Assembly (NCBI RefSeq): GCF_041200025.1
Contig: NZ_CP165628.1
Coordinates: forward strand, 1,984,001-2,048,000
Length of the DNA stretch: 64,000 bases
DNA from: Rouxiella sp. WC2420
GTDB taxonomy: Bacteria; Pseudomonadota; Gammaproteobacteria; Enterobacterales; Enterobacteriaceae
Reading direction: 5' to 3'
Position numbers and translations under genes: made by a program. Of the stretch, positions 1 to 64,000 are shown in pieces (the stretch's first letter is position 1; every line of letters starts with the position of its first letter). The notes beneath the pieces were generated by a model that was not told where the DNA came from, did no database searches, and saw nothing but the letters and a program-made list of their open reading frames with translations.

Positions 1-2316
1 AATGGGCATTTGCTGGGTGATGGTAGCCTCACATTAAATGACGGTACTCTGGAAATTAATGGCGAAAACACTTCTCTGGCCGCTAATACTCAAATACTTA
101 ATGATGCAACGATCAGCTTGAATAATGCGGCCGGGCTGGGAAGCGGTGCTATTGATAACGCAGGTAAGCTTATTCTGACTAGCGCCAATGGCTCATTGCA
201 AAACAGTTTAAGCAATAGTGGTACTGTTAATCTGAATGGCAGTCAGATTGTTTTGGCGGGTGATAATGCTCTCTTCAGCGGTATTTTTAATATTGACCCC
301 AGCAGCCAACTGACAGCAAGTGAAGCTCAGCATCTTGGCAGCGCGGCGGTTAATGATAGCGGCACGCTAAACTTGATAACCGATACTGACTGGACGCTCA
401 ATAATAGTGTTATGGGGGAAGGTAATCTGGTTAAAGAAGGGGTTGGAGTCGTGACGTTGACCGCGCCCAGCAGTGCTTATACCGGCATTACGGATATTAA
501 TCAGGGAGGCATTAATTTTGGTAGCCGCAACCAGCCGCTGACGCTGGCAACATCTGTAATTAATATTAATCAGGGTTTTTTGGCGGGTAATGGTGCGGTG
601 GCGGGGGATGTAAATAACCTTGGAGTGTTGCAGGTGGGCAGTAATTCTACCTCGCAGAATATGACTACTCTGGCGGAAATTCAGACCGCGTCAGCAACCA
701 GCGACTCTCTGACTATTGGCGGTAGTCTCACTAACGGCGGAATAATTCAGCTTGGGCAAACAGGCAGTAATATTCAGGCCGGAAACACGCTAACGATTAA
801 TGGAAATTACATAGGTAATAATGGAACTATAGCCTTCAATACTGCATTGGGCGGTGATAATTCCGCGACCGATCACATGTCAATTCGCGGTAATACCAGC
901 GGTACCACACTGGTGAGCGTAGAAAATGCGGGAGGCAGTGGCGCAAGAACCTTAAACGGGATTGAGTTGATTAACGTTGGCGGCAGTTCTGACGGTAATT
1001 TCTTGCAGGATGGACGTATTGTTGCGGGTGCTTATGACTATCGACTGGCGCGGGGCGCGCTCAATAATCAAAGTAACTGGTATCTGACCAACAGCGCCAG
1101 CGAGCCGGTTGGCACGGTCACTCCGGTGGATCCTACAACTCCGGCCAATCCTTCAAATCCAACTATTCCTACTACACCAACTACACCAACTACACCAACT
1201 ACACCAACTACACCAACTACACCAACGAGCCCGTCAAATCCGACGACCCCGGATAACCCTGCCAATCCAGATACTCCAACAAGCCCGACGGTTCCAGACA
1301 ATCCGGCCACTGTTGCGCCATCTTCTGACATCATGCTGCGCCCGGAAGCCGGCAGTTATATCGAGAACCTGGCAGCGGCCAACACCATGTTTAATACCCG
1401 TCTGCACGACCGATTGGGAGAAACTCAATATACCGATGCCCTGACGGGGGAGAAACGGGTGACCAGCCTGTGGCTACGTCAAGTTGGCACCCACAATGGC
1501 TGGCGCTCAAATATTGGTTCACTGAAGACCACCTCTAATCAGTATGTCGTTATGTTAGGTGGTGACGTAGCCCAATGGAGTAACAATGGTCTGGATCGCG
1601 GACATATTGGTTTGATGGCAGGGTACGGTAATAACCAAAGTAACACTCACTCTGGCGTTACGGGTAATACTTCTAAAGGGCAGGTTAGCGGTTACAGCGT
1701 AGGCGTGTATGGCACATGGTATGCCAATGATGTTAATAAGACGGGGTTATATCTGGATAGTTGGTTGCAATACAATTGGTTCAAAAATAAGGTCAATGGC
1801 GAAGATTTGCCGCAAGAGAAATATAACTCAAACGGATTTAGTGCCTCTCTGGAAACGGGATATACCTGGAAAATCGGTGAGTTTTACTCCAGCAAGCAGA
1901 GCCTGAATACGGTATATATTCAGCCGCAGGCGCAAATAACATGGATGGACGTTAAAGCAAATAATCACACCGAAAGCAACGGCACCTTAATCAACACCGA
2001 TGGCAATGGCAATATCCAGACCCGACTTGGCACCCGGCTATTCCTGAAAGGGCACAGTAAAATTGATGACGGCAAAAGCCGCGAGTTTGAACCCTTCATT
2101 GAACTAAACTGGCTACACAATACTCGTAACTTCAGCACTGAAATGAATGGCGCAAGGGTTAGCCAGGATGGCGCGAATAACATTGGCGAGGTAAAAACCG
2201 GTGTTGAGGGGCAACTTACTCAAAATCTTACTGCCTGGGGCAATGTCGGTCAGCAAATCGGAAACAAAGGTTATACCAATACCGAGGCAATGGTTGGGGT
2301 TAAATACAGTTGGTAG
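1..2316 (+). CDS. Autotransporter adhesin, 5'-truncated (AIDA/pertactin type)
   Basis: The reading frame is open from base 1 with no convincing start, so the gene begins outside the window and about 771 codons are seen. Codons 1 to about 370 are Gly/Asn/Ser/Thr-rich with repeated short strands, typical of a beta-helical passenger. A Pro/Thr linker follows (codons about 370-445). From about codon 490 alternating aromatic strands form a type Va autotransporter beta-barrel ending in VGVKYSW, with the terminal aromatic recognised by the BAM machinery. By family knowledge the passenger is secreted to the cell surface and often mediates adhesion or biofilm. The ligand cannot be inferred. A 9-bp tandem repeat lies in the linker. 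Confidence 0.9.
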   Translation, partial: NGHLLGDGSLTLNDGTLEINGENTSLAANTQILNDATISLNNAAGLGSGAIDNAGKLILTSANGSLQNSLSNSGTVNLNGSQIVLAGDNALFSGIFNIDPSSQLTASEAQHLGSAAVNDSGTLNLITDTDWTLNNSVMGEGNLVKEGVGVVTLTAPSSAYTGITDINQGGINFGSRNQPLTLATSVININQGFLAGNGAVAGDVNNLGVLQVGSNSTSQNMTTLAEIQTASATSDSLTIGGSLTNGGIIQLGQTGSNIQAGNTLTINGNYIGNNGTIAFNTALGGDNSATDHMSIRGNTSGTTLVSVENAGGSGARTLNGIELINVGGSSDGNFLQDGRIVAGAYDYRLARGALNNQSNWYLTNSASEPVGTVTPVDPTTPANPSNPTIPTTPTTPTTPTTPTTPTTPTSPSNPTTPDNPANPDTPTSPTVPDNPATVAPSSDIMLRPEAGSYIENLAAANTMFNTRLHDRLGETQYTDALTGEKRVTSLWLRQVGTHNGWRSNIGSLKTTSNQYVVMLGGDVAQWSNNGLDRGHIGLMAGYGNNQSNTHSGVTGNTSKGQVSGYSVGVYGTWYANDVNKTGLYLDSWLQYNWFKNKVNGEDLPQEKYNSNGFSASLETGYTWKIGEFYSSKQSLNTVYIQPQAQITWMDVKANNHTESNGTLINTDGNGNIQTRLGTRLFLKGHSKIDDGKSREFEPFIELNWLHNTRNFSTEMNGARVSQDGANNIGEVKTGVEGQLTQNLTAWGNVGQQIGNKGYTNTEAMVGVKYSW
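1171..1224 (+). repeat. Six tandem copies of a 9-bp unit (ACTACACCA)
   Basis: Six perfect copies of ACTACACCA run head to tail inside the autotransporter linker, encoding Thr-Pro-Thr triplets. The unit is a multiple of three, so copy-number change would alter linker length without breaking the frame. Degenerate Thr/Pro/Ser/Asn codons flank it on both sides. Confidence 0.95.
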
Positions 2317-2342
2317 CCTGACTTAAAAAAGACTACCAACTG
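2307..2342 (+). terminator. Stem-loop overlapping the autotransporter stop codon
   Basis: CAGTTGGTAG (2307-2316) pairs perfectly with CTACCAACTG (2333-2342) around a 16-nt loop. The left arm contains the stop codon of the autotransporter. The following tract is only moderately T-rich. It lies between convergent genes and is likely a transcription terminator or 3'-end stabilising structure. Confidence 0.55.
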
Positions 2343-2398
2343 AATATATTTTACTGAAAAGCTATAGCCAGGTTTTATCTGTGATCCAATAGTCTTAT

Positions 2399-3502
2399 TT
2401 ACTTTTGACTGCCGGGATAATCGGTATAGCCATGCTCTGTGCCGCCGAAAAGCGTACTGCCTTCGAAATCTGCCAGTGGAAGATTTTGCGCCAGACGATG
2501 TGGATAATCTGGATTGGCAATAAAAGAGCGACCAAATGCCACCAGATCGGCATAGCCATTTTCGAGTACCCATTCTGCGCGGTCTTTATCGTATTTGCCT
2601 GCAACAATAATAGGGCGCGTAAATCTTTCGCGAATATCCTTACGGAAAGTTTCAGTAAACTGAGGCGCGTCGTCCCAATCTGCTTCGACAAGGTGCATAT
2701 AGGCAATCCCTTTTTCTTGCAGGAAAGCGGAGGCATCGAGAATTGTTGGCAAAATATCCGGGCAATCCATTCCACGAGCGGTGAGAAACGGCGCAAGACG
2801 GATTGCAGTTCGCTCTGCACCCACTTCATCGACAACGGCATTAACGACATTCTTCAAAAAGCGCAGCCGATTTTCACGAGAACCGCCGTACTCGTCGGTG
2901 CGCACATTGGATGTGGTGCGTAAAAACTGGTCAACCAGATAACCATTGGCACCGTGAATCTCTACGCCATCAAATCCGGCGGCGATTGCATTACGTGCGC
3001 CGTTGCAAAAATCATCGACAACGCCAGCGATCTCTTCGCGTGTCAAAGCTCGCGGGGTCGGGCAGTCGGTCATGGCACCTTTGCCGGTCACAGGATCAAC
3101 CTTCCAGATTTGTCCTTCGAATGGAACGGCAGAGGGCGCAACAGGAAGCCTGCCATCATGAAAATCAGCGTGCGACATACGGCCAACGTGCCAAAGTTGA
3201 AGGAATATCCGCCCACCGGCTGCATGGACTGCATCAGTTACCTGTCGCCATCCTGCAACCTGTTCGGCACTGTAAATGCCTGGAGTAAAGGAATAGCCTT
3301 TTCCCTGCGGTGATATCTGCGTCGCTTCGGTGACTATCAATGCCGCCGAGGCTCGTTGGGCATAGTAGCGAGCATTCATTTCATTCGGCACGTCTCCCGG
3401 CTGCGTACTGCGCGCACGAGTCATGGGAGCCATAACGATACGGTGCGGCAGGGTATTATTGCCGATAACTGTGGGCGTAAAAAGGCGTGAGCTGTTCTGC
3501 AT
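2399..3502 (-). CDS. Old yellow enzyme family FMN oxidoreductase (NemA-like)
   Basis: A 367-residue TIM-barrel flavoprotein of the old yellow enzyme family, which reduces activated C=C bonds or nitro/maleimide electrophiles with NAD(P)H. Near the N-terminus it has RIVMAPMTRARS. The substrate-anion-binding pair appears in EIHGANGYLVDQF (His and Asn), followed by GGSRENRLRF, as in N-ethylmaleimide reductase. The start is the ATG at 3502, where the conserved MQNSSRLFTP begins after a GGAG; a longer open frame upstream (to 3577) lacks family similarity. It lies 82 bp downstream of the NTF2-like gene on the same strand and may be co-transcribed with it under the divergent LysR. The physiological substrate is unknown. 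Confidence 0.88.
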   Translation of the reverse strand: MQNSSRLFTPTVIGNNTLPHRIVMAPMTRARSTQPGDVPNEMNARYYAQRASAALIVTEATQISPQGKGYSFTPGIYSAEQVAGWRQVTDAVHAAGGRIFLQLWHVGRMSHADFHDGRLPVAPSAVPFEGQIWKVDPVTGKGAMTDCPTPRALTREEIAGVVDDFCNGARNAIAAGFDGVEIHGANGYLVDQFLRTTSNVRTDEYGGSRENRLRFLKNVVNAVVDEVGAERTAIRLAPFLTARGMDCPDILPTILDASAFLQEKGIAYMHLVEADWDDAPQFTETFRKDIRERFTRPIIVAGKYDKDRAEWVLENGYADLVAFGRSFIANPDYPHRLAQNLPLADFEGSTLFGGTEHGYTDYPGSQK

Positions 3503-3584
3503 AATTGAAAATTCTCCAGTTAATGATTGGCTGATGAGTCGCAGACTTTCTTGTCTGCAGACCCATATTGTCGGCACTGCGCCA

Positions 3585-4199
3585 TTAGTGTTTAGCCACT
3601 AGCCCAACCTGTTGCAGGAAGGTCAGGTTGTCTTCCAAATGCCAGTTTTCGACAATTTTCCCATTATTTATCCGATAGATATCAGTAGCTATAAAGTTCA
3701 CGGATTGTCCTTTTCCTTTAACTCCATTGAAGATACCGGTGAAATGACCGCTGAACCGCAGGTGTGATACCACTCGATTACCTACTACCATCATCTGCTC
3801 AACCTCACAGTGAAGATCGGGCACGGCGGCTCTGAATCCTTTCGATGCGATCAAAGGGCATTCAACACCTTGCGGACGTCCAGGGGGTAATGTCCGGTCC
3901 ATAAAGTCAGATGCCAGCGCGCTGCGAGCCAATGCCTCATCGCCGTTAGTCCAGAATGTGTCGTAGCGACGTGCCGCCAGAATTTGCTCGCGGGCCTGTT
4001 GTTTGGACAATCCGGAGTCAACGATTAGCGTGTCGGGGCGAACAAGATTGTCCTGACCCTGGGCGCTGAGGTTTGACCCTGTAGCACCGATGGCGACGGC
4101 AGGAAATGTTGCGAAAAGCGCCGTGGTAAAGCCCGCAGCAATCATCGCGCTAGTTAACGCTTTGAAGCTTTTTTTGAAAGCAGGGAACTGTGTTGACAT
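3585..4199 (-). CDS. Exported SnoaL/NTF2-like protein
   Basis: About 204 residues. The first 42 form a signal peptide: basic FKK, then a hydrophobic Ala-rich stretch, then AIGATG. The remainder resembles the SnoaL-like/NTF2-like cone fold of small ligand-binding proteins and polyketide-cyclase-type enzymes, including RYDTFWTNGDE and a C-terminal NGKIVENWHLEDN typical of the family. The start is the ATG at 4199, preceded by GGAG at 6 bp; an in-frame TTG at 4217 overlaps this ribosome site. It is divergent from the LysR gene at 4325 and upstream of the old yellow enzyme gene. Function is inferred only at fold level. Confidence 0.75.
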   Translation of the reverse strand: MSTQFPAFKKSFKALTSAMIAAGFTTALFATFPAVAIGATGSNLSAQGQDNLVRPDTLIVDSGLSKQQAREQILAARRYDTFWTNGDEALARSALASDFMDRTLPPGRPQGVECPLIASKGFRAAVPDLHCEVEQMMVVGNRVVSHLRFSGHFTGIFNGVKGKGQSVNFIATDIYRINNGKIVENWHLEDNLTFLQQVGLVAKH

Positions 4200-4273
4200 G
4201 ATTGACTCCGTACTCAAGTAATGTTGTTTTGATGGTTCGATAAAGTAAGGCCATTGTGCCGAAATGGCATGGG

Positions 4274-4309
4274 TTTGATAATTGGGCTAACATTTGATGG
4301 ATTATCAAA
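4274..4309. promoter_or_regulatory. Inverted repeat between the LysR gene and its divergent target
   Basis: TTTGATAAT (4274-4282) and ATTATCAAA (4301-4309) are perfect 9-bp inverted arms separated by 18 bp. They end 16 bp before the GTG start of the LysR gene. The position suits autoregulation plus control of the divergent gene at 4199. Confidence 0.5.
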
Positions 4310-4324
4310 ATATTTGGAAAAATC

Positions 4325-5263
4325 GTGGACAATCTCGGTGACATTCGGCTATTTGTAGAAACTGCCAATTTGGGCGGTTTATCCGCAGCGGGAAGGAGGC
4401 TGGGGTTATCTCCCGCAGCAGCAAGCGCGCGATTGGTCAAGCTTGAGGCAGAGCTTAATACCCGGCTATTTGAACGAACCACGCGGCAGTTGCGCCTGAC
4501 GGAAGAAGGGAGCCTGTATCTTGCGCATTGCATACAGGCCCTTGCCGCGCTGGATGATGCTCGCGCCGCGCTGCTGGCCGGTCGCACTGCGGTGATGGGG
4601 AAAATCAGGATTGCCGCCACCTCGGACTTCGGCAGGCGGATGCTGAAAAAATGGTTAGATGAGTTTGGGGAGCTTTATCCCCAAGTCCAGTTCGCTTTGG
4701 TGCTGGCCGATTCGCTGTCTAATTTGCTGCAGGACGATCTTGATTTGGCCATTCGATTTGACGTGCCGCCCGATAGCTCAATGGTCGCCCGCAAATTAGC
4801 GCCCAATCGCCGGGTTTTGTGCGCATCGCCGAGTTTTATCGCGACCCATGGCGTACCCGCCAATCCCGGCGAATTGGACAAATTCCAGTGTATTGTTCTT
4901 TGTTCAACCAATGGAATCGCCAACGAATGGCGTTTTACCCAAGGTCAACTTTCAGAAACTTACGTGGTGCCTTCCGCGCTGGCCAGAGAGACCAACGATG
5001 GTGCCGTCGCCCGTGAATGGGCAGTTGAAGGCAAGGGTATTGCGATGAAATCGCTGTGGGATATACAAGAAGATTTACGTGCCGACAGGCTGTGTATCGT
5101 CATGCCCGAGTGGCGAACGCCGGAATTACCCGTTCACGCCATGTATCAGCGTAGCCGTTACATGGCCCCAAGGGTCCGCGCGTTGCTGGACTTTTTGATC
5201 GCGCGCTTTGCCGATGAGAATACGGCATTGGAATCGCTGCTGTTGAGCAAAGGGTATATTTAA
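4325..5263 (+). CDS. LysR family transcriptional regulator
   Basis: 312 residues, the usual LysR length. The N-terminal winged HTH is clear (FVETANLGGLSAAGRRLGLSPAA, then ARLVKLEAELNTRLFERTTR), followed by the effector-binding domain. The start codon is GTG at 4325, with GGAAAAATC just upstream. Divergent orientation to the NTF2-like/old yellow enzyme pair makes those the probable targets. The domain resembles the subgroup often controlling redox enzymes; the effector is unknown. Confidence 0.9.
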   Translation: MDNLGDIRLFVETANLGGLSAAGRRLGLSPAAASARLVKLEAELNTRLFERTTRQLRLTEEGSLYLAHCIQALAALDDARAALLAGRTAVMGKIRIAATSDFGRRMLKKWLDEFGELYPQVQFALVLADSLSNLLQDDLDLAIRFDVPPDSSMVARKLAPNRRVLCASPSFIATHGVPANPGELDKFQCIVLCSTNGIANEWRFTQGQLSETYVVPSALARETNDGAVAREWAVEGKGIAMKSLWDIQEDLRADRLCIVMPEWRTPELPVHAMYQRSRYMAPRVRALLDFLIARFADENTALESLLLSKGYI

Positions 5264-5314
5264 AGAGTGTGAAATACGTTGCGGCGTTTTATTAATACTC
5301 AGGATGACCCGTCT

Positions 5315-6721
5315 TCAAGCATCGTCTGGAATTGCAGTGGGCATGATAAAACTTTTAAATACGACTAGCGCAGCACAAAACATTATCACGGCAGCAATGG
5401 CAAATCCGACACTTGCACCGATATTGATAGAAAAATGAGTTCCTGTTACCAGTATTCCTAGCAGAGCAACACCCACAGCAGCGCCAGTTTGGCGCATTGC
5501 ATTAATAGCTGCGGAAGCAGTAGCCGCTTTATTGGGAGGAGCTTGATACAGGCAGGAGGCGATGATAGCCGGTGTCGCAATTCCGCCGCCGAGCGTCATT
5601 AGAAACAGGAATCCAACAAAAGTTTTATAAGATGCGTCGGTATAGGTCAGCAAGGCAAGGCTGGAATAGTTTATCGTCGCGATAAGCAAACCGATGACAA
5701 TAGTCAGGCGAACTCCTATTCGTTCAGAGATAGCGCTACTGGCGGTATTGGCTAATGCAATAACGGCAAACGTCAGCAGGGCCAAGCCGGTCATTAGCGG
5801 AGAAAAACCACGGTATACCTGAAAGTACACAGTCAACAGGAAGATTGAGCCGTAAAAAGCCAAATTCATGATTGCGCCTAATAAAAGGCTGAGAGAGAAA
5901 ATCCGGTTTCTTAATAAGCTAAGGGGTAAAAAGGCGTTTACACTATTTTTGATATGTACAATCAGCATAATGCATGCAAATGCAAATATTCCCAGACACA
6001 GCAATAATGTCTGAGTGAAGGCATAACTTTTTCCAAACTGAATTAAAAGATAAATCAGCGAAAAACTGGTTATCACAAAAAGCAGAATGCCTTTGTGATC
6101 GATATTGCGCATTCGTGGCGTTGCCGGTTCATGAACATAAAACATTGTTAAAATTATTCCGACCATACAAATCGGGATATTTAGCAGAAATAGAGCATGC
6201 CACGAAATATGCTTGAGGATTAGACCGCCAAAAAATGGTCCAGCTGCGCTAATCACTCCTCCGATAGCGCTCCACCAACCAATGGCTTTACGCCGTAAAG
6301 ACGAGTTATCGCCACATGCGCCTGTCAGTAATGATAGAGATGAGGGGACGATAAGTGCCGCGCCAATCCCTTGAAAAACTCGCCCCAAAATCATGAGATT
6401 TAGAGAGGGAGATAAAGCGCATAGCAAAGAGGCCAACAAAAAAAGACCTATCCCGGCCAGGTTGATATTTTTACTGCCATATTTGTCGCTTAACCCTCCT
6501 GCAGCCAGTAGCAAAGCAGCAAAGACTATTACATAGGCATCTGGTATCCACTGCAAGATTGAGATATCAGCGTCGAAAACACGAGAAAAAGTGGGGAGCG
6601 CAACATTCACGATGGTCACATCCAGCTGAACAACAACATAGCCCAGCGCGGTAATCAACGCGTTAATAAATACCTTGGTGGGAAACAAAGTATCAATTTT
6701 GAGGTTTTCACCAGAATGCAT
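5315..6721 (-). CDS. MFS transporter, DHA2 (14-TMS drug:H+ antiporter) family
   Basis: 468 residues with about 14 predicted membrane segments. Motif D1-like LDVTIVNVALP sits in TM1, and GGLSDKYGSKN is the motif A loop between TM2 and TM3; both are hallmarks of EmrB/QacA-type exporters. The ATG at 6721 follows AGAGAG. It is transcribed away from the TetR gene at 6853 with a perfect inverted repeat between them, so it is probably repressed by that TetR and induced by its own substrate. Export of a toxic organic compound is inferred; the substrate is unknown. Confidence 0.88.
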   Translation of the reverse strand: MHSGENLKIDTLFPTKVFINALITALGYVVVQLDVTIVNVALPTFSRVFDADISILQWIPDAYVIVFAALLLAAGGLSDKYGSKNINLAGIGLFLLASLLCALSPSLNLMILGRVFQGIGAALIVPSSLSLLTGACGDNSSLRRKAIGWWSAIGGVISAAGPFFGGLILKHISWHALFLLNIPICMVGIILTMFYVHEPATPRMRNIDHKGILLFVITSFSLIYLLIQFGKSYAFTQTLLLCLGIFAFACIMLIVHIKNSVNAFLPLSLLRNRIFSLSLLLGAIMNLAFYGSIFLLTVYFQVYRGFSPLMTGLALLTFAVIALANTASSAISERIGVRLTIVIGLLIATINYSSLALLTYTDASYKTFVGFLFLMTLGGGIATPAIIASCLYQAPPNKAATASAAINAMRQTGAAVGVALLGILVTGTHFSINIGASVGFAIAAVIMFCAALVVFKSFIMPTAIPDDA

Positions 6722-6808
6722 AGGCTCTCTTCTAAATGACTTTATTCATGTTTGCCGCGTGATTTAAGGATAATAGCCTAGAATAATTGATTTGTGGAGT
6801 GGTTAATC

Positions 6809-6829
6809 TACAATGATTTCCACATTGTA
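6809..6829. promoter_or_regulatory. TetR operator candidate (TACAATG-N7-CATTGTA)
   Basis: Perfect 7-bp inverted arms with a 7-bp spacer lie in the intergenic region between the divergent MFS and TetR genes, 24 bp before the TetR start. The size and placement suit a TetR dimer site. Confidence 0.6.
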
Positions 6830-6852
6830 TACACTGGGCATTGAGGTCAATT

Positions 6853-7473
6853 ATGAAAAAAAATCTCGGTAGACCTAGAGAGTTCGACCCAAATGACTTT
6901 CTTGACATCGCACTAGACTGCTTCTGGACGAAGGGCTATCAGACCACCTCAATAAGCGACCTAATGAAAGCGTCGGGGCTTGCAAGCGCAAGTATTTACA
7001 AGCTTTATCCCGATAAACGAAGCATTTTTTTTGCTGCACTTTCGCAATATATGGAGCAAGGTTTAGGGCGTTTACGAACACGGGCGCAGAAAAAATCACC
7101 CGAGGCTGCTTTGCGGGAAACCCTTGAGTACGGAGCATTGCTTTCAACGGGCGCTGAAGGAGAGCGGGGCTGTTTTACTATCGCAGCAGCCAGTGAACTT
7201 TTGCCTGGAGATGATGAAGTTAAAGTGAAAGTGCGCAACAAATTTAATGAGATTAAAGAAAACCTGCTGAATATCCTACTACTGGGTCAGCAGATGAAAA
7301 TTTTCAGAACCGATATTGAAGCTGCTGTCATGGCCGAAACGATTTTTATGATGCTGGAGGGAATGCGGGTGTACGGTAAGGTTAGTCCCGACTATCAGTC
7401 ACTGGTAAAGGCTAACGAATTTATTATCGGCAGCGTAATGGCGACTCACACTGCCGAGGATCGTGAACTGTAG
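6853..7473 (+). CDS. TetR family transcriptional regulator
   Basis: 206 residues from the ATG at 6853, which follows GAGG at 8 bp; an in-frame TTG at 6841 overlaps that site and is unlikely. The N-terminal HTH reads TTSISDLMKASGLASASIYKLYPDKRSIF, the standard TetR DNA-binding signature. The C-terminal domain resembles the TetR_C group seen beside quaternary-ammonium and dye pumps. Divergent from the DHA2 exporter, which is its likely target. Confidence 0.9.
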   Translation: MKKNLGRPREFDPNDFLDIALDCFWTKGYQTTSISDLMKASGLASASIYKLYPDKRSIFFAALSQYMEQGLGRLRTRAQKKSPEAALRETLEYGALLSTGAEGERGCFTIAAASELLPGDDEVKVKVRNKFNEIKENLLNILLLGQQMKIFRTDIEAAVMAETIFMMLEGMRVYGKVSPDYQSLVKANEFIIGSVMATHTAEDREL

Positions 7474-7504
7474 GCGATTCGGTTATGCAGATTCTTTTCT
7501 TGGA

Positions 7505-8077
7505 TCACTTCAACAAACCAAGATGCTCAACCAGGATAGAAGTGCCGATGCCTATCAGCACTAGGCCGCCGAGCACTTCAGCCCATTTACCGATAGCGCC
7601 ACCGAGGAAACGGCCAAGCAGCATGCCTGCCGTCGCCATGATGGTGGTGGCTGCACCGATAGTTAGCGCCATTACCAGAATGTTGACCTGCAGGAAGGCC
7701 AGACCTACGCCCACGGCCATCGCATCCAGGCTGGTGGCGATCGCGGTAGTCACTAATAGCCAGAAGCCGTGTCGGCTCGGAATATCCGCCTCTTCGACTT
7801 TATCTTTCTTAAAAGCTTCGGTAATCATGCGCACGCCTAAAATCAGCAGCAGGATGAAAGCCACCCAGTGGTCCCAGCTCATGATGAACTTACTGGCGGC
7901 GAGGCCGATGCCCCAACCAATAATCGGCGTAATGGCTTCGATAACACCGAAAATTAAACCGGTACGCAGCGCTTCTCTTAACGGAGGACGATGCAATGAG
8001 GCTCCCTTACCGATGGCGGCAGCAAAGGCGTCCATTGACATGCCAAAAGCTAAAATCAAGATTGCGTAAGTGTTCAT
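7505..8077 (-). CDS. mntP: Manganese efflux pump MntP
   Basis: 190 residues with six predicted membrane helices and two internally repeated halves, each carrying the Asp-containing helix motif of the family: [13 protein letters not shown] in the first half and [15 protein letters not shown] in the second. The length equals Escherichia coli MntP (YebN). By family knowledge it exports Mn2+ from the cytoplasm and is induced by manganese through MntR and, in E. coli, a yybP-ykoY riboswitch. The stop lies 31 bp from the convergent TetR stop. The 391-bp upstream region shows hairpins, but no consensus yybP-ykoY core could be picked out by eye. Confidence 0.95.
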
Positions 8078-8468
8078 AAAACAGACCAGTGATGCCTTTA
8101 ATAGAGAAGAAAGGCTATTAATTTAAAGAGGCGGCTAGTCTGCCATAAAAAAGAAAATAAAAAAACCATATTTTTCATGTACTTATAGCAAGTGGTAAGA
8201 GTCTTAGCACAGGCTATACTTGGGCAAAACATCCACAATAGTGTTAAAAAATCATCAGCAGACAAATGAAAACATTGAGTAAATATAGAAACTTAATCAA
8301 GAGAGCGGGAAAGATTAGGCGGATATGCTTCAACCCTTATGCCACAGCCTTTGCAGGGTTAAAACACTTTTGTACAATTACAAAAGTTAGGGTCTTTGAA
8401 AAAAGATTTGCGACGGGTCGAAACATCCCACAAAGCTGAGTTGTGGGATGGAATAATGGAGAGGGCGA
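8078..8468. other. 391-bp gene-free region upstream of mntP with hairpins
   Basis: No credible ORF. Besides the hairpin at 8424-8450, it holds the palindrome ACTTTTGTA (8366-8374) / TACAAAAGT (8379-8387) with a 4-nt loop, and AACCCT (8332-8337) / AGGGTT (8355-8360). The mntP promoter must lie here. The mntP-proximal part is A/T-rich on the minus strand. I did not find the GGGGAGUAG-type core of the manganese riboswitch. Confidence 0.5.
8424..8450 (-). terminator. Stem-loop downstream of the SDR gene
   Basis: CATCCCACAA (8424-8433) pairs perfectly with TTGTGGGATG (8441-8450) around a 7-nt loop, 18 bp past the SDR stop. On the minus strand it is followed only by TTTCG, so it is a weak intrinsic terminator or 3'-end hairpin. 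Confidence 0.5.
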
Positions 8469-9188
8469 TCAGTTAATCAGCGCGCCGCCCTCGATATCAA
8501 TTACGGAACCGGTAACAAACGGGTTATCGATGACAAACAGATAGCCATTGGCCACATCCTCTGCTCGTCCCCATCTTTGCGCCGGTAGTGCGGCCGCAGC
8601 TTTTTCCAGCATTTGCTGGCGGGCTTCAGGAGCCATCGCCGAATAGGCTTCGGTATCGGTTAGCCCGGGACTGACGGCATTCACCCTCAATGGCGATAAT
8701 TCTTTAGCGAGGATTTTAACCGCGGACTCAAGAGCGGCGTTCATCGCAGTTTTTACTATCGTGCCTGCCACTGTTCGACGAGCCAGAAAACCACTGGTAA
8801 AGGTCAGCGTCCCGCCGGGCTTTAGCAAGCCGCCAAGGTGTTGAGCAATTGCCAGACTGCCCCAGAACTTGGTTTCAAATGCCTGTTTCGCCGCAGAAAG
8901 ATCTACTGAGCTGAGAGGGCCACCCGGTGCCTGTGACCCTGCCGTCACCACGATATTGTCAACCGGGCCTAAGGTTTTCGCTAAGTCACGCAGTTCTTGC
9001 TCATTGGCAATATCTAAGGTCAGAGTGTCGATTGAGGATTTCTCCGACAACTGTTTAGCGGCTTGCTGAAGTTTTTGCGTATTGCGGCCAGCTAAAACGA
9101 TCGCATCTCCGCGTGAGGTCAGCAGTTGTGCAACTGAGTAGCCAATACCTGAAGCGCCGCCGATGATTAATGTACGTTGTTGGCTCAT
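8469..9188 (-). CDS. SDR family oxidoreductase lacking the catalytic Tyr
   Basis: 239 residues with a Rossmann dinucleotide-binding fold: GGASGIG near residues 10-16, NAxxS/VTAGS-type strand end (ITVTAGSQAPGG region), and a C-terminal GSVIDIEGGALI. The usual YxxxK active site aligns with GTIVK in the stretch after TFTSGFLARR, so the Lys is present but the Tyr position is Gly. Related SDRs with SGF in place of the usual Ser loop are known to lack this Tyr. It may use another residue or not be a classical dehydrogenase. It follows the HxlR gene on the same strand after 177 bp and could be part of the same stress-response group. Confidence 0.82.
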   Translation of the reverse strand: MSQQRTLIIGGASGIGYSVAQLLTSRGDAIVLAGRNTQKLQQAAKQLSEKSSIDTLTLDIANEQELRDLAKTLGPVDNIVVTAGSQAPGGPLSSVDLSAAKQAFETKFWGSLAIAQHLGGLLKPGGTLTFTSGFLARRTVAGTIVKTAMNAALESAVKILAKELSPLRVNAVSPGLTDTEAYSAMAPEARQQMLEKAAAALPAQRWGRAEDVANGYLFVIDNPFVTGSVIDIEGGALIN

Positions 9189-9365
9189 GATTTTTTCCTG
9201 TCGTTGAGAGTATTCAACAACTTTACGCTTTCAAATCCGCTTTGATAATGGAGGTGAAAGTTGAAGCTCTATTCAGGAAAACAGAATAATACGGCTATCC
9301 CAGGCAATGCGGCGCAGCGAACTTGGCAATAAATGAGTGATAAGGCATTGAGTGGAAAAACAATC

Positions 9366-9737
9366 TCAGCTTTCGAGCTTACTGTCATATTCCTGCCGTG
9401 CGCGCTCGACTGCGGGCAAATTATCTTGAGTCCAGTTGAACAGGGCCTCGAAAGGAACTTTCAGCGTGCGGCCAAGCGGCGTTATCTCGTATTCAACGGC
9501 GATCGGCGAAGTATCAATGACATGACGTTCAATAATGCCGTTGCGCTGTAATTTTCTCAGACTCTGGGTTAGCGCTTTTTGCGTGATGCCTTCCAGTTCG
9601 CGCTTTAGCACGTTGAAACGCCGTGGTTGCTGGCACAGAATGGCGAGTATCAGCACTGACCATTTATCGGCAATTTGGTCCAGCAATAATCTATGCGGGC
9701 AGCTTGCGCGAATAAGAATGGGATGTTCGTCAGACAT
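9366..9737 (-). CDS. HxlR family transcriptional regulator
   Basis: 123 residues with the compact winged-helix HxlR domain: ADKWSVLILAIL, RFNVLKRELEGITQKALTQSLRKLQRNGII, then the wing region SPIAVEYEITPLGRTL. A single Cys lies near residue 13, the position at which several HxlR relatives (YodB, HypR, QorR) sense electrophiles or oxidants by thiol chemistry. The ATG is preceded by AAGGA. Divergent from the old yellow enzyme gene at 9840 with a palindrome between them, so it is likely a repressor of that enzyme. Confidence 0.9.
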   Translation of the reverse strand: MSDEHPILIRASCPHRLLLDQIADKWSVLILAILCQQPRRFNVLKRELEGITQKALTQSLRKLQRNGIIERHVIDTSPIAVEYEITPLGRTLKVPFEALFNWTQDNLPAVERARQEYDSKLES

Positions 9738-9787
9738 GGTAGTTTCCTTGAGTATACCTGGTAGCTTTTAAGTGCCTAATTGACACC

Positions 9788-9806
9788 TAGTATACACAAT
9801 ATACTA
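9788..9806. promoter_or_regulatory. HxlR operator candidate (TAGTATA-N5-TATACTA)
   Basis: Perfect 7-bp inverted arms with a 5-bp spacer lie 33 bp upstream of the oxidoreductase start. A further GTATAC half-site lies at about 9752-9757. The placement between HxlR and its divergent neighbour suits the operator. Confidence 0.6.
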
Positions 9807-9839
9807 TCAAGGCTACTAACCCTAACGGAGTATTAGCCT

Positions 9840-10961
9840 GTGACCACTTCCAATGTAGACATACTGTTCCAGCCTTTTCATTTGAAAAACCTGACATTAA
9901 AGAACCGAATCGTGATGGCACCCATGACGCGATCTTTTGCGACGCAAGGTATTCCCGGGCAAGAGATCGCGGCTTATTACCAGCGCCGTGCCGAGGGGGA
10001 AGTTGGGCTGATTCTGACTGAGGGCACGGTCATCAACCGACCTGCCTCACGAAACGAAGCCAATATTCCTTTCTTCCACGGAGAGCAGGCACTGGCTGGC
10101 TGGAAAAAAGTAGCTGCCGATGTTCATGCTGCCGGTGGCAAGATAGGGCCACAGCTTTGGCATACGGGATCGGTTGCCAGTTTTCTGTCGGATTGGGTTC
10201 CCGATGCGCCGGTAGAGAGTCCATCGGCACTTGTCGCGCCCGATCAACCGCGCGGTGATGCCATGAGCGAAGAGGCGATTGCAGACACTATTTCCGCATT
10301 TGCCCAGGCTGCGTCCGATGCAAAACGTCTAGGTTTTGACGTGGCTGAGATCCACGGCGCGCACGGTTACTTGATCGACCAATTCTTCTGGTCTGGCACT
10401 AACCTGCGTACTGACAACTACGGCGGCGCGACGCTGAAACAGCGAGCTCGTTTTGCCGCCGAAGTGGTGAAAACCATGCGCGAAGCCGTCGGGCCTGATT
10501 TTCCGCTGATTTTGCGCGTAAGCCAGTGGAAGCAGCAGGACTTTACGGTACGCCTTGCCCCTACGATTACAGAAATGACCGACTGGTTATTACCTTTGGT
10601 TGAGGCCGGTGTCGATATTCTTCACTGCTCGCAGCGCCGTTTTTGGGAACCCGAGTTTCCTGAAATTGACGGGGAGCAGGGTTTAAATTTCGCGGGTTGG
10701 GCAAAAAAACTCACCGGAGCGGCAACGATTAGCGTGGGTTCAGTGGGCTTGGCGGGCGATTTTATGAGCGCTTTTGCCGGTGAAACTTCCCATCCGGCCA
10801 GCATCGAGAATCTGATCGCCCGCCTCGAACGCAACGAGTTTGACCTGATTGCCGTGGGCCGTGCACTGTTGAGTGACCCGCAGTGGGTGACTAAAATCCG
10901 CACTGGCAATCACGCTGAGTTGAAAGATTTTACCGCCGCCGCGTTGGCCGAACTGGTTTAA
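9840..10961 (+). CDS. Old yellow enzyme family NADH:flavin oxidoreductase
   Basis: 373 residues, starting at GTG 9840 after AACGGAG. The N-terminus LKNRIVMAPMTRS is typical. The active site reads EIHGAHGYLIDQFFW, a His/His pair rather than the His/Asn of the enzyme at 2399, placing it in a different subgroup. The GGSxxNRxRF segment is altered to GGATLKQRARF. It probably reduces quinones or alpha,beta-unsaturated carbonyls using FMN and NAD(P)H. Control by the adjacent HxlR protein suggests induction by electrophiles. Confidence 0.88.
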   Translation: MTTSNVDILFQPFHLKNLTLKNRIVMAPMTRSFATQGIPGQEIAAYYQRRAEGEVGLILTEGTVINRPASRNEANIPFFHGEQALAGWKKVAADVHAAGGKIGPQLWHTGSVASFLSDWVPDAPVESPSALVAPDQPRGDAMSEEAIADTISAFAQAASDAKRLGFDVAEIHGAHGYLIDQFFWSGTNLRTDNYGGATLKQRARFAAEVVKTMREAVGPDFPLILRVSQWKQQDFTVRLAPTITEMTDWLLPLVEAGVDILHCSQRRFWEPEFPEIDGEQGLNFAGWAKKLTGAATISVGSVGLAGDFMSAFAGETSHPASIENLIARLERNEFDLIAVGRALLSDPQWVTKIRTGNHAELKDFTAAALAELV

Positions 10962-11090
10962 TCAGCGCTTGTTTGTCACGCAGCTTATTTGGCCGAGGCG
11001 CGTTTATGCCGAAAGTACGTGATAAGCGTGCGGGATAAAAATGCCAGCTCCGTCAAGGTTGCGGCGGGGGAATGGGCCAGAATACCCATA

Positions 11091-11309
11091 TTACTCAACT
11101 CGCCAGACATCAGGATGCTGCGGGCTGGCGGCTTCGTGGTATATATCCCCTAGCCAGCCCGCGATCTCGTATTCTTCGAGATATTCAGGAATGATTATCT
11201 CGTACAGTCGCGAATACTTTCGTTCAGACATATCGACGCGAAAGACCTGCCAGCTTTGCTCGACGCGTTTCACGCCAAGATAGCGACCAAATACGTTAAA
11301 TATCATCAT
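11091..11309 (-). CDS. Small conserved protein (DUF7661-like)
   Basis: 72 residues: FNVFGRYLGVKR, QSWQVFRVD, then an acidic EIIIPEYLEEYEIAGWLGDIYHE and PQHPDVWRV. The pattern matches a family of short uncharacterised proteins (DUF7661 from memory). Two tandem ATGs (11309, 11306) are possible starts. The gene begins 3 bp after the stop of the antiporter on the same strand, so it is almost certainly co-transcribed and perhaps translationally coupled. No signal peptide or membrane segment. Function unknown. Confidence 0.75.
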   Translation of the reverse strand: MMIFNVFGRYLGVKRVEQSWQVFRVDMSERKYSRLYEIIIPEYLEEYEIAGWLGDIYHEAASPQHPDVWRVE

Positions 11310-11312
11310 TGG

Positions 11313-12635
11313 TTATTTTCTGCTCCAAAATTTAAGCAATGGTGTTACCGTTATTCCGTGGACTAACACACTGGCGGTAATGATAGTAATTGCCAGATTG
11401 GTCATCATAATCGCTTCATGGCCTTGCAGACCATTGGCATAGGCGTAAGCAATATAATTTATGCTGCCAATACCCCTTATCCCGAGCCAACCAAAGAGTA
11501 AACGCTGCTGTTTTGAATAAGAAGATCCCCAGGTCGAGATATAAACAGCTAAAGGTCGGACGATACAAAAAATCGCAAATGCCAGCACCAACCCCATTGG
11601 GTCCCAATGCTGAGCAAGCGTAACGCCTAATACGATCACAATAGCCGCTGCGAACAGCCGTTCAATGGTTTCCCCGAAAGACAGGGCATCGCCAATGACG
11701 AGTCCGACAGACTTTAGCGGCGTTCGGTGCTCAATTTCCATTGAATGTCGCGTATGCGGATTGATCATCATTTCGGCGGGAGGGTTGTCATCCTCATCTT
11801 CCGCAGTGGGATTTTTTTGCTGTACTCTCAGCTCGGCGCTACGCAGGCCAACACCTGCAGCAAAGGCGGCAAGGAAACCTGAGGCTTCTACGGAAATAGC
11901 CAGCGCGAAGCTTAGGCAAATAAGCGACAGCGCGATAAAATCACTCGGTGCGACCTCACCCTGTACGTGCCGCCAGTGGGTTGAGATGAGCCCGATTAGC
12001 CTGCCAAGCCCGTAACCTATACCCAGTCCAATGACCAAGGCCCACAGAACGTCAACCGCGAACCAGTGTAGCCATTGCATGCTGCTTAACGCGCCGTCGG
12101 CGTTATGCCAAAGCAGCGCCAGCATCAGTAAAGGCAGGGCAGTACCATCGTTCAGCCCGGCTTCGCTTGAGAGGGCAAGCCGCAAACTATCGTCGTCGCG
12201 CGAATCATTGATGGCAATAAGGCTGGCAAGCACTGGGTCAGTGGGGGCAATTACCGCAGCTAAGGCCAGAGATATTGGCCATGAAATTCCGGTGAGATAA
12301 TGCGCGATAATCATAATACCGAGCACGGTTAAAATCATCCCCGGCCCGGCCAGCCGGAAACCGATTTTCCAGATGCTGGCTCTTAAAGGCAGGCGAATTT
12401 TTAATCCGGTTATAAATAGTGAAGTGGCAATGGCAATTTCAGTTACGCGGCTGACAATAGTTGAATGCGCTAACACGTCCAGGCGTAAAACATCAAATCC
12501 CCACGGTCCACACAGAATTCCGACCAGCAGATAAATGCCGAAAATGGGGATTGGAGTACGATTTATCCAACCGAATGAAAGTGACATCAGCAGTAGCAGC
12601 CCACCTGTTGCTGCTGTCCATGCGAGATAGTTCAT
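11313..12635 (-). CDS. Cation:proton antiporter (CPA1 family)
   Basis: 440 residues with about 12 membrane helices. The core carries APTDPVLAS and SSEAGLNDGTALP, the Asp-containing unwound-helix motifs of CPA1 Na+(K+)/H+ exchangers; ND in the second motif is the ion-binding site. A hydrophilic acidic loop (ENPTAEDEDDN-like) splits the second half. The start is ATG 12635 (MNYLAWTAA) after AGGGG; a longer frame to 12731 has no ribosome site. It likely works in pH or sodium homeostasis. Co-transcribed with the 72-residue gene downstream. Confidence 0.87.
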   Translation of the reverse strand: MNYLAWTAATGGLLLLMSLSFGWINRTPIPIFGIYLLVGILCGPWGFDVLRLDVLAHSTIVSRVTEIAIATSLFITGLKIRLPLRASIWKIGFRLAGPGMILTVLGIMIIAHYLTGISWPISLALAAVIAPTDPVLASLIAINDSRDDDSLRLALSSEAGLNDGTALPLLMLALLWHNADGALSSMQWLHWFAVDVLWALVIGLGIGYGLGRLIGLISTHWRHVQGEVAPSDFIALSLICLSFALAISVEASGFLAAFAAGVGLRSAELRVQQKNPTAEDEDDNPPAEMMINPHTRHSMEIEHRTPLKSVGLVIGDALSFGETIERLFAAAIVIVLGVTLAQHWDPMGLVLAFAIFCIVRPLAVYISTWGSSYSKQQRLLFGWLGIRGIGSINYIAYAYANGLQGHEAIMMTNLAITIITASVLVHGITVTPLLKFWSRK

Positions 12636-13135
12636 GATTCCCCTGAAATAACTGGTTAAAAAATAGCAAAAATAAAGGCTTAGCATATTGATTATAGTAC
12701 AGACAAAAAAATACCCGCACGCGGCGGGCAAAGTTGCTTAGAACACAGGGGAAAAGACTAATAAAGCTAGCAGAGCTTTTGTTATATTGCTAATCGGGCA
12801 GGAAAAAATAATTCTCAAATCAACGTTGATTAGTCGTTAATTGTGGCAAGTTTAGTGGGGAGTCAAAATAACATTTGTGCATTTGAATTTGCACTCTTGG
12901 CTTATTCATTTTTAGCGTTAGCTTTGCCGTTATTGAGCATTTACCTTTATCGCAAAAAGCGGAATATTTGATTTAAAACATAAACGCACTGCGCTGTCTG
13001 GTACTTAGATCAATCACTCTCGTTTGCTTATCCTCGATGCCGTGGAGACCCAGGATTGATGGAATCATTTACCAAAATGCTTTAATTGCCGAGTGCCGAT
13101 ATCCCTTTTGTCTGATTATTATTTTGGAGTTGAGC
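12636..13135. other. 500-bp intergenic region between divergent genes
   Basis: Carries the promoters of the antiporter and the cysteine-synthase-like gene. One small hydrophobic ORF (12843-12971, listed separately) is the only coding candidate. A palindrome-like GTGCA...TGCAC lies near 12878-12895. No other structure was recognised. Confidence 0.5.
12843..12971 (+). CDS. Possible small membrane protein (about 43 codons)
   Basis: A frame open from GTG 12843 to TGA 12971 encodes a hydrophobic segment (FALLAYSFLALALPLLSIYLY) followed by the basic tail RKKRNI, the shape of a single-pass small membrane protein with its C-terminus inside. Translation start is doubtful: the only clear Shine-Dalgarno-like run (GGGGAG, 12857-12862) lies inside the frame, 10 nt before an ATT codon. 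Not recognised from any known family. Confidence 0.25.
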   Translation: MASLVGSQNNICAFEFALLAYSFLALALPLLSIYLYRKKRNI

Positions 13136-14176
13136 ATGACTATCCACAATGCTATTACCGAGTTGGTAGGCAATACGCCATTATTAAGGCTTAATCGATT
13201 TAGTGAGCGGTTTAATTTGGACGTCGACCTGCTTGCCAAACTGGAGTATTTCAATCCAAATCACAGCATCAAAGATCGTATTGCACTGGCCATGATTGAA
13301 GAAGCCGAACGCACGGGTAAATTAAAACCCGGCGTGACGCTGGTAGATACAACCAGTGGGAATACCGGGATTGGATTGGCGGCAATTGCCGCAGCAAAAG
13401 GTTATAAATTTCGCGTTTATTTACACGATAAACTCAGCGATGAGCGTTTTGCTATTCTCAGCGCGTTTGGGGCCGAAATTATTCCATTCAGTCACGTACC
13501 GGGGTTTGATAAAATACTCGAAAACAGCGACGGCGATTTTGTAGCCGCCGCCAAATGGCTGGCGGATAATGTGATCCGTAAAGAGCCGAACATTTTTTTC
13601 ACCTACCAATTGGAAAATCCGGCTAACCCTTTGGCGCATTATCGCAACACGGGGCCTGAAATCTGGCAGCAAACCGGCGGGCAGGTAGATATTGTTATCG
13701 CCTCGGTGGGTACCGGCGGTACGCTTTCAGGGGCGGGGAAATATCTCAGGCAGCTTAACCCGGATATCAAACTGATTGCCGTGGAACCCGGCGTGAATTC
13801 TATTCCTGACCGTGACAATCCTGAGGCCAAAGAAATTACCGGTGTTCATGCTTTTAGCCACGTTTTACCGGAGCGGGTGCCGTTAACGTTGGACAGAGAA
13901 TTGTTCGACGAAGCTATCGCCATCGAAAGTTGGCAGGCGGTGCAGGCGGCTCGTGAAGTGGCAACAACCGATGGCATTTTGATTGGCGAATCTTCCGGTG
14001 CAGTACTGTTTGCTGCGCGAGTGGTGGCTCGTCGCCCGGAAAATAAAGGTAAGCGTATTGTCACTATTCTTGCCGACAGTGGCTTGACTTATCTGTCGAC
14101 CGGCCTGTTTGATAGCACGCTCAGCGTTGAGCAAATAAAAATCGACGCCCTGCGCAAAAGCCGTGTCAGCGCCTAA
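13136..14176 (+). CDS. Cysteine synthase family PLP enzyme
   Basis: 346 residues of the beta-family fold type II PLP enzymes. It has NHSIKDRIA with the PLP-binding Lys, TSGNTGIGLA binding the substrate carboxylate, and GTGGTLSGAGKYL binding the PLP phosphate. This fits O-acetylserine sulfhydrylase: O-acetylserine plus sulfide gives cysteine plus acetate. It is longer than CysK and a minor paralogue is likely; cystathionine-beta-synthase-like activity cannot be excluded. The start is ATG 13136 after GGAG. Its position next to the sulfonate-utilisation cluster suggests use during sulfur starvation. Confidence 0.88.
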   Translation: MTIHNAITELVGNTPLLRLNRFSERFNLDVDLLAKLEYFNPNHSIKDRIALAMIEEAERTGKLKPGVTLVDTTSGNTGIGLAAIAAAKGYKFRVYLHDKLSDERFAILSAFGAEIIPFSHVPGFDKILENSDGDFVAAAKWLADNVIRKEPNIFFTYQLENPANPLAHYRNTGPEIWQQTGGQVDIVIASVGTGGTLSGAGKYLRQLNPDIKLIAVEPGVNSIPDRDNPEAKEITGVHAFSHVLPERVPLTLDRELFDEAIAIESWQAVQAAREVATTDGILIGESSGAVLFAARVVARRPENKGKRIVTILADSGLTYLSTGLFDSTLSVEQIKIDALRKSRVSA

Positions 14177-14252
14177 GAATTCTACTAGCGTTTGCCAGTA
14201 AATTATGCCAAAGAATTTATTGTATTAACCCGATGCTATTTTGATGGCGAAG

Positions 14253-14288
14253 ATGCTGCCCCTGCGGTAATACAAAGCGGGGCAGCAT
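14253..14288. terminator. Stem-loop between convergent cysteine synthase and SsuA-like genes
   Basis: ATGCTGCCCC (14253-14262) and GGGGCAGCAT (14279-14288) form a perfect 10-bp stem around a 16-nt loop. No strong T-run on either side; it may serve as a bidirectional terminator. Confidence 0.5.
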
Positions 14289-14326
14289 TGTAGTGAAGAA
14301 TTTCGCAATGGAATTTTAGTAAAGAG

Positions 14327-15274
14327 TTACTGCTTATCCAGAGACCAAGTCGCAGTATTTACGTCAACACTTACCGGTAGTAGTCCGGTGCTCTTGAATT
14401 TATCGGCGATGATCTGCTGTTGTTTAAACACTTCCGGCGTCATTCGCTCCGCGCCGAACGGCATTCTCGCCAGTGCTTTTGCCCAGATCTTCTTGTCCAG
14501 ACCGGTGGATGTAGACTGGATTTCTGCCGTTTCATCAGGATGCGCGTTTGCCCAGTCGCTGGTGGACTTTAGCTCGTCAATTAATTTCAACGCGGTTTGC
14601 GGATAAGTTTCGGCAAATTTTCTGCTCGACAGGAAGAAAGTGTAATGTGGCACCAAATCCACGGCGTTGGTCACTTCTCGGGCGTTGGCATGGGTTTCCA
14701 CTTCAGCCAGGAACGGGTCCCAGATAGCCCACGCATCAATGGCTCCGCGTTGGAAGGCGGCGCGGGCATCGCTTGGGGCCAGGTATACTGGGGTAATGTC
14801 TTTATAACTCAGACCGGCTTTCTCCAACGCAGCGACCAGCAAATAGTTGACGTCAGAACCTTTATTCAGCGCCACGCGTTTTCCCTTAAGATCGGCCACA
14901 GTTTTGATGGTCGAATTTGCGGGTACCACGATAGCTTCTGTTTTCGGACTGGCAGGAGAGTGCGCCAGATACACCAGATCGGCCTTCGCCGCCTGGGCAA
15001 TCACTGGGGGTGCATCACCGGTTGCCGCGAGGTCAATACTTCCGACGTTGAGGCCTTCAAGCATTTGTGGACCCGCGGTGAATTCCACCCACTTAACCGC
15101 AATACCCTGTTTCTTGAAATCGGCATCCAGCGTGCCGCGATATTTCAGCAGCGCGAAAATATTGGCTTTTTGATAGCCAATATTGACCACTTTTGGCAAC
15201 GCCTCGGCACTAGCCGAGGGTATCGAACCTAAAAGCACTGCCGCAGACAGCACACTACGCACTAAAATTTTCAT
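14327..15274 (-). CDS. Periplasmic sulfonate-binding protein (SsuA-like)
   Basis: 315 residues. An N-terminal signal peptide (MKILVRSVLSAAVLLGSIPSASA) directs export, and the mature protein has the two-lobe fold of nitrate/sulfonate/taurine-binding ABC proteins: VVNIGYQKA, FTAGPQMLEGLNVGSIDLAATGDAPP, LKGKRVALNKGSDVNYLL, AIDAWAIWDPF. It should capture aliphatic sulfonates for an ABC importer. No matching SsuB ATPase or SsuC permease occurs in the window, so it may feed a transporter encoded elsewhere. It lies 105 bp downstream of the sigma-54 regulator on the same strand, and that regulator contains a homologous domain. ATG follows AGGAAAA. Confidence 0.9.
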   Translation of the reverse strand: MKILVRSVLSAAVLLGSIPSASAEALPKVVNIGYQKANIFALLKYRGTLDADFKKQGIAVKWVEFTAGPQMLEGLNVGSIDLAATGDAPPVIAQAAKADLVYLAHSPASPKTEAIVVPANSTIKTVADLKGKRVALNKGSDVNYLLVAALEKAGLSYKDITPVYLAPSDARAAFQRGAIDAWAIWDPFLAEVETHANAREVTNAVDLVPHYTFFLSSRKFAETYPQTALKLIDELKSTSDWANAHPDETAEIQSTSTGLDKKIWAKALARMPFGAERMTPEVFKQQQIIADKFKSTGLLPVSVDVNTATWSLDKQ

Positions 15275-15379
15275 TAATTGTTTTCCTGAGCTTATAGCTG
15301 AAAGATCGGTAGTGGAAAAAATATAACAAAATTCGTAATAAGCGCTTAATAGAATAAAGTCATAACTTAGATGAAAGCT

Positions 15380-17269
15380 TTACTCGGCCCAGACCGCATC
15401 GCGAACGTTAATAGCACGCGCAATTAATCCCAGCGCATAGAAACGATCGGCGATGGCTTGCTGGTCGCGGATAATCCCTAAACCCATTCTCTGGGTTTGA
15501 TGACTGCGGCGCGCCAGCGCAAGATTTAGCGAATCTGTGGCCAGTCCAAGCTCGGCGGAGAGCAGGCTGGCCGCCTCGTTTCGGTTGGCATCGATATAAC
15601 GCCCGGTCTGCACCAGCGCGTCCATCAACTGATGCAGCAGATCGCCTGAATGGGTGGCAAATTCGCGGTGCGCCAGATAAAACTGATGATTGTTCACCCG
15701 CCCGCTGCCGTTGGCGATAACGCGCAGTTGCCCGCAGCGTTCGGCGTCGCTGAGCAGCGGGTCCCACATCATCCAGGCATCAACGGCGTGGTGATCGCTG
15801 GGCGTCAGCGGATATTTAGGCGGCGAATACACGACTCTCACGTCGTCAAGCGTCAGGCCTGCCTCGTCGAGAATCTGCACCAGCAGATAATGAACGTTGG
15901 AACCTTTATTTACTGCGATACGTTTACCCCGCAGATCGCTGATATTTACGATGGGGCTTTCATTCGCGACCAGCAGCGCCACGCTTTGCGGTGCCGCAGG
16001 TTCCCAGGCGACATACAGCACCCGATTATCACTGGCCTGTGCAAACAGCGGCGGAACTTCGCCAGTGGTGCCGAAATCAATCTCGCCGTTGCTCAATGCA
16101 TGCAGTAATTGAGGACCGGCGGGGAATTCACTCCACAGCACGCTAATCCCGCGGCCCGCGAACTGCTGTTCCAGCGATTGTCGCGCCTTGAGAATCCCGA
16201 GATTGCCAAATCTTTGATAGCCAATCCGCAGCTCGCGTTCATGGGGCGCGCGATTGCGGTGACTGCGCAGGCCGTTGCCACTGAGGCTGCGTCGCGGTTT
16301 GATTAAACCGAGATGCCCCAGATGCGTGCGCAGTGTGTGACGACTGATCCCCAGCAGCGACGCGGTTTGCAGCTGATTGCTGCCGCTGATTTCAAAGGCA
16401 TTGCGCACCAGTGCATCGGTGACTCGTTGATAAATCTGCTGATTGCCGCTTTGCAGATGCTGACGGATAAAGTCGTCCAGCGCCTGTTCACTGGCGGGTA
16501 AAGTGTCTGCGCTCACCGAGCTGAGACGCAGTTGGCGTGGAGAAATGATCGTTTCGCGGCTGAGCAGCACGGCATTGTGCAGGGTATTTTCCAGCTCGCG
16601 AATATTGCCCGGCCACGGATATTCCATCAAGGCAGCCATCGTCTCGTCGCTAAGTTGTAGCTGAGGGCGGCCGAGACGACGGGCATACAGCCGCAGAAAG
16701 TGCTCTGCCAGCAGTGGAATATCTTCACGACGCTGGCGCAGCGGCGGCAGGGTTACGGCTGCAACATTGAGACGATAATAGAGATCTTCCCGGAAACGGC
16801 GTTCGCGGATCGCCTGCGCTAAATCAACGTGAGTCGCAGCAATTACCCGCACATTGACCTTCACGGCGCGGTGCGAGCCAACCCGGGTTACCTCACGTTC
16901 CTGCAACACTCGTAACAGTTTGACCTGCAAAGGTAAACTCAGCTCGCCTATTTCATCCAGCAGCAGCGTTCCGCCCTCGGCGGCTTCAAACCAACCCTGA
17001 TGGCGATCGCGTGCGCCGGTAAATGCGCCTTTTTCATGACCAAACAGTTCCGACTCCGCCAGGCTTTCCGTGAGCGCACCGCAGTTCACTGCCAAAAATG
17101 GCTGCTGCCTGCGCGGGCTGTGGTGATGCAGATAACGGGCCACCACCTCTTTGCCGGTTCCGGTTTCCCCTACAATCAGCACAGTGGCGTCGGTAGGGGC
17201 GAGGCGGTCAAGCACGCTTTGAAAGGCGAGCGACGCGGGATCGATCAAAGTAGGGCCGTGATTCTGCAT
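15380..17269 (-). CDS. Sigma-54 activator fused to an SsuA-like sensor domain
   Basis: 629 residues with an unusual order of domains. Residues 1-240 are an AAA+ sigma-54-interacting domain lacking any N-terminal receiver: Walker A GETGTGKE (34-41), GAFTGA (81-86), Walker B LLLDEIGE (102-109). Residues about 280-325 are a Fis-type HTH ([19 protein letters not shown]). Residues about 346-629 are clearly homologous to the periplasmic SsuA-like protein encoded next door ([67 protein letters not shown]) but have no signal peptide, so this domain should act in the cytosol. I infer that it senses a sulfonate or related ligand and gates ATPase activity. ATG 17269 follows GGAGTGAAAG. Its target is the divergent operon starting at 17546. 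Confidence 0.92.
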
Positions 17270-17346
17270 CTTTCACTCCAGCGGGTTGGTAAACGGTAAG
17301 AAACAATACCGTTGTACTGGCCGTTGAGCGAGACGGCAAAATTGAG

Positions 17347-17400
17347 ATTTGTTGCAAATGCGGCAGCGTGGTGGCAGCGGCTGTTGCATTTGCAACAAAT
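17347..17400. promoter_or_regulatory. Long inverted repeat, likely enhancer site for the sigma-54 activator
   Basis: ATTTGTTGCAAATGC (17347-17361) and GCATTTGCAACAAAT (17386-17400) are perfect 15-bp inverted arms separated by 24 bp. The right arm overlaps a smaller palindrome GTTGCA-TT-TGCAAC (17383-17396). The pair lies 60 bp upstream of the -24 element, where a sigma-54 activator normally binds, and between the regulator and the operon. Confidence 0.75.
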
Positions 17401-17459
17401 TTTTGGACATGCATAATTTTTAACGCATTGATATTTATTGATTTTAAATTTTTACCGTC

Positions 17460-17477
17460 TTGGCATACTTCCTGCTT
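17460..17477 (+). promoter_or_regulatory. Sigma-54 (RpoN) promoter of the organosulfur operon
   Basis: TTGGCAT-N6-TGCTT has the invariant GG of the -24 element (17462-17463) and GC of the -12 element (17474-17475) at the correct spacing against the consensus TTGGCACG-N4-TTGC. Transcription would start near 17487, about 59 nt before the ssuD start. An AAA+ activator gene is divergent from it. Confidence 0.75.
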
Positions 17478-17545
17478 TAACCTTTATAACCAAACGGATG
17501 TTTTGTATCTAATAAATTAAGATATCGTTATATAGGAAAGTGATA

Positions 17546-18718
17546 ATGAGCGACTCAGTACAGGACAACATCAACGTATTCTGGTTTCTACCGACCCATG
17601 GAGACGGGCGTTATCTGGGAACCACTGAGGGTGGCCGTCCGGTAGATTTACCTTATTTACAACAAGTTGCATTAGCTGCCGATAGTCTCGGCTACTACGG
17701 CGTGCTCATTCCAACCGGTAAAAGCTGTGAAGATTCCTGGCTGGTAGCCTCGGCATTGGCACCGATTACCAAAAAACTGCGTTATCTGGTCGCGGTGCGT
17801 CCGGGACTGCAACCGCCGACGCTGGCGGCACGCATGGCGGCAACGCTGGATCGACTGTCAGAAGGCCGCTTGCTTATCAACGTGGTGACCGGCGGCGATC
17901 CGGTAGAAAACAAAGGCGACGGTATTTTCCTCAGCCACGCCGAGCGTTATCAGGTGACGCGCGAATTCCTTGACGTTTATTCCCGCCTGCTGAAGGGCGA
18001 AAAAGTTGATTACCACGGCGAACATATTCATGTCGAGGGCGCTGAAGTGCTGTTTCCGCCGGTTCAGGAAGATGGCCCACCGCTGTATTTCGGAGGGTCT
18101 TCTGACGAGGCCATCGACGTGGCGGCTAATCAGATCGACACCTACCTGACCTGGGGTGAACCGGTGGAGCAGGTTAAAGAGAAGCTTGAAGTGGTGCGCA
18201 GACGTGCCACCGCGCGTGGTCGTAAACTGAATTACGGCATTCGTTTGCACGTTATTGTGCGTGAAACCGAAGAGGAAGCCTGGGCAGCCGCTGACCGTTT
18301 AATTGCTCATCTTGATGAAGACACTATCGCCGCCGCGCAGAAAATTTTTGCGCGCATGGATTCCACCGGGCAGGCACGTATGAGCGCCCTGCACGGCGGT
18401 TCTCTCGACGGACTGCGTATTGCGCCAAACCTGTGGGCCGGTGTCGGGCTGGTTCGCGGCGGCGCGGGGACGGCGCTTGTGGGTAATCCGCAGCAGGTCG
18501 CCGAGCGTATTCGTGAGTATCAGGCGCTGGGCATCGAGAACTTTATCTTCTCTGGTTATCCGCACCTCGAAGAGGCTCATCGCTTTGCCGAACTGGTGAT
18601 GCCGCTGCTGCCACTGGCCTTTAACGCCGAAAAAAAGCAGCGCACGGTGAATACCGGGCCGTTCGGCGAAACCATCGGTGGCGATCGCCGTCCGGTGAAA
18701 CAAACCAGCGCCAGCTAA
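17546..18718 (+). CDS. ssuD: FMNH2-dependent alkanesulfonate monooxygenase
   Basis: 390 residues of the bacterial luciferase (LLM) fold, close in length and sequence to E. coli SsuD. The active-site segment [10 protein letters not shown] carries the Cys equivalent to E. coli Cys54, and [14 protein letters not shown] holds the Arg/His pair. It oxidises alkanesulfonates with O2 and FMNH2 to aldehyde plus sulfite. It is the first gene after the sigma-54 promoter. The start is ATG 17546 rather than the in-frame GTG 17540, with AGGAAAG upstream. No flavin reductase (SsuE) is encoded here, so FMNH2 must come from another locus. The C-terminus [17 protein letters not shown] matches SsuD. Confidence 0.96.
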
Positions 18719-18728
18719 GGAACTATTC

Positions 18729-19832
18729 ATGAGCCAACAATCAATCGATCAACCTATTCAGTTTGCCTATTGGGTGCCAAACGTTTCTGGCGGGCTGGTG
18801 ATCAGCAATATTGAACAGCGCACCAGCTGGGATTTCGACTACAACCGCAAGCTGGCGCAAATCGCCGAACGTGCCGGGTTCGATTACGCACTGACGCAAA
18901 TTCGTTTTACCGCCGGTTACGGGGCTGACAATCAGCATGAGTCCGTGAGTTTTTCTCAGGGGCTACTCGGTGCTACCGAAAAGCTGAAAGTGATTGCCGC
19001 ACTGCTGCCCGGTCCGTGGAATCCTACATTGGCGGCCAAACAAATCGCCACTATCAGCCATCTAACCCATGCCCGCATCGCGGTAAATATCGTCAGCGGC
19101 TGGTTTCGCGGTGAGTTTAAGGCGATTGGCGAGCCGTGGTTGGACCACGAAGAACGCTACCTGCGATCCGAAGAGTTTATCCGCTGCCTTCGCGGTATTT
19201 GGCAGGAGGAAACGTTTAATTTTGCCGGTGATTTCTACCGCTATCGTGACTATGTGATGAAGCCAAAACCGCTTAATCCGCTGCCAGAAATCTTCCAGGG
19301 TGGCAGTTCACGCGCGGCTCGCGACATGGCCGCTCGTGTCTCCGACTGGTATTTCACCAATGGCAATAGTGTAGAAGGCATCCGCCAGCAGGTTGAAGAT
19401 ATTCAGCTGAAAGCAGCTGCTAATCAGCATCAGGTCAAGGTAGGCGTTAACGGTTTTGTCATTGCCCGCGATACCGAACAGCAGGCGCAGCAGGTATTGC
19501 AGGAAATTGTGGCTCAGGCCAATCCCGAAGCGGTAAAAGGCTTTGCCCATGAGGCAAAAAATGCCGGAAATGCTTCGCCTGAAGGTGAAGGTAACTGGGC
19601 AAAATCCACCCTTGAAGATTTAGTCCAATATAACGATGGCTTTAAAACCAATCTGATTGGTACACCGCAGCAAATTGCCGAGCGCATCATTGCACTGAAA
19701 AATACCGGCGTCAGTCTGATGCTGCTGGGCTTCCTGCACTTCCATGAGGAGGTCGAGTTCTTTGGCCGCGAGGTTATCCCGCGGGTTCGTGAATTGGAAC
19801 GCCAGCAGCAGCGGGAGCTGGCGCATGGCTGA
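18729..19832 (+). CDS. sfnG: LLM flavin monooxygenase, dimethyl sulfone monooxygenase SfnG-like
   Basis: 367 residues, luciferase-like fold. The N-terminus FAYWVPNVSGGLVIS and DYNRKLAQIAERAGFDYALTQIRF match SfnG, which in Pseudomonas converts dimethyl sulfone to methanesulfinate with FMNH2. HARIAVNIVSGWFRGEF and the C-terminal LMLLGFLHFHEEVEFFG are also typical. It begins 10 bp after ssuD with AAGGA as ribosome site. Its last 8 bases overlap the next gene, giving translational coupling. The substrate in this host could be dimethyl sulfone or a longer sulfone. Confidence 0.9.
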   Translation: MSQQSIDQPIQFAYWVPNVSGGLVISNIEQRTSWDFDYNRKLAQIAERAGFDYALTQIRFTAGYGADNQHESVSFSQGLLGATEKLKVIAALLPGPWNPTLAAKQIATISHLTHARIAVNIVSGWFRGEFKAIGEPWLDHEERYLRSEEFIRCLRGIWQEETFNFAGDFYRYRDYVMKPKPLNPLPEIFQGGSSRAARDMAARVSDWYFTNGNSVEGIRQQVEDIQLKAAANQHQVKVGVNGFVIARDTEQQAQQVLQEIVAQANPEAVKGFAHEAKNAGNASPEGEGNWAKSTLEDLVQYNDGFKTNLIGTPQQIAERIIALKNTGVSLMLLGFLHFHEEVEFFGREVIPRVRELERQQQRELAHG

Positions 19833-21240
19833 CCGGCGTATCGTCATCGTCGGCGGCGGTTTTTCTGGTACCGCGCTGGCAGTACACCTGCTGCGCAACG
19901 GCGCTAGTGGACTGAAAGTTACGGTGATAGAACCCCGTGAACAGCTGGCGCGCGGCGTGGCCTATGGCACGCAGGATCCGGCGCATCGCATCAATGTGCC
20001 AGCCGAGCGGATGCAGCTTTCAGCAGCCGAAGAGGGCGATTTTGATCGCTGGTATCGAACCACCGAGGCTTTTAATGAAGATACTGCGGCCCGCTGGCAC
20101 GACGGCAAAGTCTATCCGCAGCGCGGCCAGTTTGGTGTTTATATCGCCGAACAGCTTTCCCGCGCGGCAGCGTCTTCTCCTGTCGAGTTGACCCACGTCC
20201 GCGAGCCGGCGGTGGCGCTGGAGGGCGACACAGTGATCACCGCTTCCGGCCAGCGTTACCAGGCTGATGAGGTGGTGCTGGCAATCAGCCACCCTCCACC
20301 GGCATTGCCCGGCGCGCTTGAAGCATTAAAAGATCACCCGGCAGTGATTGCCAATCCGTGGGAGGTTGATGCTTTGGACCGTGTTGCAGAACAGGATCGC
20401 GTGGCGATCATCGGCAGCGGTTTAACCATGTCTGACGTAGTGGCTTCGCTAAATCGATTGGGTCATCAGGGGCCGGTGGTGGCATTTTCCCGCCGTGGCC
20501 AGCTGCCGCGCCCGAATCTCGGCGGTTCTTTTGAACCGCGCCCGTTGAATTATCAGCAACAACAAGCCAGCACCGCGCGCGGCTGGTTGCGACGGGTCCG
20601 CCAGGAGGTGGCGCAGGCGGCGGAGCAAAACCTGCCTTGGCAGCTGGTACTGGATGACATTCGCCTTCACGGCCAACAGCTGTGGCAGCAACTTTCCCTA
20701 AACGAGCAGCGCCGTTTTTTGCGCCACCTCCGCCCGTGGTGGGACGTGCACCGCTACCGCATTGCACCGCAGGTCAGCGCGGTGATTGAACAGCTGCACA
20801 GTGAAGGGCGTTTGCAGCTTCAGGCGGCTCGTCTGCTGAGTGCCAAAGCCGAAGGTAATGCTTTGCGGCTGACTCTGCAGCCACGAGGCGGCGAACCGAA
20901 GATTTTGCTCGTCGATAAGCTGGTAGTCACTACCGGACCGGCTCACGGCACCTTGCTAAAAACCGATGCGTTGCTTAACCAACTGGCGACGCAGGGGCTG
21001 ATTCAGGCCGATCCGCTGGCGCTGGGCATCGCTGTCAATGCTGATTCGCAGACCTTAAATCTCGACAACGAGGCCAACCCGCATCTTTACGTGGTGGGTC
21101 CATCGGCGCGTGGCCGTTTTGGCGAGCTGATGGGTCTGCCGCAGGTTGCCGAACATGCTGAAACGGTGGCTCGTCAATTGCTGGACATCCACGCTAGCCA
21201 GCCGGTTGAGCGATGTCCAACTTCACCGAAAATCTTCTGA
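19825..21240 (+). CDS. FAD/NAD(P)-binding protein (HpyO/NAD_binding_9 type)
   Basis: 471 residues from ATG 19825, overlapping the sfnG stop by 8 bp (ATGGCTGA). It opens with IVIVGGGFSGTALAVHLL, the FAD-binding GxGxxG fold, then RGVAYGT and PAERM, and a second dinucleotide site VAIIGSGLTMSDVV; the C-terminus has LYVVGPSARGRFGELMGLPQV. This is the FAD-NAD(P)-binding family often encoded beside organosulfur monooxygenases. Its reaction is not established. It might supply reduced flavin to its neighbours, since no SsuE is present, but that is inference. Confidence 0.85.
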   Translation: MADRRIVIVGGGFSGTALAVHLLRNGASGLKVTVIEPREQLARGVAYGTQDPAHRINVPAERMQLSAAEEGDFDRWYRTTEAFNEDTAARWHDGKVYPQRGQFGVYIAEQLSRAAASSPVELTHVREPAVALEGDTVITASGQRYQADEVVLAISHPPPALPGALEALKDHPAVIANPWEVDALDRVAEQDRVAIIGSGLTMSDVVASLNRLGHQGPVVAFSRRGQLPRPNLGGSFEPRPLNYQQQQASTARGWLRRVRQEVAQAAEQNLPWQLVLDDIRLHGQQLWQQLSLNEQRRFLRHLRPWWDVHRYRIAPQVSAVIEQLHSEGRLQLQAARLLSAKAEGNALRLTLQPRGGEPKILLVDKLVVTTGPAHGTLLKTDALLNQLATQGLIQADPLALGIAVNADSQTLNLDNEANPHLYVVGPSARGRFGELMGLPQVAEHAETVARQLLDIHASQPVERCPTSPKIF

Positions 21241-21242
21241 TA

Positions 21243-21276
21243 TTTTCCTGATTTTTTTGTGAGTTTTTCCTGATTT
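21243..21276 (+). repeat. Two 12-bp direct repeats upstream of the NtaA-type gene
   Basis: TTTTCCTGATTT occurs at 21243-21254 and again at 21265-21276, start-to-start spacing 22 bp (two helical turns). A weak CCGGG/CCCGG hairpin follows at 21297-21319. It could be an activator site for a second promoter inside the cluster. Confidence 0.5.
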
Positions 21277-21337
21277 ATTCAGATAACTATTGTGATCCGG
21301 GCAGCCTGCAGAGACCCGGTTATCCAGGGAGTACGCT

Positions 21338-22738
21338 ATGTCATCGCAACGTGAAATTCGCTTAAACGCTTTTGATATGAACTGTGTCGGTCACCAGTCA
21401 CCGGGTCTGTGGGCACATCCGCGCGACCGCTCATGGCAGTATAAAGATTTGGAATATTGGACCGATTTGGCACGATTGCTGGAGCGCGGAAAATTCGACG
21501 GCCTGTTTATCGCCGACGTGCTGGGGGTGTACGACGTGCTGGATGGTAACAACGACGCGGCCATTCGCAACGCCACTCAGGTGCCGGTCAATGATCCGTT
21601 GGCGCTGATTACCCCGATGGCGCTGGTTACCGAGCATCTTGGATTCGGCCTGACGGCGTCGTTGTCGTTTGAACATCCTTATCCGTTTGCCCGTCGCCTG
21701 TCGACCTTGGATCATCTGACCAAGGGGCGCATTGGCTGGAATATCGTGACTTCGTATTTGGAAAGCGGCGCGCGCAATATTGGCTATCAGGCGCAGGCCG
21801 ATCATGACGCACGCTATGACTACGCCGACGAATATTTACAGGTGGTCTACAAGCTGCTGGAGGGGAGCTGGGAAGAGGGTGCAATCTTACGCGACCGCGA
21901 GCGTCGGGTGTTCAGTGATCCAGGTAAAATCCACCCGATTAATCATCAGGGAACCTTCTTCCAGGTGCCGGGAATTCACCTTTGTGAGCCGTCACCGCAG
22001 CGCACGCCGGTTCTTTATCAGGCAGGGGCTTCCAGTCGCGGCAAGCAGTTCGCCGCCGAACATGCCGAGTGCGTGTTCGTTGCCGTGCCGTCAAAAGTGC
22101 TGCTGAAGAAAACGGTGGCGGATATTCGTCGTCGTGCCGCAGAGGCTGGGCGCGATCCGCGCAAGGTACTGATTTTCAATCTGCAAACAGTGATCGTCGG
22201 CGAAACCGACCAGCAGGCACAGGCCAAGTGGCTGGATTATAAAAGTTATGTCAGCTACGAGGGCGCACTGGCGCTGATCTCCGGCTGGACCGGCATCGAC
22301 TTTGGGCAATATCAGCCGGATCAGGTGCTAAAACATCTGCACACCAACGCCATTCAGTCGGCAGTTGAAACCTTCTCGACCGCCGATCCTGACCGCCAGT
22401 GGACCGTGCAGGCATTGGCAGACTGGGTCGGCATTGGCGGCTTTGGTCCACTGATTGTCGGAAGTGCCGCAACAGTGGCCGACGAGCTGCAAAGCTGGGT
22501 CGAAGAGACCGATGTTGACGGTTTTAATCTGGCCTATGCGGTGACGCATGAAACCTTTACCGACGTAGTTGACTTGCTGGTGCCCGAGCTACAAAAACGT
22601 GGCGTTTACAAGCAGGATTACCAGACGGGCACGCTGCGTGAAAAATTGTTTAATCAGGGTGACCGTTTGCAGGCACCGCATCCGGGCGCGGGTTATCGCC
22701 GCAACACAGAGCAGGAAACCCAGCCTGTGCAAAGCTAA
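21338..22738 (+). CDS. NtaA/SnaA/DszA-type FMNH2-dependent monooxygenase
   Basis: 466 residues of the long LLM subfamily that includes nitrilotriacetate monooxygenase NtaA, SnaA and DszA. Recognised segments: NAFDMNCVGHQSPGLWAHP at the N-terminus, GLFIADVLGVYDVL, SFEHPYPFARRLSTLDHLTKGRIGWNIVTSY and LYQAGASSRGKQFAAEHAE. It oxidises a C-N or C-S bond using externally supplied FMNH2. Given the neighbours, a sulfone or thio-compound is the likely substrate. ATG follows CCAGGGAG. It starts 98 bp after the FAD gene, so a separate internal promoter is possible. Confidence 0.9.
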   Translation: MSSQREIRLNAFDMNCVGHQSPGLWAHPRDRSWQYKDLEYWTDLARLLERGKFDGLFIADVLGVYDVLDGNNDAAIRNATQVPVNDPLALITPMALVTEHLGFGLTASLSFEHPYPFARRLSTLDHLTKGRIGWNIVTSYLESGARNIGYQAQADHDARYDYADEYLQVVYKLLEGSWEEGAILRDRERRVFSDPGKIHPINHQGTFFQVPGIHLCEPSPQRTPVLYQAGASSRGKQFAAEHAECVFVAVPSKVLLKKTVADIRRRAAEAGRDPRKVLIFNLQTVIVGETDQQAQAKWLDYKSYVSYEGALALISGWTGIDFGQYQPDQVLKHLHTNAIQSAVETFSTADPDRQWTVQALADWVGIGGFGPLIVGSAATVADELQSWVEETDVDGFNLAYAVTHETFTDVVDLLVPELQKRGVYKQDYQTGTLREKLFNQGDRLQAPHPGAGYRRNTEQETQPVQS

Positions 22739-22978
22739 TGAAAGGTAAGTTTTAACCTGTTTTCTGGTTCGCAACCGGGTCGGCTCCATGCTTGCCCGGC
22801 TTTTGCATTGCTATTAATTAATTCTTTCAACTTATTGATTTTAATGAATTTATTATCAATATTTGTTGTTTGTTATCCCCCGTAAAGCCCTTTATAACTG
22901 CTTCTTAGTACTTGTTAAAAGCGGTTGCACCTGTTTGCCAACACTTCTCTTCACATGATTAAAAAAACAGAGGGTTTT

Positions 22979-24442
22979 ATGAGCACCATTAATATTGATG
23001 ACGGCATCGATGTGCCGCCATTGCATTCAACACCAATAGGTTCAGTCAGCGACGTGGCTCAGCTGATCAACACCAGTGACAGTAAAAACAGCTATGCCCG
23101 CTGGATAGTTTTTCTGGCGCTGGGCGGCGTGTTTTTAGACGCCTATGACTTGACTACGCTGTCCTATGGCATCGACGATGTGGTTAAAGATTTCAGCCTG
23201 ACCCCAACGCTCACCGGCTTTGTTGCTTCCTCGATTATGCTCGGCACCATTGTCGGCAACCTACTCGGAGGCTGGCTGACGGACAAATACGGGCGCTATT
23301 CCGTCTTTATGGCTGACATGCTGTTCTTCGTGGTTTCTGCTATCGCCGCCGGTCTGGCACCTAATGTTTGGGTATTAATCGGCGCCCGTTTCCTGATGGG
23401 AGTCGGCGTCGGCATCGACTTGCCGGTGGCGATGGCCTATCTGGCCGAATTCTCGAAATTTACCGGCAAAGCCAACAAAGCTTCGCGCGTAGCGGCCTGG
23501 TGCCCGATGTGGTACGCCGCGTCCTCGGTGTGTTTTCTAATCATCTTTGGTTTGTATTTCTTGCTGCCGAAAGAGCATATCGACTGGCTTTGGCGTGCGT
23601 CACTGCTGTTTGGCGCAGTGCCTGCGTTGTTGATCATCGCGGTGCGCAGCAAATTTATGAATGAATCACCGCTGTGGGCGGCCAATCAGGGGGATTTGAG
23701 TGGCGCAGCGCGTATTCTGCGCGATTCTTATGGCATCCAGGCGCATGAAGATAAAGAGGCGATTGCCAAACAGGTCAAACAGACGCCGCCAAAAGTCAGC
23801 TTCCGCGTGCTGTTCCAGAAACCTTATCGCGAACGCACTATCGTTGCCGGAGTGATGAATGTCTGTGTATCTTTCGAATACACCGCAATTGCCTTTTTCC
23901 TGCCATCGATTCTGGCGCAGTTTCTCGGCGCCGGGGTGTTTGAAACTATCTCTGCGTCGCTGGGGCTGAACGCGCTGTTTGCCTTTACCGGCGGCCTGCT
24001 GGGTATGCGCCTGGCGTGGAAATTCCCGTCTCGTCACGTTGCTATTGCCGGTTTTGCCTTGCAGTTTATTGCTCTGGTTGCGCTGGCACTGATTGGCCAT
24101 CCGACGGCGCTTATTGGCATTGTTTTCGCCATCCTGATGCTAGGTCTGTGGTTGTTTGCCGAAGGTTTTGGCCCAGGCGCGCAGATCATGATTTATCCGT
24201 CCCTGTCTTACCCAACTCATATCCGCGCAACCGGCGTCGGTTTCAGCCGATCCTTATCAGGTATCGGCAGTGCGCTGGCACTGTTTATCTTGCCAATTTT
24301 GCAGGCCACTTTTGGCACCAACATGTTCTGGATTGTCTCTCTGAGCGCGCTGCTGCCTATTGCCTTCCTGTTGGTGGTGCGCTTTGAGCCAACCCGCCGC
24401 GATATTGACGACCATACCGAAAATGGAGAACCACATGTCTGA
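22979..24442 (+). CDS. MFS transporter in the organosulfur cluster
   Basis: 487 residues from ATG 22979 after AGAGGG; in-frame upstream starts at 22955 or 22925 lack good sites. About 12 membrane helices, with YDLTTLSYGIDDV in TM1 and GGWLTDKYGRYSV as motif A between TM2 and TM3; MGVGVGIDLPVAMAYLAEF follows. This resembles the aromatic-acid/metabolite:H+ symporter type. It probably imports an organosulfur substrate for the flanking monooxygenases. The last 8 bases overlap the next gene (ATGTCTGA). Confidence 0.86.
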   Translation: MSTINIDDGIDVPPLHSTPIGSVSDVAQLINTSDSKNSYARWIVFLALGGVFLDAYDLTTLSYGIDDVVKDFSLTPTLTGFVASSIMLGTIVGNLLGGWLTDKYGRYSVFMADMLFFVVSAIAAGLAPNVWVLIGARFLMGVGVGIDLPVAMAYLAEFSKFTGKANKASRVAAWCPMWYAASSVCFLIIFGLYFLLPKEHIDWLWRASLLFGAVPALLIIAVRSKFMNESPLWAANQGDLSGAARILRDSYGIQAHEDKEAIAKQVKQTPPKVSFRVLFQKPYRERTIVAGVMNVCVSFEYTAIAFFLPSILAQFLGAGVFETISASLGLNALFAFTGGLLGMRLAWKFPSRHVAIAGFALQFIALVALALIGHPTALIGIVFAILMLGLWLFAEGFGPGAQIMIYPSLSYPTHIRATGVGFSRSLSGIGSALALFILPILQATFGTNMFWIVSLSALLPIAFLLVVRFEPTRRDIDDHTENGEPHV

Positions 24443-25649
24443 ACAACATCACGCTACCCCTGATTATCAACAGATCGCTGCCCGTTTCCGGCCGATTTTT
24501 GCCCGCATCGCCGAAGGCGCGGTGGAACGCGAGCGCAATCGGGTGCTGGCGGTCGAGCCAATTCGCTGGCTGAAAGAGGCTGGTTTCGGCACCTTACGAA
24601 TTCCGGTGAGTCAAGGCGGTTTTGGCGTCACGTTACCGCAGCTGTTTCAGTTGTTAACCGAGCTCGCCGAGGCTGATTCCAACCTGCCACAGGCTTTACG
24701 CGCGCACTTTGCTTTTGTTGAAGATCGCCTGAATCAGCCCGACAGCGAAGCAAGGCAGCGCTGGTTCCGCCGCTTTGCCGACGGCGAGCTGGTGGGCAGC
24801 GGTTGGACAGAAATCGGCAATCTGAAGTTGGGCGAAGTAATAACAAAGGTCACACCGGCAGATAATGGCTGGCTGCTCAACGGGCACAAGTTTTACAGCA
24901 CTGGCTCACTGTATGCCGACTGGATTGATGTTTACGCCCAGCGCGCCGACAACGGCCGCGATGTGATTGCACTGGTCAACACTCATCAGAGCGGAGTCAA
25001 GCTCGACGATGACTGGGACGGTTTCGGCCAGCGCCTGACCGGCAGCGGCAGCACGCGTTTTGAACAGGCCGCGGTGGAGGCGTCGCACGTCTATGACTTC
25101 AGCGAGCGTTTCCGTTATCAGACCGCGTTTTATCAGCACGTTTTATTGTCAACGCTGGCCGGAATTGGCCGTGCGGTCACTCGTGATGCAGCACTGGCAG
25201 TCGGCAATCGCAAACGTATTTACAGCCACGGCAATGCTCGGCAGGTGAAACAAGACGTGCAGGTGTTGCAGGTTGTGGGGCAGATTTCCAGCTGGGCCTA
25301 CGCGGTTGAAGCCACAGTGCAGCAGGCTACCCATGCGTTACAGCTGGCTTTTGAGCTGCATGAAAGTAAAGATGAAGCAGCAATTCAACAGGCAAACGTG
25401 CAGGCCGAGCTTGATGCAGCCAAGGCTCAGGTGATCGCCAGCGAACTTATTCCACGCGCGGCTACTGAGCTGTTCAATGCTTTGGGGGCTTCTGATACTC
25501 GTACCAGTAAAGCGCTGGACAGGCATTGGCGTAACGCGCGCACCGTCGCGTCGCATAATCCGGTGATCTACAAAACTCGTAACGTCGGTGACTGGGAAGT
25601 TAACGGCAGCGATCCGACCTTTATCTGGCAAATCGGCAACGGCGAATAA
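24435..25649 (+). CDS. Acyl-CoA dehydrogenase-like flavin monooxygenase (SfnB/DszC type)
   Basis: 404 residues with the acyl-CoA dehydrogenase fold: N-terminal helices (LKEAGFGTLRIPVSQGGFG), central beta domain (GSGWTEIGN, WLLNGHKFYSTGS) and C-terminal helices (LGASDTRTSKALDRHWRNARTVASHNP). It lacks the usual catalytic Glu context of true dehydrogenases and groups with SfnB/DszC-like monooxygenases involved in sulfur acquisition. Translationally coupled to the MFS gene through an 8-bp overlap, with GGAG upstream. Last gene of the cluster; no clear terminator follows. Confidence 0.86.
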   Translation: MSEQHHATPDYQQIAARFRPIFARIAEGAVERERNRVLAVEPIRWLKEAGFGTLRIPVSQGGFGVTLPQLFQLLTELAEADSNLPQALRAHFAFVEDRLNQPDSEARQRWFRRFADGELVGSGWTEIGNLKLGEVITKVTPADNGWLLNGHKFYSTGSLYADWIDVYAQRADNGRDVIALVNTHQSGVKLDDDWDGFGQRLTGSGSTRFEQAAVEASHVYDFSERFRYQTAFYQHVLLSTLAGIGRAVTRDAALAVGNRKRIYSHGNARQVKQDVQVLQVVGQISSWAYAVEATVQQATHALQLAFELHESKDEAAIQQANVQAELDAAKAQVIASELIPRAATELFNALGASDTRTSKALDRHWRNARTVASHNPVIYKTRNVGDWEVNGSDPTFIWQIGNGE

Positions 25650-25793
25650 GGCGTCAAGATAACTCAGGTTTATATCGCCGACACGCCATCCGGTGGCACA
25701 GAAAAATACGCGATGTGGTGAATTTAGTCTTACTATAAATCAGCAGAATCAACTGTTCAGCTTTGTTATTGGCTTATCTTAGGGATCCATTTA

Positions 25794-26471
25794 ATGACAG
25801 ACAAAAAAACCGGTATTGTAGTCTTCGACATCGACGGTACCCTGACTGACAGTATTCCCCAGCACCAAATTGCGTTTGAAAACGCTCTACGGTCTTTTAA
25901 CTTTCCGGCGCTGAGAACTGATTGGGCAAACTATCTGCATCATACCGACAGTGCGATATTCGTGCAGGCGTGGGCCGAGGCGAAATTTACCTCATTGAGT
26001 GATCTGGCAGAGTTAGAAACGCGTTATATACGCGAATTGGATCAACAATTAGCGAAAAAACCTTTTGCCGAGATCGCCGGTGCGGCTTCTTTTATTCATT
26101 GGTTAAATGAACAGGGTTGGAAAGTCGTCTATGCCACCGGCAGTTTACGGTACGGCGCCGAGAAAAAGCTGGCTGCGCTAGATATTGATTTACGCGATGC
26201 CATTTTGGTGACGGCTTCTGAATACCAAATTCGGGAAGATTTGCTGATTAACGCCATTAAACAGGCAACGGAGAAATATTCTTTGCCTGCCGGTCAAAAG
26301 ATTATTTCCATTGGCGATGGTGTTTGGGATCTCAAGACAGCAGAAAATCTCGACGTGGCGTTTATCGGCATCGGCGTTGGCGCAAAAGCCAAACTGCTTA
26401 CCGACCTCGGTGCAACGGTTTTTACCGACTTTAATGAATTGAGAAAACAGGGTGAGCATTTAATTCATTGA
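25794..26471 (+). CDS. HAD family hydrolase
   Basis: 225 residues with the haloacid dehalogenase core: VVFDIDGTLTDS (motif I, nucleophilic Asp), VVYATGSL (motif II Thr/Ser), a Lys in the C-terminal half, and SIGDGVWDLKTAENL (motif IV). A helical cap (residues about 20-85) puts it in subfamily I, probably a small-molecule phosphatase. The substrate is unknown. It shares a bidirectional terminator with the convergent iolE gene. Confidence 0.88.
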   Translation: MTDKKTGIVVFDIDGTLTDSIPQHQIAFENALRSFNFPALRTDWANYLHHTDSAIFVQAWAEAKFTSLSDLAELETRYIRELDQQLAKKPFAEIAGAASFIHWLNEQGWKVVYATGSLRYGAEKKLAALDIDLRDAILVTASEYQIREDLLINAIKQATEKYSLPAGQKIISIGDGVWDLKTAENLDVAFIGIGVGAKAKLLTDLGATVFTDFNELRKQGEHLIH

Positions 26472-26548
26472 GCGTGAAGGGGAAAGAGGTACAGCAAATT
26501 TCAGAAAATTTACCCAAGGCCGTTTATACACGTTCACAACTAGAAAAA

Positions 26549-26575
26549 GGGTTGCCTTGGCAACCCGTTTTATTT
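26549..26575. terminator. Bidirectional rho-independent terminator
   Basis: GGGTTGCC (26549-26556) and GGCAACCC (26559-26566) form a strong stem; GTTTTATTT follows on the plus strand and a T-run faces the minus strand. It lies between the convergent HAD and iolE genes. Confidence 0.85.
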
Positions 26576-27472
26576 CTAAAGGCCGGTATTTTCGCGGATA
26601 AATTGGCGGGCTTTGAGGGCGTATTCCAACGGATTGGCAATTGCCGGGTCTTGCTCGGCCTCGACTACCATCCACCCTCGGTAACCGCTTTTTTCCAGCA
26701 ATGAAAATATTGGCGCAAAGTCGATATCGCCGTCGCCGGGCACGGTAAACATTCCCTGACAGACGCCGCCCATAAAAGAAATGTTATCCTGCTTCACCCG
26801 ACTCAACACTGCGGTACGACAGTCTTTAAGGTGTACGTGGCGGATGCGGCCAAGATGTTTTTCCAACACATTAACCACCGCTTGCTGATTCAGTTCTGAG
26901 GCGTAAACGTGGCCGGTGTCGAACAGCAGATAAACATTTTGGTTCACCACGCCCATAAACTGGTCAATCTCTTCCGGGGTTTGAATACCCGTTCCCATAT
27001 GGTGGTGCAAACAAACCGAAATGCCCTTTTCAGAAGCCAACTCTGCCAAGTGGTTATAACCGTCGGCAACCCGCTGCCACTCAAGCTCGTTGAAAACAGG
27101 TTTCACGCCATAAACTGGCTGAGGTAACCCCTGAATACTGCCGCTTTGCTCGGAACAACCAATTACTTTAGCGCCCATGCTGTGCAGGAAATCCAAAGTT
27201 TCTCGAAATTCTTGTATCGTTTGCTCGCCGCGACCGTCGGCAAAAAAGGTGCTGAACCACGCATTGCAGATTTCTAAGCCGCGAAGCGCCAATGCCGGTT
27301 TAAGCACAGCAGGATTGCGGGGATATTTGCTGCCGACCTCGCTTCCGGTAAATCCGGCGAGTGCCATTTCACTAATACACTGCTGAAAGCTATTTTCGAT
27401 GCCCAGTTCGGGCATGTCATCGTTGGTCCAGCCGATTGGCGCTATCGCCAGTTTTACAAATTCGCGGTTCAT
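26576..27472 (-). CDS. iolE: Myo-inosose-2 dehydratase
   Basis: 298 residues, xylose-isomerase-like TIM barrel. The start [17 protein letters not shown] is diagnostic for IolE; further conserved pieces are [20 protein letters not shown] (metal-binding His), [16 protein letters not shown] and [11 protein letters not shown]. IolE dehydrates 2-keto-myo-inositol to 3D-(3,5/4)-trihydroxycyclohexane-1,2-dione in inositol catabolism. The rest of the iol pathway is not in the window. It follows the UPF0303-type gene after 19 bp in one operon. Confidence 0.93.
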
Positions 27473-27491
27473 GGTTCAGTCCCTGGAAAAG

Positions 27492-27971
27492 TTACTTTTT
27501 GCTGTTCAGATAGTCACTAATCCCGTGGATCACCAGCGCATGGTCGTCCTCGGAAGGCAGCCCGCTGACGCTTACCGCGCCAAAAACAGCCCCGGATTTT
27601 GTCAGTAATGGAAAACTACCGCCGTGATCGCAATACTCTGCCTGATTGATAAAGGTGTGATGTTCCATGCGCGTGCCGGATTGTTCGTAGTTCAGACCCG
27701 CAAATAAAGAGGAATGGGCGAGTCGCAGCACGGTATTTCTTTTTCGCTTCATCCATTCCAGATTATCGGCGCTTGAACCTGGCAAGGCTGATAAAAAAAG
27801 AGGCTGGCCGAAAGCAAACACCTCGATAGCAACCGGAGCATTGGCTTCTGAGGCGCGTTGATGAATGGCATTACCAATTGCCCAGGCGGAATTAAAATCG
27901 AAATCAAGATTGTTGAAACGGTATTCGCGCTCTTGCTCAAGCAAAACGTCGAGGGTGAGAAGTTGACTCAT
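27492..27971 (-). CDS. UPF0303 / heme-degrading-domain (GlcG-like) protein
   Basis: 159 residues: LLEQEREYRFNNLDFDFNSAWAIGNAI, VAIEVFAFGQPLFLSALPG, EYCDHGGSFPL and GAVSVSGLPSEDDHALVI, matching the UPF0303 proteins in the GlcG/HbpS fold. These are often found in inositol and sugar-acid loci; their job is unclear. The start is ATG 27971 after AGGAG. The frame stays open upstream to 28049 and would add a hydrophobic, signal-like stretch, but that start has no ribosome site and interrupts the promoter region, so I reject it. First gene of the iolE operon. Confidence 0.85.
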   Translation of the reverse strand: MSQLLTLDVLLEQEREYRFNNLDFDFNSAWAIGNAIHQRASEANAPVAIEVFAFGQPLFLSALPGSSADNLEWMKRKRNTVLRLAHSSLFAGLNYEQSGTRMEHHTFINQAEYCDHGGSFPLLTKSGAVFGAVSVSGLPSEDDHALVIHGISDYLNSKK

Positions 27972-28033
27972 TTTAATAACTCCTGAATTAAACAGCGAAA
28001 AGATCATAAGCAAGAGGCTAAGCGAAAGGCATG

Positions 28034-28062
28034 AAAGTTTCAATTTCAATTTAAAATGAAAT
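28034..28062. promoter_or_regulatory. Shared promoter motif (copy A) upstream of the iolE operon
   Basis: AAAGTTTCAATTT (28034-28046) followed by AAAATGAAAT (28053-28062), giving TTTCA...TGAAA dyads. The same two blocks occur at 63275-63301 in front of another sugar-isomerase gene. It resembles an operator for an RpiR-type sugar-phosphate regulator such as enterobacterial IolR (inference). Confidence 0.5.
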
Positions 28063-28234
28063 AAATGAACTATTTTTTATTTGCATTTGATTTTATTGAA
28101 AATAATCAGAAAATATGACTTGTCAGACTGGATGATTACCGCAATGAAGTTGCATATTTGTGATAATCATCACTTAACACCCGATGATGTAATGGGATGG
28201 ATAGACTCAATTTTATTGCGCGATTAAATTATTG

Positions 28235-28250
28235 TTATGTTATAACATAA
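28235..28250. promoter_or_regulatory. Zur-box-like palindrome upstream of the COG0523 gene
   Basis: TTATGTTATAACATAA is a perfect 16-bp palindrome, 43 bp before the start of the GTPase. It matches the enterobacterial Zur consensus core (ATGTTATAACAT), so the gene would be de-repressed when zinc is scarce. Confidence 0.7.
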
Positions 28251-28996
28251 TAAATATAGCAAGATATTTAATCACCGATAAGAGGTCATCTGATGCCGAT
28301 TCAATCTGTTACCCCGGCTTCCCACCATCGAGATATGCGCTTACCCGTTACCGTGTTATCCGGCTTTTTAGGTGCTGGCAAGACCACTTTACTCAATCAT
28401 ATTCTGAATAATCGACAGGGATTGCGCGTCGCGGTGATCGTTAATGATATGTCAGAAGTGAATATTGATGCCGCCCTGGTCAGGGCAGGTGGTGCCGAGC
28501 TTTCCCGCACCGATGAAAAACTGGTAGAGATGAGCAATGGTTGTATCTGCTGCACGCTGCGTGAAGATTTGCTGATTGAGGTCAATCGACTGGCCAAAGC
28601 GGGGCGCTTCGAGCACCTGGTTATTGAGTCAACCGGCATTTCTGAACCGCTGCCGGTCGCGGAAACATTTACTTTTGCCGATGATCAGGGGCAAAGCCTG
28701 TCCGACATTGCTCGTCTGGACACGATGGTCACGGTAGTTGATGCCTACAACTTTTTAAAAGACTACGAATCTGACACGCCTTTGCAGGAGCGCGGCGAAT
28801 CATTAGGGGAATTAGATGAACGCACCGTGGTCGATTTATTGATTGAGCAAATTGAATTTTGCGACGTGTTAGTGCTGAACAAAATCGATCTTATTGCTAC
28901 CGAGCAGCAAGAAAAGCTGTTTGCCATTCTGCATAGCCTGAATCCACGGGCAAAAATTGAGGTTGCTTCTTTTGGAAAGGTGCCGCTGGAAAAGGT

Positions 28997-29007
28997 GCTT
29001 AATACGG
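28997..29007. repeat. Target-site duplication, left copy
   Basis: GCTTAATACGG, 11 bp, directly adjoining the left end of the insertion sequence and identical to 30409-30419. Eleven bp is usual for IS4-group transposition. Confidence 0.95.
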
Positions 29008-30408
29008 TAACACCGTTCACTTAAGATGTTTTGAGTGAACGGGATACTGGGTTTTTGATATGCGAACGGTCCTTTCTTTGGGCCGTTTTCTTTTTTCCGG
29101 CAGGATGAACTGCTTCACATCTTCACGCATTTTTCGCAGCTTTGTTGGGATCGTTCCCGGCTTTCCAAGTGAACACCAGATTAACTCATCTCTTATCAGT
29201 CGCATGGCCATCACGAAGCTTATCCGTAACGGTGAGACTTTCGCTTCTTTGGCTATCTGGCTCATTTCCAGCCTTATCAGGTTATACGCGGTCAGCAGGC
29301 CCCACACTTCCTGATAAATCCCGGTTACCTTCTGGCTTCGCAGTAAAGTCGCCGTATTCAACTGGAACTGCTTTAGTTCACCGTAGCCGTTTTCTATACC
29401 CCAGCGCTCCTGATAGACATATCGCAACGACGCCGCAGGATAACGCTCCACCTCCGTCAGCGACGTGATAAATCCTTTGTAATCACTGCCCTCGTCACAT
29501 TCTATCAGCCTTGCCTGCCAGACCTCCGGCAGCCCGTTATCCTGTTTACGGGCATGGGATGACACCTGCATTTCCACCAGATGATCGCCTTCGCTGAACG
29601 TTTTAACTATCCGATATTTTGTATTCCCTTTCACAGGCACTAACCAGTGTGCTTCAGGCTGCTCCCGCTGCCAGTTAATCAGTAATTCTGCTGATAAATA
29701 ACAACGGTCAAACAGTGTCAGGCTGCAGGGTTGCGGGGATAGCTGCTTTGCATAACTGACTTCTCCCCTATTGGCCGGGCCGAACTTAACATCGTGCATT
29801 AACCGGCTGCGCAATGACATCAACGCGCACAGCCGGACCATCGGGTATTCGGTATGCCTGTCCGGGCGATACTTTATATACTCAAAATGCTCCGCCACCT
29901 CCGGCGTGTCGGGCGTGCGAAAAAGTGTGCCGTCCACGGCAAACAACCGTAGTCCGCACCACAGATCATCTTTGTCTTCCTGCTGCGTCCAATGATGTGC
30001 AGTCAAGTTAAATAATGCCTCAAGCGGTGCATCACTGAGCCGCTGGCGGGCCTGAGCAATGGAGCTGGCTGCCAGCGTGTCGCCCAGAACCAGATCGAGT
30101 TTTGTCACGACATCCGTGATGGGCCGATCACGGTAAAGTCCCATACCGATAATTAACCAGACGACGAGTTCAGCAGGAAATTTACGCTTTCTTATACTGG
30201 CTTTATCTGTGGAGTGAAGGACTTGAGAGATCCACTCCAGAGGGATAGCACGCTGAAAAGAGGAAAGAGAGTCGGGTTCAGCCCAAGTTTGAGTTTCGTC
30301 AAGCCAGGTAGAAAGCATAGAAAAAGCCCCATCAGAAAATGATGAGGCTTATTGTGATACACCTGCCGGATCGTTCAACTGATCATTTTGCTTAACCGAT
30401 CGGTGTTA
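29008..30408 (-). mobile_element. IS4-family insertion sequence, 1401 bp, complete
   Basis: Ends are 18-bp imperfect inverted repeats (15 of 18 matching): the left end begins TAACACCGTTC at 29008 and the right end, read inward on the minus strand, begins TAACACCGATC at 30408. One transposase ORF fills the element. Flanked by identical 11-bp duplications. Size, repeat length and duplication length all fit the IS4 group of the IS4 family. Both ends and the ORF look intact, so it is probably active and recently inserted. Confidence 0.95.
29017..30318 (-). CDS. IS4-family transposase
   Basis: 433 residues of DDE transposase. The first Asp lies in [10 protein letters not shown], the second in [12 protein letters not shown], and the Y-(2)-R-(3)-E-(6)-K signature of the IS4 family is complete in [15 protein letters not shown]. 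An N-terminal domain with [21 protein letters not shown] is typical of the IS4 group. The ATG lies 90 bp inside the right end; the TGA stop falls within the left inverted repeat. No frameshift, so it should be functional. Confidence 0.95.
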
Positions 30409-30419
30409 GCTTAATACGG
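30409..30419. repeat. Target-site duplication, right copy
   Basis: GCTTAATACGG, identical to 28997-29007, at the right end of the insertion sequence. The interrupted GTPase frame resumes here. Confidence 0.95.
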
Positions 30420-31019
30420 GGCTTTTCGACTTTGAACAGGCAGCTCAGGCACCGGGTTGGTTAAAGGAACTGCGCGGTGAGCATACCCCGGAAAGCGAAG
30501 AATACGGCATTGGCCATTTCGTTTATCGAGCGCGTCGGCCTTTCCATCCTCAGCGTTTTGCCGCGGTCATTGAGAATAAATTGCAGGGCGTGGTGCGTTC
30601 CAAAGGATTTTTCTGGCTGGCGACACGACCAAGTTTTGCTGGGTCATGGTCGCAGGCCGGTGGTGTGGCAAGACAACATAAGGCCGGCATGTGGTGGGCT
30701 AGTGTGCCGCGTGAACGCTGGCCTGAAGATCCTGAAACGCTGCAATTTATCCTCGAATATTGGATTGAAGGCATAGGTGATGCGCGACAGGAATTAGTGT
30801 TTATCGGCATTGACATGGACGAGGCCGGACTGCGTCGGGATCTCGATAACTGCCTGTTGAACGACTTGGAAATGCTGGAGGGACCCATCGCCTGGGAAAA
30901 ATATCACGACCCTTTGCACGCCTGGGATGAAGCATAATCGACATTAGTTAGCCAGTATCCACAGTACGGCTATGCCGAGTCATTTTGGCCGGGCTGCATA
31001 GAGTGCAGCCCGTGGCCGT

Positions 31020-31946
31020 TTAATGAGAGGATCGGCTTAATTGCAGTTTTGGATTTTTTGCCGGCATGCTGATAATGATTAGACAGGCTCCTACCATTGC
31101 GATGCCCAGCCAGCCTTGCGCAGATATTCTTTCTCCGACGATAAACACCGCCAGAACGGCGGCCACTACCGGTTCCAGCAAAGTCAGAGTCGTTGCCATG
31201 CTGGCGGGGATCCTTGCCAGTCCAAAGCCAAAACAGACATAGCCGATAAACATCGGCACCAGTGCCATATATAACCCGACCGCTGCGTTGTTCCATGACT
31301 CAACAAGTGAGGCACCGGTCAGCAGCAGTACCGGCATCAGCATTAAACCGCCGATTCCGAATGTGGCACCCATCGCCGTTTTTGATGGAATACCTTTGCG
31401 CATGATTTGATGTGCCGCCCAAGAGTAAAGTGCATAGGTTAGCCCGGCCAGCAAGCCTAGTAATACACCGTTCAAAACGTCTGCGGAGGAGCTTGTATCA
31501 ACATGATTAGTATTTTTTGCCAGACATAACAATAGCATGCCGACAATGCCCAGCGTAGCGCCCGATAACCAACGTTTTGTCAGTCTTGAACCACTAAAGA
31601 AATATTCGATTAATGCCGAGAAAAGCGGGGCGGAACCAATTGAGATCACTGTGCCAACGGTGACTCCGGCAAGATGCATAGAGGCATAAAAGGCCAGCGG
31701 ATAAACTGCGACAGCGATTGCACCGATAAGCAATAAACGGAAGTTTTGCTTTAACTTGGCACGATGCCGGAGGATACCTTTAAGCGCAATCAGTGCCTGA
31801 AGCAGGCCACCCAGGCCCATTGCCACCGCCCCAATTGCCAGCGGGCTAACTTTTGGGGCAAAGGTGGCCGCGGTGCCGGTCGTTCCCCATAATATTGCGG
31901 CAAAAAGTACGGCCATCACGCCGCCTGCCTGAGTGCCAAGTCTCAC
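31020..31946 (-). CDS. EamA/DMT superfamily metabolite exporter
   Basis: About 308 residues with ten membrane helices in two EamA repeats (VMAVLFAAILWGTTGT opening the first, VLLGLLAGLTYALYSWAAH opening the second). The likely start is GTG 31946, whose last two bases overlap the TetR stop (GTGA), with GGAGG 4 bp upstream; this gives tight translational coupling. The protein probably exports a small metabolite or drug. It forms an operon with, and is likely repressed by, the TetR gene upstream. Confidence 0.85.
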   Translation of the reverse strand: MRLGTQAGGVMAVLFAAILWGTTGTAATFAPKVSPLAIGAVAMGLGGLLQALIALKGILRHRAKLKQNFRLLLIGAIAVAVYPLAFYASMHLAGVTVGTVISIGSAPLFSALIEYFFSGSRLTKRWLSGATLGIVGMLLLCLAKNTNHVDTSSSADVLNGVLLGLLAGLTYALYSWAAHQIMRKGIPSKTAMGATFGIGGLMLMPVLLLTGASLVESWNNAAVGLYMALVPMFIGYVCFGFGLARIPASMATTLTLLEPVVAAVLAVFIVGERISAQGWLGIAMVGACLIIISMPAKNPKLQLSRSSH

Positions 31947-32533
31947 ATCGCCTCCATCATGGCGTTGGCCATTTTTGATGCCTGTCGAACACATTCTCCG
32001 TTACCTTCAAGGCCGGCGCGGGACATGGCACCTTCAAGCACAAATGAAAATAGACGAGCGGTATCAAGGGCTTTCGTCTTATCTCCAGCTGTAAGGCCAA
32101 GCAAATGTTCTGCAAGAATAGACTCCACCTGCTCTTTATGGCGTCGAACCGCCTGTCTGCCGGGGGCATCCGCAGGCAACTCAGCGGCGGCGTTTAATAA
32201 TCCGCAGCCCCTGAATCCGCGTTCATAGGCGTGCTCGGCGTGATCCTGATAGGCAAGAAAAACGGCCAGAACCCCTTCTTTAGAGGTTTTTGCCTGCTGC
32301 AGTCTTGCTTCATAAAGCGACAACCATTCTTGATGACGAATTTGCAGATAGGTTTCAACTAATTCCGCCTTGGAGGCGAAGTTGTTGTAGAGACTTTTCT
32401 TGGCGACACCGGCGCGTTTTACCACCGCATCTATACCCGTACCAGCAATCCCATCATTATAAAAAAGTATCTGCGCGGCCCCTAAAAGGCGGTCGCGGGC
32501 GCTTTGTTGTGGTTCCGATTTGCTGCTTTTCAT
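31943..32533 (-). CDS. TetR/AcrR family transcriptional regulator
   Basis: 196 residues. HTH segment: IAGTGIDAVVKRAGVAKKSLYNNFASKAELVETYL. The C-terminal domain is helical and resembles the TetR_C group of small-molecule-sensing repressors. It is first in a two-gene operon with the DMT exporter and overlaps its start. A perfect 7-bp inverted repeat lies 27 bp upstream, so autorepression is likely. Confidence 0.9.
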   Translation of the reverse strand: MKSSKSEPQQSARDRLLGAAQILFYNDGIAGTGIDAVVKRAGVAKKSLYNNFASKAELVETYLQIRHQEWLSLYEARLQQAKTSKEGVLAVFLAYQDHAEHAYERGFRGCGLLNAAAELPADAPGRQAVRRHKEQVESILAEHLLGLTAGDKTKALDTARLFSFVLEGAMSRAGLEGNGECVRQASKMANAMMEAM

Positions 32534-32559
32534 ACCTAAACCTGCAAATTCTTAGTGAA

Positions 32560-32579
32560 TAGGTAGCCCAGTCTACCTA
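32560..32579. promoter_or_regulatory. TetR operator candidate (TAGGTAG-N6-CTACCTA)
   Basis: Perfect 7-bp inverted arms with a 6-bp spacer immediately upstream of the TetR/DMT operon. This resembles the TAGGTAGAC-type sites of many TetR repressors. Confidence 0.6.
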
Positions 32580-32960
32580 CTTGTGTTTCGGCGTCAAGGT
32601 TCAGACGAGGACGAGATTTGGTGATTAAGGATAAATCAGGGTTAACTCATCGTTAAATCAGGAAAAAATCAGGGGGCGGGGGTTGACATTATTGGTCAGA
32701 GTTTGTGAAAAAATGGGTCAGATGCGATGTTCGGAATTTTTAGCCAGATGGAAGCGCATTACTACGGAGAGGGGATCGATAGTGAATCTTCGGGCGTAAT
32801 TCGCACAAAGTCTACGCGTTACTGCCTGGAATCCTCGATACCAGAGTCTTGCTTGAAAACACCTCATTAATAAATCGTCTAACTTTATTAGTAATTATAA
32901 TTTTAAACCTAACGTCATGCGTGGCATCTTAATCGGCTAACTACTGATTTTGGAATAATT
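32580..32960. other. 381-bp region before the DapD-like gene, nothing recognised
   Basis: Contains a possible -35 element TTGACA near 32683 and one 47-codon ORF (32727-32870, beginning MFGIFSQMEAHYY) without a ribosome site or known relatives. No hairpin, repeat or RNA motif was recognised. It must carry the dapD-like promoter. Confidence 0.35.
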
Positions 32961-33866
32961 ATGAGTAATAAGCAGATTGTAGAAGTCGAAGGGCTTAGAT
33001 ATGTCGACGTGGCGTCAGGCAAAACTGTAGAAGCGTTTTACCCTGATGATGTGACCAGCAAACGTAGCTGTCTGGCCGAGAAACACGGCATTGTTCGTCA
33101 GGAGAAATTCTCGATTTCTGTCGATCTCGATCAGCCGATCGTTTCTACCGAAGATGCTTACCTGCGCCTGCAGTGGCTGTCGAAAAGAAAAGTAAAACCT
33201 AACAGCATTAACTTGCAGGGTATTTTCGAGCAACTTCCAAACGTAGCATGGACCTCGGCTGGCCCGGTATTTCCACAGCTGGTAGAAAAATTAAGAAGCC
33301 ACGTTGCAGATGACTATCATCAGCTGGTGGTGTATTCGGTAGATAAATTCCCACGCATGCTGGATTACGTGATCCCAAGCGGCGTGCGCGTCGCCGACGG
33401 CGATCGTATCCGTCTGGGGGCTTACCTATCCGAAGGGACTACCGTGATGCACGAAGGTTTCGTCAACTTTAACGCCGGTACATTGGGCAAGAGCATGGTC
33501 GAAGGCCGCATCACCCCGGGAGTGACCGTGGGCGAAGGCAGTGATGTCGGTGCCGGTGCTTCGATTATGGGAACCCTGTCAGGCGGCGGCAAAACCGTTA
33601 ACTCAATCGGCAAAGACTCTCTGCTGGGTGCCAACGCCGGTATCGGAATTTCGCTGGGCGACAACAGCATCGTTGAAGCTGGCCTTTATGTTACCGCCGG
33701 TACCAAAGTGCTGCTGCCAGACGGAACTCACGAATATGCGCGCAATCTGTCAGGAAAAAATAATATCCTGTTCAGAAGAAACAGCAAAACTGGCGCGGTT
33801 GAAGCACTGACCACCGACTCCTCAGTTTGGGGTGGGGTTAACAGCGCTCTGCATAATAACGATTAA
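32961..33866 (+). CDS. Tetrahydrodipicolinate N-succinyltransferase, group-2 DapD type
   Basis: 301 residues. An N-terminal alpha/beta domain is followed by a left-handed beta-helix hexapeptide domain: [78 protein letters not shown]. This is the group known from actinobacteria and pseudomonads, distinct from the 274-residue enterobacterial DapD. It would succinylate tetrahydrodipicolinate in the lysine/diaminopimelate pathway, using succinyl-CoA. The host very likely has the standard dapD elsewhere, making this an extra paralogue with a possibly different acceptor. No lysine genes are nearby. Confidence 0.85.
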
Positions 33867-33942
33867 TTCAGCGCTGCGAGTCAAGAAACCTAATTCTTCT
33901 CGTCATATGAACTAGGTTAATTTACTGCCGCTGATAGTCACG

Positions 33943-33971
33943 CAGGATCCGGTCGTTCTGGCCGGGTCCTG
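33943..33971. terminator. Stem-loop between convergent dapD-like and ridA-like genes
   Basis: CAGGATCCGG (33943-33952) pairs with CCGGGTCCTG (33962-33971), nine of ten positions matched, around a 9-nt loop. Positioned as a shared terminator; T-run weak. Confidence 0.55.
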
Positions 33972-33985
33972 AACAGCGCCGCTTG

Positions 33986-34378
33986 TTAGCCTGGGATGCG
34001 GGCAATCGCTTTAATTTCAAAATCAAAACCTGCCAACCAGTTTACCCCCACCGCCGTCCAATTAGGGTAGGGTGGCTTGCCGATCGCCTTTAATCTCACC
34101 GCGTTAAGCGTTTCCCACTGTTTTTCAGGATCGGTATGGAAAGTGGTCACGTCAACAATATCGTCAAACGTACACCCTGCAGCCTCTAAAACAGCGTTTA
34201 AATTATCGAAAGCAAGCTGCACCTGCCTGCCAAAGTCCGGTTCTGGCGATCCATCTTCACGGCTGCCCACCTGGCCAGAAACGAACAACAGATCTCTGCT
34301 TCGAATAGCTGCTGAATACTGATTAATTTCGTAGAGTGCCTGCCTGCCAGCAGGGAAAATCGCATCGCGTTGGCTCAT
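33986..34378 (-). CDS. RidA (YjgF/YER057c) family protein
   Basis: 130 residues, the usual RidA length. Conserved stretches: LLFVSGQVGSREDG, QLAFDNLNAVLEAAGCTFDDIVDVTTF, then PPYPNWTAVGVNWLAGFDFEIKAIA. The last strand lacks the Arg-containing RVAVEV-type signature seen in true RidA imine deaminases (Arg105 region), so it belongs to one of the other Rid subfamilies with uncertain activity. The ATG follows GGGAG. Divergent from the TetR gene at 34531, with three palindromes between them. Confidence 0.85.
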   Translation of the reverse strand: MSQRDAIFPAGRQALYEINQYSAAIRSRDLLFVSGQVGSREDGSPEPDFGRQVQLAFDNLNAVLEAAGCTFDDIVDVTTFHTDPEKQWETLNAVRLKAIGKPPYPNWTAVGVNWLAGFDFEIKAIARIPG

Positions 34379-34445
34379 TCTTGCTCCCGTTAGTGCATGA
34401 TTAAGGACTCAGATAAACTTTGCGGAATAGCTGAGGTAAGCGTTA

Positions 34446-34511
34446 ACATACGCCGCGTATGTATTGATATCTCACATACGCCTCGTATGTCAAATAATAT
34501 ACGAAGCGTAT
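34446..34511. promoter_or_regulatory. Three operator copies (CATACG-N3-CGTATG) for the adjacent TetR
   Basis: ACATACG-CCG-CGTATGT (34446-34462) and ACATACG-CCT-CGTATGT (34474-34490) are perfect inverted repeats 28 bp apart centre to centre. A third, ATACG-AAG-CGTAT (34499-34511), follows 23 bp on and sits just before the TetR start. The set lies between the divergent ridA-like and TetR genes. Confidence 0.85.
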
Positions 34512-34530
34512 TTTTTTGATGGAGAGGAAA

Positions 34531-35133
34531 ATGGTGGCGACACGACGCGATCAAAAGGCTGAGGAGACTCGCGCCAGACTTATCAAGGCAGCACGAAAAG
34601 CGTTTGCAGAAAAAGGCTATGCCGCCGCATCGATGGATGAACTCACCGCCGAGGCCGGACTGACACGAGGCGCGCTCTACCATAATTTCGGTGATAAAAA
34701 AGGATTGCTGCAGGCGGTGATCAATCAGATGGATGCCGAAATGCTGGAGCGGCTTCGCGTGGTTCAAGAGCAGGCAGAAGATCTTTGGTCAGGCTTTGTT
34801 GCAGAGAATATTGCCTACATCAAAATGGCTTTAGAGCCTGAAATCCAAAGAGTTATGCTGCTTGATGGCGCAGCAGTATTGGGCGACCCGTCTACTTGGC
34901 CGAACCAGAACGCCTGTTTGCGTCGGGCTGCGATAACGATTCAAACTCTGATCGATAATGGTACGCTTAAAAACGTCGATGCCGAAGCTGCTGCTCGCCT
35001 GTTAAACGGTGCTGCGCTAAACGCTGCCCTGTGGATTGCCGCTGCGGAAAATCCGCTTGGCGTTTTGGCTCGCACGATTGATGTCTTTCTAAATCTGGCG
35101 GATGGATTGCTGAAAAACCCAGTCATAAAGTAG
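34531..35133 (+). CDS. TetR family transcriptional regulator
   Basis: 200 residues from ATG 34531 (MVATRRDQKAEETRARLI) after GGAGAGGAAA; two upstream in-frame starts (34516, 34519) lie over this site. HTH: YAAASMDELTAEAGLTRGALYHNFGDKKGLLQAV, a textbook TetR signature. The C-terminal part resembles the TetR_C domain of regulators beside RidA-like or multidrug genes. Very likely represses itself and the divergent ridA-like gene through the triple operator. Confidence 0.92.
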   Translation: MVATRRDQKAEETRARLIKAARKAFAEKGYAAASMDELTAEAGLTRGALYHNFGDKKGLLQAVINQMDAEMLERLRVVQEQAEDLWSGFVAENIAYIKMALEPEIQRVMLLDGAAVLGDPSTWPNQNACLRRAAITIQTLIDNGTLKNVDAEAAARLLNGAALNAALWIAAAENPLGVLARTIDVFLNLADGLLKNPVIK

Positions 35134-35144
35134 ACTTGTCTGCA

Positions 35145-35176
35145 AACAATAGCCCGCATCAAGACGGGCTATTGTT
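35145..35176. terminator. Bidirectional 12-bp stem-loop
   Basis: AACAATAGCCCG (35145-35156) and CGGGCTATTGTT (35165-35176) pair perfectly around an 8-nt loop, between the convergent TetR and oxalate decarboxylase genes. Short T-rich flanks on both sides. Confidence 0.7.
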
Positions 35177-35191
35177 GGTTGAGGTAATTAA

Positions 35192-36367
35192 TCAGGCCTT
35201 TTCTGCGCCTTTTGAAATGACCAGCTTCTCTGCCGGACGTGCGGCCCAGTCTGACTCATTGTTGAGGAAGTTATCGGCCAGCACGTTGGCCGGTGTTTTC
35301 GCCAGCCAGTCGGAAAGAGAAATATCCTGATAAATCCCGCTATCCAGCACGACCAGCACCTTCAAGTCTTCGTCGCCTATATTTTCGATATAGTGTCCGA
35401 ATCCTTGCGGAACATAGCCGACATCGGTGGCATCAAACTCTTCTGTTTCGGCATGACCGTGGGAGCTAAATACGGTCATTCGGCCTTTACCCGAAATGTA
35501 GTATTGCCATTCATTGGCGTTAGGGTGCCAGTGCATTTCACGCACTGCGCCAGGCTTCATGATTTCAATCACGCCGGTAATGGTTTTAGAAACCGGAAAC
35601 TCTTTTGAAGAAACAATATGCACGCTGCCGTTTTCGCTCGAAAAGAACGGTGGAAGGCTCATCATCGGATAATGATGTTTTAATGGGGAGTTATCGAGTC
35701 CACCGTTGTTGCGCGCTAAAGGTAAAGCCGGAGGGACTCGACCGGTAACAATGTAGGCTTCACCCTGTTTGGCTTTCGAGAATATCGACGCGGGTAAATT
35801 AGTGCTTTTACTTAAGACTTCCTTAGGTGTGTGGGCGATCCAGTCGGTGATGCTGAAGGTGCCAAACTCGGAGAAATGTCCATTATCGAAGGCCAGAATA
35901 AAGTGCGCTCCGCCTTCCATTGCTTGAATAGAATGGCCATAGCCTTTTGGAAAATACCAGACATCTCCTGGGCCAAATTCAGCGACTTCAGAAGTGCCTT
36001 CGGGATCGATAATAGTAATGCGGGCTTTACCCGATAGCATAAAAGCCCATTCGGCGGCGATGGCATGCCAGTGAAGTTCGCGCACAGAACCGGCAGCCAG
36101 CGTCATGTCTACCGCTGCAATACCTTCAGAAATAGGGAATTGTTTGACAGTTGCCTCGCGCGCCCAGCCTCCCGGCAAGGTGCGTTTTTCGCTATCGGTG
36201 AACTTATATTTATAAATGCTCTTTGCGCCTTTAGCGGGCTGATAAGTGGTCGGCGGGACAATGTTGCGATCTTCATCTGCCGATGCTTTGCCGATCATAG
36301 CACTGGTTAATCCTACCGTTGCCGCTCCAGCGGCAGACATTTTTAACATATCACGACGTGTTAACAT
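35192..36367 (-). CDS. Bicupin oxalate decarboxylase, Tat-exported
   Basis: 391 residues. The N-terminus carries a twin-arginine signal (TRRDMLKMS then an Ala-rich hydrophobic stretch), so it should fold in the cytoplasm and be exported. Two cupin domains each hold a Mn-binding set: H99, H101, E106, H145 in the first and H279, H281, E286, H325 in the second. The flexible lid of the first cupin reads SEFGT, keeping the Glu needed for proton transfer in OxdC but differing from SENST of Bacillus OxdC. It should convert oxalate to formate and CO2, consuming a proton. ATG follows AAGGAG. Not linked to formate genes here. Confidence 0.9.
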   Translation of the reverse strand: MLTRRDMLKMSAAGAATVGLTSAMIGKASADEDRNIVPPTTYQPAKGAKSIYKYKFTDSEKRTLPGGWAREATVKQFPISEGIAAVDMTLAAGSVRELHWHAIAAEWAFMLSGKARITIIDPEGTSEVAEFGPGDVWYFPKGYGHSIQAMEGGAHFILAFDNGHFSEFGTFSITDWIAHTPKEVLSKSTNLPASIFSKAKQGEAYIVTGRVPPALPLARNNGGLDNSPLKHHYPMMSLPPFFSSENGSVHIVSSKEFPVSKTITGVIEIMKPGAVREMHWHPNANEWQYYISGKGRMTVFSSHGHAETEEFDATDVGYVPQGFGHYIENIGDEDLKVLVVLDSGIYQDISLSDWLAKTPANVLADNFLNNESDWAARPAEKLVISKGAEKA

Positions 36368-36723
36368 GCATTATCTCCTTAAAAAAATAAGAGTAATAGA
36401 GGCTCATAATTCACGCAAAAATAGTGTATTTCTTAATGTTGTGATGTTTCAAATCAGCAATAACGTTAAATAAATCGCGAACAATGTTTATTTTAGGGCA
36501 TGAAATATAACCACTGTTTGAGATTGGTGCTACTGCGCACCGGAGTGGTTCATTGCTCTATGATTGTGCCTTTTTATAGTGCGTCACTTTCAGTTCTGTA
36601 ACAAAAGTTTCAATTAAAATTGTATACAGCGATTGTATACAAGGCTCGGCGGGCAAAAGCCTGAGTTTTACAATTCTGGTATAGAAATTGCTTTTTACCT
36701 TGTAAGACTTCAAGGAGAGCAAA
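36368..36723. other. 356-bp divergent promoter region (oxdC-like and hpxO)
   Basis: Holds the paired TGTATACA sites listed separately and, at 36604-36615, AAAGTTTCAATT, the same block that opens the motif found at 28034 and 63275, though here without the TGAAAT half. No ORF or RNA motif was seen. Confidence 0.5.
36621..36641. promoter_or_regulatory. Paired TGTATACA sites upstream of hpxO
   Basis: The 8-bp palindrome TGTATACA occurs at 36621-36628 and 36634-36641, centres 13 bp apart, about 80 bp upstream of hpxO. Sites of this form are typical of GntR-family (FadR subgroup) regulators. No GntR gene is adjacent. Confidence 0.55.
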
Positions 36724-37881
36724 ATGAAAGCGATCGTGATTGGTGGTGGTATTGGTGGTACGTGTGCAGCGATTGCGCTGAAGCGGTTTGGCATCGAGAC
36801 TGCGGTTTTTGAAGCAGTAAAAGAAATTAAACCGGTGGGTGCAGCCATTTCTATCTGGCCGAATGGCGTTAAATGTCTGAATTATCTGGGCATGAAGGAC
36901 GCTATTCGTGAACTGGGTGGTCAGATGCGTTATATGGCGTACAACGAATATCAGCAAGGCCAGACCATGACGCGCTTTAGCATGGACCCGCTAATCCAGA
37001 GCGTTGGCGAACAGCCTTATCCGGTAGCGCGTGCGGAATTACAGGCATTATTGCTCGACACTTATGGTCGCAACGACGTGCAATTTGGTAAGCGAGTAAC
37101 TCATGTCGAAGAGTCTGCCGACAGCGTAACCGCTTGGTTTGATGACGGAACTTCGGCTACCGGCGACTTGCTGATCGCCGCCGATGGCACGCATTCCGTG
37201 GTCCGCAAGCAGGTGCTGGGCTATGCTACCGAGCGCCGTTACGCAGGTTACGTTAACTGGAATGGGCTGGTCGAAATCGACGAAAGCATTGCCCCGGCCG
37301 ACCAGTGGACGACTTTTGTAGGTGAAGGCAAACGCGTTTCACTGATGCCGGTTAGCGGCAATCGTTTCTATTTCTTCTTCGATGTGCCCTTGCCAAAAGG
37401 ACTCGAACAGGACCGCAGTACCTTGCGCGAAGACCTTCGGCACTACTTCGCAGGCTGGGCAGAGCCGGTACAAAAGCTTATTGCGCAAATTAATCCTGAA
37501 ACCACCAACCGTGTTGAAATTCACGATATTGAACCGTTTGAGAAATTGGTGAAAGGGCGCATTGCGCTGCTTGGCGATTCTGCTCACAGCACCACGCCGG
37601 ACATTGGCCAGGGGGGATGTGCAGCAATGGAAGATGCGGTTGTGCTGGCAACCATTCTGCAAACTAATTCCTTGGGCATCGAAGATGCTTTGCTGCGTTA
37701 TCAGGAAAAACGTGCGCCACGAGTGAAAGATTTAGTCCTCAAAGCGCGTAAACGCTGCGACGTAACCCATGGTAAAGAGATGGCTGTGACCCAGGAATGG
37801 TATGAGGATTTGAAACACGAAACCGGTGAAAAAATTCTGGCAGGTATGTGCGACACCATTCTTGGCGGTCCGCTCGAGTAA
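36724..37881 (+). CDS. hpxO: FAD-dependent urate hydroxylase
   Basis: 385 residues, matching Klebsiella HpxO closely along its length. It has the FAD-binding IVIGGGIGGTCAAIALK, EAVKEIKPVGAAISIWPNG, the DG motif AADGTHSVVRKQVLG, RYAGYVNWNGLVEI and the GD motif LLGDSAHSTTPDIGQGGCAAMEDA. It hydroxylates urate to 5-hydroxyisourate with NADH and O2, replacing uricase. ATG follows AAGGAGAG. In Klebsiella it sits in an hpx cluster with purine genes; here no other hpx gene is present. A terminator follows. Confidence 0.94.
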   Translation: MKAIVIGGGIGGTCAAIALKRFGIETAVFEAVKEIKPVGAAISIWPNGVKCLNYLGMKDAIRELGGQMRYMAYNEYQQGQTMTRFSMDPLIQSVGEQPYPVARAELQALLLDTYGRNDVQFGKRVTHVEESADSVTAWFDDGTSATGDLLIAADGTHSVVRKQVLGYATERRYAGYVNWNGLVEIDESIAPADQWTTFVGEGKRVSLMPVSGNRFYFFFDVPLPKGLEQDRSTLREDLRHYFAGWAEPVQKLIAQINPETTNRVEIHDIEPFEKLVKGRIALLGDSAHSTTPDIGQGGCAAMEDAVVLATILQTNSLGIEDALLRYQEKRAPRVKDLVLKARKRCDVTHGKEMAVTQEWYEDLKHETGEKILAGMCDTILGGPLE

Positions 37882-37908
37882 TTCCGTTCCTATAACTCCT
37901 TTCAAACT

Positions 37909-37936
37909 GAGGCATGTCGAAAGATATGCCTCTTTT
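37909..37936 (+). terminator. Rho-independent terminator of hpxO
   Basis: GAGGCAT (37909-37915) pairs with ATGCCTC (37926-37932) around a 10-nt loop, followed by TTTT. Confidence 0.75.
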
Positions 37937-38029
37937 ACTTATTAGGCCTGATAACGTCCAAACTACCAAATATCCTATGGATAGATAGGATATCGCCTGC
38001 CATGCTTAAACTCTTTTATGGAGGACGCG

Positions 38030-38227
38030 ATGCGTAAATTTATATTTTCTATATTTTCCAGCCCGGAATCACTATTACAGGTTTTAAGCACGCGTGATGT
38101 TGAGGAAGCGATTGAAGAAGGCGAGCGTATTATCATTAATGAGGACGGTGTTGCGTCGGTAAATATCCACAGTAAAGAGGTTCACGAGGATTTTGCCCGG
38201 CATGTTCAAGAGCTAAGGAGGGTTTAA
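38030..38227 (+). CDS. Small protein of unknown function, coupled to a membrane protein
   Basis: 65 residues from ATG 38030, preceded by GGAGG 6 bp upstream; the ATG at 38018 overlaps that site. The sequence opens MRKFIFSIFSSPESLL and continues with acidic DVEEAIEEGERIIINEDGVASVNI and a helical end EDFARHVQELRRV. No signal peptide cleavage site or Cys. Its stop overlaps the start of the next gene (TAATG), so the two are translationally coupled. Not recognised. Confidence 0.7.
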   Translation: MRKFIFSIFSSPESLLQVLSTRDVEEAIEEGERIIINEDGVASVNIHSKEVHEDFARHVQELRRV

Positions 38228-39006
38228 TGGGCACGGCGGTATTTATGGTATTGATGGTCTGCGGCTACTGGTACACCAGTCGCGATTTATCTACCCGATT
38301 TAAATTCAAACGTACTTTTGGCTGGGACGTTTATTTTTTAGTGGCGCTGTATGGCTGTATTTTTGTGCTGCAAGGTCTACTAGCTACTGCTTTGATTTGG
38401 CTGGCACTTTTGGTTGCCTCAACCATTCTGAATGCTACCTCGTATTCACTGGCTGACCATTACCACCACATGCAAATGGACTTTATGAACTGGAGTTTTC
38501 TGGGGATCCAGGCTCCGGTGGTGATCATGCTGACTTTGGCAGTACTATTTTGCCTATATCGCTCAAACTGGGCAGGAAGTGCACGATTAAATAGTTCTGG
38601 GCGCAAAGAGCTGTATAAACGGCTGACTCACTCTAATGGGGTTGAAGGGCTACTATTTCAGTGTATGGAAGAAGGACATTTAGCGTGGATTACACTCAAG
38701 TCGCGAAGAATTTATATTGGTATGATACACACCGCTTCATTTGAAAATAGCGCTACCGCCAATGTAGTACTTATTCCAATGCTGAGTGGTTACCGGGAAG
38801 GAAAAATGTTGAATTTATGCATTGAGCATAATTACAGTGCCTGGTATGACGAGCATGGAATTACGCTGGATTCTTCTCCGCGCTCAGCGATGGATTTTCG
38901 CAAGGTCATTATGGTAGAACAGATTGAAAGTCTCTCGTTATTTGATTCTGCGAGTGCCAGCGCTTTGGCGATTAAGGAATCTGCTGAACAGGCGCAAAAT
39001 AAGTAA
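38227..39006 (+). CDS. Membrane protein of unknown function
   Basis: 259 residues. Hydrophobic segments at about residues 3-17, 35-68 (long, perhaps a hairpin) and 91-112 anchor it in the inner membrane; residues 115-259 form a soluble, presumably cytosolic domain with SNGVEGLLFQCMEEGHLAWITLKSRRIYIGMI and FRKVIMVEQIESLSLFD. No motif of a known family was recognised. It overlaps the upstream 65-residue gene by one base and is followed by a hairpin at 39081. A two-gene unit with no obvious regulator. Confidence 0.75.
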   Translation: MGTAVFMVLMVCGYWYTSRDLSTRFKFKRTFGWDVYFLVALYGCIFVLQGLLATALIWLALLVASTILNATSYSLADHYHHMQMDFMNWSFLGIQAPVVIMLTLAVLFCLYRSNWAGSARLNSSGRKELYKRLTHSNGVEGLLFQCMEEGHLAWITLKSRRIYIGMIHTASFENSATANVVLIPMLSGYREGKMLNLCIEHNYSAWYDEHGITLDSSPRSAMDFRKVIMVEQIESLSLFDSASASALAIKESAEQAQNK

Positions 39007-39080
39007 TTTAGATCAGTTTCTGCAACTTTTGTTTCGCTACTGGCCCATTGCCAAATATCTGAACCGGCGTTGCAGTGTTT

Positions 39081-39106
39081 AATTGTGCTCTCTATTGAGA
39101 GCAATT
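39081..39106. terminator. Stem-loop between convergent genes
   Basis: AATTG-T-GCTCTC (39081-39092) pairs with GAGAGC-AATT (39097-39106), one bulged base and a 4-nt TATT loop. It lies after the unknown membrane gene and before the convergent MFS gene stop. Confidence 0.55.
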
Positions 39107-39277
39107 TGGATTCTGGCCGCTTATCCGCAATGGTTAGGTTTAAATGATCATTAGTGTGGGGCAATGGCCACCGATCCACAGCAAAGGCTTCTTTAAGAGT
39201 GGCGCAGGAACGAGCTTGTTTAGGCATTGAGAAAGGCCCAGACAATGACGTTAAACTAAAAGTAAGCCCAGCTGTCA

Positions 39278-40690
39278 TTAACGCTTTTTGCTCAGCGCAT
39301 CTGGAATCAGTTTCTCGCGAACAGAAATTTCTCGGGGTGCCAGATGCCTGAAAGCCAACACACATGCGAGTAACAGTAATAGCGATGAAAGCTCCAATGC
39401 GTGGTTCATTCCTTGTAGAAAGAGACCACTTTCCCTAAAGCGTACCAAAAATCCGAACAGTGCCACGCCAATAACGCCGCCTACTTGTCTTGACGCGTTA
39501 AGCAGTCCAGAGGCAATACCAGCCTGAGTTCCTGCTACTGCTGCCAAAGTTGCATTAGTGATAGTGGGTATCGTTAGCGCGATACCGCCACCGGCAATTA
39601 ACATCGGAATCGACATCAGCTCGTATGAGCCGGAGGAGAGGCCCGGTAGAATAAGTAAATATCCTAAAGCAGAGAGGGCCAAACCCGTTGCCGCCATATT
39701 TCTGGCGCCAACGCGTGTTGCATAACGGCCTGCTGCAATATTGGCAAACACCATAATTCCCATCATCGGCAAAAAAGCCAGCCCGGTTTTCAGCGGCGGG
39801 TATTCTCTGATAAATTGAAAATAGAGACTGAAAGTGAATACCATGCCGTAAAAAGTTAAATTGGCGAGTAAGCCGATTAGCGTTGAGCTACTCAAAGTCT
39901 TATTAGAAAATAGGCTCAACGGCAGCATTGCCTTCGGGTTTCTTCCCTCAAGCCAAACAAATAAGATACCAAGCAGGATAAAGCAGCCACTTGATGCATA
40001 AATAATAGGGTCATCCCATCCGAAACTGCTGGCTTCAGTTAAGGCAATGGTCAGGCTGGCCAGGGTGACTGCCCCGGTTATTTGTCCCGCAATATCCAGG
40101 CTTTTCCCGGATTGAACGGGTGAGGTTGGTGCAAAGCGGCCAGCAATCCACAAGCCAATCAACCCAATTGGCAAATTAACGAGAAATATGCTGCGCCAGC
40201 CAATGGCTGAAATCAGGAAACCGCCAATAACCGGACCCGCTGCCAGTGCAATACCGCCGCCAGCTGCCCACCAACCGACGGCACGACTGCGGGCTTCGGC
40301 ATCGACAAATACCTGACGAATAAGAGATAAAGAGGCGGGAACTAACAGCGCGGCTCCGAACCCTTGTAAAATGCGCGCCACAATTAATATTGGCAGGCTC
40401 GGCGCTAATCCGCAGCAAACTGAACCCAAGGTGAATATTGCGAATCCCAGCATAAATACCCGCTTTGCACCCAGACGATCCCCTAGAGCACCCGCTGTGA
40501 GTAATAGTGCAGCAAAGACTAATGAATAAGCGTTGACTACCCATTGCAGGTCAGTAATACGTGCAATAAATTGGCGGCTTAATGCCTGCAGGGCGACATT
40601 GACTACGCTGACATCGAGTAGGACTACGACAAATCCTAAGCAGGCAGCAAGCTGGATAAACTTAAGCTGTCGGGTTGAATGACTTTCCAT
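39278..40690 (-). CDS. MFS transporter, DHA2 (14-TMS) family
   Basis: 470 residues and about 14 helices. LLDVSVVNVALQAL in TM1 and GALGDRLGAKRVFM as motif A mark it as an EmrB/QacA-like exporter, and GFGAALLVPASLSLI is the TM4 signature. It is distinct from, but similar in type to, the exporter at 5315. Divergent from the LysR gene at 40788 with a near-perfect palindrome between, so it is likely under that regulator. ATG follows AAAGGAGC. Confidence 0.88.
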   Translation of the reverse strand: MESHSTRQLKFIQLAACLGFVVVLLDVSVVNVALQALSRQFIARITDLQWVVNAYSLVFAALLLTAGALGDRLGAKRVFMLGFAIFTLGSVCCGLAPSLPILIVARILQGFGAALLVPASLSLIRQVFVDAEARSRAVGWWAAGGGIALAAGPVIGGFLISAIGWRSIFLVNLPIGLIGLWIAGRFAPTSPVQSGKSLDIAGQITGAVTLASLTIALTEASSFGWDDPIIYASSGCFILLGILFVWLEGRNPKAMLPLSLFSNKTLSSSTLIGLLANLTFYGMVFTFSLYFQFIREYPPLKTGLAFLPMMGIMVFANIAAGRYATRVGARNMAATGLALSALGYLLILPGLSSGSYELMSIPMLIAGGGIALTIPTITNATLAAVAGTQAGIASGLLNASRQVGGVIGVALFGFLVRFRESGLFLQGMNHALELSSLLLLLACVLAFRHLAPREISVREKLIPDALSKKR

Positions 40691-40738
40691 TGAAAGCTCC
40701 TTTTAATGAAGATTGAGCTATCATAAGTCGTATTCAGA

Positions 40739-40763
40739 TGTGCAGATATTTGGTATATGCACA
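40739..40763. promoter_or_regulatory. LysR operator candidate (TGTGCAGATA-N5-TATATGCACA)
   Basis: Ten-bp arms with nine matches and a 5-bp spacer, positioned between the divergent MFS and LysR genes, 24 bp before the LysR start. It fits the LysR T-N11-A class of sites. Confidence 0.55.
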
Positions 40764-40787
40764 CACTATACTGGGAAAAATGCACAG

Positions 40788-41651
40788 ATGTTTGACTGGG
40801 AAGATTTACGCTATTTTCTTGCGGTGGCGCAGCAAGGAAGTTTGTCCGGCGCGGCTCGTGCTTTAAAGGTCGATCATGCCACGGTGAGTCGTCGATTAAA
40901 TCTGCTTGAAGAAAGTTTGCAGGTGCGACTGGTTGACAGATTGCCGCGCTCATGCCAATTGACACTCCTCGGGCAACAGATTGCCGAGCTGGCGGGCCAA
41001 GTCGAGCTGAACGCTTTTGCGGTTGAAAGAACGGCTCGTGCAGCTCAGTTACCTTTGGCTGGAAAAGTAGTCATCAGCATGCCGCCAGTATTGGCGTACA
41101 AATTTTTGGCTAATAAGTTGTTTGCTTTCCGCCAGTTATATCCAGATATTCAGTTATCGATAGCCAGTCAGGCACAGAGTGTTTCTTTAAGTCGTCGAGA
41201 GGCGGACATTGCCGTGCGGCTGTTTCGCCCCATTGAGCCTCGAAGTGTGGCTCGCAAAATAGGCGACATGGCCTTTGCCCTCTATGCCAGCAAAGATTAC
41301 GAATATGCCAAGATTCCAGACCGCTGGGAGTTTATTGCCTACAGTGAACAGTTTGCCGATATGCCGCATCAAAAATGGCTGCTCGAAGCGGCAAGGGAAA
41401 GGAGGATTGTGGCAGAGGTTAGCGATATTATCAGTCAGTACGAGGCGGCTAAAACAGGAATTGGGATCGCGGGGCTGCCTTGCTTTATTGGTGATGCCGA
41501 AAATGAATTGCAACGAGTAACTGATATATCCGAGGCCATTCCTTTCTCCAGAGAAATTTGGATTTTGGTTCATGAAGACTTGAGGAATACTCCGCAAATC
41601 CGCGCAGTAATGGATTTTCTTATATCGGGTATTGCTAAGCAAATGGCCTGA
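40788..41651 (+). CDS. LysR family transcriptional regulator
   Basis: 287 residues from ATG 40788 (MFDWEDLRYFLAVAQQGSLSGAARALKVDHATVSRRL). The HTH is canonical; the effector domain includes RREADIAVRLFRP. The frame extends upstream to a TTG at 40713 over the operator, so the later start is preferred. Probably controls the divergent DHA2 exporter and itself. Confidence 0.9.
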   Translation: MFDWEDLRYFLAVAQQGSLSGAARALKVDHATVSRRLNLLEESLQVRLVDRLPRSCQLTLLGQQIAELAGQVELNAFAVERTARAAQLPLAGKVVISMPPVLAYKFLANKLFAFRQLYPDIQLSIASQAQSVSLSRREADIAVRLFRPIEPRSVARKIGDMAFALYASKDYEYAKIPDRWEFIAYSEQFADMPHQKWLLEAARERRIVAEVSDIISQYEAAKTGIGIAGLPCFIGDAENELQRVTDISEAIPFSREIWILVHEDLRNTPQIRAVMDFLISGIAKQMA

Positions 41652-41801
41652 TGTTCTGAGTTCTCTAATCCTTATCTGCATATTTCACCGTGCAGAATTA
41701 GCAATTAATGGGATGTGCTAACGACTTTATGAACATGTCTTGACTCATCCCTCTGATCGGTTTCATTATTTTGCAATCGTAAATCATCAAAAGGAATAGT
41801 C

Positions 41802-42632
41802 ATGTCTAAAGATTCTCTTAGTCACAAGCTTGGAAAAGCAGTGATCAGCAAAATTTATGAAACCGATTTAGCTTTTAATTCCAATTTTCTATTCCCTGAT
41901 TGGAAAAAAGAGTCTTCAGATTTGATCCTCAGCGTGCATGGTTGGCTGGTAAGGCATGGGGGGAAGATCTATTTAATCGACACAGGGATCGGCAAAGGTA
42001 AAAAGCGCACATCGCCGCTGTTTAACGACTTGGACTCACCCTTTTTACTGCGGTTGGCAGAACAAGGGGTAAAACCGGAAGATGTTGACTATGTTTTGAT
42101 GACCCATATTCATACCGACCACGTGGGCTGGAACACCTATTATAAAGACGGAAAATGGCAACCTACGTTTCCTAATGCGCGCTATGTCTTTCCGCAGGAG
42201 GGTTACCAATATAACCTCAGTGATGAGGGGAAAGCCGTGCCGGGTTATGCAGCCTTTGTTGACAGCGTGTTGCCGGTAATTGAAGCAGGTCTGGCAGATT
42301 TTATTCCCGCAGCCGGTGGAGTGATTGACGGCAAATTCGAATATATTTCCACGCCGGGGCATTGTGCAGGCCATATGTCGATTCGTTTTAACGATGAAGG
42401 GGAAAATGCCTTATTTGCCGGAGATGTCATGCATAATCTCGAACAACTTCCTCACCCAGAATTGGTCTCGGTATTTTGTGTAGATAAGCCTCTGGCTATT
42501 GCAACTCGTAAGCGAATTTTAGAACAGTCAGCCGAAAATCATACCTTGTATTTCAGCTCGCATTTTGCCGGTAGTTCTGTGGGTTATATTAATAAACAAG
42601 CTGGCCAGTTTGTTTGGCAACCTGTGGAATAA
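41802..42632 (+). CDS. MBL-fold metallo-hydrolase (lactonase-like)
   Basis: 276 residues. The dinuclear zinc motif HIHTDH lies at 102-107, followed by the later metal ligands in STPGHCAGH and LFAGDVMH, and a final SSHFAG. The order and spacing match the AttM/AiiB-type lactonase and related hydrolases, so hydrolysis of a lactone or ester is likely; acyl-homoserine lactone as substrate is possible but not shown. No signal peptide. It stands alone between the LysR and a convergent DMT gene. Its ATG has AAAAGGAATAG upstream. Confidence 0.88.
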   Translation: MSKDSLSHKLGKAVISKIYETDLAFNSNFLFPDWKKESSDLILSVHGWLVRHGGKIYLIDTGIGKGKKRTSPLFNDLDSPFLLRLAEQGVKPEDVDYVLMTHIHTDHVGWNTYYKDGKWQPTFPNARYVFPQEGYQYNLSDEGKAVPGYAAFVDSVLPVIEAGLADFIPAAGGVIDGKFEYISTPGHCAGHMSIRFNDEGENALFAGDVMHNLEQLPHPELVSVFCVDKPLAIATRKRILEQSAENHTLYFSSHFAGSSVGYINKQAGQFVWQPVE

Positions 42633-42657
42633 ATAGCTTTCTTGTGGTTATGAATTA

Positions 42658-42685
42658 ACCCCGCCTGCGGTTAAATAGTCGGGGT
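42658..42685. terminator. Stem-loop between convergent MBL and DMT genes
   Basis: ACCCCG (42658-42663) and CGGGGT (42680-42685) form a 6-bp GC stem with an internal CCGC/GCGG helix; GTTATTGT follows on the plus strand. Confidence 0.45.
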
Positions 42686-42707
42686 GTTATTGTAAATCCT
42701 TTGGCTA

Positions 42708-43622
42708 TTATCTGAGATCGCCAGTAGATTGGACCGCGCTTTTTTTAGCCGGGCTGACAATTAGCCAGATAGCGACGGCAACCACGGCACCTCCGTAATA
42801 AAAAGCTGGATTAAGCTGTTCACCGAGCACTAGATAACTCCACAAAATACCAAAAGGGGGAATCAGGAAGGTGACTGAAAGCGAGCGCATTGGGCCAATA
42901 TCCGTAATGAGTTTGAAATAAAGAATATAGGCCAAGGCGGTGCAAATAAATCCAAGTGCTAAAAGGCTTGCCCAAACTTCTAAAATTGACCAATTAGTGA
43001 CTGGGCTCACGACCATTGAAAAGCCAAAAAATGGCAATAAGAATAGGGTTGCACCCATTTGGCTGCCGAAGGCGACAATCTTGGGATCCAGTCCGCCTTT
43101 ATCTGATATCCACTTTCTGGTAAGAAAACCTGCAAAACCGTAGCAACTGGTAGCAATAAGGCAGGCCAATACGCCCCAGACCACATTATTGGCTGAGTTT
43201 AATTTATCCGTAGTGGTCACTAGCATAATGCCAATCAGTCCGAGAAATACGCCACTCCATTTTTTAACGCTCAGTTTTTCTTTGAATAAACAAAATCCGA
43301 TCAGCGCGCCCATCAATGGCGTAGTTGCGTTAAGGATTGCAGAATAACCCGCCGGTAATAATCGAGCCGCTACACTGTACATGAGGAAGGGAAAGCCAGA
43401 ATTAATAACGCCTAACAGTAATGAGGTCGTGGTTTTTCCCTGAAAGTTTATTTTGGTACGCATGACCAGCAAAATGCATCCAAGACCAATAAATCCAAAC
43501 AGCACTCTAAAGAAGGCGGTATTAATTGCACCCAAGGCTGGGGCAGCGATGCGCATAAACAGAAAACTTGCTCCCCATATTGCTGCCAAAAGTATCAATC
43601 TTACAAAATCTGCTGCTTTCAT
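42708..43622 (-). CDS. EamA/DMT family transporter
   Basis: 304 residues with ten helices in two EamA repeats (LILLAAIWGASFLFMRIA; VVWGVLACLIATSCYGFAGF). The start is ATG 43622 with GGCGAG upstream; the ATG at 43652 lacks a ribosome site. RhtA/YedA-type exporters of this family move amino acids or other metabolites. Divergent from the LysR gene at 43761, its likely regulator. Confidence 0.86.
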   Translation of the reverse strand: MKAADFVRLILLAAIWGASFLFMRIAAPALGAINTAFFRVLFGFIGLGCILLVMRTKINFQGKTTTSLLLGVINSGFPFLMYSVAARLLPAGYSAILNATTPLMGALIGFCLFKEKLSVKKWSGVFLGLIGIMLVTTTDKLNSANNVVWGVLACLIATSCYGFAGFLTRKWISDKGGLDPKIVAFGSQMGATLFLLPFFGFSMVVSPVTNWSILEVWASLLALGFICTALAYILYFKLITDIGPMRSLSVTFLIPPFGILWSYLVLGEQLNPAFYYGGAVVAVAIWLIVSPAKKSAVQSTGDLR

Positions 43623-43760
43623 CTTTTTCTCGCCTCTCAGAGGTGTGGCCATTGATATTGATTATTAAAATCGTTGAGACTTTAGGCCAGAAATGCGCTT
43701 GATAACAAACCATTAATTCGCCTACAGTTGAGATTAACTAAACTCAAGATACGACGGGTT

Positions 43761-44654
43761 ATGAAACTTCCTCCTTTACACGCCCTGATGTGTTTCGAAG
43801 CTGTGGCCAGGAATATGAGTATGAAAAAAGCGGCTGAGGAACTGTTTGTAACTCCGGGAGCGATTAGTCAGCAAATCGCCAAGCTTGAAGATTTGATCCA
43901 GGCGCGGCTGTTCGTTCGTGGACCGCGTTATTTAGAGTTAACTCCGCAAGGGAGAATTTACCTCAGCGCCATAAGGCCGGCTTTCTTGCAGATAGAGGAA
44001 GCGACACAAAGATTAAAAGATGAAAAGTGCAATAATAAGCTGACAATTAGCTGTACCAGCGGCTTTGCAACCCAGTGGTTTCTTCCGCGTCTTCCCGAGT
44101 TTGAACAACTTAATCCGGGGGTGGAAGTGCAAATCAATACGACTAACCGAGTGGTTGACCTACTCTCGGAAGGGGTTGATTTCGCGGTGCGGCACGGCCG
44201 GGGAAAATTTCCACGTCTGGAGTCAGAATTATTGTTGAACGATCACTATTCTGTCGTTTGTAGTCCAAATCTAATTTCTTCGGTTAACGCTATTACTGAT
44301 CCTCGCGACCTGCTGGCTTATACTTTGCTGCACGATGAGCATCGTCTCGACTGGAAAATTTGGTTCACAGCCATGGGTTTAGAAGATGCCGATACTGACC
44401 GTGGTCCGGTTTTTGTGAAATCAAATGGCGTAATTGAGGCAGTGCTGGCAGCAAAAGGTATCGCCTTGATTAGAGAATCTTTGATTGAGCAGGAGTTGGC
44501 ACAAGGGCGGCTGTTAAGCTTGATATCAACCCCTAATAATGCGGGAACCGGCTATTTTCTGGTTTACGACGAGTCTGCCCTTTTAACCCGTTTAGGAAGA
44601 AAGTTTAGAGATTGGATCGTGGCCAAAGCGACGCTTGAAACCGATAGAACTTAA
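43761..44654 (+). CDS. LysR family transcriptional regulator (GcvA-like)
   Basis: 297 residues from ATG 43761. The HTH region LHALMCFEAVARNMSMKKAAEELFVTPGAISQQIAKLEDLIQARLFVRG is of the GcvA/AmpR subgroup, as is SEGVDFAVRHGRGKFP in the effector domain. Divergent from the DMT transporter; 28 bp upstream of the small monooxygenase gene on the same strand. Target presumably the DMT gene. Confidence 0.9.
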   Translation: MKLPPLHALMCFEAVARNMSMKKAAEELFVTPGAISQQIAKLEDLIQARLFVRGPRYLELTPQGRIYLSAIRPAFLQIEEATQRLKDEKCNNKLTISCTSGFATQWFLPRLPEFEQLNPGVEVQINTTNRVVDLLSEGVDFAVRHGRGKFPRLESELLLNDHYSVVCSPNLISSVNAITDPRDLLAYTLLHDEHRLDWKIWFTAMGLEDADTDRGPVFVKSNGVIEAVLAAKGIALIRESLIEQELAQGRLLSLISTPNNAGTGYFLVYDESALLTRLGRKFRDWIVAKATLETDRT

Positions 44655-44682
44655 TTATTAAAAGTCAAAATGGAGCTATTTT

Positions 44683-44985
44683 ATGTCTAGTGAAGTTAAA
44701 CTGGTGGTGCTAATTACTACTCAGCCGGGCCGTGGTCAGGATCAAATTGCTGCTTTTGAGAAACTTGCGCCGCTGGTCAGAAAAGAAGAAGGCTGTATTG
44801 AATACGAGCTTTATCCCGTCGCAGAGCAGGCCGATCAGTTTGTATTGTTAGAGCGCTGGGCCTCTAAATCTGCGCTTGAAGCTCATGCGGCCAGCGCGCA
44901 TATGGCGGCGGCCAGCAAACTTAATCCCGCTTTCCGAGCAGGTCCAGCAACCGTGTTGCACTTAGGTTCAAGCGTGGCCGTCTAA
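44683..44985 (+). CDS. Antibiotic biosynthesis monooxygenase (ABM) domain protein
   Basis: 100 residues, one dimeric alpha+beta barrel ABM domain: VVLITTQPGRGQDQIAAFEKLAPLVRKEEGCIEYELYPV, LLERWASKSALEAHAASAHM. Relatives such as YgiN act on quinols without cofactor. ATG follows GGAG. Downstream of the LysR gene by 28 bp, so possibly co-transcribed. A long hairpin follows. Confidence 0.85.
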   Translation: MSSEVKLVVLITTQPGRGQDQIAAFEKLAPLVRKEEGCIEYELYPVAEQADQFVLLERWASKSALEAHAASAHMAAASKLNPAFRAGPATVLHLGSSVAV

Positions 44986-44991
44986 TAACTC

Positions 44992-45031
44992 ACCGCACCG
45001 TAAGATTAACTTTAGTTTAATCCGGTGCGGT
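44992..45031. terminator. Long two-stem terminator containing the GNAT stop codon
   Basis: ACCGCACCG (44992-45000) pairs with CGGTGCGGT (45023-45031), and inside it GATTAA (45004-45009) pairs with TTAATC (45017-45022) around a 7-nt loop. The stop of the convergent acetyltransferase gene (45012-45014) lies in the loop. Serves both convergent genes. Confidence 0.75.
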
Positions 45032-45548
45032 ATTCTTCAGCGCTAATTGTAAACATCAGACTTGCCGGGACATTAGGCACATCATTAACTTTGCCTGAAA
45101 GTCGCAAACCCGATTTAATAAGCACACTCTGGGACGCCAAATGATTTTCTCTGACCGTGGCAGAAATGTGTTTTAGTCTCAAATTCTCGAAGCCGAACTG
45201 AATCGCACGACGTGAAAACTCGGTCGCAAGGCCTTTGCCCCAAGCTTCAGTAGCAAATCGATAGCCTAAATTGTTGATAGTCAGATTCTTGAAATTGCGA
45301 ATGCTCAATCCACCAAAGCCGATGATTTTATCGGGTGAGTCGATAGAGGTTATTGCCCAACAGCCAAAACCGTTTTTATGCCAATGTGTTAACCAGGCAG
45401 TCAAAACAGACTCGGCGTAATGTTTGTCTGGATAAGGTCCTGCGGGATTAAACTGATTAGTCGCCGGATCGCCGTAAATTCGAAATAAATCGTCGAGATC
45501 GCTAGCCCGAATCGGACGCAGAATAAGTCTTTCAGATGTTAGCTGCAC
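45012..45548 (-). CDS. GNAT family N-acetyltransferase (RimJ/RimL-like)
   Basis: 178 residues from GTG 45548 after AAAGGA; an in-frame GTG at 45593 would add 15 residues without a ribosome site. LTSERLILRPIRASDLDDLF is the RimJ/RimL-type opening and GYRFATEAWGKGLATE the acetyl-CoA pyrophosphate loop. It may acetylate a protein N-terminus, amine or antibiotic; the substrate is unknown. Divergent from the GST gene. Confidence 0.83.
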   Translation of the reverse strand: MQLTSERLILRPIRASDLDDLFRIYGDPATNQFNPAGPYPDKHYAESVLTAWLTHWHKNGFGCWAITSIDSPDKIIGFGGLSIRNFKNLTINNLGYRFATEAWGKGLATEFSRRAIQFGFENLRLKHISATVRENHLASQSVLIKSGLRLSGKVNDVPNVPASLMFTISAEEYRTGLN

Positions 45549-45680
45549 ATCAAGTCCTTTAAGTTGTGCTTTTGTTGATCCTAAAATACACACTAAACGT
45601 TTATGGTTCAGTAGATTGCCAGGACAAAAATTAGCATAAGATATCGATTAGGCAATCAGACAATATTTACAGGAGATGAC

Positions 45681-46322
45681 ATGCTCAAGATTTGGGGACG
45701 TAAAACCTCTTCTAACGTGCAGGCGCTGATGTGGTGCGTAGAGCAGTTAAATCTGCCTTATGAACGTTATGATATTGGCCATAAGTTTGGTGGTAATAAT
45801 ACGCCTGAGTTTCTGGCGATGAATCCAAACGGCACAGTGCCGGTTTTACGTGATGGAGACGGTGACGCTATTTGGGAGACTGGAGCCATTTTGCGCTACC
45901 TTGCCAGCCGCTATGGATCTGAGGAGTTTTGGCCTCAGGATCTTCAGAAACGGGCCAATATCGATAAATGGGCTGAGTGGGCGAAGATTAACGTGGCGGC
46001 CTGTTTTACTGGGCCTGTTTTTTGGCGCGTAGTAAGAACGGCGAGCAAAGACAGAGACCAACAGGCCATCGCTGATGCGCTTAGTGTCTTACATAAAAAT
46101 TTGCAGATTGCCGAAGCACAGCTCAGCAACAATCAATTTCTGGCGGGTAATGGTTTTACACTGGCTGATATTCAGTTTGGCCATCTTTTGTATCGTTATT
46201 ACGATATTGCTATTGAGCGAGCCAATTTTCCTGCCATTGAGAATTACTATGAACAACTCAAGCAGCGTTCTGCATTCAAAGAACACGTCATGGTTTCATA
46301 CGAAGATCTACGGGTAGAATAG
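45681..46322 (+). CDS. Glutathione S-transferase family protein
   Basis: 213 residues. The N-terminal thioredoxin-like domain includes RKTSSNVQALMWCVEQLNLPYERYDIGHKFGGNNTPEFLAMNPNGTVPVL, with the Ser/cis-Pro features that bind glutathione; an alpha-helical C-terminal domain follows (FTLADIQFGHLLYRYYDI). ATG follows AGGAG. Probably conjugates or reduces electrophiles. Stands alone between divergent GNAT and convergent HEAT-like genes. Confidence 0.9.
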   Translation: MLKIWGRKTSSNVQALMWCVEQLNLPYERYDIGHKFGGNNTPEFLAMNPNGTVPVLRDGDGDAIWETGAILRYLASRYGSEEFWPQDLQKRANIDKWAEWAKINVAACFTGPVFWRVVRTASKDRDQQAIADALSVLHKNLQIAEAQLSNNQFLAGNGFTLADIQFGHLLYRYYDIAIERANFPAIENYYEQLKQRSAFKEHVMVSYEDLRVE

Positions 46323-46326
46323 AATC

Positions 46327-46376
46327 TTAAAGGGCTGTTCTGACGTTCGGAGTATTTTTATACCGAGGCCCTTTAA
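46327..46376. terminator. Stem-loop downstream of the GST gene
   Basis: TTAAAGGGC (46327-46335) pairs with GCCCTTTAA (46368-46376), with an inner CGG...CCG helix around ATTTTTA. It lies between the GST stop and the convergent HEAT-like gene stop. Confidence 0.55.
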
Positions 46377-46399
46377 TATACCGAATCACAGTGAAAACG

Positions 46400-46708
46400 T
46401 TAATTCAAAAACGACCAGCTATCACACCAGACGCCCATGCGGATAAGTTGATGTTTGAATTTCCCAAACACCTCCATAAAACGACGATCGCGCATGATTT
46501 GCGGTTTTTTTTGTTCAATACCCATTTCATCAAGGGCTTGCCAGGCGGCAAGTCTTACTGAAAACACGAAATCATTTTGCAGCATGCTTAGCAAAAGGCC
46601 CTGACTTAATGCATTAGGAAACTGACGAAGTTCTTTGATCAAATTCAACCGAATACGAAAGTCAGTTTTATCTGTAGAACGTTGAGTGGCGTCAGTAATA
46701 TCGATCAT
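46400..46708 (-). CDS. Small HEAT-repeat-like protein of unknown function
   Basis: 102 residues: LNLIKELRQFPNALSQGLLLSMLQNDFVFSVRLAAWQALDEMGIEQKK, which has two helices spaced like a HEAT repeat, followed by a short basic and aromatic tail. No signal peptide. ATG at 46708 with AAGGACAATCTGCTTT upstream. It is codon-like and conserved-looking but not assigned to a known gene. Confidence 0.6.
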   Translation of the reverse strand: MIDITDATQRSTDKTDFRIRLNLIKELRQFPNALSQGLLLSMLQNDFVFSVRLAAWQALDEMGIEQKKPQIMRDRRFMEVFGKFKHQLIRMGVWCDSWSFLN

Positions 46709-47089
46709 AAAGCAGATTGTCCTTACGAGGCTTTTTGTGGCGATGCTCTTAATTTACGAGTAGCGCACACTTTAAGGTTCCTTTTGTAAATTCGTGTACA
46801 AGGACCGTAAATTTGTTGAAGCCATCGTCTCTTGATATGTCGACACCAGGCGCTGTTTTGCACGACTCAATTGGGGTGGTGAATAAATAAAATTTTTAAA
46901 CAGCGATTTCATTCAACAAAGTAGGACTAAAAATCGTGATAAGTGCTTTCTTAACCCTGAAAATTACATTCCAAGACAGCATTTCTATCGAAGTGGCGGA
47001 AAACCGTTTCAGCCTGAATGGCAGGGTTATCAGCCTATTGGTATTTAATTGCTTTCTATGGCCCCGCAAAGCCGGGGCCAAAGCAATAT
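46709..47089. other. 381-bp region between HEAT-like and cupin genes
   Basis: No credible ORF. TGGCCCCG (47059-47066) and CGGGGCCA (47073-47080) form a strong hairpin just past the cupin stop and probably end that transcript, though no T-run follows. The promoter of the HEAT-like gene lies at its left end. Confidence 0.5.
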
Positions 47090-47515
47090 TTATTGCTGTG
47101 CGGCAATCACATCGACAACCACTAATGGCTCTTTGCCACTGTTAGTCAGGCCGTGGGATTCGCCTTTACGCACGATTGTAATATCACCCGCTTTAACGGG
47201 ATAATCTTTACCGTCGGTGTCTTTAAAGGTTCCAGTACCCGAAATGATGACATATGCATCTTCGTTATCTTTATGCTGGTGATAACCAATGGAATCGCCC
47301 GGTTTGATGGTCAGCCAGCTCAGCTCTTTGATAGCCTGATCTGGTTTGGCTTTGTCTCGGGTGAAAGCAAATGCAGCATCTACCGTTCCTTTGCCACCGC
47401 CCAAACCTTTCTTTTCGACTTTCTGCTGTTGTTCTTTGGTAATGACCTGCGCGTTTGCCCAGGCAGCAGGTAACATAGTGGCCATACACAATAAAGCAGT
47501 TGTTAATTTACGCAT
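47090..47515 (-). CDS. Exported single-domain cupin protein
   Basis: 141 residues. A signal peptide (MRKLTTALLCMATMLPAAWANA) is followed by a short basic region and one cupin domain: IKPGDSIGYHQHKDNEDAYVIISGTGTF (two His and a Glu as metal ligands) and a final GESHGL. It should be periplasmic and bind a metal. Function unknown; cupins of this kind are often enzymes of sugar or small-molecule metabolism. ATG follows the GGGTGAAATAATGC-type leader. Confidence 0.8.
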   Translation of the reverse strand: MRKLTTALLCMATMLPAAWANAQVITKEQQQKVEKKGLGGGKGTVDAAFAFTRDKAKPDQAIKELSWLTIKPGDSIGYHQHKDNEDAYVIISGTGTFKDTDGKDYPVKAGDITIVRKGESHGLTNSGKEPLVVVDVIAAQQ

Positions 47516-47645
47516 TATTTCACCCAGTTATTATATTAATCCATTATCCAGAAACGCATTCGTATTCTGGTCTTTTCAGTATTTGTAATACTACTAAGCT
47601 TATGCCAGAAAAACTTACCAAATACATTACTAAAAAGTGACATGA

Positions 47646-47674
47646 TAAAAAAACCGCCTGATTTATTCGAGGCG
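47646..47674 (-). terminator. Rho-independent terminator of the glutamate dehydrogenase gene
   Basis: On the minus strand CGCCT (47674-47670) pairs with AGGCG (47659-47655) and is followed by GGTTTTTTT. It lies about 70 bp past the stop of the dehydrogenase. Confidence 0.7.
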
Positions 47675-47741
47675 ATTTTTGAATTCACGCTATGGCTATG
47701 GCTATTTCTAGTTATTAAACATTCTATAGTAAATAACTTAA

Positions 47742-49016
47742 TTAACCCGGATAAATACCGCGATCTTTACGCGCCATAAGAATGCGTTCACAGGCGACAA
47801 TATAGGCAGCGGTGCGAAGCGAGCACTCTTTATCTTTGGCTTTTTCCCAGACGTGAACCATGGCATCGGTCATGATTTTATCCATGCGCGCGTTGATTTC
47901 TTCTTCGCTCCAGAAGAAGCTGGCCATGTCCTGTACCCATTCAAAATAGCTGACCGTTACGCCGCCCGCATTACAAACCACGTCGGGGACAATAATCACG
48001 CCGCGTGAAGTCAGAATATCGTCTGCCTCTGGGTAAGTCGGGCCGTTTGCCCCTTCAAGCACCAGTTTACAGGAGATTTTTTCGGCTCTTTCGCGAGTAA
48101 TTTGGCCCTCGAGCGCCGCCGGGATAAGAATATCCATCTCGGTGGTCCAAAATGCTTCACTGTCGATTTCTTTAGCGCCCGGGAAGCCGGCGATTTGCTT
48201 GTGCTTGATCTGCCAGTCGCTGAGCGCGGCCATATCAATGCCCTGGTCATTAAATAGAGTTGCGGTATGGTCCTGGATCACCACGATACGCGAGCCTGTT
48301 TCTGCGAAAAGCCGCGCGGCTTCGCTTCCCACGTTTCCAAATCCCTGCACGGCAACTCTTGCACCTTCGGTTTCAATTCCTGCGCGGCGCGCCACCTCGC
48401 GGCCGGTAACAAACACCCCGCGACCCGTGGCTTTTTCACGGCCTAAGGAGCCGCCGAGGTGGATAGGTTTGCCGGTCACGACGCCGGTAATGGTAGTGCC
48501 ATGATTCATGGAGTAGGTATCCATCATCCAGGCCATGACTTTGCTATTGGTGCCGACGTCCGGTGCCGGAATATCTTTTTGTGGGCCAATAATTACGCCG
48601 ATTTCGCTGGTATAGCGACGAGTGAGTCTTTCCAGTTCGCCGTCAGACAGCTTGAAAGGATCGACGCGAATGCCGCCTTTGGCACCGCCGTAGGGCAAGT
48701 TAACCGCCGCACATTTTATGGTCATCCATGCAGAAAGGGCCATTACCTCGTTGAGGTCAACGTCTGGATGATAACGGATGCCGCCTTTACCAGGCCCGCG
48801 CGAAAGGTTGTGCTGCACGCGATAGCCTTCGAAATGACGAATAGTGCCGTCATCCATTTGCAACGGAATATCAACAATGAGTGCGCGTTTCGGATGACGC
48901 AGGGTATCTATCCAGCGGGACAATTCGCCTAAATAAGGTGCCACGCGATCGATTTGGCGCAGGTAGGTAGTCCAGGGAGATGTACTGCTTTCAGACGCGT
49001 AAGATAGCTTTTCCAT
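47742..49016 (-). CDS. Glutamate (Glu/Leu/Phe/Val) dehydrogenase
   Basis: 424 residues from ATG 49016 after AAGG; an in-frame start at 49073 is less likely. Conserved blocks: [43 protein letters not shown] (substrate-binding Lys), [19 protein letters not shown], and the dinucleotide-binding [15 protein letters not shown]. It interconverts glutamate and 2-oxoglutarate plus ammonia. The length and sequence fit the NAD-type RocG/GudB-like catabolic group rather than E. coli GdhA. Divergent from an amino-acid permease, suggesting amino-acid use as carbon or nitrogen source. Confidence 0.93.
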
Positions 49017-49397
49017 ATGGAGCCTTTTTAAATAAAGTGATTTATTTTGTGAAGCTGTGGAAGAAGAGTGCATTTAACTAATCGGTTTTGAGTTTATCAG
49101 CTTTCTTAAAAAGAGTGAGGAGGGGCCGCGGGAAGGGTGCACCTTTTTAGGGCAACATTTCATTGGTTTTGTGAATAATTAAGCAATTTACAACAGGGTT
49201 ATGGGTGAATTACTATGCATTTTGTATTCATTAAAGTGCATAAAAAATATTTTTTCCTCAATTATCAGAACTTTGAAATGAGTCATAAAGTGAATGAAAT
49301 GGTGTTTTTACGTATTGACTTTGTTAATAGCTGAAGCCAGCATGCATCCCTCTATCGGCCGCTCCATGGCATTCACTTCATGGTTAAAGGAAATGCA
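49017..49397. other. 381-bp divergent promoter region (glutamate dehydrogenase and permease)
   Basis: A/T-rich. TGAATTACTATGCA (49206-49219) matches the ArgR box core TGAATwwwwATKCA moderately, with a looser second copy after it; this is weak. No ORF or hairpin of note. Confidence 0.35.
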
Positions 49398-50834
49398 ATG
49401 ACCCATAAGAAAACGGAACGGCAGGTAACCCCTGCCGGTAAGCTCGATGCCCCCGATAAACTCCAGCGCGGACTGAGCGAACGCCATATTCAGATGATCG
49501 CTCTGGGTGGTGCCATTGGCACCGGATTGTTTATGGGGGCAGGAAAAAATATCGCTGTATCAGGGACTTCAATTCTCATCATCTACATGTTGGTGGGCTT
49601 TTTTATGTATATGGTGATGAGAGCGATGGGCGAGCTGCTGCTCACAAAGCTCGATTACCGCTCTTTTGCCGATTTTGTTGCCGATTATCTGGGGCCTAAA
49701 GCGAGCTTTTATCTTGGATGGTCTTATTGGCTAAGCTGGGTGGTGACCTGTATTGCCGACGTGGTGGTTTGCGGCGGTTACATGCAGTACTGGTTTCCGG
49801 AAATGTCTGCCTGGATCCCGGCTTTATTTACCCTTGGCATTCTGTGTCTGTTCAATTTACTTTCGGTAAAAATGTTCGGCGAAGCGGAATTCTGGTTCGC
49901 GCTTATCAAAGTAGTGACAATTATTGCATTGATCCTGACCGGCGGATGGATGGTAGCGAGCGGTTGGACATCCCCGGACGGCGTTCACGCTTCGATGCAC
50001 AATCTTACCGATCCAGCGGTGTTTCTGCCGCACGGCATCAGCGGTTTTCTGGCTGGTTTTCAGATTGCAATTTTCTCTTATACCGGTATTGAGCTGCTGG
50101 GGACAATGACTGCAGAAACCAAAAATCCGCAAAAAATCCTACCGAAAGCGATAAATGCGCTGCCTTTAAGAATTATTATTTTCTATATGCTGTCGATGAC
50201 GGTAATTATTGCCGTGACTTCATGGTCAGCAATTTCACCTGATTCCAGCCCGTTTGTGCTGTTGTTCGCCAAGGCAGGTTTACCAGCGGCGGCGGCAGTG
50301 ATTAATTTCGTGGCGCTAACTTCTGCAATGTCGTCGGCAAATAGCGGTGTTTATTCCAGTACTCGCATGCTTTATGGGCTGTCTATTGAGAAACATGCGC
50401 ATTGGCAATTCCGAATTCTTTCCAGAACCACGTCTATTCCAATTCACAGTCTGTTTTTCTCATGTTTTTGCATGTTGAGCGGCACTTTATTGCTGTTTTT
50501 GGTACCGAACGTCATGACGCTGTTTACAATTGTCTCAACGCTGGCTGCCATTCTGGTAATTTACAGCTGGGCAATGATCCTGGTGGCGTATCTGGTTTAT
50601 CGCCAAAAGCGCCCTGATCTGCATGAGAAATCGACCTTTAAAATGCCCGCTGGCATTGTGATGAGCTGGCTGACGTTAGCGTTCTTTGCTTTCACTATCA
50701 TAATCATGCTGTTTGACCCTGATACGCTGGCGGCGTTATGTGCTTCGCCGTTGTGGTTTGTGTTGCTGTTTGTTTTCTGGAAAGTGAAACAGAAAAAAGA
50801 ACAGGTGCTCAAAGCGGTAGATCAGCGAGCTTGA
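49398..50834 (+). CDS. Amino-acid permease (APC superfamily, AAT family)
   Basis: 478 residues, about 12 helices, start ATG 49398 after AAAGGAAATGC. The opening LSERHIQMIALGGAIGTGLFMGAGKNI is the AAT family signature of the unwound TM1; GFQIAIFSYTGIELLGTMTAETKNP marks TM6, and TSAMSSANSGVYSSTRMLYGL TM8. It resembles CycA and related D-Ser/Ala/Gly or Pro permeases, but the substrate cannot be fixed. Its last 26 bases overlap the convergent LysR gene. Proton symport at the inner membrane. Confidence 0.88.
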   Translation: MTHKKTERQVTPAGKLDAPDKLQRGLSERHIQMIALGGAIGTGLFMGAGKNIAVSGTSILIIYMLVGFFMYMVMRAMGELLLTKLDYRSFADFVADYLGPKASFYLGWSYWLSWVVTCIADVVVCGGYMQYWFPEMSAWIPALFTLGILCLFNLLSVKMFGEAEFWFALIKVVTIIALILTGGWMVASGWTSPDGVHASMHNLTDPAVFLPHGISGFLAGFQIAIFSYTGIELLGTMTAETKNPQKILPKAINALPLRIIIFYMLSMTVIIAVTSWSAISPDSSPFVLLFAKAGLPAAAAVINFVALTSAMSSANSGVYSSTRMLYGLSIEKHAHWQFRILSRTTSIPIHSLFFSCFCMLSGTLLLFLVPNVMTLFTIVSTLAAILVIYSWAMILVAYLVYRQKRPDLHEKSTFKMPAGIVMSWLTLAFFAFTIIIMLFDPDTLAALCASPLWFVLLFVFWKVKQKKEQVLKAVDQRA

Positions 50835-51714
50835 TATCCCTCTGACCCTGCGATACCAGCCAGTCTTCGAAGGCGCGGTGAAGCAGGGTTTTCTGAACCC
50901 CCACGGGCGTCAGCGCATAATACTGGTTCGGAGCCACAGTTATTTTCGCAAACAGCGGTTGAAGATTACCTCGGGAGATCTCCTGCGAAAGCGTGTTTAT
51001 GGGTCCCAATCCTACCCCAATTCCCTCCAGCATCGCGTGCAGTGAAACGTGAAAATGATCGTAGCGCCGTATGCCGTTACCCGCTGATTTATCCAGCCCT
51101 GCAGCCTTGAGCCACAGATTCCATTGGCCGGGACGCGTCAGGGTTTCAATGCGCGGGCAGCTGAAAATATCTATTGGCCGTTCAATGGCATGGCGCTTAA
51201 GCAATGCCGGTGAGGCCATCAGGCAGTGGTGGTCTTGCAGGAATGGAATCGCCGAATATTCTGTGCCGCTGGTTTCACGGCGAATCAACAGATCATAGTG
51301 GCCAATAATGTGCAGCTGTTCAGTATTAGCGGTTGAGATTTGCAAATTGGCGTCTGGAAAACGGGCATAAAAATCATCTAACCGTGGCAGCAGCCATTTC
51401 AGGCTTAGCGTAGTCGGGACACTCACGTTGAACACATTATTACGACCGCCATTACCATAGCGCAGCGCAATATCAGACAAAGTATCAAAAGCCCCGCCCA
51501 GCTCGCGCGCCAGCGTCAGGGCATAGGGTGTCGGCACTCGCCGCTGCCCCTGTTTAATAAACAAATTAACGCCGAACCATTTTTCCACCACCTGGATATG
51601 CCTGCTGACAGCGCCGTGAGTAATGTAGAGTTCTCTTGCGGCGGCAGTATAGCTACCGGCGTGGCAGGCAACGAAAAACGCTTTCAATGCTGCTAAAGGA
51701 GGGAGTGAATGCAC
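50809..51714 (-). CDS. LysR family transcriptional regulator (GcvA-like)
   Basis: 301 residues. HTH: PLAALKAFFVACHAGSYTAAARELYITHGAVSRHIQVVEKWFGVNLF. The effector domain fits the GcvA subgroup. The stop overlaps the 3' end of the permease gene by 26 bp, tail to tail. Divergent from the TauE-type exporter at 51817, its probable target. Confidence 0.9.
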   Translation of the reverse strand: MHSLPPLAALKAFFVACHAGSYTAAARELYITHGAVSRHIQVVEKWFGVNLFIKQGQRRVPTPYALTLARELGGAFDTLSDIALRYGNGGRNNVFNVSVPTTLSLKWLLPRLDDFYARFPDANLQISTANTEQLHIIGHYDLLIRRETSGTEYSAIPFLQDHHCLMASPALLKRHAIERPIDIFSCPRIETLTRPGQWNLWLKAAGLDKSAGNGIRRYDHFHVSLHAMLEGIGVGLGPINTLSQEISRGNLQPLFAKITVAPNQYYALTPVGVQKTLLHRAFEDWLVSQGQRDIKLADLPL

Positions 51715-51729
51715 GGCTTGTCCTTTTTA

Positions 51730-51745
51730 ATCACAGTCCTGTGAT
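51730..51745. promoter_or_regulatory. LysR operator candidate (ATCACAG-N2-CTGTGAT)
   Basis: Perfect 7-bp inverted arms with a 2-bp spacer, and a further half-site ATCACG shortly after, in the 102-bp gap between the divergent LysR and TauE genes. Confidence 0.55.
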
Positions 51746-51816
51746 GTTTTATCACGAGTCAGTCATTTTTCTAACCGTTATCATTACAATCATGACTGAT
51801 GAAATAGGGCAATAGC

Positions 51817-52542
51817 ATGATGTATTTTGTGATTATAGCAATCGGTGTTATCGCAGGTGTCATTAGCGGCGTGGTGGGTACTGGCGCATCAATAATGTTA
51901 TTACCGGCTTTGGCATTTAATTTTGGCCCTAAGGCAGCGATGCCGATCATGGCGATTGCCGCGATTATGGGTAATATTTCCCGGGTGATTCTCTGGCGTA
52001 AAGATATCAACGTTAAGGCTTTGCTGCTTTATTCGCTACCCGGTGTTCCGGCCGCCGTGCTAGGTGCCAACACGTTATGGATTATGCCAGTCAGATTATC
52101 TAATCTTTGTATTGGATTGTTTTTCCTATTACTTATCCCGCTTAGGCGCTGGGCCAAGGCTCGTAACTGGACGCTATACGGCTGGCAGCTGGCGCTGACG
52201 GGGGCGATAGTCGGCTTTCTGACCGGCGTGGTTTTTTCAACCGGGCCACTGACCATTCCAATTTTCGCCGGTTATGGTTTGGTTAAAGGGGCGCTGCTGT
52301 CCACCGAAGCCGCCGCCTCATTTGCTATTTATCTCGCTAAAGCCACCACTTTTGAAACTCTGGGTGCGATGCCGTGGCCAGTGTTTATTAGTGGTCTGCT
52401 GGTAGGCAGCACCTTGATTGCAGGCATGGTTATCGGCAAAAAATTTGTTATCAAAATGAGTGAGAAGACCTTTAACTCTTTAATTGATGCCATGTTGCTT
52501 TTGGCAGGTGCTTCATTGCTTTATGATTTTTTAAGTGCTTGA
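51817..52542 (+). CDS. TauE/SafE family anion exporter
   Basis: 241 residues with about eight membrane helices in two halves: VIAGVISGVVGTGASIMLLPAL and LTGAIVGFLTGVVFSTGPLTIPIF. This is the TauE/SafE (DUF81) signature; members export sulfite, sulfoacetate or similar organic anions. Two tandem ATGs (51817, 51820). Likely induced through the divergent LysR protein. No direct link to the sulfonate operon at 17.5 kb is visible. Confidence 0.87.
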   Translation: MMYFVIIAIGVIAGVISGVVGTGASIMLLPALAFNFGPKAAMPIMAIAAIMGNISRVILWRKDINVKALLLYSLPGVPAAVLGANTLWIMPVRLSNLCIGLFFLLLIPLRRWAKARNWTLYGWQLALTGAIVGFLTGVVFSTGPLTIPIFAGYGLVKGALLSTEAAASFAIYLAKATTFETLGAMPWPVFISGLLVGSTLIAGMVIGKKFVIKMSEKTFNSLIDAMLLLAGASLLYDFLSA

Positions 52543-52600
52543 TATGTTTTCGACCTCAGTTTTGGTTTGATAAGCATGGCGCTGAGGATCATGGTCATCG

Positions 52601-53533
52601 TCAAGCTTGGTTGTTGTTATGCTCGCGGAGGGAATCATTATTTTCGCGAATAAAATCAATAAACGCCTTAAGCGGAGTCGGAACCAGACGTCGGTCGGGG
52701 TAATAGAGATATGGCCCCGGAAAATGTTGCCACCAGTGCGGTAAAACGGCTTCCAACTCGCCCTTTTCAAGCGCTGGCTGCAGCCATTGCTCAAACAGCT
52801 GAATAATACCCCCGCCGGCAATGGCGGTAGCGACGGCAAGATCCACCGCCGCGCCTATACTGACAATCAGAGGGCCGTTCGGTTGGATACGTACCACCTC
52901 ACCAAGATGCTCGAATTCCCAATCCGGGATCACCCCACTGGCAAAGCGCCCGCGAATACAGCGATGCTGTAACAGTTCACCTGGATGCTGTGGGCGGCCG
53001 TAGGTGTTGAGATAGTCGGGGGAGGCGGCGACGGCAAAACGCTGTTTTCGAGCGCCAATCGGTAGGGCGATCACGTCCTGCTCCAGGCATTCGTCATAGC
53101 GAATACCGGCATCGCAGCCTTCGCGGAAGACATCCTGAACGTTACTTTCGGCAACGATTTCCAGCTGAATATCAGGGTAACGTTTTAGAAAGGCAGGAAC
53201 TATTGACGGCAATACCAGCCGCGCGGCGCTGACGGGAACATTGAGCCGCAGAGTGCCTGAAGGCGTATCGCGAAAGCGATTGACCACGTCGAGCGCCGCG
53301 TCTACCTCGTTCATTGCAGGCATCAGGCGTTCCATTAATGCCCGTCCGACCTCGGTAAGCGCCACGGTTCTTGTTGTACGATTAAATAACCTGACTCCCA
53401 GCTGCTGCTCAGCGCGGCGCACCGCATCGCTGAGGCGAGAAGGGTTACTGCCGGTGATGCGCGCCGCCTCGCGAAAACCACCCGCTTTTGCCACCGCGAC
53501 TACAGCATGCAGTAATGCAATATCCAGAGCCAT
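52601..53533 (-). CDS. LysR family transcriptional regulator
   Basis: 310 residues. HTH: LHAVVAVAKAGGFREAARITGSNPSRLSDAVRRAEQQLGVRLFNRTTR. The effector domain (GCDAGIRYDECLEQDVIALPIG) is of the type seen next to oxidoreductases. The stop at 52601 is near the convergent TauE stop. Divergent from the aldo-keto reductase at 53631, its likely target. Confidence 0.9.
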   Translation of the reverse strand: MALDIALLHAVVAVAKAGGFREAARITGSNPSRLSDAVRRAEQQLGVRLFNRTTRTVALTEVGRALMERLMPAMNEVDAALDVVNRFRDTPSGTLRLNVPVSAARLVLPSIVPAFLKRYPDIQLEIVAESNVQDVFREGCDAGIRYDECLEQDVIALPIGARKQRFAVAASPDYLNTYGRPQHPGELLQHRCIRGRFASGVIPDWEFEHLGEVVRIQPNGPLIVSIGAAVDLAVATAIAGGGIIQLFEQWLQPALEKGELEAVLPHWWQHFPGPYLYYPDRRLVPTPLKAFIDFIRENNDSLREHNNNQA

Positions 53534-53630
53534 TGTTCGTTATCCCGTACAGTTTGTCGTCATTTACCCAGATAGTTGCACAGTCGGGATGGCTATACAA
53601 TCAGCAGGTCACTCACTCAGGAGATGTTCC

Positions 53631-54494
53631 ATGTCCCAATTGACTCAAAGTTACCGTTTAGGCGATCGTTCTGTTCCACGTATCGGTTTTGGCGCGATGC
53701 AATTGGCCGGACCCGGTGTTTTCGGACCACCGGCCGATGAGGCTCGCGCCATTCAGGTGCTGCGCGATGCACTCCAGGCTGGCGTTCGTCATATTGATAC
53801 CAGTGATTTTTACGGCCCGCACGTTACAAATCAGTTAATCAAAAAGGCGCTTCATCCTTATAAAGACGATCTGGTTATTGTCACCAAAGTAGGCGCATTT
53901 CGTGACAGCAAAGGCGGATGGTTACCGGCTTTCAGTGCTGAACAGTTAGAGCGTGCGGTTGAAGATAACTTGCGCAATCTCGGGCTGGATGTGTTGGATG
54001 TGGTTAACTTGCGCAGCATGTTTAGCGTGCATGAGCCTGCCGAGGGATCGCTGGAAGCACCGCTTGAAGCTTTAATCAAGTTGAAGGACAGGGGGCTAAT
54101 TCGTCATATTGGCCTTAGCAACGTTACCGCCAGGCAAATCAGCGATGGTCAAAAAATGACCCCAATAGCCTGTGTGCAAAACCTTTATAATCTGGCGAAT
54201 CGTCAGGGGGACGAGCTGATTGAGAAGTTGGCTGAACAGGAGATTGCCTGGGTGCCGTTCTTCCCGCTGGGCGGTTTTACACCGCTGCAAAATACTCAGC
54301 TTACTGAAGTCGCCGCGTCTTTGGAGGCTACGCCGATGCAGGTTGCTCTGGCCTGGTTGCTGCAACGCTCGCCCAATATTTTGCTTATCCCCGGCACCTC
54401 ATCGCCACAGCATTTGCAGGAAAATCTGGCCGCCGCGCAGTTAACGCTTCCGGCAGATGCGCTGCAAAAACTCAATCAGATAGCCAAAAGCTAG
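53631..54494 (+). CDS. pdxI: Aldo-keto reductase, PdxI (YdbC) type
   Basis: 287 residues from ATG 53631 after CAGGAG; the frame is open much further upstream over the LysR gene, which is coincidental. RIGFGAMQLAGPGVFGPPADEARAIQVLRDAL, HIDTSDFYGPHVTNQLI, LGLDVLDVVNLR, VPFFPLGGFTPL and WLLQRSPNILLIPGTSS follow E. coli YdbC almost block for block. YdbC was identified as pyridoxal reductase PdxI of vitamin B6 salvage. Divergent from a LysR gene; a hairpin follows. Confidence 0.9.
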   Translation: MSQLTQSYRLGDRSVPRIGFGAMQLAGPGVFGPPADEARAIQVLRDALQAGVRHIDTSDFYGPHVTNQLIKKALHPYKDDLVIVTKVGAFRDSKGGWLPAFSAEQLERAVEDNLRNLGLDVLDVVNLRSMFSVHEPAEGSLEAPLEALIKLKDRGLIRHIGLSNVTARQISDGQKMTPIACVQNLYNLANRQGDELIEKLAEQEIAWVPFFPLGGFTPLQNTQLTEVAASLEATPMQVALAWLLQRSPNILLIPGTSSPQHLQENLAAAQLTLPADALQKLNQIAKS

Positions 54495-54515
54495 CAGGAG
54501 TTTACCCATCCTGAC

Positions 54516-54546
54516 GCTCTTGCCTTCTGGCTCCGAGGGCAAGGCG
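54516..54546 (+). terminator. Stem-loop downstream of the aldo-keto reductase gene
   Basis: CTTGCC (54519-54524) pairs with GGCAAG (54538-54543), extended through CGC/GCG with a bulge, then GTTTG. Moderate intrinsic terminator. Confidence 0.45.
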
Positions 54547-54659
54547 TTTGATGCCAATAACACGTTATGTTGCTTTACCGCTACTGTGATTTGCTAGGTT
54601 AACTACTGTTTATTGAGGTAATCCATTCAGGAAGCCGCCGCAGCAACAGGAGAAAGCAA

Positions 54660-56807
54660 GTGAAATACAGTTGGCAACATGAAGGCCTGACCGCCGATCA
54701 GAAAGCAGAAATTGTACTTAACGAGATGACCGAAGAGGAAAAGTTCTCCTGGCTTTCCGCGCCGATGGCGATCCCGATGGGCGATGAACCGCTGCCCGAG
54801 GGCGCAATTGGTTCTGCCGCCTATTATCCCGCCATTCCTCGACTGGGCATTCCGGCTATGCAGCAGAGCGATGCCAGTCTTGGGGTCTCCGCTTTGGGCA
54901 ATGTTCGCCCCGGAGATAACGCCACCGCGCTGGCTTCAAGCCTGTTACTGGCCTCGACTTTCAACCCGCAAATGGCGCAATTAACCGGTGAATTAGTCGG
55001 ACGCGAAGCTTTCGCCAAAGGATTCAATGTCCAACTGGCAGGCGGCGCTAATCTCATTCGTGAGCCGAGAGGCGGGCGAAATTTCGAATATCTTTCCGAA
55101 GACCCCTTACTGACTGGCGTGATGGCTGGGCATTCTGTGCGCGGTATTCAGTCGCAGCACGTGGTTTCGACCATCAAACATTTTGCCGTCAACGCTCAGG
55201 AAACCGGCCGCGTGGTGGTCAGTTCCGATCTGGACGAAGCTGCAATGCGCGAGTCGGATTTACTGGCCTTTGAAATCGCCAATGAGATAGGTCAACCGGG
55301 AGCGGTAATGCCCGGCTATAACCTGATTAACGGTGAGTGGGCGTCCGAGAATGATTTTTTGCTCAACAAAGTGCTTAAGGGCGACTGGCAGTATCCCGGC
55401 TGGGTGATGTCCGATTGGGGCGCGACTCATTCTGCTGCCAAAGCCGCGCTGGCCGGGCTTGATGTGCAGTCTGGCAGCAATCTTGACTCGCAAGTTTGGT
55501 TTGATCAACCGCTGCGCAAGGCGGTTGCCCGCGGTGAGGTTTCACAGGGTCGTATTGATGAAATGGTGCGACGCATTTTGCGCAGTCTGTTCGCGGTGGG
55601 TGCAGTCGAGCATCCGGCAACGCCGTTTGGGCCTATTGATTATATGGCCCATCGTTTGACTGCCCAGCGCGAGGCAGAGCAGGGCATTGTGTTATTGAAG
55701 AATGAAAATCACAGCCTACCGTTGAAAAAGGGTGCTAAAAAACTGCTGGTAGTCGGTGGCCACGCTGACCACGGCGTGCTGGCCGGTGGCGGCTCGTCGG
55801 CGGTCACTCCGGTGGGTAGCCTGCGCTTGCCGGGCATCAATTTTATGGGCATCGAAACTGAAAAAGTATTCCAGCCATCCTCACCGCTGTGGGCAATTCG
55901 CGCAGAATCCAACGCAGCGGAGGTGCTTTTTGCCCACGGAAACGATGTTGCCGAAGCCGTGCGTTTAGCTCGTGAAGCCGATGCGGTCATTGTTTTTGCC
56001 GATGAATGGCGTTCCGAGGCGTTGGATGCACAGGGGCTTGAATTAGACGCCGAGAAAAATCATCTTATTTCGCGCCTTGCCGCTGAAAATTTGCTTACCG
56101 TCGTGGTGCTGGAGACCGGTGGTCCCGTTACTCTGCCGTGGCTCGATAACGTGCCCGCGGTGCTTGAGGCCTGGTATCCCGGGTCGGGCGGTGGCGAGGC
56201 GATCGCCGGGGTGCTATTTGGCCGCGTTAATCCGTCCGGTAAATTGCCGGTGACTTTCCCGGCCAGCGAGCAACAGTTGCCGCATCCTGAACAGGTTGAT
56301 CCTGCCACCACGACCTCATTACCCGGCAGTCCGGTGAAGGGCGGCATAATTCATGTCGATTATAATGTCGAAGGCTCGGACGTTGGTTATCGCTGGCATG
56401 CTCGTACTGGGCAAGCGCCATTATTTCCATTCGGTTTTGGGCTGTCTTATACCGAATTTACCTATAACGACCTTCAGGTACGCGCCGACGGCGAGAGTGT
56501 TTATGTCACGTTGACGGTGCAAAACATCGGCGATCGCGCTGGCGCAGAAATTCCTCAGATCTACCTTCATCCGGCCAGCAAAAGCTATGTGCCACGGCTG
56601 GCGGCTTTTGAACGGGTCGATTTGCAAGCCGGGGAAAGTAAAACCCTGACATTAAGGCTTGAGCCAAGGGTCATTGCCAACTGGGATAGCGACGAAGGAT
56701 TGTGGCGGATTGAGGGCGGAAATTATGTGGTTATCGCCGCCAAAAATGCCTGCGCACCGATATTGCAGGCAAATATTGCTATCAAACCACGGCGATTTGG
56801 CTATTAG
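54660..56807 (+). CDS. Glycoside hydrolase family 3 beta-glucosidase
   Basis: 715 residues starting at GTG 54660 after AACAGGAG. Domain 1 is a TIM barrel with the catalytic nucleophile Asp in GWVMSDWGATHSAAK, preceded by VSTIKHFAVNAQETGR. Domain 2 is the alpha/beta sandwich (IVLLKNENHSLPL onward), and the C-terminus (residues about 610-700) is a fibronectin-III-like domain. No signal peptide, so probably cytoplasmic. It should hydrolyse beta-glucosides to glucose. It precedes a LacI-type regulator that is convergent to it. Confidence 0.92.
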   Translation: MKYSWQHEGLTADQKAEIVLNEMTEEEKFSWLSAPMAIPMGDEPLPEGAIGSAAYYPAIPRLGIPAMQQSDASLGVSALGNVRPGDNATALASSLLLASTFNPQMAQLTGELVGREAFAKGFNVQLAGGANLIREPRGGRNFEYLSEDPLLTGVMAGHSVRGIQSQHVVSTIKHFAVNAQETGRVVVSSDLDEAAMRESDLLAFEIANEIGQPGAVMPGYNLINGEWASENDFLLNKVLKGDWQYPGWVMSDWGATHSAAKAALAGLDVQSGSNLDSQVWFDQPLRKAVARGEVSQGRIDEMVRRILRSLFAVGAVEHPATPFGPIDYMAHRLTAQREAEQGIVLLKNENHSLPLKKGAKKLLVVGGHADHGVLAGGGSSAVTPVGSLRLPGINFMGIETEKVFQPSSPLWAIRAESNAAEVLFAHGNDVAEAVRLAREADAVIVFADEWRSEALDAQGLELDAEKNHLISRLAAENLLTVVVLETGGPVTLPWLDNVPAVLEAWYPGSGGGEAIAGVLFGRVNPSGKLPVTFPASEQQLPHPEQVDPATTTSLPGSPVKGGIIHVDYNVEGSDVGYRWHARTGQAPLFPFGFGLSYTEFTYNDLQVRADGESVYVTLTVQNIGDRAGAEIPQIYLHPASKSYVPRLAAFERVDLQAGESKTLTLRLEPRVIANWDSDEGLWRIEGGNYVVIAAKNACAPILQANIAIKPRRFGY

Positions 56808-56842
56808 CTTATATTAGATCGTAAATTATTAACCAATGTCAC

Positions 56843-56865
56843 ACCCGGCGATGGCCGGGTTTTTT
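56843..56865 (+). terminator. Rho-independent terminator of the GH3 gene
   Basis: ACCCGGC (56843-56849) pairs with GCCGGGT (56854-56860) around GATG, followed by TTTTT. Confidence 0.88.
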
Positions 56866-56981
56866 ATTGTGCGATATTGGTTATCGGTATTCACTTTCAC
56901 TGCGGATGGATTCCCGCCATCATCAATCAAAGCAACGTTTCGGCACACTATTAAGGTGTACAGATTGAGCATGGATTTTAC

Positions 56982-58001
56982 TCAATCCATATTCTCTGCC
57001 GTCATCACCTTGAATTCGACCTTGCCGTCGGAATAAATGTCCGGCTGAAAGTTATCCTCCAGCGCCCTTAACATTAGGCTAAGAGCCAAACGGGCGTGCT
57101 GGCGCGCGTTTTGATCCAATGTAAATGACAGAATATCGCTCTCAAGCAATTTCCGGGTAAGGTCGTAAAGTTCATGGGTGATGTAATGACATTTCCCCTG
57201 CAGCTTGTGCCTTGCCAGTGCCTCGCTGACCTCGGTATTCACGTCACCGGTGTTATAAATACCAATGATGTTTCGCGACTGTGCCAGATTTTGTTCAAGC
57301 AGGCGGCGCAGCGTTTCGCGGTGATCTTCTCCCGCCAACACTTCTCTTAGCTTGATATCAGGGGATTTCTGCTGCAAAACCTGCTTGAATCCCTCGACTC
57401 GATGCTGGTGGGCGATAAAGTCAAAACGCCCGCTGACCACCAGTACCTCTCCGGGTTGACGCAACATTTTGGCCATTAACAATCCGGCAGTGCGGCCTGC
57501 CTGAAGCTGATTAATACCTACGTGACACAGGCGTTTAACATCCGGAAGATCAGTGACTAGCGTGATCACCGGCACGCCATTTTTTTTACACCGTGCCAGG
57601 GCGTCATAAATAGCCGGATGATTTTGCGCAAATACAATAATGCCATCACGTTGGCCACTGCATTTAATAATATGTTGCGCCAGCTTTTCTGGCTGAGATT
57701 CAGAAATTAGCGTGCGATGTAACGTTAAACGCCGATAGCCTAACGAGCTGGCAACCTCGCTGAAATCCACCGCCAGTTTTTGGAAAAAATAAGTATCGTT
57801 CGAGCTGAGGATGACCTCAACCTGCCACGGGCTTTTCCGCTCCTCGGGCAAGGTACGATTTAACCCTGCTTCTTTTGCCGCCCGTAAGACTTTGCGGGTG
57901 GTTTCCGGAGACACTCCACCGCGTTCGTTCAACACTCTATCCACTGTGGCTACACCCACTCCGGCCATTTTGGCCAGCGTATCGAGGGTCAGCTTTTTCA
58001 T
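56982..58001 (-). CDS. LacI family transcriptional regulator
   Basis: 339 residues. The N-terminal LacI HTH and hinge (LTLDTLAKMAGVGVATVDRVLNERGGVSPETTRKVLRAAKEAGL) is followed by a periplasmic-binding-protein-like sugar domain (IIVFAQNHP, VPVITLVTDLP, NIIGIYNTGDVNTE). Ligand probably a sugar or sugar acid. Divergent from the gluconate-dehydrogenase-type operon, its likely target; a CG-centred palindrome lies between them. Confidence 0.9.
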   Translation of the reverse strand: MKKLTLDTLAKMAGVGVATVDRVLNERGGVSPETTRKVLRAAKEAGLNRTLPEERKSPWQVEVILSSNDTYFFQKLAVDFSEVASSLGYRRLTLHRTLISESQPEKLAQHIIKCSGQRDGIIVFAQNHPAIYDALARCKKNGVPVITLVTDLPDVKRLCHVGINQLQAGRTAGLLMAKMLRQPGEVLVVSGRFDFIAHQHRVEGFKQVLQQKSPDIKLREVLAGEDHRETLRRLLEQNLAQSRNIIGIYNTGDVNTEVSEALARHKLQGKCHYITHELYDLTRKLLESDILSFTLDQNARQHARLALSLMLRALEDNFQPDIYSDGKVEFKVMTAENMD

Positions 58002-58384
58002 CCGAATTCCTTGCGAAGATATGACGATAACACCGCCAGTTTAATCAGCGCTTTGGGTTTGGCAATCATCTTGTGGGTAAAACCGCTTGTTTTTTTATCT
58101 TGTCGGTTTAGTGAACAGGGTTGTTAACTTTTGTTGTAATTATGTTGGTATTTGAGGGGAAACCATCAAACCAGCAGTACCAGCACCAATTGAATGGGTT
58201 TATCATTCCTTCGTTTTCATTCATGGAAAAAATAATTAAAACAATACGAAACGTTTAATTTAGACCTTCGGAAATTGTTTATTAATCAAAAAACATCGTC
58301 GCCCGACTGTGTTATTTAAATATCTAATTCTTATTACTCTCTGGTTATTTGCAGTAAACATATAATTTAAAGCAGGGGACATTT
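58002..58384. other. 383-bp divergent promoter region with a LacI-type operator
   Basis: No ORF. AAACGTTT (58249-58256), within CGAAACGTTTAA, is a CG-centred palindrome of the LacI/GalR type, 129 bp before the dehydrogenase operon. The rest is A/T-rich with no further motif recognised. Confidence 0.5.
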
Positions 58385-59104
58385 ATGAAGCGCAGAGAAT
58401 TTTTATCCTCTATTGCTGTGCTGGGTGTATCGACGACGATCCCGTTGGCGAAAGCTCAGGAAGTGAAAGGTGGACAGCCGTGGGAACCGGGCAAAGTGGA
58501 TACCCGTCCTCTTGCCCAGCCACGCCAGGGTGGCCTGCAATACCTGACTCAGCATGAATTCGACACCGTTGGGGCCATAGCAGAACGTTTTATTCCTGCT
58601 GACGAGTTGAGTGTCAGTGGTAAAGAAGCCGGTTGTGCCACTTTCGTCGATCGCCAGTTGGCTGGGGATTTTGGCAAGGCATCAAGCACTTATCGTCTTG
58701 GTCGCTTTGTTAAAGGCACCGCTGAGCAGGGGCCTCAGGAAGCACAGACTCCAGCAGAGCGCTATCGCGTAGGCTTGGCCGCGCTCGACGCCAGCACGCA
58801 AAAACAGTTCAGCAAGAATTTCGCCGAATTAAGTGGCGATCAGCAGGATCAGGTGTTGCACGCCATGGAAGCGGGCAAGTTTGATTTAGGGCCGAATGTT
58901 GAAACTAAAGTTTTCTTCGAGCTGTTATTACAGAACGTCCGTGAAGGCTTTTTATCCGACCCAATTTATGGCGGAAATAAAGATATGGCCAGCTGGAAAA
59001 TGATCGGTTTCCCGGGTGCTCGCTATGACTTCCGCGATCTGATCCCTAAAAAAGGCCAGAAGCTAAATATTATTCCAACCAGCCTGATTGATAACTCACT
59101 TTAA
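58385..59104 (+). CDS. Gluconate 2-dehydrogenase gamma subunit (subunit 3), Tat-exported
   Basis: 239 residues. It opens with the twin-arginine-like MKRREFLSSIAVLGVSTTIPLAKA signal and contains the gluconate-2-dehydrogenase subunit 3 domain: LTQHEFDTVGAIAERFIPADEL, FVDRQLAGDFG, FFELLLQNVREGFLSDPIYGGNKDMASWKMIGFPGARYDF. In this enzyme class the gamma subunit carries the Tat signal and brings the flavin subunit along to the periplasm. ATG follows CAGGGGA. First gene of a three-gene operon. Confidence 0.92.
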   Translation: MKRREFLSSIAVLGVSTTIPLAKAQEVKGGQPWEPGKVDTRPLAQPRQGGLQYLTQHEFDTVGAIAERFIPADELSVSGKEAGCATFVDRQLAGDFGKASSTYRLGRFVKGTAEQGPQEAQTPAERYRVGLAALDASTQKQFSKNFAELSGDQQDQVLHAMEAGKFDLGPNVETKVFFELLLQNVREGFLSDPIYGGNKDMASWKMIGFPGARYDFRDLIPKKGQKLNIIPTSLIDNSL

Positions 59105-59140
59105 GCTGAAATTCTGATTCGATTGAGCAAGAGTCCTTAT

Positions 59141-60913
59141 ATGAAAAATGTCCGTCCTAAAGCTGACGTTGTCATCGTTGGTCTGGGCTGGTGTGGGTCT
59201 TTAATAGCCGAAGAGCTGACCCGTGCCGGTCTGAATGTGGTTGCCGTCGAGCGCGGCCCGTGGTTTGAAACCGCCACTGATTTTCCACCTTCCATTGATA
59301 CCGATGAGCTGCGCTGGGATACCCGTCGCAGCATGCTGCTCCCGCCCGCAGTTGAAACCACCACTTTCCGCAATAATATCACCCAGAAAGCGCTGCCATC
59401 CCGTGACTGGAACCTTAACGAAATGGGTTACAACGTGGGCGGTTCTGGCACCCACTGGGCGGGCATGGCCTGGCGTTTCACGCCGTTCGACCTGCAACCT
59501 TATACTCAAACCGTCGCCCGTTACGGCAAAGAGCAGATTGTAAAAGGGTTGATCCTGCAGGACTGGGGCGTCACTTATGACGAGTTGGAACCTTTCTACG
59601 ATCGTTTCGAAAAAATCGCCGGTGTTTCTGGTAAAGCCGGCAAGCTCAATGGTCAGGTCGTAGAAGACGGTAACCCGTTTGAAGGCAATCGCAGCAGCGA
59701 ATATCCGTTGCCACCGCTGGAAGGTATGCGTTTGACTGACCTGTTCCGCGATGCCGCAAAATCTTTGGGCCAGCATCCGTTTATGGTCCCGGCGGGTCAG
59801 GCTTCCAAGGCCTACGTTAACCCGCTCGGTGTGCGCATGGGGCCTTGTACCTATTGCGGTTACTGCCTGTATTACGGCTGCGGCAACTTCTCGAAATCCA
59901 GCCCGAATGCCTGCGTTATCCCTGCACTGATGCAGCGTGAGAACTTTACCGTTCTAACAGAATCTGCAGTAACGCGTATCAATAAAGCTGAAGATGGCAA
60001 AACCGTGACTGGCGTGACCTATATTGACCGTAACGGTCAGGAATGGGAACAACCTGCCGGTATTGTGGTGCTCTCTGCTTTCCAAATGCAGAACGTGCGC
60101 ATGCTGCTGCTATCGAAAATCGGCAAACCTTACGATCCGGTGAGCAAGACTGGCGTAGTGGGCCGTGCTTACAGCTTCCAGACCGTTTCGGGCGCTACTT
60201 TGTTCTTCGAAGACGAATACCTGAACCAGTTTATCGGCGCAGGCGCACTTTCCCAGCAGGTTGATGACTGGAACGGCGATAACTTTGACCACACCGGTAA
60301 AGGTTTTATCGGCGGGGCAGGCATTCTGGTGGTCGCGCGCGGTGCTCGTCCAATTGGTAATGCCGATGCGCTGCCGCCGAACACTCCGCGCTGGGGCAAA
60401 GACTGGAAAAAAGCCTATACCCACGCTTTCCAGAACGGCACCTTCATCTTTGGTCAGGGCACCAGCTATTCCCACGAAGATTACTACCTCGATCTGGACC
60501 CGGAATACAAAGACAGCAATGGCAATCCGCTGCTGCGCGTGACCTACGATTACAACGAAAATGACCGTCGCTCTGCCAAGTTTGTTGAAGACAGAAGCGT
60601 CGAGATTGGTAAAGCGATGGGCGCGAAACTGGTTCTGGGGACCAATGCAACCACCACTTCCTACTCGCCTTACAGCTTTGCCAGTGACCACACCATCGGT
60701 GGTGCCGTCATGGGTGAAGACCCGAAAACCAGCGTGCTTAACCGTTATCAACAAAGCTGGGATGCCCATAACCTGTTCGTTTTGGGCGCATCGTCATTCC
60801 CTAATAATGCCGGGTATAACCCGACCGGAACGATAGGTGCACTGAGTCTGTGGACGGCGAAAGCCATTCTTGAACAGTATCTGAAGAATCCTGGCCCATT
60901 GGTAAAGGTATGA
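59141..60913 (+). CDS. Gluconate 2-dehydrogenase flavin (GMC) subunit
   Basis: 590 residues from ATG 59141 (MKNVRPKADVVIVGLGWCGSLI); an in-frame TTG at 59123 adds six residues. It has the FAD-binding GLGWCGS motif, GSGTHWAGMAWRFTP, a Cys-rich run GPCTYCGYCLYYGCGNF that could ligate an Fe-S cluster as in related FAD glucose dehydrogenases, and the C-terminal SSFPNNAGYNPTGTIGALS with the GMC active-site Asn. It has no export signal of its own and should cross the membrane with the gamma subunit. It oxidises a sugar acid (gluconate to 2-ketogluconate by family) and passes electrons to the cytochrome subunit. Confidence 0.93.
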   Translation: MKNVRPKADVVIVGLGWCGSLIAEELTRAGLNVVAVERGPWFETATDFPPSIDTDELRWDTRRSMLLPPAVETTTFRNNITQKALPSRDWNLNEMGYNVGGSGTHWAGMAWRFTPFDLQPYTQTVARYGKEQIVKGLILQDWGVTYDELEPFYDRFEKIAGVSGKAGKLNGQVVEDGNPFEGNRSSEYPLPPLEGMRLTDLFRDAAKSLGQHPFMVPAGQASKAYVNPLGVRMGPCTYCGYCLYYGCGNFSKSSPNACVIPALMQRENFTVLTESAVTRINKAEDGKTVTGVTYIDRNGQEWEQPAGIVVLSAFQMQNVRMLLLSKIGKPYDPVSKTGVVGRAYSFQTVSGATLFFEDEYLNQFIGAGALSQQVDDWNGDNFDHTGKGFIGGAGILVVARGARPIGNADALPPNTPRWGKDWKKAYTHAFQNGTFIFGQGTSYSHEDYYLDLDPEYKDSNGNPLLRVTYDYNENDRRSAKFVEDRSVEIGKAMGAKLVLGTNATTTSYSPYSFASDHTIGGAVMGEDPKTSVLNRYQQSWDAHNLFVLGASSFPNNAGYNPTGTIGALSLWTAKAILEQYLKNPGPLVKV

Positions 60914-60914
60914 T

Positions 60915-62225
60915 ATGAAAAAGTTAAAAGTTGTTGGTGGCGTCGTAATTGTTGCCGCCGTTGTAGCAGGCGTTTTACTTTATCAGAATGGCAATACATC
61001 AGCGGATGATGTTGCCGACAACTCCACGCAAATGAAGCAGCCGTTGACCGCTGCCGATGCCGATGCGATTACGCGTGGTAAATATGTGGCGATTGCCGGT
61101 GACTGTGTGGCTTGTCACACGGCACCGGGAAGCAAAGAGGCTTACTCGGGCGGTTATTCAATCAGCACGCCATTTGGCGGTATTGTAGCCAGCAATATTA
61201 CCCCGGATGCAGATACCGGTATTGGTAACTGGACCGAACGCCAATTCTTTAACGCGGTCAGACATGGCAAGGGCATTGAGGGTCAAAATCTTTATCCAGC
61301 AATGCCTTACAACGATTACGTTAAAGTCAGCGATAAAGATATGCACGACCTGTGGATGTACATGCGTTCGGTAAAACCGGTGAACAATAAAGTCGCCGAA
61401 ACCAATTTACCGTTCCCGTATAACATCCGTATGGCGATGATGGGTTGGAACCTGCTGTTCTTCAAAAACGAAGGTTTCAAGCCGGATATGGCCAAGTCAG
61501 CCGAATACAATCGCGGCGCTTATCTGGTTGAAGGTCTTGAGCACTGTGCCGCCTGTCATACGCCGAAAAATATCATCGGCGGCGACACCAGCGCGTATCT
61601 GCAGGGTAGCAATCTTGGTGATTGGTACGCGCCTGAGATTACCAGCAACACTTATACCGGCATCGGTAACTGGTCGGAAGATCAAGTGGTGCAATATCTC
61701 AAGCTGGGCAGCAACCACGTAGCCGTTGCATCTGGTCCGATGGCTGAAGCGGTGACTAACTCGACGCAGTATCTGACCGATGCCGATCTGCACGCGATTG
61801 CCAGCTATCTGAAGGCACAACCGGGTTCGAACAACAAGAAACCGGCAGCGATTGCTACAGACGATGCACAAATGAAAATGGGTGCCGCGGTCTATGAAGC
61901 CAACTGTTCGGCCTGTCATAACAGCAATGGTCAAGGGATCCCGCATCTGGCGGCCAGCCTGGCGGACAACCCGGCAATCATGTCTCCTGATGCTTCATCT
62001 ATCCTGACGACGGTATTGCAGGGTGGTCGTGGTGCAGTGACTGTCGGTAATCCAACCAGCGGCGCGATGCCAAGCTTTGCCTGGAAACTGTCGGATCAAC
62101 AGACAGCCGCCGTGGCGACTTATATTCGCAACTCTTGGGGCAACGCGGCGTCTGCCGTGCCAGCGGAAGATGTCACCAAAGCGCGTAAGCTGGTGAAAGC
62201 TCAGGCGCAGATCCAACCGCAGTAA
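60915..62225 (+). CDS. Triheme cytochrome c subunit of the gluconate-type dehydrogenase
   Basis: 436 residues. An N-terminal hydrophobic segment (VVGGVVIVAAVVAGVLLY) serves as export signal or membrane anchor. Three CxxCH heme sites: CVACH (64-68), CAACH (211-215) and CSACH (331-335), each in a c-type domain with a following Met-containing half. It takes electrons from the flavin subunit to ubiquinone. It begins 1 bp after the GMC stop. Typical three-subunit periplasmic dehydrogenase; a terminator follows. Confidence 0.94.
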   Translation: MKKLKVVGGVVIVAAVVAGVLLYQNGNTSADDVADNSTQMKQPLTAADADAITRGKYVAIAGDCVACHTAPGSKEAYSGGYSISTPFGGIVASNITPDADTGIGNWTERQFFNAVRHGKGIEGQNLYPAMPYNDYVKVSDKDMHDLWMYMRSVKPVNNKVAETNLPFPYNIRMAMMGWNLLFFKNEGFKPDMAKSAEYNRGAYLVEGLEHCAACHTPKNIIGGDTSAYLQGSNLGDWYAPEITSNTYTGIGNWSEDQVVQYLKLGSNHVAVASGPMAEAVTNSTQYLTDADLHAIASYLKAQPGSNNKKPAAIATDDAQMKMGAAVYEANCSACHNSNGQGIPHLAASLADNPAIMSPDASSILTTVLQGGRGAVTVGNPTSGAMPSFAWKLSDQQTAAVATYIRNSWGNAASAVPAEDVTKARKLVKAQAQIQPQ

Positions 62226-62246
62226 GTTTTAAGCCGATAAAAACAA

Positions 62247-62283
62247 AGCAGGTTGCACCGAATGGGGCAACCTGCTTTTTTTA
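62247..62283 (+). terminator. Rho-independent terminator of the dehydrogenase operon
   Basis: AGCAGGTTGC (62247-62256) pairs with GCAACCTGCT (62267-62276) around a 10-nt loop and is followed by TTTTTT. Confidence 0.92.
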
Positions 62284-62374
62284 TGAGGCCCTGATAATTT
62301 CCTGAGGAAGATCTGATACGTTTCTTATTGCCTTAACATCAGGCAATGATTTGTCCGTGACCTTGCTGCTAAAT

Positions 62375-63196
62375 TCAGCCGATATACTTTTCCATATTTT
62401 CGCGGCATTCAATGGCAATATCGTAGAGATCAGACTCCCAGCGGTTAGGGCTAAACAGCTCGGCTGACCACAGTCCATCATAACCGGTGGCTTTTACCGC
62501 GTCTGACCAAGCCTGAATATCAATTTCACCTTCACCCGGCATGTAATTACGCAGCACTAACTGGTCCCAGGCTTCTCCCGGTTTTGGCAAACGGCCATCG
62601 CAGAAATGCACGCCGTAAATCAGGTTTTTGTCCAGTCGGGCAATGTCTTCAGGTTTTGATCCTGAGGCATACAGATGCCAGAAATCGATCACCATGCCGA
62701 CGTTGTCTTTGCCGACCCGACGAATGACTTCCAGCCCCTGCTCAAGCGTGCGGAATTTGGTGAAAGCAATCACCTCAATCTGGTAACGAACGCCGTAGTC
62801 CTGACCGATTTTGGCAATCGCATCAACGTTCTCGGTGATGATGTCCATCACCTGTTCCTCCGGCTTGTCGTCGATACCGTCAAGAGCCAGAATTTGCACT
62901 GTAGGACAATCCAGTTCCGCCGCAGCCTGAGTTAAACGGGTGGCCTCTTTCAGCATGGTTTTCTTGGCATCGCCCTGATAACGCTCGATTTCCAGCAGAG
63001 CATTAACGCAGCCCACGGATAATCCATAACCGTCTGAGGTTTGTTTGAGCTTTTTGGTGGTGCCACCGTTATCCAGATAACGCACCAGTTTACTGCTCAA
63101 CAGTTCCAGGCTTTCGTAGCCGGTTTCTTTGGCGATTCTGGCATCGGTGAGGATATTGCAATAATTGGTCGATATTCCGTGTAGGGCCTTTTGCAT
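62375..63196 (-). CDS. Sugar phosphate isomerase/epimerase family protein
   Basis: 273 residues, xylose-isomerase-like TIM barrel (AP endonuclease 2 family): ALHGISTNYCN, YQIEVIAF, VGMVIDFWHLYASG, IYGVHFCDGR and GEGEIDIQAW, with metal-binding Glu, Asp and His in these strands. Relatives act on inositols, hexuloses or their phosphates. Divergent from the Gfo/Idh/MocA gene, a common pairing in cyclitol and sugar-acid catabolism. ATG follows AAGGAG. Confidence 0.86.
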   Translation of the reverse strand: MQKALHGISTNYCNILTDARIAKETGYESLELLSSKLVRYLDNGGTTKKLKQTSDGYGLSVGCVNALLEIERYQGDAKKTMLKEATRLTQAAAELDCPTVQILALDGIDDKPEEQVMDIITENVDAIAKIGQDYGVRYQIEVIAFTKFRTLEQGLEVIRRVGKDNVGMVIDFWHLYASGSKPEDIARLDKNLIYGVHFCDGRLPKPGEAWDQLVLRNYMPGEGEIDIQAWSDAVKATGYDGLWSAELFSPNRWESDLYDIAIECRENMEKYIG

Positions 63197-63274
63197 CGGG
63201 TACTCCTTGTTTATTTATCTTTTTTATTAAAATCGGGCAAAACGTAGGTAGATAAAGGCTATGCTTTTAAAATA

Positions 63275-63301
63275 AAAGTTTCAATTTATACAAAATGAAA
63301 T
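63275..63301. promoter_or_regulatory. Shared promoter motif (copy B) between divergent sugar genes
   Basis: AAAGTTTCAATTT (63275-63287) and AAAATGAAAT (63292-63301), the same two blocks seen at 28034-28062 but 1-2 bp closer together. It lies in the 203-bp gap between the isomerase and the Gfo/Idh/MocA gene, where an operator would be expected. Confidence 0.5.
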
Positions 63302-63399
63302 TTTTGATTGTTTTACATCAAGCCATCATTCGCATGCCGCGCCGATTTTTACTATCGTCATGATATGTATACCCATACCCGTAAGATTAAGGAGCAACA

Positions 63400-64000
63400 A
63401 TGAAATTTCATTACACCCTTCCCGAAGCCCGCACGCCTGTAGGTTCAGCCGCACCGGCCCTGCGTTGGGGAGTTATTGGACCTGGTTGGGTTGCTGAACG
63501 TTTTGTTGCCGCAGTGCAAAAGAACACTCGCCAGATTTTTCAGGCAGTTGCTGGCAGCTCGTTAGACAAGGCTGAAAGTTTTGGTCGCCGTTTTGCAATC
63601 CCCAGCGCCTATGGCTCGGTTGAAGAGCTGGTTGCCGACTCGCAGGTTGACGTGGTTTACATTTCTACACCCCATCCGACCCATTACGCCTGTGCGTTAA
63701 AGGCTATTCGCGCCGGGAAACACGTGCTGGTCGAGAAACCGCTGGCGATTAATGCCGAACAGGTTCGCGGCCTGCAAGAGGCCGCGCGGGAGCATCGGGT
63801 ATTCCTGATGGAGGCAATGTGGACGGCGTTTTTACCAAAATTTGACGTGATTCGCCAAGTTATAGAGCAGGGGGCTATCGGAGAAGTTCGCACTATTATT
63901 GCCGACCATGGAGAGTTTTTCGAGCAGGATCACCGCATCATGCGCCCTGAGCTGGCGGGCGGAACGCTGATGGATCTCGGGTCTTATCCGGTAGCGCTGG
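63400..64000 (+). CDS. Gfo/Idh/MocA family oxidoreductase, 3'-truncated
   Basis: The frame opens at ATG 63400 after AAGGAG and stays open to the end of the window (200 codons seen). LRWGVIGPGWVAERFV is the NAD(P)-binding start, DVVYISTPHPTHYA follows, and GKHVLVEKPLAI carries the catalytic Lys of the EKP motif, then FLMEAMWTAFLP. By family it oxidises a sugar or cyclitol hydroxyl. The N-terminal 20 residues are an extra extension. Divergent from the TIM-barrel isomerase. Confidence 0.9.
   Translation, partial: MKFHYTLPEARTPVGSAAPALRWGVIGPGWVAERFVAAVQKNTRQIFQAVAGSSLDKAESFGRRFAIPSAYGSVEELVADSQVDVVYISTPHPTHYACALKAIRAGKHVLVEKPLAINAEQVRGLQEAAREHRVFLMEAMWTAFLPKFDVIRQVIEQGAIGEVRTIIADHGEFFEQDHRIMRPELAGGTLMDLGSYPVAL

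Follow-up and report, generated by a model that had tools for sequence, protein, structure and literature searches.

The gene at 15380-17269 raises the question of whether a sigma-54 activator can carry a sulfonate sensor behind its DNA-binding domain, and what such a sensor would control. The initial annotation of the window (the whole 64,000-nucleotide stretch of Rouxiella sp. WC2420 DNA analyzed here) had proposed the order AAA+ core, helix-turn-helix (HTH), and solute-binding protein (SBP) domain, and had regarded the place of the sensor as unusual. This departs from published schemes in the available text of PMC3162934 and PMC7175178, where sigma-54 activators of the HTH_8 type either carry their sensor ahead of the AAA+ core or have none. 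Among the four architectures laid out in that part of PMC3162934, only type II has C-terminal control domains, and its HTH is N-terminal. A literature search, covering titles and abstract openings of the top-ranked matches, retrieved no description of an SBP domain behind the HTH of a sigma-54 activator, although an unnoticed earlier entry is possible because about 136 domain compositions of sigma-54 activators were in Pfam at the time of PMC3162934, according to its available text.

The fusion is a single open reading frame on the minus strand with no internal stop codons, and the proposed domain order is borne out by Pfam and NCBIfam matches along its 629 residues and by its recurrence across genomes (Table 1). 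In Pfam, Sigma54_activat covers residues 17-172 (E = 2e-69) and AAA_lid_14 residues 178-249. Walker A, the GAFTGA loop, Walker B, the arginine finger, and sensor II are all intact, at residues 34, 81, 102, 159, and 219, respectively. Since the AAA+ core starts already at residue 17, the fusion has no N-terminal sensor. The HTH_8 match reaches 13.8 bits, under the Pfam cut-off of 22, and the region aligns to the C-terminal end of the NtrC and NorR models of NCBIfam. The C-terminal domain aligns to the profiles expected of it, namely NMT1 (residues 370-552, 32.6 bits against a Pfam cut-off of 20.5) and SsuA_fam TIGR01728 (residues 347-628, 177.9 bits against an NCBIfam cut-off of 163.5). Its reported homology to the SsuA-like protein whose gene lies 105 bp downstream (14327-15274, minus strand) extends over its full length, at 38% identity and without gaps over the 284 residues 345-628. 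A hydropathy scan found a signal-peptide-like N-terminus in this free neighbor and no such stretch in the fusion, where the highest 19-residue hydropathy is 1.26; together with its internal position, this supports the proposal that the fused SBP domain stays in the cytoplasm. Residues 324-344, which span the linker, have pLDDT below 50 in the full-length model, which is weak overall (pTM 0.46) and too poor to place the domains against each other.

Table 1. Fusion gene, flanking genes, and candidate regulatory elements, in window coordinates.
Feature	Position	Strand	Basis
Free SsuA-like binding protein, signal-peptide-like start, 105 bp downstream of fusion	14327..15274	-	ORF, NCBIfam, and alignment
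Fusion gene, 629 aa: AAA+ sigma-54 activator, HTH, and SsuA-like domain	15380..17269	-	ORF, Pfam/NCBIfam, and family genomes
SsuA-type sulfonate-binding domain (by sequence), residues 345-628	15386..16237	-	NCBIfam, alignment, model, and fold match
Variable linker, residues 326-344	16238..16294	-	Alignment columns and pLDDT
Fis-like HTH region, residues 278-325; HTH_8 below cut-off; conserved NQxQAAxLLGISRxxLRT	16295..16438	-	Pfam and alignment
AAA+ core and lid, residues 17-249; no N-terminal regulatory domain	16523..17221	-	Pfam and motifs
Upstream activator palindrome 1 (candidate), 1 mismatch to TGYTGCNNNNGCARCA	17350..17365		Motif scan
Upstream activator palindrome 2 (candidate), 0 mismatches, 32 bp from palindrome 1	17382..17397		Motif scan
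Predicted sigma-54 -24/-12 promoter of ssuD operon, TGGCATACTTCCTGC	17461..17475	+	Motif scan
Leader element TATAAC-N36-GTTATA, between predicted start site and Shine-Dalgarno	17485..17532	+	Motif scan
ssuD/msuD-like alkanesulfonate monooxygenase, divergent predicted target gene	17540..18718	+	NCBIfam and structure-sequence match
sfnG dimethylsulfone monooxygenase, 590.8 bits against cut-off 382.95	18729..19832	+	NCBIfam
FAD/NAD(P)-binding oxidoreductase; listed start overlaps sfnG, later start likely	19744..21240	+	ORF list and domain search
NtaA/DmoA-family FMN-dependent monooxygenase	21338..22738	+	NCBIfam
MFS transporter	22925..24442	+	Domain searches
SfnB-like acyl-CoA-dehydrogenase-fold oxidoreductase, 255.2 bits, below SfnB cut-off 430.9; listed start overlaps MFS gene	24360..25649	+	NCBIfam

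An assembly or sequencing error that fused an activator gene to a binding-protein gene, which the initial annotation had considered at about residue 340, has a negligible probability and can be excluded because one-frame, full-length homologues occur in 21 of the 198 sampled genomes of the family (own genome counted), in named genomes, and in two Alphaproteobacteria, at about 45-99% identity across many genomes and collections. The homologues in the other family genomes of that sample are 60-84% identical. Among the best 80 loci from named species genomes, at least 35 are fusions (L046-L080), hosted by Serratia, Ewingella, Rouxiella, Pantoea, Erwinia, Klebsiella, Raoultella, Kluyvera, Lonsdalea, Pluralibacter, Hafnia, Enterobacter, Tatumella, Pseudocitrobacter, Entomohabitans, and one unclassified enterobacterial MAG; the closest of these 80 matches is from Serratia sp. 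M24T3 (99%). One of the fusions (L080) is broken and lies inside a decayed cluster, and another (L063) is truncated at a contig end. The remaining 45 loci are free SsuA-like proteins because the match starts behind the HTH (query residue 47 or later) or, in the three exceptions L084, L100, and L102, because the frames are short (336, 376, and 354 aa).

Plasmids carry the fusion as well. A match at E ≤ 1e-100 was found in 72 plasmid records, 71 of which cover at least 80% of the query, and by genus the plasmid-borne matches include 65 from Pantoea, two from Klebsiella, and one from Chimaeribacter, the partial copy in the 72nd record being from Pseudomonas silvicola. Two plasmid records of Methylocystis iwaonis hold a full-length homologue (44.7% identity over 98% of the window protein), and plasmid pAB510b of Azospirillum sp. 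B510 encodes a fusion that shares 50% identity with 95% of the Methylocystis protein. Both halves were detected by Pfam or NCBIfam in each of these two fusions, the SsuA_fam score of the Methylocystis protein being 139.8 bits, under the cut-off of 163.5. A restriction of the fusion to Enterobacterales is thereby refuted. The fusion nevertheless seems rare outside the enterics, since sampling 369 genomes of the class, 295 of the order, and 398 of the phylum gave no full-length fusion from outside the family of the window, and querying 396 genomes of the phylum with the Methylocystis protein added nothing. A second Methylocystis iwaonis copy on another plasmid (NZ_AP027143.1, 304366-307212) is 96% identical and split by an IS5-family transposase gene. 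Among the matches listed, intact plasmid-borne fusions are labelled either as a sigma-54 regulator or as an aliphatic sulfonate ABC transporter binding protein, and these database names are misleading.

Modelled alone (39 sequences), the SBP domain reached a mean pLDDT of 91.5 and a pTM of 0.89. Its top PDB match was 3ksx, the SsuA of X. citri with MOPS (TM 0.90), followed in order by X. citri SsuA with MES and 3e4r, and then by E. coli SsuA. In X. citri SsuA, Gln36, Gly68, Gly86, and Ser141 hold the sulfonate and Trp185 faces the pocket, as described in the available text of PMC3839906. These five positions align to Q352, G385, G403, N458, and W502 of the fusion, so that four of the five are kept and S141 is replaced by Asn. 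Q352, G385, G403, and W502 are identical to their SsuA counterparts and invariant in 34/34 fusions (the window and 33 from named genomes, with L063 and L080 excluded), in all of which Asn458 takes the place of Ser141. The Azospirillum and Methylocystis fusions keep the four residues and the Asn. Among 57 rows gathered as free SsuA-like proteins, a set picked by likeness to the fused domain, Asn occupies this position 26 times, Asp 15 times, and Ser 13 times, although one Asn row (L080_14) is really half of the broken fusion, which leaves Asn in 25 of 56.

Since four of the five sulfonate-site positions are kept and invariant, and the neighbors are organosulfur genes, sensing of a sulfonate inside the cytoplasm is, judged from the sequences, the best explanation for the fused domain. 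The initial annotation had implied direct sensing of a sulfonate or a sulfur ester; the first part is favored by these residues and neighbors, whereas the second finds no support here, since X. citri SsuA reportedly bound MOPS, MES, CHES, and HEPES but not taurine, and neither sulfate nor sulfate esters, as far as the available text of PMC3839906 goes. On the other hand, the Asn458 present in every fusion leaves room for a new ligand, and the domain might sense another small anion in the opposite sense, with sulfate, sulfite, or another product switching the activator off when sulfur is plentiful. The pathway does yield sulfite, according to the part of PMC8234197 available. However, the absence of sulfate binding in X. 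citri SsuA and the retention of the Gln, the two Gly, and the Trp of the sulfonate site speak against such a change of ligand, as does the adjacent divergent gene, a sulfonate monooxygenase in 54 of 56 loci, and we consider it rather unlikely.

These 56 fused loci come from two genome sets that overlap in part, and the 54 with a divergent ssuD/msuD-like gene include the broken L080 with a partial ssuD. The two exceptions are the locus at the contig end (L063) and a MAG locus (L059) in which ssuD is absent but the fusion, the site pair, and the promoter are still there. In the window, the ssuD-like protein scores higher against MsuD 7jv3 (590.7 bits), named so after the available text of PMC8234197, than against E. 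coli SsuD 1nqk (540.3 bits). The fusion gene of Methylocystis lies near sfnG, ssuD, and msuE, and that of Azospirillum between msuE-sfnG and an amidohydrolase-ssuD-acyl-CoA dehydrogenase group. Only 24 of the 56 fused stretches contain a gene closely related (>55% identity) to the free SBP gene, and therefore the fused domain is not tied to the latter. The genome itself also has a Sigma54_DBD (RpoN) match and a second, separate ssuA-ssuD pair (L129).

The intergenic region between the fusion gene and ssuD is patterned alike across loci. Two non-overlapping 16-bp palindromes TGYTGCNNNNGCARCA (at most 2 mismatches) are present in 47 of 48 distinct intergenic regions, the two best being 31-32 bp apart in 46, and a TGGCAY-N5-YYGC promoter is present in 45 of the 48, lying 78-81 bp past the second palindrome in 43. 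Among 9600 mononucleotide shuffles, 8 reproduced the palindrome pair and 10 the promoter; these figures gauge rarity rather than discovery because the palindrome motif was written after viewing the sequences. In the own genome, single palindromes with 1 mismatch number 164 against 54 for the control, and the pair at 17350/17382 is the one 32-bp pair among the 1-mismatch sites listed (up to 2.83 Mb). Azospirillum has palindrome pairs 32 bp apart and sigma-54 promoters at both organosulfur operons. In Methylocystis, a pair 32 bp apart precedes ssuD, where no promoter matched the search expression, and a pair 33 bp apart lies at sfnG with a promoter.

The core and HTH of the fusion resemble SfnR, which citing papers, including the available text of PMC8234197, describe as the sigma-54 activator of dimethylsulfone and methanesulfonate genes in Pseudomonas; sfnR is grouped with the msu operon in pseudomonads in the same text. 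As far as these partial descriptions go, SfnR and the fusion both lack an N-terminal sensor, with the AAA+ core of the fusion beginning at residue 17, and both are linked to msu/sfn genes with the same types of target gene. Moreover, the core and HTH of the fusion are 49-55% identical to unfused proteins encoded behind msuE-msuD-msuC-like genes or within about 9 kb of sfnG, and a similar site pair stands before msuE in 3/3 loci where the unfused gene follows msuE-msuD-msuC-like genes. What sets the fusion apart is the 284-residue SBP domain after the HTH, as 11 unfused proteins end 3-51 residues past the match to residues 1-330 of the window protein. It is accordingly filed here as a fused relative of SfnR and not as SfnR itself.

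At L145, L147, and L149 the unfused homologue (core 51-52% identical) lies downstream of msuE-msuD-msuC-like genes, with sfnG nearby in L145 and L149. Before msuE, each of the three has a 0-mismatch palindrome followed 31 bp later by one with 2-3 mismatches, together with a TGGTAC-type promoter, and before sfnG, L145 and L149 have a single 0-mismatch palindrome and a promoter. Pairs with both sites at ≤2 mismatches and 30-34 bp apart occur in 3 of 12 unfused-homologue loci, that of L149 being the one before msuE; good palindrome sites are absent from the L044 and L152 stretches and from the region before sfnG in L151. The site pair is thus not peculiar to the fusion. Since like pairs stand at the alphaproteobacterial operons and before msuE of unfused loci, core and site go together with or without the domain, and both are of the SfnR kind and probably older than the SBP domain. 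The unfused homologues beside msuD further suggest that the domain is an added input and not a requirement of the pathway. A strict link between domain and ssuD was also rejected: although both are missing from L042, the MAG locus L059 carries the fusion and no ssuD, and msuD can have an unfused SfnR-like gene beside it.

The core-HTH tree (unrooted, SH-aLRT support only, long branches flagged) separates a group of ten unfused rows (9 distinct) from the 34 enteric fusions, with the Azospirillum and Methylocystis fusions as a third branch. Nested within the enteric fusions (forks 100 and 87) is the unfused protein of L042 (G109), a 352-aa activator (9455-10513) in the same gene setting, which keeps part of the operon but lacks ssuD and has no further good palindrome at the expected spacing; this lineage has apparently lost the sensor domain. 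A quick tree of SBP domains, run with no bootstrap, places the 34 fused domains in one clade (SH-aLRT 100), joined there by L080_14 (the broken fusion's C-terminal half), and 16 flanking free proteins in another (100). In a second tree, to which the two alphaproteobacterial fusions were added and from which L080_14, L059_0, and the own tauA-like row were dropped, a branch (95) sets all 36 fused domains apart, though it is short and long branches are flagged, and the flanking free enteric proteins again form their own clade (100). A recent duplication of the adjacent SBP gene is ruled out by the separate clade of the flanking proteins in these trees, and one fusion event followed by one loss would fit the groupings.

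A core that seems to manage alone, as in L042, nested among fusions and keeping part of the operon, and in the unfused relatives that face a similar site pair, could also suggest that the domain no longer responds to a ligand and serves as an oligomerization or protein-contact module. Sensorless activators such as PspF are controlled by protein binding in trans, as the available text of PMC7175178 describes. This reading is very unlikely, however, as the anion-site residues are kept in 34 enteric and 2 alphaproteobacterial fusions, and 89 of 284 SBP columns are invariant in the 34 fusions, compared with 1 of 19 linker columns.

The preferred reading, to which we assign a probability of roughly 0.7, is that the protein is an SfnR-type activator to which a cytoplasmic SsuA-type sulfonate sensor was added behind the HTH and which would be gated by its ligand on the ssuD-sfnG operon. 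The activator would bind the two palindromes 32 bp apart before the divergent operon and, with ATP and RpoN, open the -24/-12 promoter. Under sulfur limitation, a sulfonate that is imported or produced internally would close the C-terminal clamp. Methanesulfonate or another short alkanesulfonate is the likeliest ligand. The former is an MsuD/SsuD-type substrate and the end of the dimethylsulfone route, and it is the first guess because the operon starts with an MsuD/SsuD-type enzyme and, in the window and several other loci, holds SfnG. The ligands of X. citri SsuA given in the available text of PMC3839906 do not mention it. The apo domain may restrain the core, and closing of the clamp beside the HTH would free the core to assemble on the paired sites. 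Because the clamp lies directly behind the HTH, its closure could alter how the dimers sit on these sites and let the AAA+ ring form. Release from restraint is preferred on two grounds: a similar pair stands opposite unfused relatives, and an enteric lineage seems to have lost the domain yet retained some of the operon. Binding of the protein to the sites, the identity of the ligand, activation by it, and restraint by the apo domain are all inferred from sequence. Against a sensor stand the replacement of Ser141 by Asn458, though Asn is common in the free relatives, the unfused homologues beside msuD, and the fusion without ssuD in L059.

Several known systems share part of this design. The fused domain resembles periplasmic SsuA in its whole fold and in the Gln/Gly/Gly/Trp sulfonate site, and differs in lacking a signal peptide and export, in being joined to an AAA+ activator, and in the Asn at the Ser141 position. 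LevR/CelR-type sigma-54 activators correspond to type II. Proteins of this type also have control domains C-terminal to the sigma-54 AAA+ core, but their HTH is N-terminal and their C-terminal domains are phosphorylatable and PTS-related (PMC3162934, available text). SgrR and DsvR are one-component regulators with an HTH and a C-terminal SBP_bac_5 solute-binding domain (PMC13060122, a preprint, available text); they are not sigma-54 activators, have no AAA+ core, and belong to another SBP family. CmpC/NrtC of cyanobacterial ABC importers carry, on the cytoplasmic side, an SBP-like domain C-terminal to their P-loop ATPase; that of CmpC is thought to be a solute-binding regulatory domain (PMC11349869, available text). 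A structure of this type, PDB 9uak, is among the fold matches of the SBP-domain model. CmpC/NrtC differ in regulating transport rather than transcription and in belonging to the nitrate/bicarbonate family. With SBP-fold intracellular sensors thus already precedented in SgrR and CmpC, the protein described here is a sigma-54 activator with a new type of sensor in a new place. We would give even odds to a broader proposal, namely that it represents an undescribed class of Gamma- and Alphaproteobacterial sigma-54 activators in which an SBP clamp behind a Fis-type HTH reads the sulfonate pool and gates the AAA+ ring on a 31-32-bp site pair shared with sensorless SfnR, with at least one lineage running the core ungated. 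From a C-terminal clamp, a signal can pass to the AAA+ ring only by way of the HTH or from one subunit to another. The domain would also be a candidate for a direct sensor of methanesulfonate or another alkanesulfonate in sulfur-starved bacteria, an input that sensorless SfnR leaves open.

A few further features accompany these loci. A cysteine-synthase-family gene (13037-14176) adjoins the free SBP gene in the window and is also present in the near relatives L046 and L048; the remaining related stretches gave no match at >45% identity. In L024, an ABC importer with an NlpA-type lipoprotein (994-3724) follows the monooxygenase genes, and several loci have like-sized genes at this place, beside or instead of the MFS and SfnB-like genes. 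Loci seem to exchange their uptake part while retaining the activator and ssuD. A search of the intergenic region for RNA families gave 8 matches up to E 1, none of which reached the gathering score. Of 48 distinct intergenic regions, 47 have the arms of the leader element (17485-17490 and 17527-17532 in the window) spaced by exactly 42 bp, and the right arm is exact in 41/41 distinct leaders selected by the left arm; the element could be an RNA hairpin or a protein site, as both arms are exact in these 41. It is also present in the unfused locus L042, but absent from the single stretches checked for Azospirillum and for Methylocystis. A similar GTTATATAAC...GTTATAAGG lies directly before a start codon in L129 (about 3460-3490), upstream of the genome's own ssuA-ssuD pair, and is perhaps a shared sulfur-starvation element.
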